Origin: Parvibaculaceae bacterium Mf 1.05b.01
Lineage (GTDB): Bacteria > Pseudomonadota > Alphaproteobacteria > Parvibaculales > Parvibaculaceae
Assembly (NCBI GenBank): GCA_000509225.1
Contig: BAOK01000001.1
Span: 1,888,245 to 1,952,244 of the forward strand
Length of the DNA stretch: 64,000 nt
Direction of reading: 5' to 3'
A program made the position numbers and the translations under genes. The notes under the pieces were generated by a model that was not told the DNA's origin, did no database searches, and saw only the letters and a program-made list of their open reading frames with translations. The first letter of the stretch is position 1; every line of letters begins with the position of its first letter. Below, piece by piece: positions 1 through 64,000 of this stretch.

Positions 1-505
1 GATGGGTCATGGTGGGCCAGTCAGCAATGACGTCTTCTCACCGCCGGTTGGGGCACCTGAGGGCGCTAAAGTTCTCACCTATGCAGACCTTGCGGCTCTT
101 GAACCAAACACCGACCTACGGGAGCCTGGACGGGAAATTGTCGTCCGGCTCGGTGGCAATATGGAACGATACATCTGGACATTGAACGGTGAAAAATTCG
201 CCGATGCTGACCCCATCATGTTGCGATATGGTGAGCGCGTTAAGCTCACCTTTATCAACGAGACCATGATGAACCACCCGATGCATCTGCACGGCATGTT
301 TGTTGAGTTGGACAATGGTCAACCCACAGAAACCCAACCGCGCAAACACGTAGTAAACGTGGGACCAGGAAGAACCTACTCGGTCGATATAACCGCCGAC
401 GAAGCTGGTGAATGGGCTTTCCATTGCCACCTTATGTACCACATGTCTTCCGGCATGTTCAGGAAAGTCGTCGTCGCCAAACTCGCTGCGGAGGCAATCC
501 AATGA
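1..505 (+). CDS. copA: Copper resistance multicopper oxidase CopA, 3' part only
   Basis: This is the C-terminal third of a periplasmic multicopper oxidase of the CopA/PcoA type, which oxidises Cu(I) to less toxic Cu(II). The reading frame is already open at the first base, so the gene begins outside the window. The last cupredoxin domain carries both C-terminal copper motifs: HPMHLHG near nt 277-297, and HCHLMYHMSSGM near nt 421-457 with the Cys and Met ligands of the type 1 site. The stop codon overlaps the start of copB in an ATGA, the usual copAB arrangement, so the two are probably translationally coupled. The Tat signal and N-terminal domains cannot be checked here. Confidence 0.93.
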   Translation, partial: MGHGGPVSNDVFSPPVGAPEGAKVLTYADLAALEPNTDLREPGREIVVRLGGNMERYIWTLNGEKFADADPIMLRYGERVKLTFINETMMNHPMHLHGMFVELDNGQPTETQPRKHVVNVGPGRTYSVDITADEAGEWAFHCHLMYHMSSGMFRKVVVAKLAAEAIQ

Positions 506-1224
506 ACATCAATAAGAAGACATACTCACTGGTGGTAGCAGGCTTCGTTCTCAGTATGACCTGGTTTGTCAGACCGGCTATTGCCGCAGAGACAGAACCG
601 ATGTTCAAGTATTTTCAGTTGGAAACTGATTATGCCGATTGGGGAAGCAATAAGCGGGAAGTGACCTGGGAAGGTTCAGGCTGGTACGGCGGAGACACCG
701 AGAAAATTTGGGTTAAGACTGAAGGTGAATGGGGTGATGGAGATCTGGAGGAAGCGGAAGTTCAGGCGCTTTACAGTCGCAACATCGCCCGCTTCTGGGA
801 CGTTCAAGCTGGTGTACGCCACGATTTTCGTCCAGATCCCACAAATTATTTTGCGGCGGCGCTCGTTGGCCTAGCTCCCTACTGGTTTGAATTGGACACA
901 TCGCTATTCGTAAGTGACGAAGGAGACGTGAGTCTTCGAGGCCAGGCAGAATATGAGCTCCTCCTCACGCAGAAGCTCATTCTGTCGCCCTACGGCGAAG
1001 TAAACATCTTTGCGAGCGATGTACCCGAGCAAGAGGTTGGTGCTGGTATCGCCAACATCGATACCGGACTCCAGCTCAGATATGAAATCAGAAGAGAGTT
1101 TGCTCCCTATATCGACTTCAACTATGTCGGTCTGTTTGGCGAGACTAAATCTCTCGCCGAGGCAGACAACAAGGATGCGAACGACTTTACGGTTCGTCTT
1201 GGTGTGCGGTTCTGGTTGAATTAG
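502..1224 (+). CDS. copB: Copper resistance protein CopB, outer membrane
   Basis: This 240-residue protein is a CopB/PcoB-type outer-membrane beta-barrel that works with CopA in copper tolerance. It has a signal peptide with an Ala-Ala-Glu boundary near residues 26-28. It then shows alternating aromatic beta strands, including the family-like stretches KYFQLETDYADWG and YFAAALVGLAPYWFE, and it ends in a C-terminal Phe-Trp-Leu-Asn. I chose the ATG at 502, which overlaps the copA stop and directly precedes the signal peptide; an in-frame ATG at 412 would lie deep inside copA. The Met/His-rich N-terminal segment found in some CopB proteins is missing. A strong terminator follows 24 nt downstream. 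Confidence 0.9.
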   Translation: MNINKKTYSLVVAGFVLSMTWFVRPAIAAETEPMFKYFQLETDYADWGSNKREVTWEGSGWYGGDTEKIWVKTEGEWGDGDLEEAEVQALYSRNIARFWDVQAGVRHDFRPDPTNYFAAALVGLAPYWFELDTSLFVSDEGDVSLRGQAEYELLLTQKLILSPYGEVNIFASDVPEQEVGAGIANIDTGLQLRYEIRREFAPYIDFNYVGLFGETKSLAEADNKDANDFTVRLGVRFWLN

Positions 1225-1247
1225 CCTGCTGGCACATTGGCAAAAAG

Positions 1248-1284
1248 AAGCCCCGCAACTCAAAATCTAGTTGCGGGGCTTTTC
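1248..1284. terminator. Rho-independent terminator between convergent genes
   Basis: A perfect 12-bp stem (1249-1260 with 1269-1280) encloses an 8-nt loop and is flanked by an A-run on the left and a T-run on the right. It can therefore stop copAB transcripts from the left and the leftward small-gene operon from the right. Confidence 0.9.
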
Positions 1285-1301
1285 TGTTGTGACACTATGC
1301 G

Positions 1302-1556
1302 TCAGTCGGAAGCGGCCCGCCCTATGGGAGAAAACTGGTACGCCAAAACGTAGAGTGCCGCAATGTACCACCCATAGACAATCAACTCGGCAAATCCGAT
1401 CACGATGCCTATCGGTGACAGGCTAAACCCAGGCAACAGAGGAGCCCAAAGCTCGTGCATTGAGAATTGGGGCAGAAGCTGATCGAATACAAGGCAGAGC
1501 GCATAGCTGATAACCAGCACACTACTTAGAGCGAAACCAATTCGGTTGATAGACAT
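1302..1556 (-). CDS. DUF5676-like small membrane protein
   Basis: This 84-residue protein has two hydrophobic segments (about residues 5-27 and 45-72) and resembles the DUF5676 family of small membrane proteins common in copper and mercury islands. I chose the Met followed by Ser-Ile-Asn-Arg at 1556; the longer frame begins with a polar, unlikely leader. It is the last gene of a leftward series (cupredoxin, His-rich protein, Met/His-rich protein, this gene) that probably starts at the CueR-type promoter at 3109-3139. Its biochemical role is unknown. Confidence 0.7.
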   Translation of the reverse strand: MSINRIGFALSSVLVISYALCLVFDQLLPQFSMHELWAPLLPGFSLSPIGIVIGFAELIVYGWYIAALYVLAYQFSPIGRAASD

Positions 1557-1631
1557 TTCGTCTGTTCCTTTCAATTTGTAGAAAGACAGCGCCCGAAAGC
1601 CAAGCAAACGGCCTCCGGTCGCCGTTGCTTC

Positions 1632-2006
1632 CTAGTTCCCCATGCCCATACCGCCTGAATGCATATTCTCCATACATTGACGCATTTTCCCGTGCATCTG
1701 AGTGTGCATATCGGATCGATGACCCATGGCCATGTGTCCCGGCGACCCTGCACCGTCGCGCTCACGCATCATTTTGGAGCATTGGCCCGTGTTCGCCATC
1801 CCATCACTATTCATCATGGGCTTTCCAGGCATCTGATGCCGGTTCCTTGGTTGCGGCACGGGCTTAGCGGCTGGGCCTCCACTGACGTCAACAGTCTGCT
1901 GTCCGTGGCGTGGACTTCTTGTCGAGGCTGCTGACGCCTCCGCTACAAAGAAGCCAAGACTTATGACTGCTACAGCTGCAGCATATTTTCTGTTTATCTG
2001 TTTCAT
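1632..2006 (-). CDS. Secreted Met/His-rich protein, probable periplasmic copper binder
   Basis: This 124-residue protein starts with a clear signal peptide (MKQINRKYAAAVAVISLG, cleavage near AEASA). The C-terminal half is dense in Met, His, Gly and single Cys residues, ending HSGGMGMGN, which suits soft-metal binding in the periplasm. A good ribosome-binding site (AAGGAG) stands upstream of the ATG. It lies between other copper genes on the same strand. I do not recognise a named family; a metallochaperone or sequestration role is inferred from composition and context. Confidence 0.72.
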   Translation of the reverse strand: MKQINRKYAAAVAVISLGFFVAEASAASTRSPRHGQQTVDVSGGPAAKPVPQPRNRHQMPGKPMMNSDGMANTGQCSKMMRERDGAGSPGHMAMGHRSDMHTQMHGKMRQCMENMHSGGMGMGN

Positions 2007-2132
2007 TCTTCCAACTCCTTTTCGAATTTCTCTTTAACATCCGTTTGAGGACGGGGTTAAAGCGCTATGCGGTCATGCTTCAAGCGCACTTCTCGGTGCC
2101 TTGCCGCATCAGCGTTAGCGCGCAATAAGCGG

Positions 2133-2483
2133 TCAGGAGTTGTGGGTTGGAGGATGAAGCGGCGTATCGACGATATGGGCGGACGGACTGCGAACAACAG
2201 AGTGTTTTTCGCAATCTAGAGCTAAAGGCTGACACACCTGTGATTGCACAATAAGTATCGCAATACACATACCGCTGGTTGAACAACACACTCCACCTGA
2301 ATGGTCATGCTTCACCAGCCCATCTTTTTGCTCGAGTATCCGCGAGTCGTGATCCTGTCCAAATGAGTGCTGCACTTCTGCGTGTGTCGCAGAATCCGCA
2401 TGCATATGCGCAACCGCGCCTGCCGCTCCGATTGGATGGAGCAGAAAACTCATAACGATGGCGAACACTACGATACGGATCAT
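2133..2483 (-). CDS. Small secreted His/Cys-containing protein of the copper locus
   Basis: This 116-residue protein has an N-terminal signal peptide (about residues 1-22) followed by His-rich stretches (HMHADSATH, DHDSRI, KHDHSGG). It then has a CC pair, a hydrophobic segment and a C-terminal PPTH tail. The layout recalls the loosely defined CopL/DUF2946-like secreted proteins of copper loci, but similarity is weak by eye. Two other small secreted proteins here (16797-17126 and 37333-37647) share the signal-peptide, Cys/His-centre and proline-tail plan, and each precedes a metal-efflux operon. Function is not established. Confidence 0.6.
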   Translation of the reverse strand: MIRIVVFAIVMSFLLHPIGAAGAVAHMHADSATHAEVQHSFGQDHDSRILEQKDGLVKHDHSGGVCCSTSGMCIAILIVQSQVCQPLALDCEKHSVVRSPSAHIVDTPLHPPTHNS

Positions 2484-2573
2484 TTAGAATACCGCCTAGG
2501 ATTGGCTAGTCATCTGCACGCAGACTAAGCGCAGACTTTTTGGTTGGAAATGACACACATCAATCACAAGTCA

Positions 2574-3068
2574 TCAGCTTTGAAGTTCAAATTTGCCGCG
2601 CATTCCAGACTCAAAGTGGCCCGGCACATTGCAGCCAAACTCCAGCCTTTCCCCCTCGCCAAACGTCCAAACAAGTTCAGTCGTCTCACCCGGGGCAACC
2701 ATCACGGCATTCTGAGCTTGATGCTTGTGGGCATGCCCATCTGAGGCACCAGACATCATTGCCTGCATCTCGGCTCTGTGGGCTGCCTGGGTGTCTGCGT
2801 CCCCGATAGTGAAATCGTGGTCTAATTCACCTTCATTGCGGATCAGAAACCGGACTGTTTCTCCTGCGCTCACTTGGATCTCGTCTGTCGAGAACTCGTT
2901 ATCCGTGGCGATCACTTCGATCGTCCGTATGGCGTCAGCATCAGATGTCGCCCTGGTGTGATGCGACCCTGCCGTATGACCAGCGCCCGCCAACGCTGCT
3001 TCGAAGCTCAACAACGAAGTTACTGCTGCGCCTAGCAGCGCACTGTAACGGTATATCTGCGAACTCAT
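2574..3068 (-). CDS. Periplasmic cupredoxin, blue-copper-like
   Basis: This 164-residue secreted protein has a signal peptide (about residues 1-27) and a plastocyanin/azurin-like domain. The type 1 copper ligands are visible: His in ELDHDF and the Cys, His and Met of CNVPGHFESGM. Such cupredoxins are common in alphaproteobacterial copper loci and are thought to bind or shuttle copper in the periplasm. A His/Met-rich insert (about residues 90-115) may bind further copper. An AAAGGAG ribosome-binding site precedes the ATG. A CueR-type promoter (3109-3139) lies 41 nt upstream, so copper induction is likely. Confidence 0.85.
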   Translation of the reverse strand: MSSQIYRYSALLGAAVTSLLSFEAALAGAGHTAGSHHTRATSDADAIRTIEVIATDNEFSTDEIQVSAGETVRFLIRNEGELDHDFTIGDADTQAAHRAEMQAMMSGASDGHAHKHQAQNAVMVAPGETTELVWTFGEGERLEFGCNVPGHFESGMRGKFELQS

Positions 3069-3108
3069 GATGTTCTCCTTTTGTTACGAGCAAAATTGCT
3101 CGCCAATT

Positions 3109-3139
3109 ACTCTCCAGGTTCCAGTTGGAGGAAGGTCAA
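3109..3139 (-). promoter_or_regulatory. CueR-type promoter/operator for the cupredoxin operon
   Basis: Read leftward there is a consensus -35 TTGACC (3139-3134), then a dyad ACCTTCC-N7-GGAACCT, one base off the CueR site ACCTTCC-N7-GGAAGGT. The -10 region is weak (GAGAGT at 19-bp spacing), as in promoters that need activation by DNA distortion. It faces away from a second copy at 3174-3204. Confidence 0.75.
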
Positions 3140-3173
3140 GATCAACAAAATCTAAGATTCGCGCGAACAGCGC

Positions 3174-3204
3174 TTTACCTTCCAGTTGGTGGAAGGAATA
3201 TCTT
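3174..3204 (+). promoter_or_regulatory. CueR-type promoter/operator for the copper ATPase
   Basis: The elements are -35 TTTACC (3174-3179), a 19-bp spacer (3180-3198) and -10 TATCTT (3199-3204). Across the spacer lies the perfect dyad CCTTCC-N7-GGAAGG. The long 19-bp spacer is the hallmark of MerR-family-activated promoters. Transcription from here would begin near 3211, which supports 3245 rather than 3125 as the ATPase start. Confidence 0.85.
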
Positions 3205-3244
3205 TCGACCTAATGCCGAATTTCTGCAGGTGGAAAACACTCAA

Positions 3245-5701
3245 ATGGACACACAGGAAACCTCAATCCAAGCCCATATCGTGAGAGATCCGGTGTGTGG
3301 CATGAAGGTTGACACTTCAGCGCCTGATTACCATTCAGAGCACGACGGACGACTTTTTTCTTTCTGTAGTGTGCGGTGCTCTGAACGCTTTTCTGCTGAC
3401 CCAGGTCATTTTGTGGATGCAAAAGATCCGGTGTGCGGCATGACTGTGGATCGGGCAACTGCCACTCATCTGGTAAACCATCAAGGTGAGCGCTTCTATT
3501 TTTGCTCCACGGGATGCGAGACAAAATTCACCACTGATCCCGACAAATATCTTGGTGATCGCCCCGCGCCTGAACCAATGCCGGAAGGTACTGAGTATAC
3601 CTGCCCCATGCATCCCGAGGTCGTCCAAGTGGGTCCCGGTGACTGTCCTATTTGTGGCATGGCGCTGGAACCAATGGCGCCAAGTCTGGAGACCGGGCCC
3701 AACCCAGAACTGGTGGACTTCACACAGCGGATGTGGATCGGCACGCCACTCGCTCTCGCCGTTCTCTTTCTTGAAATGGGCAACCATCTCGGCGTCCCCC
3801 TGTCGGAGCTTATGGGGCCTACCCTGTTCGTCTGGACCCAAATGATTCTGACGACGCCTATTATGGTTTGGATCGCCGCACCTTTCTTTAAGAGAGGATG
3901 GAGTTCGGTTGTCAACCGCTCGCCAAATATGTGGACACTGATCTCACTCGGAACGGGCGCTGCCTATCTTTACAGCATTGTGGCCGCTGTCTCGCCTTCG
4001 CTCTTCCCGCCCGCATTCCATCACGCAGACGGAACGGTGCCGGTATACTTTGAAGCAGCTGCAGTCATCATCATTCTTGTGCTGCTTGGTCAAGTCATGG
4101 AGCTGCGTGCACGGGAAAGAACGGGTGACGCCATCAAAGCGCTTCTTAACCTTTCGCCGAAAACAGCACGCAAGGTGAGCGCCGACGGCAGCGAGGCCGA
4201 GATTCCGCTGGATGACGTCAAATTAGGTGACCACCTGCGCATACGACCTGGCGAAGCCGTGCCTGTCGACGGCACTGTGCTTGATGGGCGGTCCTCGGTC
4301 GACGAAAGCATGCTAACGGGCGAACCAATCCCGGTTGAAAAAGTTGAGGCCGACCCCCTAACAGGTGGAACCATCAACGGGACGGGTTCTTTGATCATGG
4401 TCGCTGAGCGTGTTGGATCCGAAACGCTCCTTGCGCAAATTGTCAATATGGTTGCTTCGGCTCAACGCAGCCGCGCGCCCATTCAAGGACTTGCCGACAA
4501 GGTTGCCAGTTATTTCGTGCCTGTGGTTGTCCTCATTGCCGCAATTGCCTTTGTCGTTTGGTCTGTTTTAGGGCCCGAGCCGTCGTCGATCTACGGTCTT
4601 GTCGCAGCCGTCTCCGTTCTCATCATCGCCTGCCCGTGCGCTTTGGGGCTTGCCACACCGATGTCAATTATGGTCTCGACAGGTAAGGGCGCGATGAACG
4701 GCGTCCTGATCAAAGATGCTGAAGCTCTTGAGCGGTTCAGCACTGTAGACACTTTGATAGTTGATAAGACTGGCACGCTGACGGAGGGGAAACCGCAGTT
4801 GGCTGGTGCGTATGCGATTGCACCGCATACGTCGAACAGGGTTCTGCAGCTCGCGGCAAGCCTCGAAAGAGGGAGCGAACATCCGTTAGCGACCGCTATT
4901 ACGCATGGCGCAGAGGAACGCGATCTGGGCCTAACGAAAGTAGAAGACTTCAACGCCATTACGGGCATGGGGGTCACGGGCCAAATTGAGGGCCACACTG
5001 TAGCGCTAGGCAACCTGAAGTTGATGCGCTCACTAAACATCGATATCGGTAGCCTCTCAGAAAAGGCAGAGGCACTCCAGTCCCTGGGCCAAACCGTGAT
5101 GTATCTCTGCTACGGTCCCTTGGCGATGGGCTATGTTGCTGTTGAAGATCCAATCAAGGAAACAACGCCTGAGGCGATCCAATCCCTCCATAAACTTGGC
5201 ATGAAAGTCATCATGGCGACCGGCGACAACACTCGAACCGCAAAAGCCGTCGCTGATCGTCTGGAAATTGATGATATCCGCGCCGATGTCATGCCGGAGG
5301 ATAAAGCTGCTCTGGTAACTGAGCTCAGAGCGCAGGGCCGCGTCGTCGCGATGGCCGGTGACGGGGTGAATGATGCACCTGCACTTGCGGCAGCGGATGT
5401 CGGCATCGCCATGGGCACAGGCGCCGATGTTGCCGTTGAAAGCGCCGGCATTACCCTTGTGAAGGGCGACCTCACTGGGGCAATCAGAGCAAAAACCCTA
5501 GCGGCGGGCACAATGCGCAACATCCGTCAGAACCTATTTTTTGCGTTTGTCTACAACGCGGCCGGCGTGCCAATTGCTGCAGGTCTGCTTTATCCTTTCT
5601 TTGGTGTCCTGCTCTCGCCGATTTTAGCGGCCGCTGCTATGAGCCTATCTTCCGTATCTGTCATTGGAAATGCCCTTAGGCTGCGGAGGATCAAGCTTTG
5701 A
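3245..5701 (+). CDS. Copper-exporting P1B-type ATPase with YHS and metal-binding N-terminus
   Basis: This 818-residue inner-membrane pump exports Cu(I) from the cytoplasm using ATP. The N-terminus has two YHS domains (DPVCGM near residues 15 and 61, each with a following Cys pair) and a heavy-metal-binding domain (YTCPMHPEV near 118, CPICGM near 134) instead of CxxC HMA domains. The core shows the Cys-Pro-Cys metal site (ACPCALG, near 461), the phosphorylation loop DKTGTLT (near 506) and [10 protein letters not shown] (near 704). I took the ATG at 3245 because an upstream in-frame ATG at 3125 lies before the predicted transcription start. The gene overlaps cueR by 4 nt. Confidence 0.93.
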
Positions 5702-6099
5702 ACATATCTGAAGCGTCAGAACTTGTCGGCATACCGCCGAAAACGATCCGATACTATGAAGATATCGGACTCATTTCATCTCACCGCTCTGAAAACGGGT
5801 ACCGTGTCTATGACGCCCGCGACCTTCACATGCTCAACTTTTTGGGGCGGGCAAGAAGTCTGGGCTTTACGATTGAGAGTTGCCGCTCGCTCCTTGCACT
5901 GTATCAGGATCCCGATCGTGCCAGCGCAGAAGTCAAAAAAGTGGCACAACAGCACAGGGATGAAATTGACTGCAAGATTGAAGAATTACAGGCGATGCGC
6001 GCTGTCCTAACAACGCTCGTTGAGAGCTGTAGGGGCGACGAACGTCCCGATTGCCCCATTCTTAATGCCTTGTCGGCGCCGCTAAAACTACACCAATAG
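5698..6099 (+). CDS. cueR: CueR-like MerR-family copper regulator
   Basis: This 133-residue MerR-family activator has an N-terminal winged helix (residues 1-70, [10 protein letters not shown]) and a dimerisation helix. The C-terminal loop has Cys111 and Cys119 in CRGDERPDC, matching the two Cu(I)-binding Cys of CueR, with a Ser near position 76 where MerR has a Cys. The start is a TTG overlapping the ATPase stop, with GGAGG upstream. A downstream Met is absent from a usable position, so a non-ATG start is needed. It probably controls both dyads at 3109-3204 and its own operon. Confidence 0.88.
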
Positions 6100-6114
6100 T
6101 CGGAGGACACCGTC

Positions 6115-7437
6115 GTGAAAGCAGAGTATGAGGCTAACAGCTTGTCTGTGACGAGTGCTGTTTCAATGGGGACTGGCGTCATGATCGGCGCCGGGATTTT
6201 CGCGCTGACGGGTCAGGTAGCGGAGCTGGCTGGACCGTACTTTCCTCTCGCCTTTTTTGTCGCCGCCATCGTTACTGGCTTTAGCGCCTATTCCTACATC
6301 AAGATGTCCAATGCATTTCCATCTGCAGGTGGAATTGCCATGTATCTGGAGAAAGCATACGGACGGGGAACGATCACAGGTGCGAGTGCCATCCTTATGG
6401 CCCTTTCCATGGTCATCAATGAAAGCCTCGTTGCGCGAACTTTTGGCACCTATACGCTTCAGCTTTTTGACATCCCCGCAACTTCATTCCTGGTCCCTAC
6501 ACTCGGCGTTGGGCTGATCATATTTGCCTTTTTTGTAAACATCTCAGGCAATCGCTCGGTAGGTCTCTTCTCGCTGATCATGGCTGCTGCGAAAGTCGTT
6601 GGCATTGCGCTATTCGCGCTCGCAAGTCTATGGGCTGCAGGTGGAATTTTTGCTCCGCCCGATCCGTCGGGCGTGTCCGAAACAAAGTTTGTAGGCTTTG
6701 TTGCCGCGCTCGCGCTTGCAATTCTCGCTTACAAGGGCTTCACAACCATCACCAATAGTGGCTCTGAGCTCGTAGACCCCCACAAAAACCTGGGGTGGGT
6801 AATTATCTATGCGATCGGCATCTGTTTCATCATCTATATGCTGGTAGCGTTCGCTGTCTACGCCAGCTTACCGTTAAGTCAGATCATAGAAGCAAAGGAC
6901 TTCGCGCTCGCGCAGGCGGCGAAGCCTGTGCTCGGCAGTTATGGGCTTTGGTTCACAGTCATTCTGGCAATCGTTGCTACAGCATCAGGTCTCATCGCGA
7001 GTATCTTTGCTGTCTCTCGGATGCTGACCATGCTGACAGACATGAGACTCATTCCACATAGCCACTTTGGCATGCCGGGTCCGATAAGAAGCCATTTATT
7101 GGTGTACACGGTTGTCATCGCGATTTTGCTAACCGTCTTCTTCGATCTGAGCCGGATTGCAGCCCTGGGTGCGATCTTTTATCTCGTAATGGATGTTGCC
7201 GTTCATTGGGGTGTTTTCCGTCACCTGCGTCATGAAATTGGAGCGCGTGCAGCGGTTCTTCTGACCGCCATCTTTCTTGATGTATCAATCCTTGGGGCGT
7301 TCATCTGGTTGAAGCTGGCGTCAGACCCACTTATTGCGGTGATCGCTACAGCAGGCCTCACGATTGTTTTTGTCGGTGAGTGGCTCTACCTACGGACCCA
7401 GCCTGCTCCGAACAATGCTTCGGCGCACAAGCACTGA
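6115..7437 (+). CDS. APC-family amino acid permease
   Basis: This 440-residue protein has about 12 hydrophobic segments. Its first helix carries the APC-superfamily glycine motif (GTGVMIGAGIFALTG, residues about 19-33). It would import an amino acid or polyamine across the inner membrane; the substrate cannot be read from sequence. The start is a GTG 15 nt after cueR with a GGAGGA ribosome-binding site, so it is probably the last gene of the copper ATPase-cueR transcript. Why a permease follows a copper regulator is unclear; import of a metal-chelating or thiol amino acid is one possibility, purely inferred. Confidence 0.82.
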   Translation: MKAEYEANSLSVTSAVSMGTGVMIGAGIFALTGQVAELAGPYFPLAFFVAAIVTGFSAYSYIKMSNAFPSAGGIAMYLEKAYGRGTITGASAILMALSMVINESLVARTFGTYTLQLFDIPATSFLVPTLGVGLIIFAFFVNISGNRSVGLFSLIMAAAKVVGIALFALASLWAAGGIFAPPDPSGVSETKFVGFVAALALAILAYKGFTTITNSGSELVDPHKNLGWVIIYAIGICFIIYMLVAFAVYASLPLSQIIEAKDFALAQAAKPVLGSYGLWFTVILAIVATASGLIASIFAVSRMLTMLTDMRLIPHSHFGMPGPIRSHLLVYTVVIAILLTVFFDLSRIAALGAIFYLVMDVAVHWGVFRHLRHEIGARAAVLLTAIFLDVSILGAFIWLKLASDPLIAVIATAGLTIVFVGEWLYLRTQPAPNNASAHKH

Positions 7438-7510
7438 AGCCTCTGAGATATGTCAGGAGAAGCCACGCACTTCATCCCCTTAGTTTGCACGACAAACCGC
7501 CGCCGGAGCT

Positions 7511-7922
7511 CTAAAGGAATTGTTCCTCAAACTCCTGAAGAGCGCTTTGGTTATAGGTAAAATTAGGCCAGCCTCTCTGGTGCCAGTTCCATTGTATGGG
7601 CCCTTCAAATTCGCCCATGAGACCTTTGGAAACAAAGACCATAACCACAAGCGCCAGTGTGCTTAGCGCAGCGGGCCATTTTTTTCCATGATTGAGAGAA
7701 ACCAATGTTCACAACATAGTTCAGGAAATACAGCCCAAACGGGAGGCCGCTCCCAAGCACAAACGATATCTGTCCTGATACCGTAGGATTGTTCCTGATG
7801 TCCCATAGCTCAGCGACATACAAAAGGCATAGTGCGCCAAATCCTAATCTAACAAGTCGCCCGATTGGGCCCGGTTGGGGCAATGATCCAGCATCTTTCA
7901 AATTGAGATCCGTCGTCGCCAT
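7511..7922 (-). pseudogene. Membrane protein gene after merA, frameshifted at an A7 run
   Basis: Two overlapping leftward frames encode one continuous membrane protein if the seven-A run (T-run at 7679-7685) is read as six. The first frame gives a start at 7922 and TM-rich sequence to FSQSWKK. The second continues WPAALSTLALVVMVFVSKG to the stop at 7511. The joined product would be about 136 residues with roughly three or four membrane segments. The 412-nt length is one more than a multiple of three, as expected for a single inserted base. It lies 49 nt after merA, so it would be the last mer-operon gene. I do not recognise the family. Slippage on A7 could still yield full-length protein. Confidence 0.7.
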
Positions 7923-7971
7923 AAAGGTACCTGTTTTTATCGTCTGAATTGGATGGGTGCGGTTGAGCCAA

Positions 7972-9387
7972 TTACCCAGCACAACACGAGAGTTTTTTTA
8001 CATCCAGGTCAAACGTCTGGGCGGCCAATTTCAATCCCTCAACTGTCGTTAAATATGGGAAGATGGTGGCACCGAGGTCTTCATAGGTCATACCAGTTTT
8101 GATCGCGAGAACTGCTGTTTGAATACTGTCGGAGCCTTCCGGTGCGAGGATATGTGCACCAAGTAGCCTTTTTGTTTTTCCATCCGCGACTAGCTTGATC
8201 ACTCCGCGCGTATCACGGGCGGCAAGCGCACGCGGCACATTGTCAAGACTCAAAACAGACGTTCGCACTTCGATCCCTTGATCGCGCGCTTGCGCTTCTG
8301 TCAGACCAACACTGGCGACCTGTGGATCAGTGAACACAACAGCGGGCATTACTGAACTGTCATATGAAATAGAATTTCCATTAAGTGCATTCTTGGCGGC
8401 AATTTTTGCGCCGTAGGCTGCCATATAGACGAATTGATCCTGCCCCGTGACATCGCCTACCGCGTAGACACCTTCACGTGTCGTGCACATGTGTGCATCG
8501 ACTTTGATCCCATTGTTGGACGCAACATCAATACCGGCATGTGGGAGTTCAAGGCCTTCGATATTGGGCGTTCGCCCTGTTGCTATCAGAACTTTTTCCG
8601 CTGAAATTTCTCGAGTCTGCCCCTGATCTTGCACCGTCAGCACGACGGTTTTGCCTTCAGCTTCAATCTTTTCATAAGAGATGCCGCTAATGACATTTAT
8701 GCCTTCATCGCCAAAATACGTCGTCAGCGCTTCTCCAATTTCCGGCTCGGCTTCCGGTAGCAGGCCGCGGCGGCTTATGATGGTAACAACGACACCAGCA
8801 CGGGCGAACACCTGGGCAATTTCTACGCCGATATATCCCGCCCCAATGACAAGCAGAGATTTGGGTAGCTTATCGAGCTCAAGAGCGGATGTACTAGTAA
8901 GGTATGGGACGTTATCAATACCCTTGATTGATGGCAGCGCAGGGCGTGTCCCTGTTGCAATGATTGTTTTTTCAGCATCAATTGTAGTGCCATTGACGAT
9001 GAGCGCACCTTGATCCGAATAAGAGGCTTCACCTTCCATATATGTAATTGAGGTATAGGCTGATAGCAGGTCGCTGTATTTCGCGGCACGAAGATCATCG
9101 ACCAAATCTTGTTTTTGTTTTTGGACAGCATTCCAATCTGTCACTGTCGCCGATGCCTTGATCCCGTCAAAACGGCCGGCAGCATGGGCAACATGGAGAG
9201 TTTCTGCAGCCCGTATAAGTGCCTTTGATGGAACACAGCCAACATTAACGCATGTCCCACCTATTGTCCCATAACCAATCAATGCAACCCTTGCACCTTC
9301 GTCAGCAGCCGTAATTGCGGCAGAAAAGCCTGCCGACCCTGCGCCGACTACTGCAAGATCGAAATCTCTTTCAGAGTTTTTCACCAC
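7972..9387 (-). CDS. merA: Mercury(II) reductase MerA, short form
   Basis: This 471-residue cytoplasmic flavoenzyme reduces Hg(II) to volatile Hg(0) with NADPH. It has an N-terminal FAD motif (VVGAGSAGF), the redox pair Cys46/Cys51 in GGTCVNVGCVPSK, a second nucleotide motif (VIGAGYIGVE) and the C-terminal vicinal Cys pair (KKLSCCAG). That pair separates MerA from lipoamide dehydrogenases. There is no N-terminal HMA domain. I chose the GTG at 9387, which has an AAGGAA ribosome-binding site; the longer frame starts at a TTG inside merF. It is the catalytic gene of the operon transcribed from 10374. Confidence 0.92.
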   Translation of the reverse strand: MVKNSERDFDLAVVGAGSAGFSAAITAADEGARVALIGYGTIGGTCVNVGCVPSKALIRAAETLHVAHAAGRFDGIKASATVTDWNAVQKQKQDLVDDLRAAKYSDLLSAYTSITYMEGEASYSDQGALIVNGTTIDAEKTIIATGTRPALPSIKGIDNVPYLTSTSALELDKLPKSLLVIGAGYIGVEIAQVFARAGVVVTIISRRGLLPEAEPEIGEALTTYFGDEGINVISGISYEKIEAEGKTVVLTVQDQGQTREISAEKVLIATGRTPNIEGLELPHAGIDVASNNGIKVDAHMCTTREGVYAVGDVTGQDQFVYMAAYGAKIAAKNALNGNSISYDSSVMPAVVFTDPQVASVGLTEAQARDQGIEVRTSVLSLDNVPRALAARDTRGVIKLVADGKTKRLLGAHILAPEGSDSIQTAVLAIKTGMTYEDLGATIFPYLTTVEGLKLAAQTFDLDVKKLSCCAG

Positions 9388-9400
9388 TACTATTTCCTTA

Positions 9401-9606
9401 TTAGGCTTGAGAGCGACGACGCCACAGCGCAAACATCGTTAGACCGACAAAAAAAGCGAGTGCAGGTAGCAAAACAAAATCCAGGTAGCCAACAGCGGCA
9501 GACAGTCCCACTAGGCCGAACAAAATAACAATACGGGCGTAAAACAGCATAGCGCGACGATGATCGTGCCAATCACGCCAGTGGCGAGCCAGCCTGTGTC
9601 CGTCAT
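9401..9606 (-). pseudogene. merF: MerF mercury transporter, single-base frameshift
   Basis: The leftward ATG at 9606 overlaps the merP stop (ATGA). The frame reads 31 residues of a MerF-like protein, with the Cys pair in ALCCFTPVL, and then shifts. One base is missing near 9527-9530 (GTATTG where GTATTGG is needed). After that the other frame continues the MerF pattern ILFGLVGLSAAVGYLDFVL and ends ALWRRRSQA at 9401. Unshifted reading ends in a TAG six codons later. The 206-nt length is one short of a multiple of three. The second Cys pair at the C-terminus of classical MerF is absent. MerT may supply Hg(II) uptake instead. Confidence 0.75.
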
Positions 9607-9896
9607 GGTGTTGTGACCTTTAGTTCAGAGGGATAACCAGCATTTTCTGTGGCTTCCGTCAGACTTGCTATTGTCGTGATCTCATCGTCGTACGTTACGA
9701 TGGCTTCACGGGTCTCCAAGGTAGCCTCCACTGACAGGACTCCCTCAACGCCTTTGAGCGCACTCTTGACCTGATAGGGACACGTTTGGCAAGTCATACC
9801 CTCAACAGACAGGGTCACTGTCTGGTCAGCTGCCTGAGCGTTCGTTGCCAGTAGCAAGAGACCAAAGGTGAGGGTTAAATTTTGTAAGCTTTTCAC
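9603..9896 (-). CDS. merP: Periplasmic mercury-binding protein MerP
   Basis: This 97-residue protein has a signal peptide (cleavage near AQA-AD, about residue 22) followed by one HMA domain. The mercury-binding motif is GMTCQTCP, and the rest of the fold keeps GVEGVLSVEATLE. MerP captures Hg(II) in the periplasm and passes it to the membrane transporters. It lies between merT and merF on the same strand. Confidence 0.93.
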   Translation of the reverse strand: MKSLQNLTLTFGLLLLATNAQAADQTVTLSVEGMTCQTCPYQVKSALKGVEGVLSVEATLETREAIVTYDDEITTIASLTEATENAGYPSELKVTTP

Positions 9897-9914
9897 AGGT
9901 GGATCCTTTCTCCG

Positions 9915-10313
9915 TTAAGGCAGGTAGTCTGCAATGAGTGGAAACCAGTAGGGGAAACTCAGAACAATCAGCACCATTCCGGCACCAGTCCAAAGCCCTG
10001 TCTTCACGAGACGGTTGGGGAGAGGGCGTGCACACACTTCTCCTTCTTCACACTCATCCTGCTGCTGCCAATAGACTTGAAAAAACCCATAACCAAGGGC
10101 ACCTATTGCCCCAGCGATGAAATACGGCTGGTAGGGTTCCAGCGCTCGAAGACTGCCCATCCATGCACCGCTTACACCAAAGAGTGTCAGCGCCAGCGGG
10201 AGAATGCAGCAACTGGATGCGGCCAGCGCGCCGAATATTCCACCAGCTGCCAACAATCCTTGTTTGCCTTCCCTGGTGGGTCCTACTTCATTCTTCGAAA
10301 CATGCGTCATCAT
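9915..10313 (-). CDS. merT: Mercuric ion transporter MerT
   Basis: This 132-residue inner-membrane protein takes Hg(II) from MerP into the cytoplasm. It has three membrane segments; the first contains the vicinal Cys pair (ASSCCILPLALTLFGVSGAW). The second pair on the cytoplasmic loop appears as two separated Cys residues (ECEEGEVC, about residues 88-95). Two adjacent Met codons at the start are both possible; AGAGG lies upstream. It is the first gene after the MerR-type promoter at 10344-10374. Confidence 0.92.
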   Translation of the reverse strand: MMTHVSKNEVGPTREGKQGLLAAGGIFGALAASSCCILPLALTLFGVSGAWMGSLRALEPYQPYFIAGAIGALGYGFFQVYWQQQDECEEGEVCARPLPNRLVKTGLWTGAGMVLIVLSFPYWFPLIADYLP

Positions 10314-10343
10314 TTTCCTCTAGCTATTTCTCAAGTTCTGCGT

Positions 10344-10374
10344 ATCGTAAAACCTGTAGTAACTACAGGTGCAA
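10344..10374 (-). promoter_or_regulatory. mer promoter/operator with 19-bp spacer
   Basis: Read leftward: -35 TTGCAC (10374-10369), 19-bp spacer, -10 TACGAT (10349-10344). The perfect palindrome ACCTGTAGT-A-ACTACAGGT (10352-10370) fills the spacer. This is the standard divergent MerR site between merR and merTPFA. Confidence 0.9.
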
Positions 10375-10385
10375 GAGAAAAAGGA

Positions 10386-10808
10386 ATGAGCCAGATCACA
10401 CCCTCGCGAGGACTCTTAATCGGTGAACTATCCAGGCGTACTGGAGTCAATATTGAAACCATTCGCTACTATGAGCGCAGTGGAATCATGCCAAAGCCCA
10501 AGCGAAGCGAAGGGGGGCATAGACTTTACAATAGCGAGCAGTTAAATCGGCTGGCCTTTATCAAACGCAGCCGAGAACTTGGGTTCAGTCTCAAAGAGGT
10601 CTGTGGCTTTCTAACGCTTATTGATAGTGATGAGATGACTTGCGGTGAAATTCACGTAAGGACGATGGATCACCTCACAGAAGTTCGACAAAAAATTGCC
10701 GATCTCAAGAAGATGGAACGCACACTCAAAGTGATGGCTGCTCAATGCTCCCGTGGCGATACGCCTGACTGCCCTATCGTGGATGACCTTTATCATCTTG
10801 GCTCTTAA
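10386..10808 (+). CDS. merR: Mercury-responsive regulator MerR
   Basis: This 140-residue MerR-family regulator has the winged helix (IETIRYYERSGIMPKP) and all three mercury-binding Cys: Cys86 in MTCGEI, and Cys121 and Cys129 in CSRGDTPDC. The Cys in the dimer helix distinguishes it from the CueR-type protein at 5698. I chose the ATG at 10386 with AAGGA upstream; the frame is open further left but that part overlaps merT and its operator. It is divergent from merT and shares the palindromic operator. Confidence 0.92.
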   Translation: MSQITPSRGLLIGELSRRTGVNIETIRYYERSGIMPKPKRSEGGHRLYNSEQLNRLAFIKRSRELGFSLKEVCGFLTLIDSDEMTCGEIHVRTMDHLTEVRQKIADLKKMERTLKVMAAQCSRGDTPDCPIVDDLYHLGS

Positions 10809-10814
10809 TGAGCC

Positions 10815-11026
10815 CTACAAGCCCACGTTCCAAAAGTAGATAGCACCGACGAATTGGGCCCCCAGAAGCACAACGGTCCAAAACTCAGTTAGGCAGAGTG
10901 TCGCGATCCATACGCACGCTATTCCCAACAGGCCACCGCCAACGCAAACGCCCGCATACCAAAATCCAATCACAACAGCGATGAAGATCGCACTCCAAAA
11001 AGGCCTGCCAGAAAAGAAGAAGACAC
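10815..11026 (-). pseudogene. Possible small Trp-rich membrane protein after cusA, probably frameshifted
   Basis: Between merR and cusA the leftward strand has an open frame whose second half reads as convincing membrane protein (FIAVVIGFWYAGVCVGG, then a Trp-rich second segment) and stops at 10815. It has no good start in frame. Inserting one base at the five-A run 10997-11001 joins it to a GTG at 11026 and gives a smooth N-terminus (SSSFLAGLF-WSAIF). The 212-nt length fits one lost base. It lies 64 nt after cusA on the same strand. I do not recognise the family; the call rests on hydrophobicity and context only. Confidence 0.4.
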
Positions 11027-11090
11027 ATAGAGAGCTTCTAGCCGAACGGGCTATGGTCCGGACAACGTGGGTTCGTATTAGTGCTTTTAA

Positions 11091-14000
11091 CTAGAGCGGC
11101 CCCTTAGCAACCGTTCGCTGACGCACAAGAAAATACACAGCAGGAACTACAACGAGAGCAAGAAATGTAGCGCTTACCATTCCTCCAACCATGGGCGCTG
11201 CGATACGACGCATAACTTCCGCACCTGTTCCAGAGCCATACATGATAGGTGCCAAACCAGCGACGATAACGGCAAACGTCATCACTATCGGTCGTAGCCG
11301 CCGAAGCGCACCTCTTCGTATTGCAGTACGGAGCTCTTCAACAGTTATACTGCGTCCAACACTCGCGGCTTCGGTCTCTGCGTTTGCTAATTCCTGTCTT
11401 AGATACATAACCATCAAGACGCCGATCTCTACCGCAACACCTGCTAGTGCGATAAAGCCAACTGCAACGGCTACAGACATATTAAAATCAAGCATCCACA
11501 TCAGCCAGATTCCCCCCACCAACGCAAAGGGTAATGTCCCCATGATGATTAGGACATCTGTAGCGTTTTTGAAATTTAGGAAGAGAAGCAACATGATGAT
11601 GACAATCATGGCGGGGCCGACCAATACAAACCGTTCTTGCGCGCGTTGCATGTATTCATACTGTCCGGACCACGAAATTGTATAGCCAGCAGGCAGCTCA
11701 ACTTGGTCGTTAACTGTGCGTCGTGCCTCATCGACATAAGACCCCAGATCGCGGCCTGCGATATCCACATACACCCAACCATTGAGCCTGGCATTTTCAC
11801 TTCTAATGACCCCAGGACCTTCAGCCACTCTTACGTCAGCGACACGTCCAAGCGGAATTTCAGCTCCGCCAGGTGTGACGATCGGCAATAGACGCAATTG
11901 TTGAGGTGAATTTCGTGTGTCACGCGGATACCGTAAATTGATCGGGTACCGCTCTAGCCCTTCAATACTCTCTCCAATAGTCATTCCGCCAATTGCCGTG
12001 CGCACTACATCATGAACATCTGAAATGTTCAGCCCAAAACGAGCGGCAGCTTCTCGATTGACATCAATATCTATAAACCGCCCACCAGTGACACGTTCGG
12101 CGTAAACGGAGCTGGTGCCAGGAACAGGTTGCAAAACTTGCTCAATGCGGCGGCCAATTTCTCCGATAACAGTAAGGTCTGGCCCGGAGACTTTGACGCC
12201 CACAGGGGTCTTGATGCCGGTGGCCAGCATGTCCAACCGGTTTTTGATTGGCATAATCCAGACATTGGTCAGGCTGGGGATCTGAACCAGGGCGTCCAGC
12301 TCTTCTTTTAAACGCGCCATCGTCATTCCCTCCCGCCACTGATCCCGTGGTTTAAGACGAATTGTCGTTTCAATCATTGAAAGGGGTGCTGGGTCGGTCG
12401 CACTCTCAGCTCTCCCGGCTTTCCCATAAACCGTTTCCACTTCCGGCACTGATGCAATAAGGCGGTTTGTCTGTTGCAGAATTTGCGCCATCTTGCCCGC
12501 CGAGATGGCTGGAAAGGCGCTGGGCATATAGAGCAAATCGCCTTCATCCAGATCCGGCATAAACTCACCTCCCAACTGTGTCGTTGGAAGGATCGTACTT
12601 AACATGACAAGTCCAGCGATCAGAAGCGTCGTCCATGGGCGCCGCAGCGCCAATTTCAGGACGGGTCCGTACCCGGCGGCCAGAACACGGTTGACAGGAT
12701 TTTGATGCTCAGGCGCAATCTTCCCGCGAACGAGTAGGCCAATTAAAACAGGTACCACCGTCACCGAAAGCGCCGTCGCGGCGGCCATCGCGTATGTTTT
12801 GGTGAAGGCGAGAGGTTGGAACATCCGCCCCTCCTGCGCTTCCAATGCAAAAATGGGCGTGAAGCTCAACGTGATGATGAGCAGTGAGAAAAACAATGCG
12901 GGGCCGACTTCGACGCAGGCATCTGCGACAATGCGCCAGCGCTCTTCTCCCTCCACATCCTTTTCTTCCAATCGTGTATGAACATTTTCAATCATGACGA
13001 TGGTCGCATCGACCATGGCGCCAACAGCAATAGCAATACCACCAAGCGACATAATGTTTGCATTGATCCCCTGCGAGTTCATAACGATAAACGCGGCGAG
13101 CACACCAAGCGGTAGACTTAGCGCAACGACAAGTGCAGAGCGCAGGTGGAAGAGAAACAATGCACAAACCAATGCAACGATGAAAAATTCTTCAATCAGT
13201 TTTCCTTGTAGCGTTTCTATTGCTCGCTCGATCAAACTCGACCGGTCATAGGTCGTGACGACTTCCACGCCTTCTGGCAAACCCTTAGCAAGTATCGCCA
13301 GTTTTTCCTTAACTCTTTCAATCGTGGCCATCGCATTTTCGCCCGAACGCATGACGATAACGCCGCCGACAGCTTCGCCTTCGCCATTCAATTCCCCTAT
13401 CCCTCGGCGGAGTTCAGGACCTAGACGAATGCTTGCCACGTCGCGCAAAAGAACCGGGATGCCCAGATCAGTCACCTTCAGCGGAATGCTCTCAAGGTCT
13501 TCAGCTGAACTTACATAGCCGCTGGCACGAACCATGTATTCAGCCTCGGCCATCTCGATGACCCGGCCCCCAGTTTCCTGATTGCCTCTCTCGATCGCAC
13601 GTCTCACCTGCGCCAATGGCAGTTCGTACGCGCGGAGGCGATCGGGATCAACAACCACTTGATATTGCTGGATCATGCCGCCGATCGTTGCAACTTCGGA
13701 AACACCTTCGACAGTTTGCAGTTCGAATTTTAGGAACCAGTCTTGCAAGCTTCTCAGTTGAGACAAATCATGCGAGCCAGTTCGATCAACAAGGGCATAT
13801 TGAAACACCCACCCCACACCAGTAGCGTCAGGCCCGAGAGCTGGTTTGGCAGAGGTCGGCAATTGGGGAGCTATCTGGCTGAGATACTCCAAAACGCGCG
13901 ATCGAGCCCAATAAAGGTCGGTGCCATCTTCGAAAATAATGTAGACGAAAGAATCATTGAAGAAGGAATAACCCCGCACGGTCACGGCACCGGGAACAGC

Positions 14001-14222
14001 GAGCATTGCTGTAGTGAGAGGATAGGTGACCTGATCTTCGACTACCTGCGGCGCTTGTCCCGGATAGCTTGTTTTGATGATCACCTGAACATCTGAAAGA
14101 TCAGGAATGGCATCCAAAGGCGTGGACCGCAATGAAAGGACCCCTGCTCCAGCCAAAAACAAGCCAGCGACAACAATCAAAAATCGATTGGCAATTGACC
14201 AGCGGATAAGCGCTTCAATCAT
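11091..14222 (-). CDS. cusA: CusA-type Cu(I)/Ag(I) efflux RND pump
   Basis: This 1043-residue inner-membrane proton antiporter drives Cu(I)/Ag(I) out through a tripartite channel. It has the RND 12-helix plan with two large periplasmic loops. The TM4 motif AIAVGAMVDATIVMIEN is of the monovalent-cation type. Met566 (YMPS), Met616 (PLSM) and Met665 (NRLDM) match the E. coli CusA relay methionines 573/623/672 with the same 50 and 49 residue spacing, which argues for Cu(I)/Ag(I) rather than Zn/Co/Cd. The start overlaps the cusB stop (ATGA). The operon order is small secreted gene, cusC, cusB, cusA. Confidence 0.93.
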   Translation of the reverse strand: MIEALIRWSIANRFLIVVAGLFLAGAGVLSLRSTPLDAIPDLSDVQVIIKTSYPGQAPQVVEDQVTYPLTTAMLAVPGAVTVRGYSFFNDSFVYIIFEDGTDLYWARSRVLEYLSQIAPQLPTSAKPALGPDATGVGWVFQYALVDRTGSHDLSQLRSLQDWFLKFELQTVEGVSEVATIGGMIQQYQVVVDPDRLRAYELPLAQVRRAIERGNQETGGRVIEMAEAEYMVRASGYVSSAEDLESIPLKVTDLGIPVLLRDVASIRLGPELRRGIGELNGEGEAVGGVIVMRSGENAMATIERVKEKLAILAKGLPEGVEVVTTYDRSSLIERAIETLQGKLIEEFFIVALVCALFLFHLRSALVVALSLPLGVLAAFIVMNSQGINANIMSLGGIAIAVGAMVDATIVMIENVHTRLEEKDVEGEERWRIVADACVEVGPALFFSLLIITLSFTPIFALEAQEGRMFQPLAFTKTYAMAAATALSVTVVPVLIGLLVRGKIAPEHQNPVNRVLAAGYGPVLKLALRRPWTTLLIAGLVMLSTILPTTQLGGEFMPDLDEGDLLYMPSAFPAISAGKMAQILQQTNRLIASVPEVETVYGKAGRAESATDPAPLSMIETTIRLKPRDQWREGMTMARLKEELDALVQIPSLTNVWIMPIKNRLDMLATGIKTPVGVKVSGPDLTVIGEIGRRIEQVLQPVPGTSSVYAERVTGGRFIDIDVNREAAARFGLNISDVHDVVRTAIGGMTIGESIEGLERYPINLRYPRDTRNSPQQLRLLPIVTPGGAEIPLGRVADVRVAEGPGVIRSENARLNGWVYVDIAGRDLGSYVDEARRTVNDQVELPAGYTISWSGQYEYMQRAQERFVLVGPAMIVIIMLLLFLNFKNATDVLIIMGTLPFALVGGIWLMWMLDFNMSVAVAVGFIALAGVAVEIGVLMVMYLRQELANAETEAASVGRSITVEELRTAIRRGALRRLRPIVMTFAVIVAGLAPIMYGSGTGAEVMRRIAAPMVGGMVSATFLALVVVPAVYFLVRQRTVAKGPL

Positions 14223-15463
14223 TGATGAGCTCCGTGTACATCCGATGTCGTCAAGCGCAAAAGAGCCGCATCCAGGCTAGCTTCTGAGTCGATCAAAAAC
14301 TGGCTAGACGTAACAACCCGTTCACCGACCGTCACTCCTTCAAGGATCTGTACCTGGCCACCGCTTTCGATGCCAGGGACAACTCTGGCGGGACGGAAAC
14401 GCCCCTTCCCTAGCGCTAAGATGACCCTATCCCCAGATGACGCCCTGATTAGCGCCTGTTCGGGTACAACCACAACACCCGTTTCTGTGGCTGCTTCAAT
14501 TGATAGATTGGCGTACATATTTGGCTTCAACCGGCCATCTGTATTTGGGAACCTCATGCGCACACGAACCGTGCGCGTATTCGCCTCCACCGTGGGGTAG
14601 ACATATTCAACCCGCCCAGTCCAGGTTTTTCCGGGAAACGCGGGAAGCATCATTTCGGCGCTCTGACCTGGTTCAACCCAACCAGCTTCGGTCTCGAATA
14701 CATCTGCTAGAACCCAAACCTCGGACAGGTCAGCTAAGCTCATTGTCGTGTCGGATGGACGAACAAACATACCCTCGCGAACATTTAGTTCCATTACAAC
14801 GCCCGGCTGGGTCGTAAAAACGTCAATCAAATGCGCGGCAGTTCCAGAAGAGCGCAACTTGTCAACTTGATCCGACGTCATACCCAGCGCTAGCAGTCTA
14901 TCCTGACCGGCAACTATGAGAGCACGATGGTTCAACCGTAACGCCTGAAGATATTCAGATTGGGCAGCGACCAGATTTGGTGAGTAAATCTGAAACAGAA
15001 GATCGCCTTCCGCCACTATCTCTCCTTCGGTTTCAATTGCCAATTTCTCAATCCATCCTTCGGAGCGAACATGAATATCGGATCGTCGCTCATCGTCCAT
15101 CATGACGCTCCCTACAGTCTGGATGTTTCTAGAGATATCGGTGCGTATTACGACTTCTGTACGGACACCAATGTTGTTGATCACCGCCGGGTTTATCCTA
15201 AGCGCTGGCCCGTCGTCACTGGCATCACCTCCCCCGTCAGCGTAAATCGGGATCAGGTCCATTCCCATGGGCGACTTGCCAGGCCCATCGCGCCGGTAAT
15301 TGGGGTCCATAGGCGCTTGCCAATAGGCCACAACCCGCTCTTCGGTCGATCTGCCGTCTGTTTCCATGCTCGTTTCACCTATAGAAAAACTGGCAAGCGA
15401 ATACCCAAGAAATCCAGCTACAAATAGCAGGAGCCCCAATATCGAAATTTGAATTCTGCTCAT
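14219..15463 (-). CDS. cusB: CusB-type periplasmic adaptor
   Basis: This 414-residue membrane-fusion protein links the pump to the outer-membrane channel. It has one N-terminal membrane anchor (residues about 5-25). A degenerate heavy-metal-binding motif follows (YWQAPMDPNY then GKSPMGMDL, residues about 45-70), and then the barrel-sandwich and beta-barrel domains (FQIYSPNLVAAQSEYL). The Met-rich N-terminus agrees with a Cu(I)/Ag(I) adaptor that hands ions to CusA. The start at 15463 overlaps the cusC stop; the frame upstream lies in cusC. Confidence 0.9.
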   Translation of the reverse strand: MSRIQISILGLLLFVAGFLGYSLASFSIGETSMETDGRSTEERVVAYWQAPMDPNYRRDGPGKSPMGMDLIPIYADGGGDASDDGPALRINPAVINNIGVRTEVVIRTDISRNIQTVGSVMMDDERRSDIHVRSEGWIEKLAIETEGEIVAEGDLLFQIYSPNLVAAQSEYLQALRLNHRALIVAGQDRLLALGMTSDQVDKLRSSGTAAHLIDVFTTQPGVVMELNVREGMFVRPSDTTMSLADLSEVWVLADVFETEAGWVEPGQSAEMMLPAFPGKTWTGRVEYVYPTVEANTRTVRVRMRFPNTDGRLKPNMYANLSIEAATETGVVVVPEQALIRASSGDRVILALGKGRFRPARVVPGIESGGQVQILEGVTVGERVVTSSQFLIDSEASLDAALLRLTTSDVHGAHQ

Positions 15464-16704
15464 TGAACTTCCCCTACCAAATAGTTGAGTTTCGCCCAAG
15501 CTTTGCCACGCTCGGTGCGCAACTCCATACGTTTCAATTCAGCGTCAAGCTGCGCGAGTTGACTGCGAATGAGTTCGGGGAAATCCGTACGTCCGCTGGC
15601 GTATGTTGAAATTGACGCGTTCGCCGTCTCCCTTGCCCGCTCAATGACGGCGTCGCTATAAAGCTGGACGCGCTCCCCTAACAAACTCCAATCTGTAGTC
15701 GCTCGCTCCAAATCTCGACGCAAGTCCAAAAGGGTTGCCGACCGATCCAATTGAGCGGCACCTCTTTGTCTTACTGCCGCTGACAATCGGCGGTCTTGCC
15801 TGTCGGCAGCGAAAAGCGGTATCGATAACGTGACACCAATACTTGCCAAGTCTGACCTGCTTCCCCCACGTGCGCCGTATTTCCCCTCAAGAGCCCACGA
15901 GGGTTTGTAGGCTTGTTCTGCGAGCCCTACATCCGCATCACCAACTTCGATCACCGCATCAGCGATCAGCACAGCGGGGTGCTGAACAAGCGCCTCTTCC
16001 ATTTCTGCAATGCTTGGTGGGTCTGAGAGATCAGGTAGATTGCTACTAAGCGGTCTCAACGCATCTACACCTAGAAAGCGTTCCAATTCAGCCCGCGCCA
16101 ACTCTTCCCGGCGCAGGAAGTCCGTCAGTTGATCATCCAGAAGTGATAACTCGAGTTCTGCACGCAAAATATGCTGGGTGGTTAGGACACCGGTTGAAAA
16201 AGACGCGTGAAGCGCCTGAATCATTTCGTTCACCGCGCGCTTGCTTGCTAGGACGCTCTTTTGCGCGCTCGTCCAATAGAATCCATCAAACCAAGCGGTC
16301 CGCACGGCCAGACTAATTTCTCGTAAGGCAAGTTCCTTTCGGGCTCGCATCACGCCAGCCTCTGCTTGTCGGCGACCGCCGCGCAACGAGAGTGTCCGTC
16401 CAGCAGGAAAGACCTGGCGAATGCCAACTTGAGCCTGCGTCATATTCTCCTGAGAGAAGCGGAAAGTATCGGTTGAGAGGTTGGCAATCCCGCCAGATAT
16501 CGTTGGGTCCTCAAGCTGCGCATCTGCAATGGCTTGATCTTCCAAGGCCGCTGTTTTTTCGACCAAGCTGAGCAATTGCGGGTCTTCCGCTGTTACGGCG
16601 AGACGGATTGCTTCGGAAAGGCTGAGTGGATCGGCATTGGCGAGCGAGGGATTCGCCCACAACACCGCGAGAGCAAAAGCTCCCGCACTACTAAATTTTC
16701 GCAT
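15460..16704 (-). CDS. cusC: CusC/TolC-type outer-membrane efflux protein
   Basis: This 414-residue protein has a signal peptide (MRKFSSAGAFALAVLWA, cleavage near ANA-DP). The repeated long amphipathic helices of the outer-membrane efflux family follow, including NLSTDTFRFSQENMTQAQVG. It forms the exit duct of the Cus system. I chose the Met at 16704 because it begins the signal peptide. Its stop overlaps the cusB start, so cusCBA is tightly coupled. Confidence 0.85.
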   Translation of the reverse strand: MRKFSSAGAFALAVLWANPSLANADPLSLSEAIRLAVTAEDPQLLSLVEKTAALEDQAIADAQLEDPTISGGIANLSTDTFRFSQENMTQAQVGIRQVFPAGRTLSLRGGRRQAEAGVMRARKELALREISLAVRTAWFDGFYWTSAQKSVLASKRAVNEMIQALHASFSTGVLTTQHILRAELELSLLDDQLTDFLRREELARAELERFLGVDALRPLSSNLPDLSDPPSIAEMEEALVQHPAVLIADAVIEVGDADVGLAEQAYKPSWALEGKYGARGGSRSDLASIGVTLSIPLFAADRQDRRLSAAVRQRGAAQLDRSATLLDLRRDLERATTDWSLLGERVQLYSDAVIERARETANASISTYASGRTDFPELIRSQLAQLDAELKRMELRTERGKAWAKLNYLVGEVQ

Positions 16705-16796
16705 GTTTTTCTCACGAGTCTGAGCGCGATCAAGCATTGGCGCGCTAGCACGTACCAATGACCGTTAATCCGCGTTAAAAAGGAACGCAGCGCAGC

Positions 16797-17126
16797 TCAG
16801 GCTCGTGGTGGAGGCAGATCGAAAGCAGGTAATGCAGCTGTAGCGATTTTAGGGGTCATTGGGCCATATTGCTCGGGTCCAAATGACGAAGGAAGCTGGA
16901 GACGCTGTGTCAAAACGGTGAGATTTAGCGCTAATCCACAAACAGCCTGACACGTTTTTTCACAATCGGGCAGAACTTGATTTTCGTCACAGTCTTCGCA
17001 ATCCATACAGTCGAATTCTGCTTCGGATGTGCCCACGTCATCACCCATAGGCATAGAATTCACTTGTGGTACCAATGCCACAGCAAACAAGACTGCGAGA
17101 ATACAGGAGATGAAAGACTGCTTCAT
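16797..17126 (-). CDS. Small secreted Cys-rich protein before cusCBA
   Basis: This 109-residue protein (start chosen at the Met of MKQSFIS) has a signal peptide followed by a Cys/Asp cluster (DCMDCEDCDEN, then PDCEKTCQAVC). It ends in a proline tail, DLPPPRA. The six Cys in about 25 residues suggest soft-metal binding or disulfides in the periplasm. It is the first gene of the cusCBA series, 92 nt upstream of cusC, and a perfect palindrome lies just before it. The plan resembles the secreted proteins at 2133 and 37333. No function is established. Confidence 0.65.
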   Translation of the reverse strand: MKQSFISCILAVLFAVALVPQVNSMPMGDDVGTSEAEFDCMDCEDCDENQVLPDCEKTCQAVCGLALNLTVLTQRLQLPSSFGPEQYGPMTPKIATAALPAFDLPPPRA

Positions 17127-17151
17127 TGGCTGTTCGGACACCCGTTCAATC

Positions 17152-17165
17152 TGAGCATATGCTCA
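17152..17165. promoter_or_regulatory. Perfect palindrome upstream of the cus series
   Basis: TGAGCATATGCTCA is a perfect 14-bp inverted repeat 25 nt before the small secreted gene. Its form (TGAxCA..TGxTCA) resembles ArsR/SmtB-family metal-sensor sites rather than the MerR-type dyads elsewhere in the window. No ArsR-family gene is visible here, so the regulator would be encoded elsewhere. Confidence 0.5.
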
Positions 17166-17242
17166 TTTGCGTGTAATCCGATTTCCGTGAATGAATAGGC
17201 ATCGAATTCTCGCATCTTCTAAAGACTACCACAATTTTACAT

Positions 17243-17493
17243 CTATTCTTTGACCAAAATCAAAAAGGCGTGCCTATCCCAAAAAATGGCGGTCACTTGA
17301 AGCCTACCGTCAATCGCGTCGATGCGGACGCGCACCCCGACAATAGATGAATCGCCCGCGTCGCCTGGGCTCAGGCTCAAATGCTTCACAGGTTTTCTGT
17401 AGTGCGCCACAACGTTCAACAAACCACCGACGAGAATGACTGAAACAAATATCCATCCGCGCCAGGACCGAAAACTTCTTCGTTACTATCCAT
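17243..17493 (-). pseudogene. Possible small membrane-anchored protein, frameshifted
   Basis: A leftward ATG at 17493 (MDSNEEVF) runs out of frame at a four-base A-run (17471-17474). One added base there gives a continuous product of about 83 residues with one membrane segment (WIFVSVILVGGLLNVVAHY) and a soluble tail (RVRIDAIDGRLQVTAIFW), ending at 17243. The 251-nt length fits a single lost base. There is no strong ribosome-binding site, and no family is recognised. The rest of 17494-17804 shows no convincing gene. Confidence 0.35.
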
Positions 17494-17804
17494 GGATTTA
17501 GCCCGTGCTCTCTAAACTTTGACGCCAAAACCACCACAGATAGTACATGAACAATGGTTAACGCCGCTACATGGCGTACCAGAGTTTAGTGGGACCTTTT
17601 GGAACCAGCCGCATGGGACACTGTTTCGTCGCCAGCCAACAAGTAGTTTAACTCTCATTTTAAATTGTGGCCTCCACCCATTGACCCGCGGTTTTCTCAA
17701 TACAAGAAAAAGGAGCGGTGATTTGGACTCGGACTAAAATCCGACAAAACAACAAAAGGAATCCGGTCGTCATCAGCACAAAAACCGAGACCAAATACCT
17801 AAAT

Positions 17805-18773
17805 TTAATCGGTGAAAAAACGTGTCATTGTCTGACCAACCAGTTCTGGTTCTTCCTGAATTAACCAATGAGTGCCGGTCTCAAGCTCCATCACTTTCCC
17901 TTCATTCAGAAAAATCCTGTTCCGTCGTGCCAGGTCGATAGGTGTGAATGCGTCATCAGCAGCAATGATCATCAATGTCGGCGTCACAATCTGCGCGTCA
18001 CCCACGTCCATATCAAAGCCCATATTCGCACGATACCATTTTCCCATGCTGTGAATGGCGCCACCGCGATCCCATGCTGAACGAAACTGATCCAAATCCG
18101 CATCGGGGAAGGTGCCCGGCAATGACGTACTCCGCAGAGTGTTTTCAAGGACTGCCCAATTTCCCACGCGCGCTATATATCCGGGCAGCCAGGGGATTTG
18201 GAGAAATGTGACGTACCAATCGACTTCATCCTCCACTGCCTGATAATCTTTGGCAGCGTACGGATGTTCCTTGTTGATCACGACGGCTTTCGTCACTCTC
18301 TCTGGATGCAGAAGAAGGGTCCACCAAACAACCTGCCCTCCAAAATCATGCCCGGCCAGAAAGACAGTCTCATATCCAAGAGCGTCGGCAAGCCCCGTCA
18401 CATCGGACGACAGTTTATCAAGCCTATATGCGTTCACATCGTCTGGCTGGTCAGAGAGATTGTAACCACGTTGATCCGGCACGATCACACGGAAGCCTGC
18501 TTTCGCCAGAGCGGCCATTGGTCCACGCCATGCATACCAAAATTCAGGATAGCCATGTAGTAAGATCACCGGCTCACCATCTTCGGGTCCAGCCAACACG
18601 ACATGCAATGAAACATCCCCAACGTTGATTAACCTGCTTTCAAGCACCATTTCAAGTTGCTGCGCAGCGCTGGCCACTGAGTTCCTTTGGGGCTGATTGC
18701 CAGAAACGTATCCAACAACCAGTATAATCGTCAGCAATAGCGTCCCACCCAAATACGCGGTTTTGTTCGTCAT
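17805..18773 (-). CDS. Alpha/beta hydrolase, epoxide hydrolase-like
   Basis: This 322-residue protein has one N-terminal hydrophobic anchor (residues about 8-27), which places the enzyme on the periplasmic side. The fold shows the oxyanion motif HGYPEFWYAW, the nucleophile Asp in AGHDFGGQ and a catalytic His in GTHWLIQEE, as in epoxide hydrolases and haloalkane dehalogenases. The substrate is unknown. The start at 18773 is the Met directly before the anchor. It lies downstream of the sterol desaturase-like gene and AraC regulator on the same strand, probably one unit. Confidence 0.8.
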   Translation of the reverse strand: MTNKTAYLGGTLLLTIILVVGYVSGNQPQRNSVASAAQQLEMVLESRLINVGDVSLHVVLAGPEDGEPVILLHGYPEFWYAWRGPMAALAKAGFRVIVPDQRGYNLSDQPDDVNAYRLDKLSSDVTGLADALGYETVFLAGHDFGGQVVWWTLLLHPERVTKAVVINKEHPYAAKDYQAVEDEVDWYVTFLQIPWLPGYIARVGNWAVLENTLRSTSLPGTFPDADLDQFRSAWDRGGAIHSMGKWYRANMGFDMDVGDAQIVTPTLMIIAADDAFTPIDLARRNRIFLNEGKVMELETGTHWLIQEEPELVGQTMTRFFTD

Positions 18774-18833
18774 GATGGCGTGCCCCAACTCCTAGTAATA
18801 AAAAATTCGTAGCCTGTCCTGCGTCGTCTTTCT

Positions 18834-19676
18834 CTAATTGCGAAATGGCTGCAGGAGTTGGCTCAGATAGCTTTTTGGGTAGTTTGGTTGATCTCCGATG
18901 CCCAGGTCATCTGATGCGATGACACGCCTTTTGTCGTAGTACGCCGTGCCAAGAAAAAAATCAGTGAGGCTGGTAAACAGACCAAAATTGACGTCCCCTT
19001 CCTCCGCTGTCTTTAAATGGTGAAAGCGATGAACCACATTGATCGCCAGCAGATACTTGAGAGGGCCCGAAAAATAGGCAACGTTCGAATGCTGAAGGAG
19101 GAGTTGTAAAATTACAGCAACAATGAGAAGGGAAAAGACTTCCTGCGAAACACCCATAAGCAACAAGGGCGTCGCGCCCGCCGCGGTTTCAATGAACTGA
19201 TGCAACGGATGCTTCATCAGACCGTTGAACCCGTACATACGCTTTACACTGTGATGCACAGCATGGAGACGCCACAGCGCTTCTACTCTATGGCTCGCAA
19301 AATGCGCCAGTGTTATGCCCACATCTGCGATGAGGATCGCCAAAACAAGTTGCTGCCACAAAGGAAGAGAATGCGGCCAGATCGAAGGAAGACTGATGAA
19401 AGCCGCCAGCAGCGGCACACTCAAGACACCTGCTACGTTAGCCGTTTCGTTGACAATAAAGTGATAAAAATCCCGGGTACGATCGCCGTATGACTTGTTA
19501 AAGGCGGCATCATAGGGAACGAGGCGCTCCAACAAAAAGGCCAGCGCAATGAAGCTCATTACAAGCAGGAACAACCATCCTTTCGAATAGCCAGATTGGA
19601 CGATAAGGACGGCAAGTCCATTTCCAACAATCAGGAAAGTCGGTAAATAGAAAAGTCGTACCAGGAACTTCACCAT
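18834..19676 (-). CDS. Sterol desaturase / fatty acid hydroxylase family protein
   Basis: This 280-residue integral membrane protein has the histidine clusters of the di-iron hydroxylase family: HFASHR, LHAVHHS and HRFHHLK. These enzymes hydroxylate or desaturate membrane lipids using oxygen. The product has four or more membrane segments. Its neighbours (epoxide-hydrolase-like protein and AraC regulator) suggest a small lipid-modifying unit. The precise substrate cannot be read from sequence. Confidence 0.82.
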   Translation of the reverse strand: MVKFLVRLFYLPTFLIVGNGLAVLIVQSGYSKGWLFLLVMSFIALAFLLERLVPYDAAFNKSYGDRTRDFYHFIVNETANVAGVLSVPLLAAFISLPSIWPHSLPLWQQLVLAILIADVGITLAHFASHRVEALWRLHAVHHSVKRMYGFNGLMKHPLHQFIETAAGATPLLLMGVSQEVFSLLIVAVILQLLLQHSNVAYFSGPLKYLLAINVVHRFHHLKTAEEGDVNFGLFTSLTDFFLGTAYYDKRRVIASDDLGIGDQPNYPKSYLSQLLQPFRN

Positions 19677-19776
19677 GTGATTTCTCCATCAAAGGCTGTT
19701 TGTGGTCGCCAACGGCAACACTTAACGGCTTAGATAGCGGGAGATCGCGAGCGGTACATGAACGCAGCGGCTGAAA

Positions 19777-20541
19777 TCAGCGAGCTCTGCTCGTAATATT
19801 TGCATTCCTATTAAGGTCTGCGGGCGCCAATCCAAATGTGCGTTTGAATGTCCGGGATAGGTGCGAGGAATCCGCGAATCCTGCCTTGTGCGCTGCGTTC
19901 GTCAATGAGCTGTCAACCGCGAGGCTTTGAAGCGCGCGTTGCAATTTGATCCAAAGCAGATAGCTCTTAATCGGCATTCCGACTTGGGCGCTAAATAGAT
20001 GTCGAAAACGGCTCGCCGAAAGGCCGGACCCCATCGCAATCTGGTCCAGGTTCAGATTCAAGTCCTCTGAAAGCTCAATATTCTTGAGAGCTTTTCTAAT
20101 CCGGTTGTCGATAGACAAAAAAGCGTGACTAGCTTCAGCAGGCCAAATGACGCGCGCCAACTCCAAGCCAAAATCCGGTCCCCTCGAATCCTGAGCAGCG
20201 GCGAACATGTTATCAATCGCCTGCGATTGCAAAGGCGACAGATCAGGGATCTCTATGCCATCTACTTGCAGTCTCCTGGCGCTCTGACTGATGAGACTGG
20301 GCTCAACGTAAAGAATTTTTGCAATTGTCGCTGGTGTCGAGAGGCGGTGACTAACATTAGAGCCGATGACCAAGACGGTTTCCACGCTCCGGCTTTCTTC
20401 CGTGGTCTCGATATGAAGCAACCCTGCAGATGGAAAGCAGATCTGGACTGCATAGTGTTGGTGAAATTCGGTGTGACCAACCGGCCCGTCATAATATACC
20501 CAGCCCACACCGATCGTCAGATCGCCTGCCCATTTGTCCAT
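19777..20541 (-). CDS. AraC-family transcriptional regulator
   Basis: This 254-residue protein has an N-terminal cupin-like sensor region (HTEFHQHYAVQICFP) and a C-terminal double helix-turn-helix, including LDQIAMGSGLSASRFRHLF and AHKAGFADSSHLSRTFKRTFG. It likely controls the two enzyme genes 100 nt downstream on the same strand. Its ligand is unknown. Confidence 0.85.
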   Translation of the reverse strand: MDKWAGDLTIGVGWVYYDGPVGHTEFHQHYAVQICFPSAGLLHIETTEESRSVETVLVIGSNVSHRLSTPATIAKILYVEPSLISQSARRLQVDGIEIPDLSPLQSQAIDNMFAAAQDSRGPDFGLELARVIWPAEASHAFLSIDNRIRKALKNIELSEDLNLNLDQIAMGSGLSASRFRHLFSAQVGMPIKSYLLWIKLQRALQSLAVDSSLTNAAHKAGFADSSHLSRTFKRTFGLAPADLNRNANITSRAR

Positions 20542-20937
20542 AAACTAGCTATCCGAAATTGCAAAAAGACTTCCAGCACACCAATCTACCAAACAAAAAG
20601 TGGAATCGCCTACGCATCAGGGGATAGTCTTTCCGACGAAATTGCGCCCTACAAAGCCGCACCCCAGAAACTCCTCGATATTCGCGCATTGGGCATTCGC
20701 AGCGACGGTCATCGGATCGTCTCAATGCGACATTCGATCTCAAGTCTTTTGTTACAAATTCAAGCTGAAAACGCGAGAATGCGCTTGGACCAGGGGAAAC
20801 TGTCAAGCCCAGCGGACGGAAAGACGAACAGAATTTTCTTACCTCAGATCAGGAAGCGGGAGCGGACGATGATAACATGGGTCTTGATTGCCACCACCTT
20901 CCTGATTTTTGACTACTGCGCTTGCAAGAGCCCCGCC
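20542..20937. other. Intergenic stretch with no recognised feature
   Basis: About 400 nt lie between the end of the outer-membrane protein gene and the AraC start. Short open frames on both strands have arginine- and cysteine-heavy sequence that looks random. I see no clear terminator, tRNA or operator. Base composition appears to rise in G+C to the right of it, so this may be a junction between DNA of different origin. Confidence 0.4.
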
Positions 20938-22347
20938 TTAGAAACTGCGTCTTACGCCCACAAAAAGGTTCGTGTTGTCCTGGAGTTGCCCGAAGAAAGT
21001 ATTTTCTTTCCGACCATAGAAAAGGTTGCCGCCGCCCTCTACCTGCCACGCGTCGGAAAGCTTGTAGGTGGCGCGAAGGCGTAGGTGCCCATCCTCCTCG
21101 TTCGGGCTCCAGAAATTGAAAGCCGAAAGCATCAGGTTCTGGTTGAATAGAAGCTGTGTCGCACGCAGGGTCAGGACATGCCGCGCGCGGTCCGGCGCGG
21201 CCTGGCCAGGGCCGAGATTCCGTTTCAGGGCAGAGAAGTCCGAAAGAATTTCAACATAATACTGACCCGCAGCTGTTAGCTCTGTCGCGATCTCTCTCTC
21301 ATAGCCGACAAGAAAGCGCGTTTCACCGTTGCGAATAAGTGGATCGGTGCCGTCGACGTCATCATGACTCTTGTAATGGCCGACCTCGGAGGTGACGATG
21401 CCGCCTTCGAGCGGTCCGCGCAGGCTGGCGCCGGCCACACTGAGGCGCGGATGAAAAGGTCTACCACTGGCGCGCGCGCCTTCTGGCGTCTTCCAAAATC
21501 CATGATAGCCATAGGCCGCCAGCTCCCACCCGCCGACATTTCTATGGACACGCGCAGCGATCTCATCGTCGCTGAACCAGGTATGCGGTGTCTCGGCCTG
21601 AATGATGGCATTTCGTCCGGCGATGTCTCCCAATGAGCGGTTGAAATAGGAAAGCCGCGAGCCGTCGATAAAGCGATCCGCATTAAAGCGCGGCGTATAG
21701 ACGACATCAAGATTGGCAGCATCTGAAAATGCCGACATGCGGAGCGCATCGGACGGCGCCTTTAGATACTCGTCATCGCGACCGATAAAGAACGCCCGAA
21801 AATCTTTCGGAAAAAGATCATTGATGAAGACAAGGTCTCCAACGCCCCATGTCAGGATCTGCCGGCCTGCTTTAACGTCAAGAAAGGAAAGCGGCTGGGC
21901 GACGGCGTTCGCTTCACGCAAATCCAGAAACCCGCGTCCCCTCTGGAGGTCTAGGTTGAGATCGTTCTCAACACCGTCCAAGACGAAGTCACCGACAAAA
22001 CGGAAAGCGGCGTGGGGCGTAAAAAAGTCGCGTTCGAGTTGAAGGCGCGTTTCAGCGATGGAAAGCGACTTTTGTGTTCCATCACCAACGATGCGCGTGC
22101 CAAGCCGCGCTTCAATGAAACCAGTCAGGCCAAAGGGAGCGGCAAAGCCCGGTTCCCCATCTGCATGGTTGGCGCGCGTCTCTGCCGGAGCACCCAGTCC
22201 CGGCGGAAGCGCCGGCGCGGCATCCTTCTCATTCGTGGGAGTACCCAGCCCCGCTGGTAGAGAGGGTGGAGGCGGGCTTTGGGCCATCAGTCCAACCGCG
22301 AGCACGGTCATAAAGACCGTTTTGGTAATAGGATGGGGCACCGACAT
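20938..22347 (-). CDS. Outer-membrane beta-barrel protein of the MmpL export operon
   Basis: This 469-residue protein has a signal peptide and a proline-rich linker with two LPxGLGxP copies (residues about 25-60). A long beta-barrel domain follows (FIEARLGTR ... AGRQILTWGVGDLVFINDLFP) and the protein ends in Phe. The WG-containing strand recalls DUF1302-like and alginate-export-like porins that accompany HAE3 pumps. I chose the Met at 22347, just after the preceding gene ends. It probably forms the outer-membrane part of the exporter encoded upstream. Confidence 0.7.
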   Translation of the reverse strand: MSVPHPITKTVFMTVLAVGLMAQSPPPPSLPAGLGTPTNEKDAAPALPPGLGAPAETRANHADGEPGFAAPFGLTGFIEARLGTRIVGDGTQKSLSIAETRLQLERDFFTPHAAFRFVGDFVLDGVENDLNLDLQRGRGFLDLREANAVAQPLSFLDVKAGRQILTWGVGDLVFINDLFPKDFRAFFIGRDDEYLKAPSDALRMSAFSDAANLDVVYTPRFNADRFIDGSRLSYFNRSLGDIAGRNAIIQAETPHTWFSDDEIAARVHRNVGGWELAAYGYHGFWKTPEGARASGRPFHPRLSVAGASLRGPLEGGIVTSEVGHYKSHDDVDGTDPLIRNGETRFLVGYEREIATELTAAGQYYVEILSDFSALKRNLGPGQAAPDRARHVLTLRATQLLFNQNLMLSAFNFWSPNEEDGHLRLRATYKLSDAWQVEGGGNLFYGRKENTFFGQLQDNTNLFVGVRRSF

Positions 22348-22363
22348 CAAGTCCGTTCTTTCA

Positions 22364-23167
22364 TTAGCGAAGCAGTCTGCGCGGCGGCGTGCGCAAATAC
22401 CGCTCCGTGAAAGTATCATCCGGCAGCCCAAGATCGTATTTGACCTCGGAATAGCTCATCTTCGTTTCGCCACCGGTTTGTGTATCCGCCATGCTCGATT
22501 GAACGACGGTTGGATGGCCGTCGATAACCTCTACGGCACTCGCCGTGTAGATACGATAGGCTTCTCCGGCCTCATCGTAATATTCGGTCTTCACCGGGAT
22601 GAACGTCGCCTTGTGAATCCAGCTGCGGTAGCTCGCAAACTCGGCCGTCCCTGGTTCCTTCGGTGTCGAGCGCATAACATAGTAGGCATCCGTTTCTTCT
22701 TCGAGGACGTGATTGTCCTCCCGCGGCCCACGTCCCGATACATCCTCATAGAAGAAGTGAGATCCAACAAAGCTTGTCCGTTCGTCCGATGGCGCGATCC
22801 GTTTCACCAAATCAAGCGCTGGCAGATAAAGCCAGCGGTCGTCGTCGGCATCGGGGTTCTTCCAGACGAGAAAGGCCGTTCGGTTCACGTCAGCGGGACG
22901 GTCAAAGAAGACGTAAAAACGTTGCTCGCCATTGTCGACATCGTCCATATCAGAACGCAAGATTACGAAATCGCGCGTGCGTTCGCGGCCTTGGCTATCG
23001 AGGATAGACATGTGGACGCTAGCGCGCCCGTCCCGGCCTTGATAATAGGCTGCGGCGCTTGCGCGATCGACGACCTCCTGAACGTCCGGGGCAGCCTGGG
23101 CAAATTGTAGCGCGAGCCCGATACCGAGCAGAACGACAAGGGGGAAGATGAGGAAAGGTCGGGTCAT
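22364..23167 (-). CDS. LolA-like outer-membrane lipoprotein-sorting protein
   Basis: This 267-residue secreted protein has a signal peptide (cleavage near AQAA) and a single LolA/LppX-type fold as found beside MmpL-family pumps (YLPALDLVKRIAPSDE, FFYEDVSGRGP). It is thought to carry a hydrophobic cargo across the periplasm for the pump. The ATG overlaps the stop of the MmpL gene. Confidence 0.82.
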   Translation of the reverse strand: MTRPFLIFPLVVLLGIGLALQFAQAAPDVQEVVDRASAAAYYQGRDGRASVHMSILDSQGRERTRDFVILRSDMDDVDNGEQRFYVFFDRPADVNRTAFLVWKNPDADDDRWLYLPALDLVKRIAPSDERTSFVGSHFFYEDVSGRGPREDNHVLEEETDAYYVMRSTPKEPGTAEFASYRSWIHKATFIPVKTEYYDEAGEAYRIYTASAVEVIDGHPTVVQSSMADTQTGGETKMSYSEVKYDLGLPDDTFTERYLRTPPRRLLR

Positions 23168-25794
23168 GTGGTGCTCCTTTTTCGGAAGAGGAACGTCTGA
23201 AACAAAGTAATCAGAGCCGGCAGGCCCAACAGCGTCGCCGCACCCGCAAGCACAAGGATGGCGGAGATGAAGGCGCCGACCGTCTGATAGGGCACCAGAG
23301 GTGCCAGCAAGAGGGGCAGAAAGCCGACACCGATCACAATCACGTTGCGGAAGATGGCGCGTGCCGGTTCGCCGAACGCGGCCTTGGCGGTCTCAGTCCA
23401 GTTGCCGATGCGCGCATAAAGTTCCCGGCTGCGCACCGTGAAGTGAATGGCGTAGTCGATGGCGAGCCCGAGGCTGAGAGACGAGAGGACGGCGACCGGC
23501 ATGTCATAATCTTTGCCGATGAGCCCGATCACACCATAAATCACCCCGATCGTCACCGTCAGCGGGACCATCGAGAGAAGCGCCCAGGCAATAGAGCGGA
23601 AAAGCACCGCCATGAGGATCAGCACGATGACGAAGCTGCCAAGAAACGCTTCAGCCATGCCGGAGACCATTTTCTCCTGCCACACGACGTTGATGTAGGT
23701 GAGGCCGAACCAATCGTGACTGATGGCGGCGGGCGGGGGATTATCCGCGATGAAGGTGTCAACCGCAGCGACCACCGCCCCCATATCGACATTGTCACCG
23801 CTCTTGAGCTGCAACCAGAGGATCGACTTGCGGAAATCAGGCGTCACCAGTTTGAACAGATCCTGCGGCCGATGGCTATTTTGGTAGGTGATGAGCGTCT
23901 GCGCCACAGCCTCCGGCGTTGCAGGAATGCGGAACGCCGTCTCTTCACCGAGGAAGAGGTCACGATGTACGGTCTTGACTATATCAGGCAGCGCGTTGGA
24001 CTTGCCAACCAAGCCGGTTGCCTCAAGGTGGTATTGTAACCGCGCAATATAGCGCAGCATGTCCGGCTGCTTGAACAGATCGCCTGCCTGCGCCGCGGCA
24101 TCCAGCGCTAACAGTGCGTCATCCCAGGCAGCCCAATCCTCATCCGCGACCGCCGCGTCCCGGCGTTTTTCGCCGAAAGCGCGCAGGTGTGACAGCAATG
24201 CCTCGACCGTAAGCTTGTTGCCCCGGGCACGCACCAGCTCGGCACTCACTTCAGCGGCGGCTGGCGTACCGAGTTCACCAAGGCGCCGGCCCGCATCGTC
24301 GCCCATCAGGACGGCTTCATCGGCTTGTGCCGCCGTGAGTGCCAGATAGGCCATATAGGTCCCGCCGAACCGCTCGTTGAGCGCACGATCAGCAACGCGG
24401 ATATCATGATCGGGTGTAAACCATTTAACTGGATTATCGTTGATACGGATCTGCGTGATGCCATAGCCGGCGATTGCAAGCGCCACCAAAAAGCTGACCA
24501 GGATCAGTTTCGCGCGCTCGACAGAAAACCCGCCCACATTATGCAGAAACCGCGCGAGCGGAGTCTGTTCATGGTCGGAAACCTTGCCTTCCGCCCCCAT
24601 GCCGAAGCCTTCGAAGGCGCGCTCAGGTATCACCATAATGTAAGCTGGGATGAGGGTTATTGTGAAAAACCACGCAAGGAAGACGCCGATTGACACGAAA
24701 ATGCCAAACACCTGCACCGGTGGAAGCGGGGTGAAGGCAAGCGAGGCAAACCCCGTGCAGGTGGTAAGCGTGGTGAACAGCATCGGCGACCAAAGCTCGC
24801 GCATCACATGCTCAAGTGTTTTGCGGCGGTCGCGGATGGCCGGGTAGCGGTCGTAGAAGTCCGAAAGAATATGGACGGCGTCGAGCACGGCGATAGGCAT
24901 GACGAAGATGGGGATCATGGAGCTCATAATGTGGACCGTGTTGCCGGTTGCGACCAACAGGCCCATCGCGCCGATCACTGAGACCATCGCGACGATCATC
25001 GGCGATATGATGATGTTTACACGCCGGAAAAAAAACCACATCAGCGCGAAAATGAGCACCATTGCAACAGGGGCCGAAATCGCCATCTGGACGAACATCT
25101 CAACACCGAACTGATCCTGCGCGATCGGTAAACCGGTAATGTAATATGTCGCCTCACCATTGAAGCCTGCGACTTTTTCACGCAACAGGCCGGCAACCTG
25201 ATAGCTGACATCCTTCGATGTGATCGGGAGGTAGAGCGCGATGGCTCTGCCGTCGGCGGAGACCAGTGTGTCGTTCAGGGTCGGGATACGCAGCGCTTTG
25301 TCACGGACGCCAACTGCTTCCTCTTCCGTTTCAGGCGCCGTCGGCATGAGCCAACTGAACCGCACAGAACCAAGCCCCGCCTGTTCGATCGCATCGACTG
25401 TTGACGGAGCTATGACATCGACAGCGATGACGCCGCGCCGTTCACCGTCCTCCTCCCACCTGATGCTATTTGCAAACTCGGCAAGATCATAAACATCCGA
25501 CAGAGTTTCCACATTGAAGACACCCTGCTCGTTCCGTTCATTGACAACGCCGACAACGATGAGATCGTGAAGCGTAAACTCGGCTTTCATATCATTGTGA
25601 AAGATGCGCACCGGCTCATCGGCGGCTAACATGTTTTCCGGATCAGTGTCCACTTTTAGCGACTGCAAAAACGGGAAGGCATCCGGCGCTAGGGTCGGCG
25701 CCGCGACGAGCCCCATCATGAGTAAGCTAAAGACAGCTGCTAGTGTCAGCGAGACACCTGGCTTCCGGATCGCGTTCAAAGTGAGAGGGTTCAC
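23164..25794 (-). CDS. MMPL/HAE3-family RND exporter
   Basis: This 876-residue inner-membrane protein has the RND layout of a first helix, a large periplasmic loop, helices 2-6 and a repeat of that unit. The first half carries MSSMIPIFVMPIAVLDAVHIL and the second SLGLAIDYAIHFTVRSREL. HAE3 members export lipids, hopanoids or amphiphiles; none of the heavy-metal motifs are present. The start is a GTG with AGAGGAA upstream. It forms an operon with the DUF2892 gene before it and the LolA-like and outer-membrane genes after it. Confidence 0.88.
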   Translation of the reverse strand: MNPLTLNAIRKPGVSLTLAAVFSLLMMGLVAAPTLAPDAFPFLQSLKVDTDPENMLAADEPVRIFHNDMKAEFTLHDLIVVGVVNERNEQGVFNVETLSDVYDLAEFANSIRWEEDGERRGVIAVDVIAPSTVDAIEQAGLGSVRFSWLMPTAPETEEEAVGVRDKALRIPTLNDTLVSADGRAIALYLPITSKDVSYQVAGLLREKVAGFNGEATYYITGLPIAQDQFGVEMFVQMAISAPVAMVLIFALMWFFFRRVNIIISPMIVAMVSVIGAMGLLVATGNTVHIMSSMIPIFVMPIAVLDAVHILSDFYDRYPAIRDRRKTLEHVMRELWSPMLFTTLTTCTGFASLAFTPLPPVQVFGIFVSIGVFLAWFFTITLIPAYIMVIPERAFEGFGMGAEGKVSDHEQTPLARFLHNVGGFSVERAKLILVSFLVALAIAGYGITQIRINDNPVKWFTPDHDIRVADRALNERFGGTYMAYLALTAAQADEAVLMGDDAGRRLGELGTPAAAEVSAELVRARGNKLTVEALLSHLRAFGEKRRDAAVADEDWAAWDDALLALDAAAQAGDLFKQPDMLRYIARLQYHLEATGLVGKSNALPDIVKTVHRDLFLGEETAFRIPATPEAVAQTLITYQNSHRPQDLFKLVTPDFRKSILWLQLKSGDNVDMGAVVAAVDTFIADNPPPAAISHDWFGLTYINVVWQEKMVSGMAEAFLGSFVIVLILMAVLFRSIAWALLSMVPLTVTIGVIYGVIGLIGKDYDMPVAVLSSLSLGLAIDYAIHFTVRSRELYARIGNWTETAKAAFGEPARAIFRNVIVIGVGFLPLLLAPLVPYQTVGAFISAILVLAGAATLLGLPALITLFQTFLFRKRSTT

Positions 25795-25847
25795 AGCATT
25801 TCCTCTATGCCTGCAGCTCTTCAGCCTGCCAATAATTCACCGCTAGC

Positions 25848-26051
25848 TTACTTAAATGCGGCACCCTGCCTAAGACCCAACCGTTTGAGGAGAATGGCGA
25901 TCGGGCAAAATCCCGTGAAGGCTGCTTGGAACATATTGAAGCCGACGAACGCAGTCAGGACGAACCAGTACGGGGATGAGAAGAACCCCAAAGCTAGGCT
26001 GATACAGACCAAAAGACCTGCAAATGCAAAAACTGTGCGATCAATATTCAT
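25848..26051 (-). CDS. DUF2892-type small membrane protein
   Basis: This 67-residue protein has two membrane segments and the pattern NIDRTVFAFAG ... FVGFNMFQAAFTGFCPIAILLKRLG, typical of the DUF2892 / YgaP membrane domain (often linked to thiosulfate or persulfide handling). I chose the Met at 26051 rather than a longer frame without similarity. It is 53 nt upstream of the MmpL gene and downstream of a 24-bp palindrome. Confidence 0.8.
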   Translation of the reverse strand: MNIDRTVFAFAGLLVCISLALGFFSSPYWFVLTAFVGFNMFQAAFTGFCPIAILLKRLGLRQGAAFK

Positions 26052-26124
26052 CTGGCTCTCCCTTGGGTACAACGCTGTCGGACCATTATGCCAAAATGGT
26101 TCACCGCTGATTTCGGTGTTGTTT

Positions 26125-26148
26125 ATTATTATATGCGAATATAATAAT
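26125..26148. promoter_or_regulatory. Perfect A+T-rich palindrome upstream of the DUF2892-MmpL operon
   Basis: Two perfect 10-bp arms, ATTATTATAT and ATATAATAAT, are separated by GCGA, 74 nt before the DUF2892 start. The shape recalls operators of ArsR-type persulfide sensors (BigR/SqrR), whose targets include DUF2892/YgaP proteins, but the match is by type only. No such regulator gene is in the window. Confidence 0.55.
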
Positions 26149-26321
26149 TTATTCAATACCTACGCCCAAAACCGGTGCAGAATTTTTCTTACAAACCACC
26201 TCAGTCTGCCTCAAGCGAGTTGACGGGATACGATAGGCGCTACAAGGCACCCTTCAGAAACACACCACTTCACCTTCGAACGCCTCGAAGAGGGTCAATG
26301 TTTGTGTCAAACCCTATTTCC

Positions 26322-26663
26322 TCATTCGCCAAGGGTTTTTCGTTTTTCCTCGAACTCCTCCTTGTCTATTTCTCCACGGGCAAAACGCTCTTTGAGCGTA
26401 TCGATGGCATCTGTACGCGCCGTCGGCACAGAGTTATTACGGTTGAGTCCTCCAAGCCCCCGCACAACAAGAACAATGACAGCAGTCGCGATTGCAAGGA
26501 AAACGAGCATCATCACTGGTCCCATCAGCCAGCCAAACCAGCCGTACTCCCCCATCATATGGCGCCTATAGTAGGGCTCAGCTTGTTGGGCCCATACGAA
26601 CGCGCTGTGCCCAAATACCGCCAAGAAGACGGTGGCCTGAATCGCTAGTTTTTTCATTTCCAA
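26322..26663 (-). CDS. SHOCT-domain membrane protein
   Basis: This 113-residue protein has a signal-like first helix (residues 5-25), a second membrane helix (about 48-70) and a C-terminal SHOCT motif (DTLKERFARGEIDKEEFEE). SHOCT domains are short oligomerisation modules. The His/Met-bearing loop YYRRHMMGEYGWFG lies between the helices. It follows the multicopper oxidase by about 180 nt on the same strand; that gap shows no other gene. Confidence 0.82.
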   Translation of the reverse strand: MEMKKLAIQATVFLAVFGHSAFVWAQQAEPYYRRHMMGEYGWFGWLMGPVMMLVFLAIATAVIVLVVRGLGGLNRNNSVPTARTDAIDTLKERFARGEIDKEEFEEKRKTLGE

Positions 26664-26845
26664 TTCTCCCTTTCAGGGTTTTGCACACTTTTTCAGCGAT
26701 GCGCATATTTCAATGAGAGTGCCTCATCGAAGACGAGGTGCCTTACCCGCCGGTGCGGCGACCTGGAAATCCGAAGGTCGTGCTGTTTCTCCATTCAACG
26801 TAATACGAGCCATTCTACTAATGAGCGGCAGCGAGAATGGGCGTC

Positions 26846-28333
26846 TCAAGTGTACCGAACCTCGCGGGTCATCCCTGCCTCCATGTGATAGATATTGTGG
26901 CAGTGAAAAAACCAACGGCCTGGATTGTCCGCGACGAAATCGAACTCGGCGCGGCCCATATGCGCCGCTACCAATACTGTGTCCTTCAAAACGTTCCCCA
27001 CCCTGAAAAAATGTCCGTGCAGGTGCATTGGATGCAGCATCATAGAGTGGTTCCTCATCCGGAACCGGATGTGTTCGCCTTCATTGATCATGAGCGGGTC
27101 GGCGTTGGGATAGGCTTGGCCATTTATTGTCCAGGCTGAGCCCATCATGCCACCACTCAACATGAGGTCGAAGACGCGGTCGGGTTGGCCGACTGGCAGT
27201 GCCTCCAACGACTGCAGATCCTGATAGTCGAGCTGGTATCCGCCTCTCAAGCCTTCCGGTACGCCTTCACTCAGAGCTGTTGCCGCCGCGTCCGTATAGC
27301 GCAGGACGGCGCGGCCAGGAGGTGCGTTGCCCTCAATCGCGGCGATAACGATAGGCCAAACCCCGGGGTTAGCCGCTTCTACGATCACATCATAACGCTC
27401 GGCCGTGCCAAGGACGAGACTGTCGACAGTGACCGGTTCAACGGGGCGACCGTCGCAATGGCTCACGATCATCCGATGGCCACCGATAGCGACCCGGAAC
27501 GTCGTCGCACCCGACGGATTCATGAAGCGAAGCCGCACACGCTCTCCGCGTCTAGTTTCGAAAACGCGCGGGTCATCCGGCAAACGGCCGCCAATAAGCA
27601 GGCCCTGATAGGGGGGCATCTGACGCCCCATCCCCATCATGCCACCGTCATCTCTACGTCCGCCCCACCATCCGTCCCGACCACCTTCGCGGTCGCTGCC
27701 CATCATACGTCCCATCATTCCACCTCGACCGGCACTGCCGCCAAGCGGCTGTGGATCACCCGATAGATAATCGTCAAGAACGAGAATATAGTCGCGGTCA
27801 TAGGCAACATGAGGTGTTGCCTCCTCAATCACCAGAGGACCGATAAGGCCACGATCGATTTGCAGGCCTACATGGGAATGATAGATATAGCTGCCGGCCG
27901 GTGTCGCCTCAAACTCGTAGACGAAGCTCTCGCCAGGCGCGATCGGTTTTTGCGTTAGACCAGGTACACCGTCCATCGCATTGGGTACGGGCACGCCATG
28001 CCAATGCACGGTCGTATCCTCAGGCAATTGATTTTCAACGATGATGCGAAGGCGCTCTCCCTCCTTAACGCGAATTTCGGGTCCGGGAAATTGGCCATTA
28101 TACATCCAGTTCCGATAGACCTTGCCTGGGGCCACTTCGGCCTCGCCCTGCTGAGCCACAAGACGGAACTCGCGCAACGGGCGAGTTAGCCCGCCCTGCA
28201 GTCTTCCCGTCGGCTCAGCAGCGTTGGCACTGTCTGCAACGGAATACGCGCCTTCGGCGGCAACCGAACGGTTGAACACACTGGTTGCCGCAACACTCGT
28301 CAATGCTGTTTGTAAAAAACGACGCCGATCCAT
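26846..28333 (-). CDS. Periplasmic multicopper oxidase with Met/Gly-rich loop
   Basis: This 495-residue oxidase has a Tat signal (MDRRRFLQTAL). All four copper motifs are present: HWHGVPV, YHSHVGLQ, HPMHLHGHFF and HCHNIYHMEAGM. A Met/Gly/Arg-rich insertion near residues 195-240 (GGMMGRMMGSDREGG and DGGMMGMGRQM) should bind Cu(I), as in CueO. It probably oxidises Cu(I) in the periplasm and is distinct from the copA fragment at the window start. I chose the ATG at 28333 with AGAGAGG upstream; a TTG at 28357 is less likely. It follows the CDF transporter by 30 nt. Confidence 0.9.
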   Translation of the reverse strand: MDRRRFLQTALTSVAATSVFNRSVAAEGAYSVADSANAAEPTGRLQGGLTRPLREFRLVAQQGEAEVAPGKVYRNWMYNGQFPGPEIRVKEGERLRIIVENQLPEDTTVHWHGVPVPNAMDGVPGLTQKPIAPGESFVYEFEATPAGSYIYHSHVGLQIDRGLIGPLVIEEATPHVAYDRDYILVLDDYLSGDPQPLGGSAGRGGMMGRMMGSDREGGRDGWWGGRRDDGGMMGMGRQMPPYQGLLIGGRLPDDPRVFETRRGERVRLRFMNPSGATTFRVAIGGHRMIVSHCDGRPVEPVTVDSLVLGTAERYDVIVEAANPGVWPIVIAAIEGNAPPGRAVLRYTDAAATALSEGVPEGLRGGYQLDYQDLQSLEALPVGQPDRVFDLMLSGGMMGSAWTINGQAYPNADPLMINEGEHIRFRMRNHSMMLHPMHLHGHFFRVGNVLKDTVLVAAHMGRAEFDFVADNPGRWFFHCHNIYHMEAGMTREVRYT

Positions 28334-28363
28334 TGGATAACCTCTCTTATCGCTCAACTCTCC

Positions 28364-29008
28364 CTAACGAAAATCTGCAACCTGTTGATCGATTTGTGAC
28401 AAACGCAACTCGCTTAATGCTTGGCTCACAATTTGCGCTGACGACCATAGAAATAGGCTCGCCATTACACCCGCAACGATCAAGTCCGGCCAAGCACTGC
28501 TCGTCGCCCATACGCCGCTTGCAGCAAATATGACTGCTAGGTTGCCAATCGCATCATTGCGGCTGCACAACCAAACAGACCTGACATTCGCGTCCCCATT
28601 GCGGTGCCGAAGCAAAAGCAAAACGCTGACCATATTGGCAGTTAGAGCCAAAAGCCCAATAGACCCCATAATCTCCGCCTGCGGAACGTCAAGCACAAGT
28701 GCATAGTAGATCGTAGAACCAAGAACCCAGATTCCCATCAGACCGAGACTCGCCCCTTTAACGAGGGCCGCGCGGGCTCGCCACACCAACGGCATTCCAA
28801 GCACCATCAGCGTAATCGTGTAGGTCGCGGTATCGCCCAAGAAATCGAGCGCATCAGCCTTCAACGCCTGAGAACTGGCAATCATGCCCGCCGTCATTTC
28901 GACCAAAAACATGATGCCGTTGATGGCAATAACCACCCAAAGTATGCGCTTGTAAGCAGCCGTCATGCCATCAAATTTTACGTTGTCATCACAATTGCAG
29001 CCAGCCAC
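28364..29008 (-). CDS. CDF-family cation transporter with altered metal site
   Basis: This 214-residue membrane protein is of the cation diffusion facilitator type with six membrane segments and no C-terminal cytoplasmic domain. In the transport site the usual HxxxD of TM2 reads DFLGD and the usual HxxxD of TM5 reads CSRND, giving Asp/Asp and Cys/Asp. It also starts with a Cys-rich N-terminus (MAGCNCDD). The change suggests a softer or larger ion than zinc, which is inference. It is divergent from the MerR-type regulator at 29097 with a shared 19-bp-spacer promoter. Confidence 0.82.
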   Translation of the reverse strand: MAGCNCDDNVKFDGMTAAYKRILWVVIAINGIMFLVEMTAGMIASSQALKADALDFLGDTATYTITLMVLGMPLVWRARAALVKGASLGLMGIWVLGSTIYYALVLDVPQAEIMGSIGLLALTANMVSVLLLLRHRNGDANVRSVWLCSRNDAIGNLAVIFAASGVWATSSAWPDLIVAGVMASLFLWSSAQIVSQALSELRLSQIDQQVADFR

Positions 29009-29048
29009 GGGAGTTCCTCAATCTTCAAAATTTCTTTTGTCTAAGCTC

Positions 29049-29079
29049 AATCTACTACCTATAGTAACTATAGATTCAA
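29049..29079 (-). promoter_or_regulatory. MerR-family promoter/operator for the CDF-oxidase operon
   Basis: Read leftward: -35 TTGAAT (29079-29074), 19-bp spacer, -10 TAGATT (29054-29049). The perfect palindrome CTATAGT-A-ACTATAG (29059-29073) fills the spacer. It closely resembles the mer operator at 10352-10370 in the central TAGTAACTA. Confidence 0.85.
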
Positions 29080-29096
29080 GCACAAAAGAGGTCGGC

Positions 29097-29510
29097 ATGT
29101 CAGAATTCACAATTGGTCAGTTGGCAAAAGAGACCGGCTGCAAAGTGCCGACAATCCGGTACTTTGAGAAGATTGGTATGCTTCCCGAACCGGCACGATC
29201 GGCTGGTAACACGCGGATCTACACTGCAGCCGCAATGGCTCGCCTTACATTCATCTGTCATTGCAGAGAACTCGGCTTCCCACAAAAAGTCGTCCGTGAA
29301 CTACTTGGGCTGGTCGATCATCCAGATCAGTCTTGCGAAACTGTCACCAAAATCGCGGCGACACAATTGGACCACGTTAATCAACGTATAAGCCATCTAG
29401 CAGCGTTGAAAGTTGAGCTGGAACGTATGATTAGCAGTTGCAACGGTGGCCGTGTTGCTCAATGCCGAATTGTTGAATCTTTGGCTGACGGCACCCACGC
29501 ACCGAGTTAA
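29097..29510 (+). CDS. MerR-family Zn/Cd/Pb-type regulator
   Basis: This 137-residue regulator has the winged helix (VPTIRYFEKIGMLPEPARS) and Cys80, Cys115 and Cys123, the ZntR/CadR/PbrR arrangement for divalent soft metals. An extra Cys15 in the recognition helix (ETGCKVPTI) recalls PbrR. The ATG at 29097 lies 24 nt after the operator; the frame upstream overlaps the divergent CDF gene. It is followed 22 nt later by lspA, as in lead-resistance loci where a signal peptidase II gene belongs to the cluster. Confidence 0.85.
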   Translation: MSEFTIGQLAKETGCKVPTIRYFEKIGMLPEPARSAGNTRIYTAAAMARLTFICHCRELGFPQKVVRELLGLVDHPDQSCETVTKIAATQLDHVNQRISHLAALKVELERMISSCNGGRVAQCRIVESLADGTHAPS

Positions 29511-29532
29511 AGAAGAGTTTGCGGCACAGACA

Positions 29533-30063
29533 ATGGAAAGTTGCTCTCATGCGTCTCGAAACCCACGACCTCCCCTACCGGCAAGAGGAACGAAAGCAGT
29601 GTTTACAAGACTAGGATTGCAGATTGCCTTGATTGTCTTTATTGCCGATCTCGCAACAAAATGGCTTGCGATCAACTTGTTATCGGAACCACCAAGAGTG
29701 CTTGAAGCACTTCCATTCTTCAATCTGGTTCTAGGCTTTAACCGCGGAATTAGCTTCGGTCTATTGAATTCCGCGAGCCCTGCAGCGCCCTATCTTTTGT
29801 CATTGTTCGCACTTGTCGTCATAGGTTTTTTAGTGGTTTGGTTACGGCGAGCCGACCATACATTCGAAGCAGTCGGCCTCGGAGCGATCATCGGAGGGGC
29901 AAGCGCGAATGTTGCCGACCGTCTCGCCGACGGCGCCGTGACGGATTTTCTCGACGTTCACATTTCTTCGTATCATTGGCCGACTTTCAACCTTGCCGAC
30001 ACCGCGATAGTCTGCGGTGTCATCCTTTTCATCATCTACACCCGCCGCGACAGAGCACTTTGA
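29533..30063 (+). CDS. lspA: Signal peptidase II, accessory copy
   Basis: This 176-residue membrane aspartyl protease cleaves lipoprotein signal peptides. It has four membrane helices and the catalytic Asp residues in GASANVADRLADGAVTDFLD and FNLADTAI. The start at 29533 lies 22 nt after the MerR-type gene; a longer frame would overlap it. LspA copies in metal islands are known from lead resistance (PbrC). Here it may process lipoproteins of the efflux systems or be a passenger; the chromosome must carry the housekeeping copy elsewhere. Confidence 0.88.
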   Translation: MESCSHASRNPRPPLPARGTKAVFTRLGLQIALIVFIADLATKWLAINLLSEPPRVLEALPFFNLVLGFNRGISFGLLNSASPAAPYLLSLFALVVIGFLVVWLRRADHTFEAVGLGAIIGGASANVADRLADGAVTDFLDVHISSYHWPTFNLADTAIVCGVILFIIYTRRDRAL

Positions 30064-30179
30064 TTTCACCTTTTACAAGTAAAGTTACGGTGCTCAATGG
30101 TGTCGATCCAGCTGCATTCAGAGACCCGAGGCGTCCCATGCAGATTGCGTGATGAGAGCATCCCGCAGTCCGGCCTCAT

Positions 30180-31568
30180 CTAATCAGGCTCTCCCATCGA
30201 AGCCAGGATTTCCGAAAGAAGCCTGGCGCTCGATTGATCAGCACCATCAAGCTCAATAGCCTTGCGGCCGTATGGAAGCGCTTCTGCAGCGTGGCCGCTC
30301 GAGAACAGACTCTCGGCAATTCTACGGTGGTAGGTTGCATTCGAGGGTTGCAACGTTACCGCTTGCTCAAAATCGGACCTCGCAAGTTGAAGACCACCTA
30401 ACTGGAGCGTAGCCATGCCGCGCCCCATAAACGCCTCAACAAAGTCTGGATCAAGACCGATCGCTTCATCGTAGTCCGCTACTGCGAGGGTAACTTGACC
30501 ATCCTGAAGGTATGCATTCGCACGATTGTTGTAAGCAACCACATAGGTGGGGTTTAGTTTGATCGCCTGAGTGTAATCGTTGATAGCCAACTGCAACTTG
30601 CCCAGCTCTCGGTGCGCGCGCCCCCTATTGTTGAATGCAAACGCAAAGGTCGGACTAATTTCAATTGCCCGAGAAAAATCTTCTAATGCCAGCGTAAGTT
30701 TTCCGAGTTCGCGGTACACATTCCCACGATTGTTCAGTGCAAATGCAGAGTTTGGATTGATTTTTAGGGCTTCTTCGTAATCGGAGATTGCCTTCTCCTG
30801 TCGGCCCAACTCACGATGGGCATTGCCCCTATTAAGATATGGAAGTTCATAGTTTGATCGGAGGTCGATAGCCTTGGTGTAATCCGTAATCGCGAGATCG
30901 AGATCTCCTTGCTCCTGATAGGCGTTTCCGCGACCGTTAAACGCAAAGGCATACTCAGGGTCCAGACGGATCGCCTCGGAATAGTCAGAAATAGCGTCCT
31001 CATATTGACCCAGTTCTCGCCTCACGTTCCCTCGTCCATTGTAGGAAAATGCTGAACCTGGATCCAGACGGATCGCTTCATCGTAGTCCGCGATGGCAAG
31101 ATCTGGCTTATTAAGTTCGCGATACACTGAGCCGCGGTTTGTGTACCCGCTAGCGATGTAGGGCTCCATCCGGATGGCCTCATCATAGTCGACAAGCGCC
31201 AAGTCCGGTTTACCCAGTTTCCGATAGGCGTTTCCTCGCGCGATAAATAGGACACCCGCCTTAGGTCCGATTTCAATTGCAGCAGTAAATGCTTCGGCAG
31301 CCTCTTCGTAGCGCCCTTGCTCCAAGCTGGCTTTGCCCCTCTCCCAATACTCAACCTGTTCTCTAAGGGTTCGTTCTGGAGGTTGTTGGGGATAACCACA
31401 CCCGACGCTCGCTTCAGCACCACATGGCCTTGATGCACCTCCAATGTCAGGCGCCTCACGGCCCTGCACTGTTGAGGCCAGTGCCAAGATCACGAAGGCC
31501 GGTAGCAAACCGAGTGTGATATTTGCAAATACACCAGAGTGCAATCTACGTCTCACAGTGTTCTTCAT
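30180..31568 (-). CDS. Tetratricopeptide-repeat periplasmic protein downstream of czcA
   Basis: This 462-residue protein has a signal peptide (residues about 10-35) and then about ten 34-residue TPR units. Their repeated core reads like FNNRGRAHRELGKLQLAIND and KINPNSAFALNNRGNVYRELG. Such arrays bind partner proteins. The ATG at 31568 overlaps the czcA stop, so it is translated with the pump, and a pump-assembly or scaffold role is likely but inferred. The repeats are so alike that they probably arose by tandem duplication. Confidence 0.85.
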   Translation of the reverse strand: MKNTVRRRLHSGVFANITLGLLPAFVILALASTVQGREAPDIGGASRPCGAEASVGCGYPQQPPERTLREQVEYWERGKASLEQGRYEEAAEAFTAAIEIGPKAGVLFIARGNAYRKLGKPDLALVDYDEAIRMEPYIASGYTNRGSVYRELNKPDLAIADYDEAIRLDPGSAFSYNGRGNVRRELGQYEDAISDYSEAIRLDPEYAFAFNGRGNAYQEQGDLDLAITDYTKAIDLRSNYELPYLNRGNAHRELGRQEKAISDYEEALKINPNSAFALNNRGNVYRELGKLTLALEDFSRAIEISPTFAFAFNNRGRAHRELGKLQLAINDYTQAIKLNPTYVVAYNNRANAYLQDGQVTLAVADYDEAIGLDPDFVEAFMGRGMATLQLGGLQLARSDFEQAVTLQPSNATYHRRIAESLFSSGHAAEALPYGRKAIELDGADQSSARLLSEILASMGEPD

Positions 31569-34500
31569 AGCGAAGCGCCTTGGATAAGCGGAGCACGAGC
31601 GCCCTGGTGCGTATGTTGCCATTCGGTCAATTTTGCCTGCGAAAATGTTCGGTAGAGCGTTGGCAAGATGAAAAGCGTCAATGCCGTTGAGGAGATCAGG
31701 CCACCAACCACAACTGTCGCCAATGGTCGCTGAACCTCTGACCCAACCCCGCTGGACAGCAGCATTGGGATAAGCCCAAGGGCCGCTATCGACGCCGTCA
31801 TCAGGACAGGTCGTAAGCGAGATACCGCACCGGAAAATACAGCCGCGTCCACCGCCTGCCCTCCCAGAACATTCTGATTGATCGCGCTGACCATGACGAC
31901 ACCATTTAGGACAGCAACGCCAAACAGTGCGATGAAGCCAATCGAACCTGGAACGGACAAATATTGCCCCGTCAAAAGAAGAGAGAATATCCCCCCGATA
32001 AGAGCCAAAGGTACGTTGACCATAATGAGTGCTGCTTGCCCAACGGACCCAAACGCAAAATAGAGCAACAGAAATATGAGGGCCAAGGACAGGGGCACAA
32101 CGATCATGAGGCGCGCTTGTGCCCTTGCCTGATTTTCAAATTGGCCCCCAAAGACCACGGTATATCCTGTCGGAAGGGCAACTTCCTGCGCAATTCGATC
32201 CCGCAACTCTGTGACCAGGCCGCCCATATCACGGCCTTCGACATTCGTCTGAATGACGATGCGTCGTTGTACGTCATCACGCCTAATCTGTGGAGGACCT
32301 GCCTCAATTTCGACACTTGCAACCTCATCGAGTCGAACCCAAGCGCCCCGAGGAGACTCAAGAATGAGGTCTCGGATCGCTTCTGGACTGGCGCGGAACT
32401 GATCGGCAAGACGAACATATATGTCATACCGCTCATTCCCTTGAATGACTTGGCCAGCTTCCCTGCCGCCAATAGCAGCCGACACAAGGTCCATCACCGC
32501 GTCAACTGACAACCCAAAACGCGCAAGCTTGTCCCGGTCGGGACGAACAACAAGCTGCGCCTCGCCTGCGATCTGCTCCATAGCAACATCACGTGTTCCT
32601 TGAGTATTACGCACCAAGGTTTCGATCTCTCGTCCCTTCTCGGCAAGAACATCGAGATCCGCGCCAAAAAGTTTGACTGCCAGTTGCGCTTTCACACCGG
32701 AAAGAAGCTCGTCAACACGCGTAGCAATCGGTTGCGAAAACGAAAACAGAAGCCCCGGATGAACTGCCAACTTCTCCTCCATCAACCGCTGCAGTTCAAA
32801 TCGATTTGTTGCCGACACCCATTCAGAGACCGGCTTTAATCCAACATAAATCTCGACGTTGGAAACAGGTTCCGGGTCGCCACCCAGTTCAGGCCGACCA
32901 ACTCTGCTTGACGCGTAAATGACCTCTGGAAATTCGAGGATCATTTTCTCAAGCTTTTCAGCGACACTTGTGGAAGTTTCGAGGCTCGACGACGGTGCAA
33001 GCGTCACCCTCAAGTTGATCGTGCCTTCTTCAAGCTCCGGCACAAATTCTGTCCCAAGGAAAGGAACAGCCAAAAGAGAAACGACGAGCAACACTACGGC
33101 ACCTGAGACGACTTTCTTCTGACTTTGTAGCGCGCCGTTGAGAGTCCCTTTATACCAATTTTCCAAAGGTCGAAGGATGGGGCTTTCACGATGCTTGACG
33201 CCGCCACGAAACATATAGGTCGACAGAGCAGGCACCACAATTAGAGCGACAAACAATGAGGCGAGCATCGCCAGAACAATGCTGACAGCCATCGGTTGGA
33301 ACAGTTTTCCTTCCACGCCTTCAAGTGAAAAAAGCGGCGCAAAAACAACGATAATAATGAGAACAGCATAGAAAACAGGACGCCCCATCTCACGAGCCGC
33401 TTCCTGTATTCTCAGTTGCAACCCATGGGGCTGATCTCCGACAGATGCCGCTGTCTCGTCGGCACCAGCATCATCAGCCGGTTTGGTCAAATGGCTAAAG
33501 ATGTTTTCCATCATCACCACCGAACCATCGACCATCATTCCAATTGCAATAGCCAGCCCACCCAAAGACATAAGATTGGCAGACACACCCCAGATCGACA
33601 TCGCCATGAGCGCGAGGCCGATGGAAATCGGGACTGAAATGAGCACCAGAACTGTCGCGCGGAGGTTCATTAAGAACAAAGCCAAAATCACAACGATCAA
33701 AAGGAACGCTTCGATAAGCGCGCGGCTAACCGTACTAACAGCCTGATCAACAAGATCAGCCTGATCGTATATAGGCTCCAGAACGACACCGTCTGGCAAT
33801 GCAAGCGCGACAGTTTCCAATCGATCTTTGATACTATCGATAGCAACTTTCGTATTCGCTCCAAGCCGCTTCAGCACAACACCTAGGACGACCTCACCCA
33901 ATTGTTGCGGTCTTCCATCCGCATCGCGAATTGTTAGTGTGGTTGCCCCCTGGCGGATCTCTCCACCCAAACTGACATCCGCCACATCGGCGATGCGCAC
34001 GACGAAGCCATCCTCTTCCTTCAGCGGAACATTTCCAATATCTCGTAGCCCGTCATCGCCGCTGCGAACCCAACCAACACCTCGAATGACAAGTTGTTCG
34101 GCGCCACGATCAAGATACCAGCCCCCAGAATTCCGATTGCTCGCTTCGATAGCCTCACGCACATCGTCAACTGCGAGGCCAAAGGAAAGAAGCTTCTGCG
34201 GATCAATATTCACTTGGTATTGCAGCACATCACCGCCAAACGAAAGAACGTCGGTGACACCGTCAACAGGCATCAGTAAAAGCTTCACAACCCAGTCGTT
34301 GAGGCTACGCAGTGTCTTGATATCAAACTTTCCTGGCTCTTCAGCACGCAACACGTATTGAAAGATCTGGCCCAGGCCTGAGGTGTTGGGACCCATTTCC
34401 GGGGTTCCAACACCGTCGGGAATTTGATCCATCGCCGCTTGCAATCTCTCGAAAACAAGCTGGCGCGCAAAGTAAATGTCCGTTCCCTCTTGAAACACGA

Positions 34501-34783
34501 CTGTAATAACTGAGAGGCCCGTTTTCGAAATCGAACGTACTTCCTGTACATCCGGTAACGCATACATCACTGCCTCGATTGGGTAGGTGATGAGCTGTTC
34601 AACCTCTTCAGAGGCTAAGCCGCGCGCTTCGGTGTTGATGGACACCTGTACATTGGTCACATCGGGAAACGCATCAAGGTTAAGGTTCGGAAGAACCAAA
34701 ACGCTACCAACGATTGCCGCTGCCAGGCTTAAGACCACCAGAAGCCGACCACGTATACCAAGATCAATTATGCTATTGAGCAT
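31565..34783 (-). CDS. czcA: CzcA-type divalent-cation RND pump
   Basis: This 1072-residue inner-membrane proton antiporter has the heavy-metal RND plan, with TM4 motif AIAIGMMVDGSVVMMEN. At the positions of the CusA methionine relay it has Leu-Arg (NLRV), Val-Ser-Asn (PVSNVE) and RVDELLSG, no methionines, so it should export divalent ions such as Zn, Co, Cd or Ni rather than Cu(I). It lies between czcB (9-nt gap) and the TPR gene (4-nt overlap). Confidence 0.9.
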   Translation of the reverse strand: MLNSIIDLGIRGRLLVVLSLAAAIVGSVLVLPNLNLDAFPDVTNVQVSINTEARGLASEEVEQLITYPIEAVMYALPDVQEVRSISKTGLSVITVVFQEGTDIYFARQLVFERLQAAMDQIPDGVGTPEMGPNTSGLGQIFQYVLRAEEPGKFDIKTLRSLNDWVVKLLLMPVDGVTDVLSFGGDVLQYQVNIDPQKLLSFGLAVDDVREAIEASNRNSGGWYLDRGAEQLVIRGVGWVRSGDDGLRDIGNVPLKEEDGFVVRIADVADVSLGGEIRQGATTLTIRDADGRPQQLGEVVLGVVLKRLGANTKVAIDSIKDRLETVALALPDGVVLEPIYDQADLVDQAVSTVSRALIEAFLLIVVILALFLMNLRATVLVLISVPISIGLALMAMSIWGVSANLMSLGGLAIAIGMMVDGSVVMMENIFSHLTKPADDAGADETAASVGDQPHGLQLRIQEAAREMGRPVFYAVLIIIVVFAPLFSLEGVEGKLFQPMAVSIVLAMLASLFVALIVVPALSTYMFRGGVKHRESPILRPLENWYKGTLNGALQSQKKVVSGAVVLLVVSLLAVPFLGTEFVPELEEGTINLRVTLAPSSSLETSTSVAEKLEKMILEFPEVIYASSRVGRPELGGDPEPVSNVEIYVGLKPVSEWVSATNRFELQRLMEEKLAVHPGLLFSFSQPIATRVDELLSGVKAQLAVKLFGADLDVLAEKGREIETLVRNTQGTRDVAMEQIAGEAQLVVRPDRDKLARFGLSVDAVMDLVSAAIGGREAGQVIQGNERYDIYVRLADQFRASPEAIRDLILESPRGAWVRLDEVASVEIEAGPPQIRRDDVQRRIVIQTNVEGRDMGGLVTELRDRIAQEVALPTGYTVVFGGQFENQARAQARLMIVVPLSLALIFLLLYFAFGSVGQAALIMVNVPLALIGGIFSLLLTGQYLSVPGSIGFIALFGVAVLNGVVMVSAINQNVLGGQAVDAAVFSGAVSRLRPVLMTASIAALGLIPMLLSSGVGSEVQRPLATVVVGGLISSTALTLFILPTLYRTFSQAKLTEWQHTHQGARAPLIQGASL

Positions 34784-34792
34784 TGTCGCCTC

Positions 34793-36016
34793 CTAATGGT
34801 TGTGAATGTCGAAGCCGCCCTTGGCGAGTTCAGATTGAAGGAAAAAAGAGCCAGAAACTGCGACGGAGGTTCCAGCTCGAATACCTTCGATGACAGTCCA
34901 TTCGCCGATGACGCGTTCACGGCTAACCTCCAATGGCTTCAAACCACCGTCATCATCTTGCTCGAAGATGATCCAATCACCATCAGGACTGCGCACGAGC
35001 GCGTCACTGGGTACTGCGAGCACTGGCTCACCATCTCCCCTTTCAATTTCTGCTTGAACGAATTGCCCCGGCCTCAGCTTTCGAGCCACATTTGAAGCAA
35101 GGATCCTCACATCCACTGTGCGCGTTTCTTCGTCTACTGTTGAACGAATTAGTTCAATTTCCGCTTCCTGAGTGCCGCCGTCGTACTGAACCCACGCGCG
35201 CCCGCCGATACGGACGGCACTTGCATCATCAATGTCGAGTCGCGCAATCACCCAGACGCTGTCGAGGTCAACAATTTCAAACAACAATTGCCCAGGTTCA
35301 ATGAGCTCCCCATCTCTGAAGTCGTCAGAAATGATTACGCCGCTCTGACCTGCCAAAAGGGTGAATTCACCATGGGCATGAGACTCCCGCTCTTTAGAGG
35401 AAGTGATCGCGTCGACTGCATCTTGTCCCAGCCCATAGGATAGAAGTTGAGCTTCAGCTTGTTGACGCGCCACCTGCGCTTCAAGGTACCGCCTTTCCGA
35501 TACCACTTCGCGACCGAGCCGTCGCACGCGACGCCACTCCCGATCAGCAACCAGCAGGTCCCCCTCTGCATCCGCAACGTCACGGCTAAACAGGGTGACG
35601 AGAGGGTCTCCAGTCTCAACTGTTTCACTCAAGCGCTTGTGGCGCTTAACAACAATCGCCGCCATGCGTGGCGTTACAATGCTGGAATTGTAGGCGTTTG
35701 ATTTGATCTCCGCCGGAACAGTAATGCTATCGCCCAGAACAACCGGCGCCAAAACTTCAATGCGAACGCCAGCGGTACTGAGATTTTCCGCAGTAAGGAC
35801 GAGCTCTTGCTCGTCTTCATCTTCTCCAGCGTGCGCATCCAGGTTCGCAGCTTGGCCGTCCGCGTGGTCAGACTCGTCGGCATGATCTGCCTCATCGCTA
35901 TGAGCATGAGAGTCTGCTCTGCCAGATTCTGTATATTCGCCACCAATCAGGGAATAGACCCCGAGAGATGCAATCAGGACGAGGCCTGCCAAAGCAGCCA
36001 TCAACTTCTGGGTCAT
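34793..36016 (-). CDS. czcB: CzcB-type periplasmic adaptor with His/Asp-rich N-terminus
   Basis: This 407-residue membrane-fusion protein has an N-terminal anchor and then a striking His/Asp/Glu-rich segment (residues about 33-70: HAHSDEADHADESDHADG and DEDEQE) before the adaptor domains. The segment should bind divalent metal and fits the predicted substrate class of the partner pump. The start overlaps the czcC stop (ATGA). Confidence 0.88.
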   Translation of the reverse strand: MTQKLMAALAGLVLIASLGVYSLIGGEYTESGRADSHAHSDEADHADESDHADGQAANLDAHAGEDEDEQELVLTAENLSTAGVRIEVLAPVVLGDSITVPAEIKSNAYNSSIVTPRMAAIVVKRHKRLSETVETGDPLVTLFSRDVADAEGDLLVADREWRRVRRLGREVVSERRYLEAQVARQQAEAQLLSYGLGQDAVDAITSSKERESHAHGEFTLLAGQSGVIISDDFRDGELIEPGQLLFEIVDLDSVWVIARLDIDDASAVRIGGRAWVQYDGGTQEAEIELIRSTVDEETRTVDVRILASNVARKLRPGQFVQAEIERGDGEPVLAVPSDALVRSPDGDWIIFEQDDDGGLKPLEVSRERVIGEWTVIEGIRAGTSVAVSGSFFLQSELAKGGFDIHNH

Positions 36017-37248
36017 TGTTCTGTTCCAATCCAATTTTCGACATAACCAGCTGCTTCCAACAATTGAAACCACGCGGTCCACGCTTGGCCATGTAGTTCA
36101 ATGGAAGATGTTTGCGCGTCATAAATCTGCTGTAGCTGGACAAGGTATTCGACAGCACCAATGTCACCGCCTCGTAAGCGTCTCTCGAGCAAGTCGGTCT
36201 GTTGAGCGAGCGCATCCTCACCGTCCTTCTGCCAAAGGCTCTGGCTGGTTCGCAGCGCTTCATATCGACGAACCGTTTCCCGCAGGCGGGCCGTTGCAGA
36301 GCGCTGCGCGCTTTGCAGCTCTGCGGCAGCAGAGACAGCCTCCGCGCGAGAGGCCGCAACCTCCGAACGACCCGAATTCAGAACAGGAATCGGAATTGAT
36401 ACACTGAAGCCAAAAAGATCTGAGTCACCCTCATCACCCCAACGCACGCCAAATGAGGGGTCGGGAACGCGCTCCCATCGCGCAACATTCACATCCTGCT
36501 CGGCCGCTTCACGGACGTGTCGCGCTGCCAAAACAGAAGGCAGACGGTCAATGTCGACGTCGTCAACGTTCAATGGCTCTGGCAGCACATTGCCAAACCG
36601 AGGCCAGGTTATGGGGGAGAAACCTGTCAGCTCTGCCAGTTCCTGTTCTGCGCTCGACACCTCAGTTACAGCAACTTGCTCCTCCATAGCTGCCTGTGCC
36701 GCAGCCAACCGGGCTGCTTGAACTTCAGACGGCGAAATATCGCCTTCCCTTAAGAGTCTTTCAGATAGTTCCGCAAATCGGGACATAGATTGTGTTCGCT
36801 TTGACGCAAGCTCCAGCGCCTCTCTCTGCTGATCGACCAAAACAAATCCGGAAAGAACTTCAGCTATCACCTGTTGCCGAATACTCGCGAGCTCCAGGGC
36901 AAAACCTTCCGCCCTGCTATCTGCGGCTCGACCTCGAGCGGCTGGCTTCGAAAGCCATTCAACGGTCTGGGAGACACCAACCGTCTCAGTACGGACGTCA
37001 GTATTTTCTCTCTCATATTCTATTTCCGGGTTGTAGCGCCAGAGACCTGCGCCTTCAGCTCGGGCTTGCGCTGCTCTCAAACGCGCCTGCGCCGAAGCAA
37101 TCGTCGGGTTCTCATTTATTATACTAGAGACGATTGCAGAGAGCCCGGCCGGCGTTGCCGCTTCGACCTCAGAAGGAGCAGCTACGGCAATAGCTGGTCC
37201 GAAAGCGAGAACGGCGCACAGCCATCCTGTCGTAATCAAACGAAACAT
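36013..37248 (-). CDS. czcC: CzcC-type outer-membrane efflux protein
   Basis: This 411-residue TolC-family protein has a signal peptide (cleavage near AVAA) and two outer-membrane-efflux repeats of long helices (NPTIASAQARLRAAQARAEG, and LRETVRRYEALRTSQ). It is the exit channel of the czc operon and the first of czcC-B-A-TPR. The preceding 84 nt contain two small inverted repeats, CTTGCC/GGCAAG and GTCCCT/AGGGAC (37306-37319), of unknown role. Confidence 0.86.
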   Translation of the reverse strand: MFRLITTGWLCAVLAFGPAIAVAAPSEVEAATPAGLSAIVSSIINENPTIASAQARLRAAQARAEGAGLWRYNPEIEYERENTDVRTETVGVSQTVEWLSKPAARGRAADSRAEGFALELASIRQQVIAEVLSGFVLVDQQREALELASKRTQSMSRFAELSERLLREGDISPSEVQAARLAAAQAAMEEQVAVTEVSSAEQELAELTGFSPITWPRFGNVLPEPLNVDDVDIDRLPSVLAARHVREAAEQDVNVARWERVPDPSFGVRWGDEGDSDLFGFSVSIPIPVLNSGRSEVAASRAEAVSAAAELQSAQRSATARLRETVRRYEALRTSQSLWQKDGEDALAQQTDLLERRLRGGDIGAVEYLVQLQQIYDAQTSSIELHGQAWTAWFQLLEAAGYVENWIGTEQ

Positions 37249-37332
37249 AAAATATCCTCACAAACATGTAGATGCTTGCCTCATGCACGCTGGCAAGAGG
37301 GTCGTGTCCCTAAAGGGACCTATGCGAGAGGA

Positions 37333-37647
37333 TTAACGGCGTGGGGGTTTTTCGGCCCGAGCGACATACTGCAGACGCGGAAGAGTGACTGCAATATAGT
37401 GCGTCGATGTTTGTTCAGTCGTCCGAGACACCGTTACAGCTTCAGTGCGCAAAGGCATGGGGACACAATGAGCACAATGCTCCGCACCACGGTCTGGAGC
37501 AGGCAGGTCTTTGCCGCCGTTTTCATGATCTGTGAGTTGTGTCGAGATAGACTTGTCTATGATCTGAACATGATCTTCGTCCGCAAACGCACTTACCGGA
37601 ACGATAAACAAGGCAAGCATCACGGATATAATCAACATCTGTCTCAT
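37333..37647 (-). CDS. Small secreted protein before czcCBA
   Basis: This 104-residue protein starts at the Met of MRQMLIISVMLALF. A signal peptide (cleavage near AFA-DE) is followed by a polar stretch with HCAHCVPM and a tail ending EKPPRR. It matches the plan of the small secreted proteins at 2133 and 16797, each in front of a metal-efflux operon. The HCxxC cluster could bind metal. No named family is certain. Confidence 0.62.
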   Translation of the reverse strand: MRQMLIISVMLALFIVPVSAFADEDHVQIIDKSISTQLTDHENGGKDLPAPDRGAEHCAHCVPMPLRTEAVTVSRTTEQTSTHYIAVTLPRLQYVARAEKPPRR

Positions 37648-37850
37648 GCATTGCACAATAGGGCTGAACCCACTGCAGTCAATACCCAAACCGTCCGGTC
37701 TCAGCACCAACAGAACAGAGAAATGCTACTGAAATCATCAAAAAGCAGGCTTCGTGCGTCACATCGCCCTATCTAGTATTCGCGGAAATTGATGGAGGCG
37801 TTGTGGCTAGGGGCAAGCCTTTTCTTCAATTATTGCCAAATCACCAGCGT

Positions 37851-38695
37851 TCACCGAGCCTCGTGGTAGCGATGATTGTTGTAATGGCCAACGAACGCAG
37901 CGATGTGGCCTTCAAGATCGCCTGGAAGGAAGTAGCTCTCCAACAAGATGCGGTTCTTGAGTGTCTGATGCCAGCGTTCAATCTTGCCCTGGGTTTGCGG
38001 ATGATAGGGGGCACCGCGTGTGTGCGTCATGCCCTTGTCTTCCAGATAATCGGCCAGCTCCCTCGACATATAGCAGGGGCCATTGTCAGAGAGCAGCCGT
38101 GGTCGATGTACGACATGAGCCTGATCAAGCACTGTCGCCTCCAGAGCCAGGTTCAGCGTATCCTGAACGTCGGAAGCGGCCATGCCCGTGCAAAGCTTCC
38201 AAGCGATGATATAGCGGGAGTAATCATCCAGGATAGTCGACAAGTAGAACCAGCCCCAGCCGATCACCTTCAGATACATGAAGTCAGTCTGCCAGAGCTG
38301 ATGTACCGCAGTCGTTTTTTCCCGGAACTCATTGGCAGCCTTCATCACAATGAAGGCGGGGCTCGTGATCAGGTCATGTGCTTTCAACAGCCTGTAAACA
38401 CTCGCCTCAGAGACGAAGTAAATTGCGCTCATCTGTGAACGGCACAGCCAACTCACTCGGGCTCAGCGTTGGGCGTTCTAGAGCCATCTCCAGCATATCG
38501 GCCCGTACTTTGGTTCCAAAATCGGCCAGGATGCAATCTGCGGTCTTCCAGACCCGTCTCCCCGAACCGGCGATACAGGTCGTACCATCGGTAGAAGGTC
38601 GGGCGCGTTACGCCCAACATCTCCAATGTACGTTTGACAGGCGAATGGGCCCCTTCGACGAGGCGTATGATCTCCACTTTCTCAGATGCGGAGCA
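37851..38695 (-). pseudogene. IS3-family transposase OrfB, multiply frameshifted
   Basis: The N-terminal part in one frame reads VEIIRLVEGAHSPVKRTL ... FYRWYDLYRRFG. A second frame continues DMLEMALERPTLSPSELAV. A third gives FVSEASVYRLLKAHD and the DDE integrase core with WQTDFMYLK, LLSDNGPCY and HPQTQGKIERWHQTL, so all three catalytic acids are kept. The C-terminus breaks off after NNHRYHEA. The product is inactive as sequenced. Confidence 0.88.
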
Positions 38696-39049
38696 TCATG
38701 CTTTTTTGAGAAGACGGTTCTCAAGCATCGTCTCGGCGAGCGCTTCCTTCAGATCACGCGCCTCACGGCGCAGACCTTGTACTTCGCCGGTGTTGGCCTC
38801 ACGTTCTGTATCCCCAGCCAGGCACTTCTTGCAAGCTTCCATGAACTCCTTTGACCAGGAGTAGTACTGGCTCTGAGCAATGCCCTCCTGACGACAAAGC
38901 TCAGCTATGCTGTCTTCGCCGCGCAGCCCTGAGAGCACAATGCGGATCTTATCTTGTGCCGTATAGCACCTGCACGTTTGGCGGCGAATGTCTTTGATGG
39001 CTCTCTCTACACCCTCTTGGTGCCGCTCAGTTGTCTGTCTCATCATCAT
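38696..39049 (-). CDS. IS3-family transposase OrfA
   Basis: This 117-residue protein has a helix-turn-helix of the transposase_8 type (KIRIVLSGLRGEDSIAELCR, IAQSQYYSWSKEF) and a leucine-zipper coiled coil ending ENRLLKKA. A run of six A then G (38707-38701), a classic slippery site, lies just before its stop. However, the orfB remnant lies in the same frame as orfA here, so normal -1 frameshifting would not reach it. Confidence 0.88.
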   Translation of the reverse strand: MMMRQTTERHQEGVERAIKDIRRQTCRCYTAQDKIRIVLSGLRGEDSIAELCRQEGIAQSQYYSWSKEFMEACKKCLAGDTEREANTGEVQGLRREARDLKEALAETMLENRLLKKA

Positions 39050-39084
39050 CTCCAGAACAGTAATGATGAGCCAAAATCCCTCCC

Positions 39085-39251
39085 TTACGCAATTACGCTA
39101 ATCTGTCCCATAGGTGCTGACGTCGCACATGATTCAAATAGCTCTGTGTCAATTCGAATTGGTGTACCGCTAACAATCAATGGTTTTTTCGTAACTAGCC
39201 ATTCCGGCAAATCAAGCAGGCGTTTCCAATAGAAGCATTTGGAGAAGTCGT
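39085..39251 (-). other. Open frame without a start beside the IS3 remnant
   Basis: Leftward, the frame ending at 39085 reads plausible protein (SVDDFSKCFYWKRLLDLPEW, then KPLIVSGTPIRIDTELF) but has no start codon and runs back into the end of the DUF6998-like gene in another frame. It may be the 3' remnant of a gene or a frameshifted tail of its neighbour. Nothing else is seen in this gap. Confidence 0.3.
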
Positions 39252-39719
39252 CTACCGAGCGACACGCTGGAGGCGATCCTTTTCCTCAACTTTTCTGTTT
39301 GTGGCCTCAATTTGTTTGCGCGAGACCATGCGCTGACCGCTCCAACTATCAGGCATTGTCTGAAGCGCAATTTCCTCTGGTCCATTGAAGATGACGCTTC
39401 CTTGGAGACTATCAAAGTCCAAATCAAAAAAGAGCAGATGATCTGCTCGAGTATCCACCTGCCGAAAAATAGGACCTCGACCGGTACCGGTTGCTTTTAC
39501 CTGGACAGTGCGCTTGTCTGGCGCATAACCATCTATTCCAACCTTGCCGGTGTGTGCGAGTTCAATACCAAAGAGGTCGACGGCCAACGCCTCGCCTATG
39601 TCTCCGATTAGCTTGCCATCGAAAGTAAAGCTTAAGCGGGTGTTTCGATAATAATCCCGAAGCTTGTTACGAGCAACAACAAGGTCTGCAACAAATTCAG
39701 GCAGTATGAACTGCATCAT
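39252..39719 (-). CDS. DUF6998-like, possible PD-(D/E)xK-type nuclease-related protein
   Basis: This 155-residue protein contains LIGDIGEALAVDLFGIEL, then IDGYAPDKRTVQVKATGTG, resembling DUF6998. The Asp and the Gln-Val-Lys pattern recall restriction-endonuclease-like folds (Glu-x-Lys replaced by Gln-x-Lys), so catalysis is uncertain. I chose the ATG at 39719 with a well-spaced GGAG; the frame is open to a GTG at 39872, and that extension has no recognised similarity. It is divergent from the BRCT gene and sits in the defence region. Confidence 0.6.
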   Translation of the reverse strand: MMQFILPEFVADLVVARNKLRDYYRNTRLSFTFDGKLIGDIGEALAVDLFGIELAHTGKVGIDGYAPDKRTVQVKATGTGRGPIFRQVDTRADHLLFFDLDFDSLQGSVIFNGPEEIALQTMPDSWSGQRMVSRKQIEATNRKVEEKDRLQRVAR

Positions 39720-39930
39720 TTTGACTCCAAAAAGCTCGTTGTCTTGGGTAGCAGGTACGAACATTAGTCCCGCACAAACAGGGGGAGGTATTTTGCAGAA
39801 CCATTCAGCCCAGGCCGTTGTGAGCAACGGATGCTTGATCCGCTGTTCAACCAAGCTTCGAAATTTGATCACTCATTTCGCATCTCTCGACAACTCCCAT
39901 CACAGGATCTTTGACATTAAGAGAAAACGA

Positions 39931-39947
39931 TTGTTTCATTGAAACAA
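39931..39947. promoter_or_regulatory. Perfect 17-bp palindrome between divergent defence-region genes
   Basis: TTGTTTCA-T-TGAAACAA is a perfect inverted repeat 33 nt before the preferred start of the BRCT gene and 212 nt from the divergent gene. It has the look of a repressor operator. No regulator gene adjoins it. Confidence 0.6.
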
Positions 39948-39979
39948 TGGCGCAAGAATTTATCTCTATCGAGGATCCC

Positions 39980-40918
39980 ATGAAACTATCAGAGCAAGCA
40001 ACGCGGGACATTTCTCAACGGGAGATCGATGAGCAGCACAATGCATTCAACAAGTCGGCGAACGACAAAAAGCGAGTCGTCTATTGGATTGGGTTCTTGG
40101 AAGGAGCGTTAGCGTCAGACCGTATTGAGCTCGGTGAAAATGATGCATTACATGCGGAAGCGACGAAATTTGCTGAATTCTTTGGCGACCCTGACGCGTC
40201 TGATCTAGCAGAAGACATTGACGCACGGTGTTTCTCCTCAGATTCCGACATGATGGATCAACTCAAGCAAATTGTCCTCGAGAAACGCGCGCAGATCTCC
40301 ACAAAGTCGCCGTATACAGAAACAGATGAAATGAATGAGTTTCTGGGTTTCTGCGCGGGGGTCATCTGCGACGGACGCATATTGGCATCTGAAGCAAGTG
40401 CCATTCTGCACCGTTTTCAGAAGTCAGATTTGCTGATGAATGCATCTCCGTTCCAAGATGTGCGTCGTGTAGTAGAAGCATCGTTGGCGGACAACGAACT
40501 AACGGCCTCAGAATCTGAAGAAATTCAAGAGTGGATTTCTCGGCTCGTTGGCGACGGCTTTATAGACACCGGCCTTCCAAACATTGGAACTGTTGCTCAG
40601 CTCGACGAACCGATAACGGATCCAAATATGGTATCTCTCTCTGGTTCTACCTTCGTGCTAACAGGCCCCATGAAAATTGGCACACGCGCGTTCATCGTAG
40701 CCGAGATCGAGCGATTTGGTGCCGTGTTTCAAGAACGCACAACCAGAGAAACTGCCTATGTAGTGGTCTCATCAACAGCATCCAAACATTGGCGAACAAC
40801 TCATTTTGGTAGAAAAATAGAACGTGCACAGCAATTACTCAGCCAAGGATACGATCTCCAGTTTGTCTCAGAAGATGCACTCCAGGGCGCCATAAGGCTT
40901 GCTGACGGTCGGTCCTAG
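39980..40918 (+). CDS. TerB-like helical plus C-terminal BRCT domain protein
   Basis: This 312-residue soluble protein has an N-terminal helical part with TerB-like spacing (IGFLEGALASDRIELGE, FCAGVICDGRILASEA, VEASLADNELTASESEE). It ends in a BRCT domain (residues about 215-305: SGSTFVLTGPM and THFGRKIERAQQLL). BRCT domains bind DNA ends, NAD-ligase-type partners or phosphoproteins. I chose the ATG at 39980 because GAGGA precedes it and a palindrome lies just upstream; in-frame ATGs at 39911 and 39947 are alternatives. It converges on the Hhe-like gene with 21 nt between stops. A link to defence is inferred from position. Confidence 0.75.
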   Translation: MKLSEQATRDISQREIDEQHNAFNKSANDKKRVVYWIGFLEGALASDRIELGENDALHAEATKFAEFFGDPDASDLAEDIDARCFSSDSDMMDQLKQIVLEKRAQISTKSPYTETDEMNEFLGFCAGVICDGRILASEASAILHRFQKSDLLMNASPFQDVRRVVEASLADNELTASESEEIQEWISRLVGDGFIDTGLPNIGTVAQLDEPITDPNMVSLSGSTFVLTGPMKIGTRAFIVAEIERFGAVFQERTTRETAYVVVSSTASKHWRTTHFGRKIERAQQLLSQGYDLQFVSEDALQGAIRLADGRS

Positions 40919-40939
40919 GACAGCTCCGTTCAGGCGGAA

Positions 40940-43900
40940 CTAGTCATTGGTAGGCGCAAGGTCGTCTGAGTTTCGCCTAAACCCATCTGTTAGTGAAACC
41001 AATAAACCAATTTTGCACAATGATTCTAGCTCACGATCAACAATGATCCGAAACTCAGCGCTTGTTGACTTAAATCCGATCATTCGTGCTACCGCTGTTG
41101 CCACCTCTTGCTCAGACAGAGAAATATTCTCATCAATTGCCTTCAAAATAGCCTGCCTGATCTCTGTCGGTGGCAAGTTGTCCACTCGGCGTAGTGTAGA
41201 AGCTGATACATGTTTGCGGTTCCGTATTGGTACATCAGATACGTTTTTCCCAATGACAAAATCCGTACTTTGTGCTTCCGCATGATTGATATCCCCGTTC
41301 ACCAAGCACGATATGACAACTTCTTTGACTCTGGCTTGAATTCGTTGTCCTGCCCGTTGATATCCCCACAGACGGCTTAACCTTCGGCCAATTTCTTCAA
41401 TATGAATTGGGCCTTCAATCTCTACAATTTTTTGAATGCACTGTCTGATTATAGATCTAGGTGCTTCATGCAGTTCATAATCTTGGCGTTGGGAGATCGT
41501 GAATCTCGCCTCCGCATAGCGAGTTGCCTGCACAGATTCCAATGCCAGAGAACGTTCCACAACAGGCATCAATTGCGGCATTGCACCTAATTTCGTTGGA
41601 TTTCTTGCCGAATCTATCGCGATGAGAAGTTTGTCGAGTTCAGCATCGGGTTTGCGGAACCAATCAGTGCTCCATATCCGATGGAATACCCAACCTTTTG
41701 ACTCCAAAACTTGTTGTCGCAACCTGTCGCGCTCTCTCGCCCACCGTGAAGAATGGTAGGTGGCTCCGTCACATTCTACGGCAAGTAAAAACCTGCCGTC
41801 ATTGTCTGGGTCGTACACGGCTAAATCAATTAGGAACCCTGCTGAACCAACCTGCGCCTCAACTGCATAGCCGGACCTACGAATTGCGGATGCAACGGCC
41901 TCCTCAAACGGGCTATCCATTTCACCCCCCGTCAGCCTTGGCAGATCGATCTCACCGGTTTCAGCATATTTGAGATACCTTTTGAAGACCTTCGGTCCTA
42001 TGTTTTTGGATACATCGTCACGGATATCTTGATGAGATAACGACGAAAATATCTGACAACTAAGTTTTGCACGGGTGAAAAGAACGTTGAGACGGCGCTC
42101 CCCTCCTCCAGAGGAGACTGGTCCGAAGCTCTGTGACATATATCCGTCAGCGTCGCGCCCATAGCAAACAGAGATAAAAATTGTATCTCGCTCATCACCT
42201 TGGACATTCTCAAGGTTCTTCACGAAAAACTGCGTCGAACTCCCTTCGGAGAAAAATACCTCCAACTCTGGATTCTCTGCGCGAAGGAACTCCAACTCGT
42301 TTTGTATTGCATCTCTCTGTGAAACAGAGAACGTCACAACGCCGAGCGATAGATGTGCACGTTCTCTAGCATGCTGCAGAACAGCCTTTGCAACGGCTTT
42401 TGCTTCAATCAAGTTGGCGCGAGACCCACCTCTGTCATACACACCATCCACATGTTGGTATGTTAGGCCAGCTGCAGACCCTGCGAGTTCTGGGCTAGGT
42501 GGAAAAACCAGCCTATTTTCATAGAAAGTCTGATTGGACACCGCAATCAACGAAGGATGCTTGGATCTGTAGTGCCATCTCAGCGTTTCACCTGGAATGG
42601 ACCTTGCTGCGCAAAGCGTCAGGACACTCTCCATGTCCCCAACCTGTGCCGCCTGCGGCGTCTCCTCTTCGGCCTCACTATCCTGATCAACTCCTTCAGT
42701 CATGCGGCTAAAAAAGGAGGTAGGTGGAAGTTGGTGCCGGTCGCCGACGACAACAATTTGTTTGGATCTCAGTATTGCTCCCAAAGCATCCTCTGGACGT
42801 ATCTGGCTTGCCTCATCCATTACCAAAAGGTCGAAAGACACTCCTCCAGGGCGCAAATATTGCGCTACAGATAACGGGCTCATCAAAAATACCGGTTTGA
42901 TCTTGGAGATGGCTTCACCCGCTGAATCCATCAGCTTCCTCAGCGCCATATGCCTCCGCTTCTTGCCTATCTCACCCTTCAAAATTCCCATTTGCCCAGC
43001 ACCACCTCGAGGCAATGAGCGATAGTGAGAAAGCGAAATTTCTTGTGCCGCTAAAGCCTTCAAGGCTGAGTCTATCTTTCCGAAACGTTCAACAAGTTCA
43101 GTTCTCTCATCGCCGTCGACATTGTCGAGCTCAGGATTCTTCTCGCATAGATCACCCCAGACAGCTTCGGCACAGGCAAACTCAAACTGGTCCAAAGCTT
43201 CCGACGGCGGAAACCCACCTGTAGCCAATCCATCCCTAATAGGGTCTAAGGAATGATGTGATAATTGTGCTGCAGCTGCATGAAGACCGTTCCAATCCTC
43301 TAGTCGCTCGATTTCCAGAGTCCAGTGGCGCAATCGGACCTCGAGCTCATCCAAACTTACGTCTTCGATATCCTCACTCTGAAATCCAATCTGACTTGAG
43401 TAGTCAAGCGCTGCAGAGATCTCGTGCCAACAAATTTTCCACTGACGCTGTTGTTCTTTCAGTCGTCCCGTGACCTCTGCAACGTCAGCACCCTCCCGCA
43501 TAGATGCCACGCGCTCCGCCACGACATCAATACTGTTCAGTCGTAGTGCCTCCTCCGACAACCAACTCATAGCCGGTGAAAGACTAGCGAAGTCAGTCTT
43601 GCGCCCCGCCCACAAGGCGCCGAACGCTTGTTGTCCAAAAGCGTCGTGTTCTTTCAGTTCATTCTCTGTCCGATTCAGATCAACGAGGGAATTGACAAGA
43701 TCTTTGCGCTTTGCGAACTCAGAAGGAGTTGGACCAATGCACACCGCGTTCAATCGTGCAGCGGCCTCGCGGTAGGCACGGTTGAAGATCCGAAACAATC
43801 TACCGCCATGAGCAAGAATGACCTGAGCATCAGATACCCAGTCAGCGTCCAAACCAATCTCTGTGATCCTGTCCGCCAGCGCTTCCCGTTGACCCATTCC

Positions 43901-45703
43901 CTTTTTTACGAGGTCGAGCAGATCGCGAGCGCGCTGAAACTGAGTTTTTAGCACGTCAGATTCCAAGAGCGGTTTGACGTATTTCGGCATGGACCCCAGG
44001 GCATCTAGCTGTTCAGTCATCTCTTTGACCGCCGAAGTCGTGAGACGTTTTTGAAATTCAAAAACTGTACAGACTTCAGCACAGGTCTGCCTAAGAGCCT
44101 GAATTGAAGCCAACGCGTCATGGAGTTGAGGCTCTAGCCTAGTCCGCTCCATGGGAGTCAAGCGTCTTTCGACACCGCGCCATGGATGATCAAACTCAGA
44201 TCCAAATTTGTCAGTGAGCTCCGCCGCAAGCTTTACAGCATTTCGTTTTGCATCAGCTTCATCAGGTACCCAATTAGGTGCTTCAGACAGCCGAAAGTTT
44301 GGCGGAAGAACCCCCTTTTCCCTTAGTTGAACCAGAAGGCCAATTGTACGATAGGCAGTTTGTCCATTTACTGGATCCGGTTCATGCAGAATCTGCGAAA
44401 GAGCATTCAATCTATCTCGAGTGCGTTCGACAAGTTGGTACTCTGACTGCTCCACGGCCTTTGGAGCACCGAGCTTCAAGGTCCGGTCCAATTCCTCGAG
44501 CACCAGACGTTTATTTGCCATTCTAGAATGTAATTCAAGACAAACAGGTCCGAGATGACACTCCTCCAATCGTTGCTGGACAACATCCAGCGCTGCCATT
44601 TTTTCCGCAACGAATAGGACCCGTTTGCCGTCTTGAACAGCTGTGGCAATAATGTTTGCAATCGTCTGCGATTTCCCTGTGCCAGGCGGCCCCTGCACAA
44701 CAAGGTTACGACCATTACGGACTGTTTCTATCACCTGCGCTTGAGAAGCATCGGCATCCATTACATGGCCGAGTTTCTTAAGGTCGACAAACCGCTCATC
44801 CAAATTCTCGTTCGACTCAATAAGAGGTGACTGCTCTTCAAATCCATCAACCAACAGCTTCTGAATCAGATCGTTACCGTCAAATCCGGTTCCAGCAGGC
44901 CATTTATCTGGGTCCAAGTCTCTCCACATTAAAAATTTGGCGAATGAATAAAACCCGAGAAGTATAGTATCGCGCTCAATTTGCCATCGCGGTTGGTCTT
45001 TGATGCACTCCTCTACAAAATTGAAATAGTCAGAAGGAAGCCACCCCTCCGCTTCTGGGAGGTCCGGAAGGCTAATTTGAAAATCATTATTCAAAAGTGC
45101 CTGAAGCGAAATATTCGGCGCCAAGTCTTGTTCTCTGAAAGATAAGCGAAATTTTCCGCGAACACTGTCTCTCGACAACTCGACCGGTAGAAGTATCAGC
45201 GGCGCAAACCGTTCAATGTCCGACTTCTCGTTCTCAAACCACTTTAGAAATCCAATACCAAGGTAAAGAACGTTAACACCTTGCTCATCTTCGATGGACT
45301 TAGCGTCGAGATGAATCGAGAGAAGTTTCTTTTGGAGCGTTTCACGAGTTAGCAAGGTCTGAAGCTTCAGATCCACATGGCGAACCGCAACACCCCCAAC
45401 ATCCTCGTCATCTTCTGGCGGAATATAAATACCCTGAGCAGCGGCGGCGTCCTCTGCATTGTTGGTACCAACATCGTCCGGCACACCCAGAAACGACATA
45501 TTCTTTTTTTCAAGTGCCAGAATTTTGAATATCTCATCAGACAACTCATCAACAACCAAGATTTGCTTAGATCTTCGGTTGCCAACCGGCGTATGGATCA
45601 AACGGTTACGTTTTCCAATGTCCAAAAGCTGCTGGCGCACATACTGGATCGCTGCCTTCATCGAAGATGGCAACTCACTTTTCTTCAGGTCGTCGCCCGT
45701 CAT
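40940..45703 (-). CDS. Hhe-like antiviral protein: DUF4011-SF1 helicase-nuclease-DUF3320
   Basis: This 1587-residue protein begins with a DUF4011-type segment (LLDIGKRNRLIH). It then has a superfamily 1 helicase: Walker A QGPPGTGKSQTIANI near residue 335, VMDEASQIRPEDA near 960, GDRHQLPPTSFF, WHYRSKHPSL, VQGDERDTIF, and RLNVLFTRAK near 1208. A Vsr/MTES_1575-type nuclease follows (SPFEEAVASAIRRSG, then LAVECDGATYH near 1307), with a DUF3320-type end (HIEEIGRRLSRLWGYQ near 1430). This order matches Hhe, a single-gene phage-defence system. I chose the ATG at 45703 with GGGGGA upstream; ATGs at 45721 and 45751 are possible. All helicase and nuclease motifs look intact. Confidence 0.88.
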   Translation of the reverse strand: MTGDDLKKSELPSSMKAAIQYVRQQLLDIGKRNRLIHTPVGNRRSKQILVVDELSDEIFKILALEKKNMSFLGVPDDVGTNNAEDAAAAQGIYIPPEDDEDVGGVAVRHVDLKLQTLLTRETLQKKLLSIHLDAKSIEDEQGVNVLYLGIGFLKWFENEKSDIERFAPLILLPVELSRDSVRGKFRLSFREQDLAPNISLQALLNNDFQISLPDLPEAEGWLPSDYFNFVEECIKDQPRWQIERDTILLGFYSFAKFLMWRDLDPDKWPAGTGFDGNDLIQKLLVDGFEEQSPLIESNENLDERFVDLKKLGHVMDADASQAQVIETVRNGRNLVVQGPPGTGKSQTIANIIATAVQDGKRVLFVAEKMAALDVVQQRLEECHLGPVCLELHSRMANKRLVLEELDRTLKLGAPKAVEQSEYQLVERTRDRLNALSQILHEPDPVNGQTAYRTIGLLVQLREKGVLPPNFRLSEAPNWVPDEADAKRNAVKLAAELTDKFGSEFDHPWRGVERRLTPMERTRLEPQLHDALASIQALRQTCAEVCTVFEFQKRLTTSAVKEMTEQLDALGSMPKYVKPLLESDVLKTQFQRARDLLDLVKKGMGQREALADRITEIGLDADWVSDAQVILAHGGRLFRIFNRAYREAAARLNAVCIGPTPSEFAKRKDLVNSLVDLNRTENELKEHDAFGQQAFGALWAGRKTDFASLSPAMSWLSEEALRLNSIDVVAERVASMREGADVAEVTGRLKEQQRQWKICWHEISAALDYSSQIGFQSEDIEDVSLDELEVRLRHWTLEIERLEDWNGLHAAAAQLSHHSLDPIRDGLATGGFPPSEALDQFEFACAEAVWGDLCEKNPELDNVDGDERTELVERFGKIDSALKALAAQEISLSHYRSLPRGGAGQMGILKGEIGKKRRHMALRKLMDSAGEAISKIKPVFLMSPLSVAQYLRPGGVSFDLLVMDEASQIRPEDALGAILRSKQIVVVGDRHQLPPTSFFSRMTEGVDQDSEAEEETPQAAQVGDMESVLTLCAARSIPGETLRWHYRSKHPSLIAVSNQTFYENRLVFPPSPELAGSAAGLTYQHVDGVYDRGGSRANLIEAKAVAKAVLQHARERAHLSLGVVTFSVSQRDAIQNELEFLRAENPELEVFFSEGSSTQFFVKNLENVQGDERDTIFISVCYGRDADGYMSQSFGPVSSGGGERRLNVLFTRAKLSCQIFSSLSHQDIRDDVSKNIGPKVFKRYLKYAETGEIDLPRLTGGEMDSPFEEAVASAIRRSGYAVEAQVGSAGFLIDLAVYDPDNDGRFLLAVECDGATYHSSRWARERDRLRQQVLESKGWVFHRIWSTDWFRKPDAELDKLLIAIDSARNPTKLGAMPQLMPVVERSLALESVQATRYAEARFTISQRQDYELHEAPRSIIRQCIQKIVEIEGPIHIEEIGRRLSRLWGYQRAGQRIQARVKEVVISCLVNGDINHAEAQSTDFVIGKNVSDVPIRNRKHVSASTLRRVDNLPPTEIRQAILKAIDENISLSEQEVATAVARMIGFKSTSAEFRIIVDRELESLCKIGLLVSLTDGFRRNSDDLAPTND

Positions 45704-46090
45704 TTTCCCCCACGTTCGCATAATTGGAATTCGCCAAAACAGCGAACACAAATGCGGCCCAGCTAGAGACCTGCATTTGCATTAAACACCCATTTCAGAC
45801 AAAAACAAAAAATTCAGGGGGAGAAGGTGTCAGATCAAAGCGCCTATACACTTCATGTGGCGTAACTAAAGCGGTGGGGGAGCCAAGCAGTTTGCGGCGG
45901 GCTGCAGTTGATCAAGTACCAGGCAGAAGTGCCAAACACATACACATTCGCAGCGAAGGAGGAACTCAGACTTCCGACACGCGGATTATGTTTCCGCTTA
46001 AGTCCCACATGTTGTTTGGCGTCGGCTTATCCCTTCCTAACCTGACTTCCATCTTCCCTTCTGTCTGAAATCCCTCTATCACTGCAGGCA
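45704..46090. other. Intergenic region upstream of the Hhe-like gene
   Basis: About 390 nt without a convincing gene. It must hold the promoter of the leftward Hhe-like gene. Short open frames on both strands lack ribosome-binding sites and family similarity. Confidence 0.5.
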
Positions 46091-46253
46091 GAGCCGTAAC
46101 GCGCGGCTCCGGGGTGTCGTAACCCCTTCTATAGTGGTTTGGTGTCAACCGAAATGACGCCAACTCCTTGACCTTTGCGGTCGGGGAGCCTGCGGCGTAT
46201 GTCCAGGCTCTCCGGAGCTAAAGGCCGTAGGAACCGCCTATAGACGGTTTACG
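46091..46253 (+). ncRNA. Run of five hairpins, candidate structured RNA or leader
   Basis: Five stems follow each other in 163 nt. H1 is 46091-46096/46104-46109. H2 is 46111-46115/46122-46126 (GGGGT/ACCCC). H3 is 46136-46139/46147-46150. H4 is a 10-bp stem 46183-46192/46204-46213 with one G.U. H5 is 46226-46229 plus 46232-46236 pairing with 46245-46249 plus 46250-46253 around a GG bulge. No T-run follows them, so they are not ordinary terminators. They precede the membrane-protein gene at 46333 by 80 nt and could be its leader, a small RNA or a folded recombination site. I match no known RNA family. Confidence 0.4.
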
Positions 46254-46332
46254 AACTCCCCGATCACCAGGATCAAGATGCCAGCTTGCGGTGGGCGCGC
46301 CGCAGGTCAGGGCTACAAGGGAGTGACATTGA

Positions 46333-46716
46333 ATGCACAATTCCAAACCCATCAATATCGTCATCGTCGCCATCTGCCTCTTCGTATTTGGACTGTTATC
46401 TATCCCGATTGGCGTTATCGCTCTTGCTTTCGTCCCCCTCGCATCTGAAGCAAGCAAGGAGCTAGCCAATGCCTATCTGATACTCATCTTCGGCATCGCT
46501 GATTTGGTCGCCGCCTATGGTCTATGGACACGGCAGCAATGGGCAAGAAGCTTCACTCTATTGGTTCTCGCGCTTTCAATCCTTCTGACACCACTATTTG
46601 TTGAAGATGACACAAGCAAATTGGAGATTGATGCACTGATTGTTGGATGCGTCCTAAACGCTGCCATGATGCTTCTGATATGGAACAAGAAGGTCGGTGA
46701 CTGGCTGCGGACTTGA
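46333..46716 (+). CDS. Small four-helix membrane protein of unknown function
   Basis: This 127-residue protein has four hydrophobic segments (residues about 8-35, 45-65, 70-92, 98-118) with short polar loops and a basic C-terminus (NKKVGDWLRT). No family is recognised. It follows the hairpin run and is the last gene before the tRNA. Small membrane proteins are common effectors in defence islands, but that role here is speculation. Confidence 0.65.
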   Translation: MHNSKPINIVIVAICLFVFGLLSIPIGVIALAFVPLASEASKELANAYLILIFGIADLVAAYGLWTRQQWARSFTLLVLALSILLTPLFVEDDTSKLEIDALIVGCVLNAAMMLLIWNKKVGDWLRT

Positions 46717-46839
46717 AGAGGGTGGAGCCAACTCATATCGCTACTTGAGACGACCGGACCGCATTCGTGTTACACTGACACGCAAAGCCAATTGTGCTGT
46801 CCTAACGCCGACATACACCAACAATAATGCAGGTCCAAG

Positions 46840-46860
46840 TGGTAGCTATATGGTAGCTAT
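46840..46860. repeat. Two 10-bp direct repeats with 11-bp period near the tRNA 3' end
   Basis: TGGTAGCTAT occurs at 46840-46849 and 46851-46860, one helical turn apart, 46 nt from the tRNA 3' end. Short direct repeats at this spacing next to a tRNA can be arm-type binding sites of a tyrosine recombinase. No integrase gene is present in the window. Confidence 0.5.
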
Positions 46861-46906
46861 CTAGAACTGCACTCCGCCGCCAAAAGTCATAAACTGTTGA
46901 AATGAT

Positions 46907-46983
46907 TGGTACAGCTGGGAGGAATTGAACCACCGACCTCTTGATCCACAATCAAGCGCTCTAACCGACTGAGCTACAGCTGC
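46907..46983 (-). tRNA. tRNA-His (GTG), A73 type without G-1
   Basis: The leftward gene folds as a standard cloverleaf with D-arm GCTC/GAGC, anticodon stem CTTGA/TCAAG and loop TTGTGGA (anticodon GTG), and an encoded CCA (46909-46907). Unlike most bacterial tRNA-His, the base before position 1 is U, not G (46984 is A on the plus strand). Base pair 1-72 is G.U and the discriminator is A73 (46910). These are the features of the divergent histidine tRNA found in a large alphaproteobacterial group, recognised by its own HisRS. Its 3' end faces the defence region, the usual side for island insertion. Confidence 0.95.
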
Positions 46984-47116
46984 ACATTCGTCATGCGGGC
47001 TTGCGCCCCAAGCACTCCGAGAGCCGGAACTTAATTCCCTTCCGGCGCCCATGCAAGGGCTCAGAGCGCCTTATTTTCCGCCTATTTTTGGGCAGATTTC
47101 GGCGCTTCTACGCATC

Positions 47117-48532
47117 TTACTCGCCGCCATTCGGCATCATGGAGGCGACAAAGTCGGGCCATACCGCGCCCGCAAAGACCAGAAGCACCGCTATTGGGCA
47201 GACCACGCGGACTGCAAAGAGCCACGCCCGGAACCAGAGCGCGTTCGGGTCATTGGCATTGAGGGCATCCAGAACGGTTTCCCGGCTCAATACCCAGCCC
47301 GCAAAGATTGCCATCATGATGCCCACGCCGGGCTGCACCCAGCTGGTGACGATGAAGTCAAACACGTCAAAGACCGTCTGATTGACCAAGACCCCCAGCG
47401 GTGCCAGTGGATAAAAATCCGACCAATCGCTAAAGGAGAGCACGCTTGCAATGCCAAGCGTCCAGGCAGCCCCGCCAACGAGGATCGCGGTCGCTTTTCT
47501 GGACCAGGTAAGCGCCTCTTCCATATAGGCCACAGCTGGCTCAAGCAGCGAGATGGCTGAGGTGACGGCGGCGACCGACAAGAGCACGAAGAAGGCTGTG
47601 CCCACCAAAAGACCCGCATCCATCTGCCCAAAGGCAATCGGGACTGTCACAAAAATCAGCCCCGGCCCGGCAGAAGGCTCCAACGCAAAAGAGAAGACCA
47701 GTGGGAAGACGGCGAGACCCGCAAGGATTGCAACGCCCGTATCCGCGATCACGATGATAATCGCCGAATTCTGGATGGAAACATCTTCATCCAGATAGGC
47801 GCCGTAGGTCATCATGGCGCCGAGCGCGACTGACACAGAGAAGAACCCCTGACCAATTGCCATCAGGAAGGTGTTGGAGGTTACTTTTGAGAAGTCAAAA
47901 GTGAAGAGAAAATCCACCGCGCGTTCAAAGCCAGGTGTCGAGGCGGCATAGAAGACCATCCCCACCAGCAAAACGAAGAGCAGCGGCATGAGGAAAACAA
48001 CTGCGCGCTCAATCCCTTTGTGCAGACCCCAAATGACAATGCCAATATTGATGCCCATAAAGAGGGTATGCCAGCCGATAAGCGCCATCGGGTCACCGAT
48101 AAAGGCACCAAAAATCTCCCCAGAGCTTTCCCCGTTGAGATTGCCAAATGTCCCGGACGCGGCGAGCGTCACATATTTGAGAGCCCAACCGCCAATGACG
48201 CTGTAGTAGGACAGAACGACGAAAGCGCCCAGCGTGCCACCCCAGGCCATCAATACCCAGAAGACTGACTTCTTGTGCTTGCGGGTAATCTGCATCAGCG
48301 AGCCAATGGGGCTCTGACCGCCCATGCGGCCAAGCATCACCTCTGCAATCACAATCGGCAGCGCAATACAGGTCGTTGTAATCAGATAGATGAGAATAAA
48401 CGCGCCGCCGCCATTCTCGCCCGTGACAAAGGGGAACCGCCAGATATTGCCGAGCCCGACAGCAGATCCAATTGCCGCCATGAGAAATGCAAATCGCGAC
48501 GACCAATGCTCGCGCGCTACGCTAACCGCCAT
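47117..48532 (-). CDS. Sodium-dependent transporter, NSS/SNF family
   Basis: This 471-residue inner-membrane symporter uses the Na+ gradient to import an amino acid or related compound. The first helix has the sodium- and substrate-binding motif AIGSAVGLGNIWRFPF, followed by ENGGGAF. There are about 11 membrane segments. It reads away from the tRNA region and belongs to the chromosomal backbone. The substrate is not evident. Confidence 0.9.
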   Translation of the reverse strand: MAVSVAREHWSSRFAFLMAAIGSAVGLGNIWRFPFVTGENGGGAFILIYLITTTCIALPIVIAEVMLGRMGGQSPIGSLMQITRKHKKSVFWVLMAWGGTLGAFVVLSYYSVIGGWALKYVTLAASGTFGNLNGESSGEIFGAFIGDPMALIGWHTLFMGINIGIVIWGLHKGIERAVVFLMPLLFVLLVGMVFYAASTPGFERAVDFLFTFDFSKVTSNTFLMAIGQGFFSVSVALGAMMTYGAYLDEDVSIQNSAIIIVIADTGVAILAGLAVFPLVFSFALEPSAGPGLIFVTVPIAFGQMDAGLLVGTAFFVLLSVAAVTSAISLLEPAVAYMEEALTWSRKATAILVGGAAWTLGIASVLSFSDWSDFYPLAPLGVLVNQTVFDVFDFIVTSWVQPGVGIMMAIFAGWVLSRETVLDALNANDPNALWFRAWLFAVRVVCPIAVLLVFAGAVWPDFVASMMPNGGE

Positions 48533-48674
48533 AATGTCCCCTCGTTGGCCTTCTCGCCGAGAATGGCGGCCCCCGCCGGCATCTCAACCTCTGTTGCCGC
48601 CACACTAACCCGGATTTTCAGCCCTGTCAGGCCGCACAATGATCACCTATAGTCCGGACCGCAGGAGGAAGGCC

Positions 48675-49595
48675 ATGAGTGAAACACCCATCACGACACG
48701 TATGATTGAGGCGAACGGCCTTAGGTTTGAGACAGATGTCTGTGGTTCCGGAGACAAATTCGCGCTTCTGCTCCATGGATTTCCCGAGAGCAAGCATTCC
48801 TGGCGCTTTCAGATGCCCTTGCTCGCCGAGCTCGGTTATACGGTCTGGGCGCCCAATCTGCGTGGCTATGGCCAGAGCTCCAGACCCCCAAAAGTCGCTG
48901 ACTACAATATCACCCATTTGATTGCAGACGTTGCGGGTTTAATCGATGCAGCGCGTGCCCAAGGCATTGCCGGACCGACAACACTCATGACCCACGACTG
49001 GGGCGGCGCTATCGGCTGGAGCTTTGTGCTGACCGAGGCCCGTCCGCTGGAGCGGTTTGTGGTGATGAACCTGCCTCACCCCACACAGTTCATGAAAAAC
49101 GTCTCCGGCTGGGCCCAGTTGAAGAAGTCCTGGTACATCTTCTTTTTCCAGATCCCCTGGTTGCCTGAGAAGCTGATGACCCTGCGCGGGGCCCAAGCCA
49201 TCGGGGACGCGTTCTCCAACATGGCAATTGACCAGACAAATTTCGGGCCAGAAATCCTTGATCACTACAAACAGAACGCCCTCATTCCTGGCGCGATGAA
49301 GGCCATGATCAATTACTATCGGGCATCGTTCCGCAGCAATCCATTGAAAGAGGTCTGGGAAAACCCTCCTCCCGTCAAAACACCCACATTGATGATCTGG
49401 GGTGAGGAAGATGTCGCCCTGGGAAAAGAACTAACCTATGGCACGGAAGACCTGGTGGAGGATTTCACCCTTCGATATCTCCCCAATGTGTCACACTGGG
49501 TCCAACAGGAGGCGCCCCAAACGGTGAATGCTATGCTGGACGCATGGTTAACCGGCAGGCCGGTGCCCGAAGCATCAGAGGTAAGCAGAACATGA
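48675..49595 (+). CDS. Alpha/beta hydrolase, haloalkane dehalogenase/epoxide hydrolase-like
   Basis: This 306-residue cytoplasmic enzyme has HGFPESKHSW, the nucleophile Asp in MTHDWGGAIGW and a catalytic His in NVSHWVQQE. These place it with haloalkane dehalogenases and epoxide hydrolases. The ATG at 48675 has AGGAGGAA upstream. It shares strand and 4-nt overlap with the small gene at 49592. It is unrelated at the motif-detail level to the membrane-anchored hydrolase at 17805. The substrate is unknown. Confidence 0.85.
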   Translation: MSETPITTRMIEANGLRFETDVCGSGDKFALLLHGFPESKHSWRFQMPLLAELGYTVWAPNLRGYGQSSRPPKVADYNITHLIADVAGLIDAARAQGIAGPTTLMTHDWGGAIGWSFVLTEARPLERFVVMNLPHPTQFMKNVSGWAQLKKSWYIFFFQIPWLPEKLMTLRGAQAIGDAFSNMAIDQTNFGPEILDHYKQNALIPGAMKAMINYYRASFRSNPLKEVWENPPPVKTPTLMIWGEEDVALGKELTYGTEDLVEDFTLRYLPNVSHWVQQEAPQTVNAMLDAWLTGRPVPEASEVSRT

Positions 49596-49807
49596 GCGGG
49601 TCTGGCATTAACAAAGAAACAGACGAGAGCGGCGAAATTCAGATCGGACCGACTTCTGAGGGCATGGTGCGCCTGTTCTTTCGAACGTCCCAGTTTGAGC
49701 TGCCGATGGACTTTATGCCAGACGAGGCCGAGGAGATTGCCGCTGAAATCGTCGAGGCAGCTAACATCGCGCGGCAATCAACGCCGAAGAAAAAGAAGAA
49801 GAAATAG
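49592..49807 (+). CDS. Small DUF6324-like protein with polylysine tail
   Basis: This 71-residue soluble protein resembles a conserved alphaproteobacterial family (IQIGPTSEGMVRLFF, then FELPMDFMPDEAEEIAAEI). It ends in a run of lysines, PKKKKKK. The ATG overlaps the stop of the hydrolase gene (ATGA), so the two are co-translated. Function unknown; the lysine tail suggests nucleic acid or membrane contact. Confidence 0.72.
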   Translation: MSGSGINKETDESGEIQIGPTSEGMVRLFFRTSQFELPMDFMPDEAEEIAAEIVEAANIARQSTPKKKKKK

Positions 49808-49999
49808 AGACGCTTTTTGATCTGATTGGCCGGAATTCCCTTAACCACATGCGCTGGACCTCATCCCATTTTAAACGCTAGGCTAGGCGTGCAAAGAGTG
49901 TCGGATCGCGGCGGTCCAGCTCTTGAGATAATTGACCCTGCCATAGGCCATGGCAGGCATGGCGACATTGCATGATGTTCGCCGACCCAGGAGATATGT
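49808..49999. other. Short gap before the sensor kinase
   Basis: About 190 nt. The T-rich stretch after the polylysine gene (near 49815) has no good stem, and I see no clear CtrA or other operator. The sensor-kinase promoter should lie here. Confidence 0.4.
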
Positions 50000-52213
50000 G
50001 TGAGCGCCGCGTCCAGTTTGAGTATTGAAGATCTTGTGGGCTCTCCTGACCCCGCCTGGCTTTGGGATGTCTCACGTCGCCGCATCGCCTGGGGCAATCC
50101 GGCTGCCGTCTCCTTCTGGGGCGAAGACAGCCTGCTGGACCTGATTGAGCTGGACTTTGATCCTGACGACCCAGCCACGTTAAAACTCGACCGGCTGGCC
50201 ACTGGCTTTGATGAGGACGCGCCCCTTACAGCCAAGCTCGAATTGCATCTCGCCACCGAAAGCCGGTGGACTGTTTGCACCTGCTATCCCTCCACTCTGG
50301 ATGATGGCCGCCCAGGACTTCTCCTTAGCGTCCCGTCTGATACGTCGAAACAGCTAACGGCGTTTTCCCGGTTTGGTGAGATGGTTCAGGAAGCGCCGCT
50401 GCCCATGGTTCTCTTCGGCACGGACGGGCTGCTTCTGCATCAGAATATTGAAGCTGACCGTATTTTCGGGACCCGTTTGCGAAGAGGAGGCCTTGCGGCA
50501 TTGCTTCCCTCCGACGATGACGCTTTGCCGCTCATCGCGCGCGCTGTGCGCAATGGGACCGTGAGCAAGTCTCTGCGCCTAAAGACCCGTCACGGAGATC
50601 GCCCCCACCGCATCACTCTGCGGAGGGTTCACGACCCTGAAACAGACTCTCAAGCGCTTCTTGGTCTCTTTCGCGACATCGGCGATCGGCGTGTGCTCGA
50701 AAAAGCAGCCGACATTGAGCGCACGAAGATGCAGGCCATGCTGGATCTTGTCAGCGATTTCCAATGGCGGCTTGATAAAGACCTGACCTTCACGCGCATA
50801 AGCCCCGGCGTGCAATCTGCAACTGGCGTGCGGGCAGACGCGATGATCGGGAAAAAGTGGGTCGACATTGTCCAAAGTCAGGGGCTCGGACCGAGTGCCG
50901 GTTTAACAGAGGCATTGTCATCAAATTCACCGTGGCGCGATGAAGAGTTGTTTTGGCCTGATACCGACAGCAATGTGGTGCACCTATTGCTCAGTGCCCT
51001 TCCCTTGCACGACAGCCAGGGAGATTTCGCCGGATGGAATGGCGTGGCGCGGGTCGTCACATCCAATGACCTTGTTGAACCGCGTTCGGCTGAGACGGCT
51101 GCGCCGCTGGCTCAGACGTCCGATCCAGATACACTGCTCAGCTCCGTCACCGACGGTGTTTTGATGCTGGATGACGCCGGTCAGGTTATCCGCGCTAACG
51201 CGGAAGCAGAACAGATCCTTGGCAATCCACAAGGCGAACTTCTGGAACTTGCGTTTCGTCCGCCGGACCAGCCTCGCGTGCGCGACTATATCGCGAGCCT
51301 CAAAGAGACGGGTTTCGCGACTGCCTATGACAATGGCCTGGAGGTCATCACACGCGGCGAGCCTGGTCGGTGTTTGCTGCTGGTTGTCCAGCCCCTTGGC
51401 AGCGACTATGCCGGTGCTGCCTATACGGCCGCCCTCAGAGACATTACGCCCGCCAAACAGGTGGAAGCAGAGCTACGCGATGCGCTCTCCAAGGCAACCT
51501 CTGCCAACACACAAAAGTCTGATTTCCTTGCTTCAGTTGCCCACGAACTGCGCACGCCGCTCAATGCGATCATCGGTTTTTCCGAGATCATGCGGGACGA
51601 GCATTACGGGTCTTTGGGACATGAGAAATATCTCACCTACGCGGGTGACATTCACGACAGCGGAGAGCTGCTGCTCAGTCTCATCAACGATCTGCTTGAT
51701 CTCTCCAAAGTCGAAGCAGGAAAATTTGAGCCAGAGTTTGAACAGGTAGACATTGCGAGCATTGTGGATCAGTGCGTCAATATGGTGAAGCCGAGCGCCG
51801 CGGATGAGCGCATTTCCATTCGCGCGCAGATTGATGAGCATCTGCCGGGTCTCGTCGCCGATAAGCGCAGCCTCACACAGATTTTGCTCAACCTGCTCTC
51901 CAACGCGGTCAAGTTCACGCGCCCCGGTGGCCAAGTGGGTGTGGTGTCGTCCCTGTCGAAGGATGGCGATCTTGTTATCACGGTCCAAGATACCGGCATT
52001 GGCATGTCGGACGAAGATCTGTCGCGCGCTTTCGCGCCCTTCGGCCAGGCCCGCAGCGCTGTCATTCACGGCAAAAAAGGGACTGGACTGGGTCTTCCGC
52101 TCGCCAAAGCACTGACGGAGGCGAACAGAGGGGCGCTGTCCATCGTTTCCTCGCCAGGCGATGGGACCATCGTTGAGCTCACTTTTCCCTCAACTCAGGT
52201 GCTGCAGGATTAA
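50000..52213 (+). CDS. PAS-domain sensor histidine kinase, PleC/DivJ-like
   Basis: This 737-residue kinase has several PAS-like sensor regions (about residues 10-120, 125-230, 240-355, 370-490). A HisKA domain follows, with the phospho-acceptor His515 in SVAHELRTPLNAIIGFSE, and a HATPase domain with ILLNLLSNAVKFT, VQDTGIGM and GTGLGLPLAKAL. The HELRTPLNAIIGFSE signature is shared with alphaproteobacterial cell-cycle kinases. It lacks membrane segments, so it senses a cytoplasmic signal. No response regulator adjoins it. The start is a GTG with AGGAGA upstream. Confidence 0.88.
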   Translation: MSAASSLSIEDLVGSPDPAWLWDVSRRRIAWGNPAAVSFWGEDSLLDLIELDFDPDDPATLKLDRLATGFDEDAPLTAKLELHLATESRWTVCTCYPSTLDDGRPGLLLSVPSDTSKQLTAFSRFGEMVQEAPLPMVLFGTDGLLLHQNIEADRIFGTRLRRGGLAALLPSDDDALPLIARAVRNGTVSKSLRLKTRHGDRPHRITLRRVHDPETDSQALLGLFRDIGDRRVLEKAADIERTKMQAMLDLVSDFQWRLDKDLTFTRISPGVQSATGVRADAMIGKKWVDIVQSQGLGPSAGLTEALSSNSPWRDEELFWPDTDSNVVHLLLSALPLHDSQGDFAGWNGVARVVTSNDLVEPRSAETAAPLAQTSDPDTLLSSVTDGVLMLDDAGQVIRANAEAEQILGNPQGELLELAFRPPDQPRVRDYIASLKETGFATAYDNGLEVITRGEPGRCLLLVVQPLGSDYAGAAYTAALRDITPAKQVEAELRDALSKATSANTQKSDFLASVAHELRTPLNAIIGFSEIMRDEHYGSLGHEKYLTYAGDIHDSGELLLSLINDLLDLSKVEAGKFEPEFEQVDIASIVDQCVNMVKPSAADERISIRAQIDEHLPGLVADKRSLTQILLNLLSNAVKFTRPGGQVGVVSSLSKDGDLVITVQDTGIGMSDEDLSRAFAPFGQARSAVIHGKKGTGLGLPLAKALTEANRGALSIVSSPGDGTIVELTFPSTQVLQD

Positions 52214-54183
52214 GTCTGCAGATCGTCCAAATCTCTGTACAGCTCCAGAGCTTCAGGGTTGGCCAGTGCTTCGCGGTTTTTTACCTCACGGCCTTCGATG
52301 ATGTCGCGCACCGCAAGCTCCGTGATCTTGCCTGATTTTGTCCGGGGAATATCGGTGACTGCGATGACCTTCGCGGGCACATGACGCGGGCTTGCACCCT
52401 TGCGAATGTTCGACCTGACGGCTGCGATTAAATCATCTGTTAGTGCCGCACCATCGGCGAGAACGACAAACAGCACGACGCGCACATCATCCTGCCAGCT
52501 TTGGCCCACTGCAATCGCCTCGCGAATTTCAGGCAGTGTCTCAACGACGGCGTAGATTTCAGCGGTCCCGATCCGCACACCGCCGGGGTTGAGTGTCGCG
52601 TCAGATCGACCATGGATAATGATCCCGCCATGCTCGGTCACTTCAGCAAAGTCGCCATGATGCCAAACGCCTGGAAAGCGGTCAAAATAGGCGGCGGCAT
52701 ATTTGGCGCCTTCCGGGTCGTTCCAGAATCCAATGGGCATGCTGGGGAAAGGCTTCGTGCAGACCAGTTCACCCTTTCCGCTTGTCAGCGGCTCACCGCC
52801 TTCATCCCAGATTTCGACAGCCATGCCCAATCCTTTGGACTGAATTTCGCCTTTCCAGACCGGCAGGACTGGATTGCCTAGCACAAAGCAGGAGACGATG
52901 TCGGTGCCGCCAGAGATGGATGAAAGCTGTACGTCTCTTTTGATCGAGCGATAGACATATTCAAAACCCTCATCCACCAACGGAGACCCTGTCGACAGGA
53001 TCAAGCGCAGGTCTTTCAGATTGTGGGTGTCAGCGGGCTTCAGGCTCTCTTTGTTGAGGGCATCAATAAACTTTGCGGACGTTCCAAACACATTGACGCC
53101 TACCTCATCTGCATAGTCGAACAGCACATTGCCGTCCGGATAGAAAGGAGATCCGTCGTAAAGCGCAAGGGTAGCGCCAATACCCAACCCCGCTACAAGC
53201 CAATTCCACATCATCCAACCGCAGGTTGTGAAGTAGAAAAGCGTGTCAGCCTCTTTCAGATCGCAATGGAGTACATGTTCCTTCAGCTGCTGCAGAAGCG
53301 TGCCGCCCGCGGAATGCACAATGCATTTGGGCGCGCCGGTGGTGCCGCTAGAAAACATGATGTAAAGCGGATGATCGAAAGGCAGCTGCTCAAAATGGAT
53401 GGCTTTTGGTTCGAATTGCGCGCACGCCTCTTCCCAAGGGATTGTCTTTTCAACACCGGTAACAGGGGTGTCAACGAAAGGCACAATCACCACATGTTCC
53501 AGGGTAGTTAGCTGTGCTGAGATTTCCCGCAGATTGTCCTCAAGCGGCAGTGTCTTGCCGTTGTAGCGATAACCATCACAGGCGATCAGCACTTTGGGCT
53601 CAACCTGCCCAAATCTGTCCAAGACGCCCTTCGCGCCAAAGTCAGGAGAACAGGAGGACCAGACTGCGCCGATACTAGCAGTGGCGAGCATCGCAATAAT
53701 CGTCTCCGGCATGTTGGGCATATAGCCCGCCACCCGGTCACCGGGTTCCACCCCCCAGGCACGTAGTGCCTGTGCAAATTGCGACACCGTTGTTTTGAGC
53801 TCTGACCAGCTCACCGTGCGTTTGTGGCTCCCCTCATTGTTGAAATGAAGTGCTGGAGACCCATCGTGCTTTCGCAGCAGGTTTTCTGCAAAATTAAGCC
53901 GTGCGTCGGGAAAAAACTCAGCACTGGGCATTGCTGCCTCACCCAGAACCCGGTCGCCCTTTTCAGAAGCGATCACTCCACAGAAATCCCAGATAGCGTC
54001 CCAAAAGGTCGCCGTCTCCGTCACTGACCAGGTGTGGAGTGCCTGATAGTCCGGCAGCGCTCGACCGACGCGCTTCTCAGCTTCCAAGCGAAATCGGTTT
54101 ATAGCTGCTGCCGCGACACGGTCCGGGCTCGGTGACCATAGCGGGTCGGCGAATTTGGGGGATGCGTTGTGCTGACTGTTCAT
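52210..54183 (-). CDS. aacS: Acetoacetate-CoA ligase
   Basis: This 657-residue cytoplasmic enzyme activates acetoacetate to acetoacetyl-CoA with ATP. It has the adenylate-forming family P-loop (MFSSGTTGAPKCIVHS), the motif GGTDIVSCF, and the C-terminal catalytic lysine region (PRTKSGKITELAVRD). Length and the N-terminal segment (AINRFRLEAEKRVG) fit AacS rather than acetyl-CoA synthetase. Its stop overlaps the convergent kinase gene by 4 nt. Confidence 0.9.
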   Translation of the reverse strand: MNSQHNASPKFADPLWSPSPDRVAAAAINRFRLEAEKRVGRALPDYQALHTWSVTETATFWDAIWDFCGVIASEKGDRVLGEAAMPSAEFFPDARLNFAENLLRKHDGSPALHFNNEGSHKRTVSWSELKTTVSQFAQALRAWGVEPGDRVAGYMPNMPETIIAMLATASIGAVWSSCSPDFGAKGVLDRFGQVEPKVLIACDGYRYNGKTLPLEDNLREISAQLTTLEHVVIVPFVDTPVTGVEKTIPWEEACAQFEPKAIHFEQLPFDHPLYIMFSSGTTGAPKCIVHSAGGTLLQQLKEHVLHCDLKEADTLFYFTTCGWMMWNWLVAGLGIGATLALYDGSPFYPDGNVLFDYADEVGVNVFGTSAKFIDALNKESLKPADTHNLKDLRLILSTGSPLVDEGFEYVYRSIKRDVQLSSISGGTDIVSCFVLGNPVLPVWKGEIQSKGLGMAVEIWDEGGEPLTSGKGELVCTKPFPSMPIGFWNDPEGAKYAAAYFDRFPGVWHHGDFAEVTEHGGIIIHGRSDATLNPGGVRIGTAEIYAVVETLPEIREAIAVGQSWQDDVRVVLFVVLADGAALTDDLIAAVRSNIRKGASPRHVPAKVIAVTDIPRTKSGKITELAVRDIIEGREVKNREALANPEALELYRDLDDLQT

Positions 54184-54235
54184 ACCCAGCTTTTAAGCCG
54201 CACCCCCCAAACCTTCAAGTATTAGACGCCACGCC

Positions 54236-56038
54236 TTACGCCTCATCCTCCTCAAGCGCAGGACTTAAGTCCTCTGACGACTGAACCGCGTGGAAGCGGG
54301 CAAGGTAGCCGCCTTCCCGATTGGCCAATTCGTCATAGGCCCCATCTTCAACGATCCTTCCATCCTCAAAGACAAGAACACGGTCGACCTGCCGGACCGT
54401 CGAGAGGCGGTGCGCGATGATGATGGTCGTCCGACCCTTCATCAGGTCTTCCATGGCTTCCTGCACCGCCGCCTCTGTCACCACATCCAGGCTGGAGGTT
54501 GCTTCGTCGAGCACGAGGATCGGGGCGTCTGCCAGAAATGCCCGGGCAATTGCCACCCGTTGACGCTCCCCGCCTGAAAGCTTCACGCCACGCTCGCCCA
54601 CCATCGTGCCAAGGCCATCAGGCAGTGCCTCGATGAATTCATTGGCTCGTGCGAGACGCGCCGCCTTCATCACGTCAGCCTCGCTAGCATCAGGATTTGC
54701 ATAGGCAATGTTTTCCCCGAGGCTGCGGTGGAACAGGAGAGGCTCCTGCGGGACAACTGACACCGCCCGGCGTAAACTGACCGGATCAACCGTGGCGATA
54801 TCCTGTCCATCAATCAGCACCCGTCCGCTGTCCAGGTCATAGAGACGCTGAAGCAACTTCACGAAAGTGCTTTTACCTGAGCCAGACTTGCCCACCAGAG
54901 CGATCTTCTCGCCTGCTTTGATTTTCAAAGACAGATTGGAATAGACCGCCTGATCCTTGCGTGGGTAGAGAAAGCCGACCTGATCGAAGTCGATCGCCCC
55001 TGCGCGCAGATCAAGTGCCGGCGCACCTTTGACCACAGCAGGTTCCATCGGTAAATCATGGAACATCACCAGATCCTCAATTTCCGACACACCCTGTTGC
55101 AGGTTCTGCAAATGGTAACCCATATCCCTCAAATAGGCGTTGATCATGAGATAAGCCGTCAGCCCAAAGACGATATCACCTGTGGTTGCGCGCCCCGCAG
55201 CCCACTCGGCAACGATCAGGCCCACAATCCCGGCGACAAGAGCAACGGAGGCAACATTTTGAACGATGAGAAGGTTTTCCATCATCGCCCAAGCACTCAC
55301 AGCCTTGCGTCGCCAAAAATCAACGAGGGACAAGAGCCGCGCATCTTCGCGGTCCTCCGTGCCGAAACTCTTCACAACAGAGTTGCAGGTGATGGCGTCA
55401 GCAACCTGAGCACCGACTTCACTGTCGGCATCCATGTGGGCCCTGTGTCGGTCCGGCAAATGTCGAATGGCAAGCCAAGCTGTCACGGCAACATAAAAAA
55501 TGCTGGTTATCCCCGCAAAGAGGCCCACCAGTGGCCAGCGCCAGCTCAGCACCGCCAGAATGCCGACGAGCATGAGCGCTGCTGGAAGCAGCGCTGCATA
55601 AACTGTGTCTGCAATGGTGTCGTAGGCCCACATGCCACGGGTCAGCTTCCGGACGGTGGCACCTGCATGGGAGCTTTCGTGCCAATTGGCGGGATAGCGC
55701 TGCACGCGAGCGAAGCCTTCGGTGATGATGTCGCGCATTACCTTGGCAGCAAAATGCATCCAGAGCCGGAACTTCAGGCGCTGCGCTGTGAAGAACACCA
55801 CGCTCTGACCAACAAACAAGATCCCGGCCCATATCGCCGTGTCAACCTGATCCGGTGACGGCGGGACGTCAGCCGTCGATATCGTGTCAACCAGGTAGCC
55901 CGAGACGACCGGGAACATGATGTCGACGGCGACATTCACCACCAGCCCCACCATGAGCAGGAAAAACCAGAAGCCCTGGCGGCGCCAGTAAAACCAGATA
56001 AACGAAGCCACCTGCCGTGCAGAGACAGTACGTTTCAT
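54236..56038 (-). CDS. ABC transporter, fused permease and ATPase
   Basis: This 600-residue half-exporter has a six-helix membrane domain (residues about 20-320) and a C-terminal nucleotide-binding domain with Walker A GKSGSGKST, the Q-loop, signature LSGGERQRVAIARA and Walker B ILVLDEATSSLD. It works as a homodimer or with another half. The cargo may be a lipid, peptide or drug. The Met at 56038 begins the conserved soluble N-terminus. Confidence 0.9.
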   Translation of the reverse strand: MKRTVSARQVASFIWFYWRRQGFWFFLLMVGLVVNVAVDIMFPVVSGYLVDTISTADVPPSPDQVDTAIWAGILFVGQSVVFFTAQRLKFRLWMHFAAKVMRDIITEGFARVQRYPANWHESSHAGATVRKLTRGMWAYDTIADTVYAALLPAALMLVGILAVLSWRWPLVGLFAGITSIFYVAVTAWLAIRHLPDRHRAHMDADSEVGAQVADAITCNSVVKSFGTEDREDARLLSLVDFWRRKAVSAWAMMENLLIVQNVASVALVAGIVGLIVAEWAAGRATTGDIVFGLTAYLMINAYLRDMGYHLQNLQQGVSEIEDLVMFHDLPMEPAVVKGAPALDLRAGAIDFDQVGFLYPRKDQAVYSNLSLKIKAGEKIALVGKSGSGKSTFVKLLQRLYDLDSGRVLIDGQDIATVDPVSLRRAVSVVPQEPLLFHRSLGENIAYANPDASEADVMKAARLARANEFIEALPDGLGTMVGERGVKLSGGERQRVAIARAFLADAPILVLDEATSSLDVVTEAAVQEAMEDLMKGRTTIIIAHRLSTVRQVDRVLVFEDGRIVEDGAYDELANREGGYLARFHAVQSSEDLSPALEEDEA

Positions 56039-56574
56039 GTCATTTTCGTTTCCCTGACGGAAAACGCTCCTAACCAAAAGAGCCCTGGCGGATCACAAAG
56101 ATCGCAGTAATCAGGCTCAAATATTTCTATTGAGAAGTGCCCATACGGGCAGTTGCGCAGACCTGACGTCCCTCCAGCCAACGGCCTGGAGTGATCGTTT
56201 GCCCTCATGTCAGCAAGCTTTGGGTCACTCCAGAAGGAGGTCCCCGCGGCTCAGACCTAAATCAGAGGCCGACGTAGAGGTGGTTCGGAATTTTCACTAC
56301 CGGTTCCATGCTGGAGCCTTTTCCTCGTGTCCGATGCGGCATGCCCAAATCAGGGTTTTGCCGGTGCGCTGGGCAGAAATCCGCCCCTTGGTCGCTTCAA
56401 GATACGCTCTTTGCAGCCGAAACCAAGAGGGGCGCGCGTCTCGACTTTGAATTTGACATCATTGTGACCGAAAAGCCGCATTCCCTCGGCCAGGCGCAGG
56501 TGTGTCGGGATCATTTTTCCGCCACACTTAATCTTCAGACTGCGCATCTTACAGCCAAGACATTGAGGGGCTTC
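56039..56574. other. Intergenic region upstream of the AsmA-family gene
   Basis: About 540 nt. An inverted repeat pairs CTCCAG/CTGGAG around 56175-56195. A leftward open frame at 56350-56547 (MIPTHLRLAEGMRLFGH) has no ribosome-binding site or recognisable family. I see no certain feature; promoters of the divergent ABC and AsmA genes should lie here. Confidence 0.4.
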
Positions 56575-58647
56575 ATGTCACGCTTTCTATCTTTTCTCGT
56601 CGTTCTTGTTTTGCTCATCGTGGGCGTTCTGTTCGCAGCGCCTTCCTTTATTCCGGTGGAGAGCTACAAACCCCAAATCACTGCTTTGGTGAAAGAGCAA
56701 ACGGGACGTGATTTGACGATTGATGGCGACATCAGTCTTTCCTTCCTCCCCCGCTTGGCGGTGAGCGTAAACGATGTCGCCTTCCAGAATGCGTCATGGG
56801 CCTCTTCGCCCCATATGGCGAAGATGGAACAGCTGGAAATCGTTTTGAAAATCTTCCCGCTGATCCGGGGTGAAGTCGCTTTGGATCGCTTCATTATGCG
56901 CCGCCCTGAAATCGACCTTGCCGTGAACAGGCAAGGTATTGGCAATTGGGTGTTCGACATCCCCGCACAGAGCGCCCCTGCCCCAACTACAGAGGCACCG
57001 CCTGCCGGTGACGAAGGTGGGTTCACCCCCCAAGTCACAGACATTCAGTTGGGCGAAATCTCCCTGATTGATGGCTCTGTCAAATACTCAAACCTCGCGA
57101 CAGCTGAGACTTATGAAGCGAGTGATATCAATCTTGACGTGTCCCTGCCGAGCCTTGATGACCCGCTCGGTCTTGACGGATCGCTCGTCTGGAATGGCGA
57201 CACTGTTGACCTCAGCCTGGATGTTGCTGAACCGCGCGCTTTTTCCATTGGTGAGGCCTCAGACCTGACCCTCAAAATCACCGCCCCCAAAGTGACAGCG
57301 AGTTTCGCCGGTAATGGCAAAATGAGTCCGGTGCTCACAATTAATGGGCCGACGTCTCTTAGTATTCCCTCTGTTCGTGATCTTGCTGCCTGGGCTGGCC
57401 AGCCAATGGCTGATGGCGACGGTTTTGGCGCGCTTGATTTGAAGGGCACGGTTGCTGTCACTGGCGACAAGTATTCCTTCACCGGCGCAACACTGGCGTT
57501 TGACGGCATGAATGGCACTGGCGACCTGGCGGTTGACGCAGGCAGGGCGCGCCCGAAGCTCACCGGCGCCCTGGCTCTCGATAGGCTCAACGCCAATGTG
57601 TATCTGGCGGGTGGCAGCGAAAGCGCCCCATCTGATGGTCAAGCAGCACCATCAGGGGGAGGCAGCGGCGGAGCACCGGCGAGCAGCGGAAGCACGGCGG
57701 CTTCTGGATGGAGCGATGCCCCGATTGATCTGTCGGGCCTCAAAGCCATCGATGCCGACCTGGATCTAAGTGTAGGTGAAATCCTTTTCCAAGATCTCAC
57801 GATTGGCAAAAGCGCCCTTGATGTCCTGATGAGCGGCGGAAAGTTGACTGCGAAACTCACCGAGCTGGCGCTTTACGAAGGCGCGGGTGTTGGTCAGCTG
57901 GTGCTCGACGGATCCGGCAACACGCCGTCGGTTGGCGCAAACTTCAATTTGAATGGCTTGTCTGCTTATCCCTTCCTCAGGGACGCCGCTGGTTTTGAGC
58001 GCCTGGAAGGACTGGGGTCCTTCAATGTGAACGTCACAACGCGCGGGAAGAGCCAGAAGGCAATGATGAGCGCCCTGAACGGTTCAGGTGCTGTAACCTT
58101 CGCGGACGGCGCCATTCGGGGGATCAATATTGCTCAGCTCTCACGCAATGTATTTGCGGCGGCCACCAGCGGATGGGAATCTGGTGGTGCGCAGAGCACA
58201 GATTTTTCTGAGCTTGGCGGAACCTTCACCATTGCCAATGGCGTGCTGACCAATAATGATCTCAAAATGTTGAGCCCCCTCATCCGCGTCACCGGCAAGG
58301 GCACTGTGAGCATGCCGCCCCAAACCCTCAACTACCGGGTTGAGCCAAAGCTGGCGGCAACCCTTGAGGGACAGGGGGGAACGGGCGATGTCAAAGGGAT
58401 AGAGGTGCCGATTGTTATCTCTGGTCCCTGGAGCAATCCAAGCTTTACGCCAGACCTTGCTGCAATCATCCGTAATCCGGACGGCATTAAAGATGTAATT
58501 GACAGCGTCAAGGAAGACGGTGGCAAAGGGTTGCTGCAGGGCATTCTGGGCGGCGGTGCTGGGTCTTCTGACAGCACTTCCGGCGAGACCACCGAGGAAG
58601 AAAAACCACGGGTGGAAGATGCCATTCGCGGCCTTTTCAACCGCTAA
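56575..58647 (+). CDS. AsmA-family protein
   Basis: This 690-residue protein has an N-terminal membrane anchor (MSRFLSFLVVLVLLIVGVL) and the AsmA N-terminal pattern (KEQTGRDLTIDGDISLSFLPRL, then NDVAFQNASWA). A low-complexity Gly/Ser/Ala linker (residues about 345-380) precedes the C-terminal AsmA domain (LNGSGAVTFADGAI, and TGKGTVSMPPQTLNYRVEP). The family forms long beta bridges for phospholipid transport to the outer membrane. I chose the ATG at 56575 because it begins the anchor; the frame is open upstream without such a feature. Confidence 0.88.
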   Translation: MSRFLSFLVVLVLLIVGVLFAAPSFIPVESYKPQITALVKEQTGRDLTIDGDISLSFLPRLAVSVNDVAFQNASWASSPHMAKMEQLEIVLKIFPLIRGEVALDRFIMRRPEIDLAVNRQGIGNWVFDIPAQSAPAPTTEAPPAGDEGGFTPQVTDIQLGEISLIDGSVKYSNLATAETYEASDINLDVSLPSLDDPLGLDGSLVWNGDTVDLSLDVAEPRAFSIGEASDLTLKITAPKVTASFAGNGKMSPVLTINGPTSLSIPSVRDLAAWAGQPMADGDGFGALDLKGTVAVTGDKYSFTGATLAFDGMNGTGDLAVDAGRARPKLTGALALDRLNANVYLAGGSESAPSDGQAAPSGGGSGGAPASSGSTAASGWSDAPIDLSGLKAIDADLDLSVGEILFQDLTIGKSALDVLMSGGKLTAKLTELALYEGAGVGQLVLDGSGNTPSVGANFNLNGLSAYPFLRDAAGFERLEGLGSFNVNVTTRGKSQKAMMSALNGSGAVTFADGAIRGINIAQLSRNVFAAATSGWESGGAQSTDFSELGGTFTIANGVLTNNDLKMLSPLIRVTGKGTVSMPPQTLNYRVEPKLAATLEGQGGTGDVKGIEVPIVISGPWSNPSFTPDLAAIIRNPDGIKDVIDSVKEDGGKGLLQGILGGGAGSSDSTSGETTEEEKPRVEDAIRGLFNR

Positions 58648-58705
58648 AGAGGGCCTGGCGGTAAGCAATATCTGAAAGGGCGCTTCGCGTCCTTTCAGCC
58701 CCGCA

Positions 58706-59182
58706 TCAAACCTTTTTAAAAGCAGACAGATCTGCATATTCTTTGACGCCATCAACCCGGTATTGCCGCCTCTGCAATTTTGGATAGGTGCAGACGTCGA
58801 TTGAGGGACGCGTGCCGCCCATCAGGTAGACGAGGTCCTCCGCCCCTTCATTGCGCATGGCGTGAGCAGGCCCCCCTTTGGGGAAGAGCAGGACGTCGCC
58901 GGGTCCTACATCAAACACCTCATCCCCCAGTTCAGACTTGCCCTGCCCGGAGATGATATAGACGAATTCTTCGTCCTGATCGTGATAGTGAAATTCGGTC
59001 GTCTCGCGGCCGGGTTCAATCCTGACAATATGCAAACCCATATCAGTCAGTCCGGCAAGGTCTCCCAGGGTTCGGGTCAGGCGCACGGCATTCTCGTTAT
59101 ACTGGTGAACATGGCGCCGCTCCTCCATGTCCTTGATCCTGGATGCCGGAAAAAAACAGCTGTCTTTCGGGTTTTCTGCCAC
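58706..59182 (-). CDS. Cupin-domain protein
   Basis: This 158-residue protein has one cupin barrel with the first metal motif EFHYHDQDEEFVYIISGQG and the second motif region GDVLLFPKGGPAHAMRN. It could be a metal-dependent isomerase or dioxygenase or a sensor. It is convergent with the AsmA gene. Function is not assigned. Confidence 0.85.
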   Translation of the reverse strand: MAENPKDSCFFPASRIKDMEERRHVHQYNENAVRLTRTLGDLAGLTDMGLHIVRIEPGRETTEFHYHDQDEEFVYIISGQGKSELGDEVFDVGPGDVLLFPKGGPAHAMRNEGAEDLVYLMGGTRPSIDVCTYPKLQRRQYRVDGVKEYADLSAFKKV

Positions 59183-59253
59183 TGCTCAAACTCCCTTGAA
59201 GAGGTCACACTTCGTCTAGATGGTACCTGATCGCTTGGATCGCTAGACTGTGC

Positions 59254-59532
59254 ATGCTCGAATCACTCATAGGTACACCCTTGCTGTACAACGCACTCGC
59301 CGCCCTTGTGAAATTCGCAATTGCCTCCGTAGCGATTGGGGCGGCCCTGTCTGCGCTCGATATCCAGGCAGCCGACCTTTTGACTGATATGGGCCTGACA
59401 CCAGAGAAAATGCGGATCGTCCTGTCTGACGCGGTTGATTGGGCGCTGCCGCATTTCATGCTCGGCGCTATGGTGATCGTGCCGATCTGGCTTGTGCTGT
59501 TTCTCCTGAAACCTCCGGGCATCAACAAATAG
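59254..59532 (+). CDS. DUF6460-like small membrane protein
   Basis: This 92-residue protein has two hydrophobic segments (residues about 10-35 and 65-85) and the pattern LVKFAIASVAIGAALSALDI ... GAMVIVPIWLVLFLLKPP, resembling a conserved alphaproteobacterial family. Function unknown. Confidence 0.7.
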   Translation: MLESLIGTPLLYNALAALVKFAIASVAIGAALSALDIQAADLLTDMGLTPEKMRIVLSDAVDWALPHFMLGAMVIVPIWLVLFLLKPPGINK

Positions 59533-59693
59533 CGTGCCCAGCAAGCACTGCTACTTGCACCTTACTCACCAAAGACTAAATTAGTCGCTTAAGGAACCGG
59601 ACCGGTGGTCGGCCGGTCCATTTGACGCCCCTGCACCTCCCCTGTGATCTTCGGGAACAAATTGCAGGCGTGTCTGATCTGGGAGGTTCATCC

Positions 59694-60044
59694 ATGAAGA
59701 AACTCGTTTTGACCGCCGCGATGCTGGCCATGAGCACAAGCTTTGCGATGGCCGACATTGGCGCTGGCCTGGTCGGCAACACAGTCACGCTCACAGGGCC
59801 TGATGGGACAGTGACCAAAGTGCACTACCCTGACGCTTCCAATATTGTGCTCAAACTTCCTGACGGTGCTGAAGTGCCGGGAACCTGGCGCGTTGAGGGC
59901 AATTCAATCTGCACAACCGCTGGTGATCAGCCGGAAAACTGTACACCCCCTATCGACGATGCCCCCGCTGTCGGGAGCTCCGGTTCGATCGACGGTGAGG
60001 CTGGGTCTGTGGCGTGGGCCGTGACTGCAGGTAAAGACTTCTAA
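59694..60044 (+). CDS. Small secreted protein of unknown function
   Basis: This 116-residue protein has a signal peptide (MKKLVLTAAMLAMSTSFAM, cleavage near AMA-D) and a compact domain with two Cys (NSICTTAGDQPENC) likely to form a disulfide. I chose the ATG at 59694 with GGGAGG upstream. The stretch 59533-59693 shows no gene. A strong terminator follows. No family is recognised. Confidence 0.72.
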   Translation: MKKLVLTAAMLAMSTSFAMADIGAGLVGNTVTLTGPDGTVTKVHYPDASNIVLKLPDGAEVPGTWRVEGNSICTTAGDQPENCTPPIDDAPAVGSSGSIDGEAGSVAWAVTAGKDF

Positions 60045-60066
60045 GTCCTTAGATCAGGATTTGTTC

Positions 60067-60103
60067 AAAACGGCCCCTGTTATTGGATAGGGGCCGTTTT
60101 TAT
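60067..60103 (+). terminator. Rho-independent terminator
   Basis: A perfect 12-bp stem AAAACGGCCCCT/AGGGGCCGTTTT with a 10-nt loop is followed by T-rich sequence. It ends the transcript of the small secreted gene. Confidence 0.93.
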
Positions 60104-60112
60104 TGTATTTGC

Positions 60113-60127
60113 GGAAAACTGTTTTCC
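60113..60127. promoter_or_regulatory. Palindrome upstream of the SDR gene
   Basis: GGAAAAC-T-GTTTTCC is a perfect 15-bp inverted repeat. A related element GGAAAACCGTTTCC lies at 60255-60268. Both could be operator copies for a LacI- or TetR-type repressor of the SDR gene at 60305. Confidence 0.4.
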
Positions 60128-60304
60128 TGCGCAAACGGATTGCTTGCAGTAGACTTGGCGCCATATCGATTCTCCAGAGCCGGTCGATATTGATCTGATC
60201 GAGACCCGGCTCCTGATATTTTGTTTTGTCGCGTTTTCACCCGTGCCCCTTGGCGGAAAACCGTTTCCATGGTTCGGGAAAACGCTCAATTGAGGGGCCT
60301 TACA

Positions 60305-61099
60305 ATGTCGAGACTGGCAGGCAAAAACGCAATTATCACCGGTGCTGGAAGTGGTATTGGCCGCGCAAGTGCGCTGATCTTCGCGCGCGAAGGTGCCAAT
60401 ATTGTCGCTGTTGATCGGGTCGAAGGTGCTGTCGATGAAACAGCTGAAATGGTCCGGGCTAAAGGGGGCACGATCAAAACAGTCGCCGCGGATGTGGGCG
60501 ATGAGAACGCGGTCAAAGGCTTTATCGAATTTTGTGTGTCGGAATATGGCAGCCTTGATGCGATCTACGCCAATGCGGGCGTGAGCGGTGGGCTCGTCCC
60601 GATTCAGGATCAAACACCTGCCATGTGGGAAGAGATCCTTCGGGTCAATCTGATCGGTCCCTTTCTTGCGATCAAACACGCATCAGCGCATATGGTGAAA
60701 CAAGGCAAAGGCTCCATCGTTTGCACCGCATCGGTGGCGGGCCTGAGAGCGAATGCAGGCAACACGCCCTACTCGGCCTCGAAAGCCGGGGTGATCAGCC
60801 TCGTACAAACGGCTGCCAATCAGTTTTACGGCACGGGTGTGCGCGTCAACGCGATCTGTCCCGGGCTCATCGAAACAGGTATGACGGCGCCGCTCTTTGA
60901 AGGCGCGCGGGCCCGCGGCAGTGAGGGGAAGATCGGACAGCTCAACCCGACGGCGCGGTATGGACACCCGGAAGAAATCGCCAATATGGCGCTCTTCCTG
61001 GCCAGCGATGAAGCCTCCTACGTGAACGGGCAGGCGATCCCAGTTTGTGGCGGGCTCTCCAGCACCCATCCGTTTGCCCCAAGCCGGCGCGGCGCCTAA
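60305..61099 (+). CDS. Short-chain dehydrogenase/reductase
   Basis: This 264-residue NAD(P)-dependent oxidoreductase has the cofactor motif [17 protein letters not shown], the catalytic Ser (TASVAGL) and YSASKAG (Tyr and Lys), and the [10 protein letters not shown] loop. An Asp after the second strand (VAVDRVEG) favours NAD. The substrate is unknown. The ATG at 60305 follows GAGGGG. It is followed 12 nt later by mnmC. Confidence 0.88.
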
Positions 61100-61111
61100 C
61101 GCAAACAAGCC

Positions 61112-63061
61112 ATGAACCGATTGCCGTCTGCCGACATTACATGGCGTGCGGACGGCAGTCCGCAATCAAAGCGCTTTGACGATATTTACTTCTCCAGCGA
61201 AGATGGTCTGGCGGAGACCGCTCACGTGTTTCTGCAAGGCAATCATCTGCCGACCGCATGGGCTGATCAAACCCATTTCACAATTGGCGAATTGGGCTTT
61301 GGGACAGGGCTCAATTTCCTGGCGGCCTGGGCGCTCTGGCGGGAGACCCGATCGCCAGGTCACCATCTCCACTTCATCTCTGTTGAAGGCTTCCCTCTTA
61401 CACAAGAAGAGCTGTCGCAGGCGCTTGAGAAATGGCCGTCGCTTGCGCCTTTCGCCGCAGAGCTGATTGCCAACTATCCCGCACCCCATAGCGGCACACA
61501 CCGTCTTCATTTATCAGACAGTGTTTCTCTTACACTTTGTGAAGAGGACGCGCTCCCAGCCTTGAGCCAGCTTGAGGCCCAGGTCGATGCCTGGTTTTTC
61601 GATGGGTTTTCTCCCGCCAGCAATCCTGACATGTGGTCGGAAAGTGTCTTTTCTGAAGTCGCTCGTCTTTCGCGCGCGGGCACGACCCTCGCGACGTTCA
61701 CAGCAGCAGGTGCCGTACGCCGCGGGCTTGCCGCACAAGGGTTCGATGTTGAGAAAGTGAAGGGCTTCGGACGTAAGCGCGAAATGCTTGTTGGACGGAT
61801 GGGGGTAGCGCCAAACCGCAGTGCCGCTAAACCGTGGTACAGCATCCCACCCACACTAAACCCAAAGTCGGCGCTTATTGTGGGTGCCGGGATCGCAGGC
61901 ACCGCCGCCGCCTATGCGCTGAAACGCAAAGGCCTCACTGTGCAACTAGTGGATGGCGAAGGTCTTGGTGCCGGCGCATCAGGAAACCCAGCAGCGCTTT
62001 TTATGCCGCGCTTTTCAATCAACCCGACGCCTGAGGATGATTTCCATATTGCCGCCTATCTCTATGCAGAGCGTGAGATGCGGAACCTGCAACGAGATGC
62101 CGCTCCCCCCTTCTTTGACCCCAGGGGCGTTTTACAATTCGCGCGCACAGATGCTGAGGCCTCCCGCTTTGAAAAGATCGCCGCGCGGGCTCCGCTGCCG
62201 GAGGGTCACCTGGAGCTCATCGCCGCGCATGACTTGAGCGCCATAGCTGGATTTGAAACCGGGTTTCCTGCCTTTCTGTTTCCGCGCGCAGGTGTCATCG
62301 ACCCACGGGGCCTTCTCAGGCACCTCACCCAAGAGGTCGAGATTGAGCGCATCTCAGCTGCCTCGCTCACAAACAAAGATGGGGGCTGGCAGATAGATGC
62401 TCTTGCCCCAGAGAGCGCTGACATTGTAGTGCTGGCCAATGGGCCCGGCCTCTCCTCGTTTCCTGAAACAGACTGGCTGCCGCTGGAACCCGTGCTTGGT
62501 CAGATCACCAACCTGCCAGTCGACGCGTTGCCTCATCACTCGCATGCAATTGTTGCTGGGCCTTACCTTATCTCTCATGGCGACGGCTCCGCCCTGACCG
62601 GTGCGACCTATGAACTTGGTCGAGACGGGCAGAGTGCGCTGGGGCCTACCGTGATCGGCCATCAGCGCAATCTCCAGGATCTCGCAGAGATGTTTCCTAC
62701 ATTTGGCCAAGCGCTCGCGGGTCTCAACCCAGAAGATTTGTCAGGCCGCATATCCTTCAGAGCTCAGGTGCCGGACCGCGTTCCCTTCGCGGGGCCTGCG
62801 CCCATCAGGGACGACTATCTCGCCGCCTATGATCGGCTGCGTCATGGCGACCGGTTCGCCAGCTATCCACCCGCACCGGTTTATCCCGGGCTCTTCCTCC
62901 TGGGCGGCCTTGGTGCCCGAGGCTTCACCACCGGGCTGTTGCTGGGCGAGCTGCTCGCAGCTCAAATCGCCGGCACGCCCCTGCCCCTCCCCCGTGACCT
63001 TGCGGAAGCCGTCCACCCGGCCCGATTTATTGTGCGGGCTTTGCGAAAAAATACGGTCTGA
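61112..63061 (+). CDS. mnmC: Bifunctional tRNA mnm5s2U34 synthesis enzyme MnmC
   Basis: This 649-residue enzyme makes the last two steps of the wobble modification mnm5s2U34. The N-terminal methyltransferase domain (residues about 1-230) has GELGFGTGLNFLAAW for SAM and AWFFDGFSPASNPDMWS. The C-terminal FAD domain starts at IVGAGIAGTAAAYALKRKG near residue 254 and keeps SGNPAALFMPRFS. The order fits the two-domain MnmC of proteobacteria. Confidence 0.92.
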   Translation: MNRLPSADITWRADGSPQSKRFDDIYFSSEDGLAETAHVFLQGNHLPTAWADQTHFTIGELGFGTGLNFLAAWALWRETRSPGHHLHFISVEGFPLTQEELSQALEKWPSLAPFAAELIANYPAPHSGTHRLHLSDSVSLTLCEEDALPALSQLEAQVDAWFFDGFSPASNPDMWSESVFSEVARLSRAGTTLATFTAAGAVRRGLAAQGFDVEKVKGFGRKREMLVGRMGVAPNRSAAKPWYSIPPTLNPKSALIVGAGIAGTAAAYALKRKGLTVQLVDGEGLGAGASGNPAALFMPRFSINPTPEDDFHIAAYLYAEREMRNLQRDAAPPFFDPRGVLQFARTDAEASRFEKIAARAPLPEGHLELIAAHDLSAIAGFETGFPAFLFPRAGVIDPRGLLRHLTQEVEIERISAASLTNKDGGWQIDALAPESADIVVLANGPGLSSFPETDWLPLEPVLGQITNLPVDALPHHSHAIVAGPYLISHGDGSALTGATYELGRDGQSALGPTVIGHQRNLQDLAEMFPTFGQALAGLNPEDLSGRISFRAQVPDRVPFAGPAPIRDDYLAAYDRLRHGDRFASYPPAPVYPGLFLLGGLGARGFTTGLLLGELLAAQIAGTPLPLPRDLAEAVHPARFIVRALRKNTV

Positions 63062-63134
63062 ACGCTTTCCTTTGGCGCGCAAGCGCCTATCCTCTCCTCA
63101 TCAATATTCAAGATTTCAGAAAGAGTGCGCCCCA

Positions 63135-64000
63135 TGGATCTCAGTTTCAGCGCTGCAGATGAAAAATTCCGGCTCGAGGTTAGAGAGTTTTTCGCCAGTG
63201 AATATCCAGCCGATATTCTCGCCAAGGTACAAAACGGACAACAGCTCAATAAAGCTGACTATCAACGCTCCGAAGCCGCCCTCAATGACAAAGGCTGGGT
63301 TGCTGTCAACTGGCCGCAAGAGTATGGCGGCACCGGCTGGACAGCGACGCAGAAGTTTATCTTTGATGATGAGCTGGAACGCGCAGGCGCGCCAAACGTG
63401 ATCCCTATGGGTCTGCTCTATGTGGCCCCGGTCATCTACACGTTTGGGTCCGACGAGCAGAAGAAGCGCTGGTTGCCCGACATTCTGGCCAGCCGGACAT
63501 TCTGGGGCCAGGGCTATTCCGAACCTGAATCCGGGTCTGACCTTGCCTCTCTTCAGTGCAAGGCAGAGCGGGATGGCGATGATTACATCGTCAACGGCAC
63601 CAAGATCTGGACGAGCCAGGGACACTATGCGGACTGGTTCTTCTGTCTCGTGCGCACTGACAATAGCGGCAAGAAACAGGAAGGCATTTCCTTCCTATGC
63701 ATGGATGCAAACACGCCGGGTATCACGGTCTACCCGATCATCACGATTGATGGCAGCCATTATCTCAACCGCATCGAGTTCGACAATGTGCGGGTGCCGG
63801 CTGAAAACCTGATCGGTGAAGAAGGCATGGGCTGGACCTATTCAAAGTATCTTTTGTCCAATGAACGCACGTCCTACGCACACATTGCGGGCAAGCGGGC
63901 TGACATTGCGCGGCTCAAAGAGATCGCGGGAACCATTCAATCTGGCAACCGATCTTTGATGGACGACCCAGCATTTGCCAACAAACTCGCGGAGGTTGAG
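63135..64000 (+). CDS. Acyl-CoA dehydrogenase, 3' end outside the window
   Basis: The first 288 residues of an acyl-CoA dehydrogenase are present. They have the N-terminal helical domain (WVAVNWPQEYGGTG), the FAD/substrate loop (GQGYSEPESGSDLASLQ) and WTSQGHYADW. The gene runs off the right end, so the catalytic Glu region and chain-length class cannot be judged. The middle domain and AHIAGKRADI resemble large-substrate members. Confidence 0.88.

Follow-up and report, generated by a model that had tools for sequence, protein, structure and literature searches.

The DNA analysed here, called the window below, is a stretch of 64,000 nucleotides from the alphaproteobacterium Parvibaculaceae bacterium Mf 1.05b.01. 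It carries a large helicase-nuclease gene close to a tRNA-His gene and to the end of a genomic island (Table 1). Open-frame inspection showed this gene to be a single unbroken reading frame. The maximal frame extends from 40940 to 45751 on the minus strand, and the start codon is most likely the ATG at 45703, preceded by GGGGGAAA. Compared with a homologue of 64% identity, differences are more frequent at third codon positions (0.63) than at first and second positions (0.30 and 0.21), and thus the reading frame is maintained. The G+C content of the gene is 49%, versus 57% in the right-hand flank. A preliminary description of the locus placed the gene between an IS3 remnant and tRNA-His; both do flank it, although the DUF6998 and BRCT-domain genes and a small membrane-protein ORF intervene. 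The IS3 copy has a broken second frame, with the integrase-core part (37851-38456) out of frame with the upstream helix-turn-helix part (38453-38677). The BRCT-domain gene is convergent with the helicase-nuclease gene, the two ends lying 21 bp apart.

Table 1. Features of the helicase-nuclease locus and of the island end, in window positions
Feature	Position	Strand	Remarks
Right-hand two thirds of genomic island	1..46906	.	Remainder, including the integrase, lies left of the window
IS3-family remnant	37851-39049		orfA 38696-39049
DUF6998 gene	39252-39872	-	Between IS3 remnant and helicase-nuclease gene
BRCT-domain gene	39911-40918	+	Between IS3 remnant and helicase-nuclease gene
PDC-S37-type DUF4011 / SF1 helicase / MTES_1575 nuclease / DUF3320 protein gene	40940..45703	-	1,587 aa
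DUF3320	41336..41476	-	aa 1410-1456; Pfam PF11784, E 6.4e-15
MTES_1575 Vsr-like nuclease domain	41618..41908	-	aa 1266-1362; Pfam PF18741, E 7.6e-36
Helicase motifs II to VI	42044..42829	-	aa 959-1220; DEAS, GDRHQLPPT, NVQGDERD, RRLNVLFTRAK
Mostly helical insertion between helicase motifs Ia and II	43004..44443	-	aa 421-900
Helicase domain 1A, AAA_11	44531..44752	-	aa 318-391; Walker A GPPGTGKSQT at aa 338-347
DUF4011	45092..45631	-	aa 25-204; Pfam PF13195, E 1.2e-36
Small membrane-protein ORF	46333-46716	+	Between helicase-nuclease gene and tRNA-His
Right attachment repeat	46907..46956	.	50 bp of the 3' part of tRNA-His
tRNA-His (GTG)	46907..46983	-	Integration site

A Pfam profile search of the encoded protein gave five domain matches, all exceeding the curated cut-offs, and bore out the order of DUF4011, helicase, Vsr-type nuclease and DUF3320 proposed earlier; the fifth match, AAA_12, covers aa 1035-1220. 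The SF1 helicase is split, an insertion of about 480 aa separating motifs Ia and II, and alignment located every one of motifs I, Ia, II, III, IV, V and VI. The nuclease residues are E1267, D1293, E1310-x-D1312, H1317 and R1323/R1325. The key residues of both helicase and nuclease are invariant or nearly so across up to 28 aligned proteins, which upholds the earlier statement that all motifs are intact. The insertion is poorly conserved, with 13 of its 480 columns invariant; in the motor and the nuclease the figure is about one column in three. A HEPN effector within the insertion was considered and ruled out, the family alignment showing no conserved HEPN-type R-x4-6-H pair there.

By sequence and predicted fold, the nearest relatives of the helicase are SMUBP2, Upf1, Sen1/Senataxin, Aquarius and Dna2. 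With motifs I to VI present, and with Upf1, SMUBP2 and Dna2 as the nearest solved relatives, the helicase is of the SF1B, Upf1-like type. Structure models reached moderate confidence (pTM 0.45-0.51) and give no view of how the nuclease meets the motor. A fold search with the DUF4011 model, which covered mainly the helicase 1A part, gave no match at E<=0.001.

The helicase-nuclease gene lies beside the attachment site of a tRNA-integrated genomic island, of which it is the last large gene. The 50-bp repeat within tRNA-His has an exact left copy at G000:C2:1864311-1864360, 70,840 bp leftward and 24 kb outside the window. The island thus delimited measures 70.84 kb (G000:C2:1864311-1935200, that is, window 1-46906 plus about 24 kb leftward). 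A tyrosine integrase of 401 aa, with Phage_integrase and Arm-DNA-bind_3 domains, begins some 150 bp inward of the left repeat; next comes a small helix-turn-helix protein similar in size to excision regulators. An empty site occurs in a congener (G001), where both flanks are contiguous across a single copy of the repeat, and two further genomes (G002 and G003) have tRNA-His without the island. Direct repeats, an integrase near one end and an empty site in a relative identify the element as a tRNA-integrated island. Its other recognised cargo is mostly for heavy-metal resistance, including two AcrB/CzcA-type pumps, a multicopper oxidase and a P-type ATPase carrying YHS and heavy-metal-binding domains. 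A search of the genome with a single relaxase family, PF03432, gave no match, and a PADLOC scan of proteins from part of the island showed no other clear defence gene.

The helicase-nuclease gene is accessory. It was found in one of six other genomes of the genus, and full-length copies occur in 3 of the 37 genomes searched of the family, the window's own included. In the genome with the 64% homologue (G005), that gene lies on a different contig from tRNA-His, and the two acquisitions therefore look independent. Relatives were also detected in Acidobacteriota, Bacillota and Bacteroidota and on plasmids, while phage records yielded one partial relative (65% covered), in an unannotated faecal phage record. 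Since tRNA genes were found near relatives at only 2 of 13 loci, tRNA linkage is not a trait of the family.

The genes surrounding the helicase-nuclease gene in the window do not recur next to its relatives, suggesting that one gene suffices and that the window protein probably acts alone. The BRCT-domain and DUF6998 genes were rejected as partners on the same grounds, being absent from the relatives' loci. The BRCT-domain gene was found in none of the six congeners searched and is rare on plasmids (two partial matches); its weak match to PDC-S48 was discarded as non-specific, because a protein of a control stretch matches PDC-S48 too. A model of type II methyl-directed restriction enzymes matches the DUF6998 protein very weakly (E 0.004).

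In a survey of 143 proteins around 14 relatives with PADLOC models, strong defence matches were found beside some relatives (AbiEi 4e-89, type I REase 2e-156, PDC-S18 1e-141), together with weaker ones to DarT and type IV restriction. In control stretches from nine of the same contigs the best PADLOC match was 4e-28; at E<=1e-10 these stretches also matched PADLOC models, mostly of a housekeeping-like kind. The contrast is suggestive rather than statistical, the comparison being small, between sets of different size and tallied by family instead of by protein.

The defence-gene search placed the window protein in an accessory, defence-type family, as had been anticipated, with PDC-S37, a single-gene phage-defence candidate of PADLOC-DB, as the best model (1,739.5 bits). 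The match runs from end to end, aa 14-1570 aligning with positions 5-1540 of a profile of 1,550. A tree of 28 proteins, built from the columns of helicase and nuclease, puts the window protein in a PDC-S37 group of 18 rows (support 98/99), apart from annotated Hhe and ProA. Its nearest neighbour there, with 83% over the tree columns, is a Rhodobiaceae protein (L017) from the same locus as in G005, followed by Acidobacteriota proteins. The domain order is that of PDC-S37, the size is like that of most relatives (1,544-1,696 aa), and no feature compared sets the window protein apart from the family. A Hymenobacter member of the group is long (1,945 aa), and length alone therefore does not define the group. 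Judged from these sequence comparisons, the protein belongs to PDC-S37, related to Hhe but distinct from it. A literature search for PDC-S37, ProA and DUF4011 found no functional study of the PDC-S37 family.

The preliminary description had matched the protein to Hhe, an identity that is now very improbable. Hhe (NF042953; PADLOC PDLC02194) has the same order of DUF4011, SF1_Upf1-type helicase and MTES_1575 nuclease, and the PADLOC Hhe model is the second best for the window protein, but it scores 714.9 bits, and its profile of about 1,900 positions is matched in pieces. On the NCBIfam model the protein reaches 1,003.8 bits in three stretches, half of the cut-off of 2,000. An Hhe annotated on a Klebsiella plasmid served as a yardstick; it has 1,893 aa and scores 2,444 bits from end to end on PADLOC Hhe. 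The window protein is about 300 aa shorter than this Hhe, mainly before and within the helicase, and has a DUF3320 match, which the Klebsiella protein lacks at E 0.01; the separate tree branch points the same way. A short ProA that lost, or never had, its N-terminal extension and works in the same manner is also improbable, if less strikingly so. ProA (NF058533), named as an anti-phage protein, shares DUF4011, helicase, MTES_1575 and DUF3320 in colinear order, and the score of 1,385.7 bits is near the cut-off of 1,500, with a colinear match over profile positions 352-1902. However, the first 351 positions, corresponding to an N-terminal extension of about 350 aa, are unmatched, ORF inspection at the window locus found no upstream frame of that size, and the long ProA-type proteins (1,937-1,975 aa) branch together outside the PDC-S37 group.

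The location of the gene raises the different possibility that it serves the island more than phage defence, by helping to maintain it, by excluding related elements or by processing DNA as the island integrates and excises. The position beside the attachment site, other recognised cargo devoted mostly to metal resistance rather than defence, and a Dna2-like helicase-nuclease make-up suited to DNA processing would all fit such a role. It is nevertheless unlikely, given that relatives reside on plasmids and chromosomes in other surroundings, with differing neighbours, and that the sister families bear the names of anti-phage proteins. The reading preferred here, with a probability of about 0.7, is that the gene is island cargo, located at one end of the element integrated in tRNA-His, and that its PDC-S37 product is a nucleic-acid defence system of one gene.

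As a defence protein of this kind, the SF1B (Upf1/Dna2-like) motor would most probably load on free-ended or single-stranded invading DNA and translocate along it, the invader being phage replication intermediates or the DNA of an incoming plasmid or island. The tracked DNA would then be cut by the fused Vsr-like nuclease that follows the motor. Recognition of the substrate, or restraint of the nuclease until it is found, would fall to DUF4011, the helical insertion and the C-terminal part of winged-helix type (DUF3320). The anatomy of the protein, and the NCBIfam anti-phage names of the sister families Hhe and ProA, are most simply read in terms of a motor that tracks foreign DNA joined to a nuclease that cuts it. 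DNA as the substrate, coupling of motor and nuclease, and phage defence as the purpose are all presumed here, and anti-phage action in particular would follow from kinship. A more speculative and rather doubtful extension is that PDC-S37 differs in function from both Hhe and ProA as a third branch, its shorter helicase insertion and missing N-terminus conferring a different trigger or substrate, and that the metal-resistance island uses the gene against rival DNA.

Proteins of the MTES_1575 type were described as combining a Vsr-type REase with an SF1 helicase and with winged helices that overlap DUF3320, and as also carrying HEPN and transglutaminase domains (Biol Direct 2013, PMC3710099). 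The window protein shares the REase, the helicase and the DUF3320 region, and no HEPN or transglutaminase domain was matched in it by Pfam. Hachiman (HamAB), which has an SF2 helicase and a nuclease in two proteins, is an analogue rather than a family relative; it is alike in outline, coupling a helicase to a nuclease effector (PMC12278908).

Taken from its sequence, the intact window gene is a good candidate for a defence gene, if an ordinary one, and a well-defined new member of a candidate family. What is new is the placement of a PDC-S37 gene on a 70.84-kb island with mapped attachment repeats, integrase and empty site. A likely mis-filing as Hhe is also corrected. Precise ends, a relative with an empty site, a single gene and clear catalytic residues make the locus a convenient test case for PDC-S37.

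Two minor observations concern the surroundings. In the window, the ORF at 10077-10808 matches the 60-position PADLOC mad1 profile partially, through aa 113-159 (E 1e-13), and may be a mis-called frame. Near the tRNA-His of G003, a stretch of about 1 kb (locus L069, G003:C1:346000-362000, positions 3845-4876) is homologous to G000:C2:1859668-1860696 and lies out of order relative to the remainder of the left flank, a hint of rearrangement at this site.
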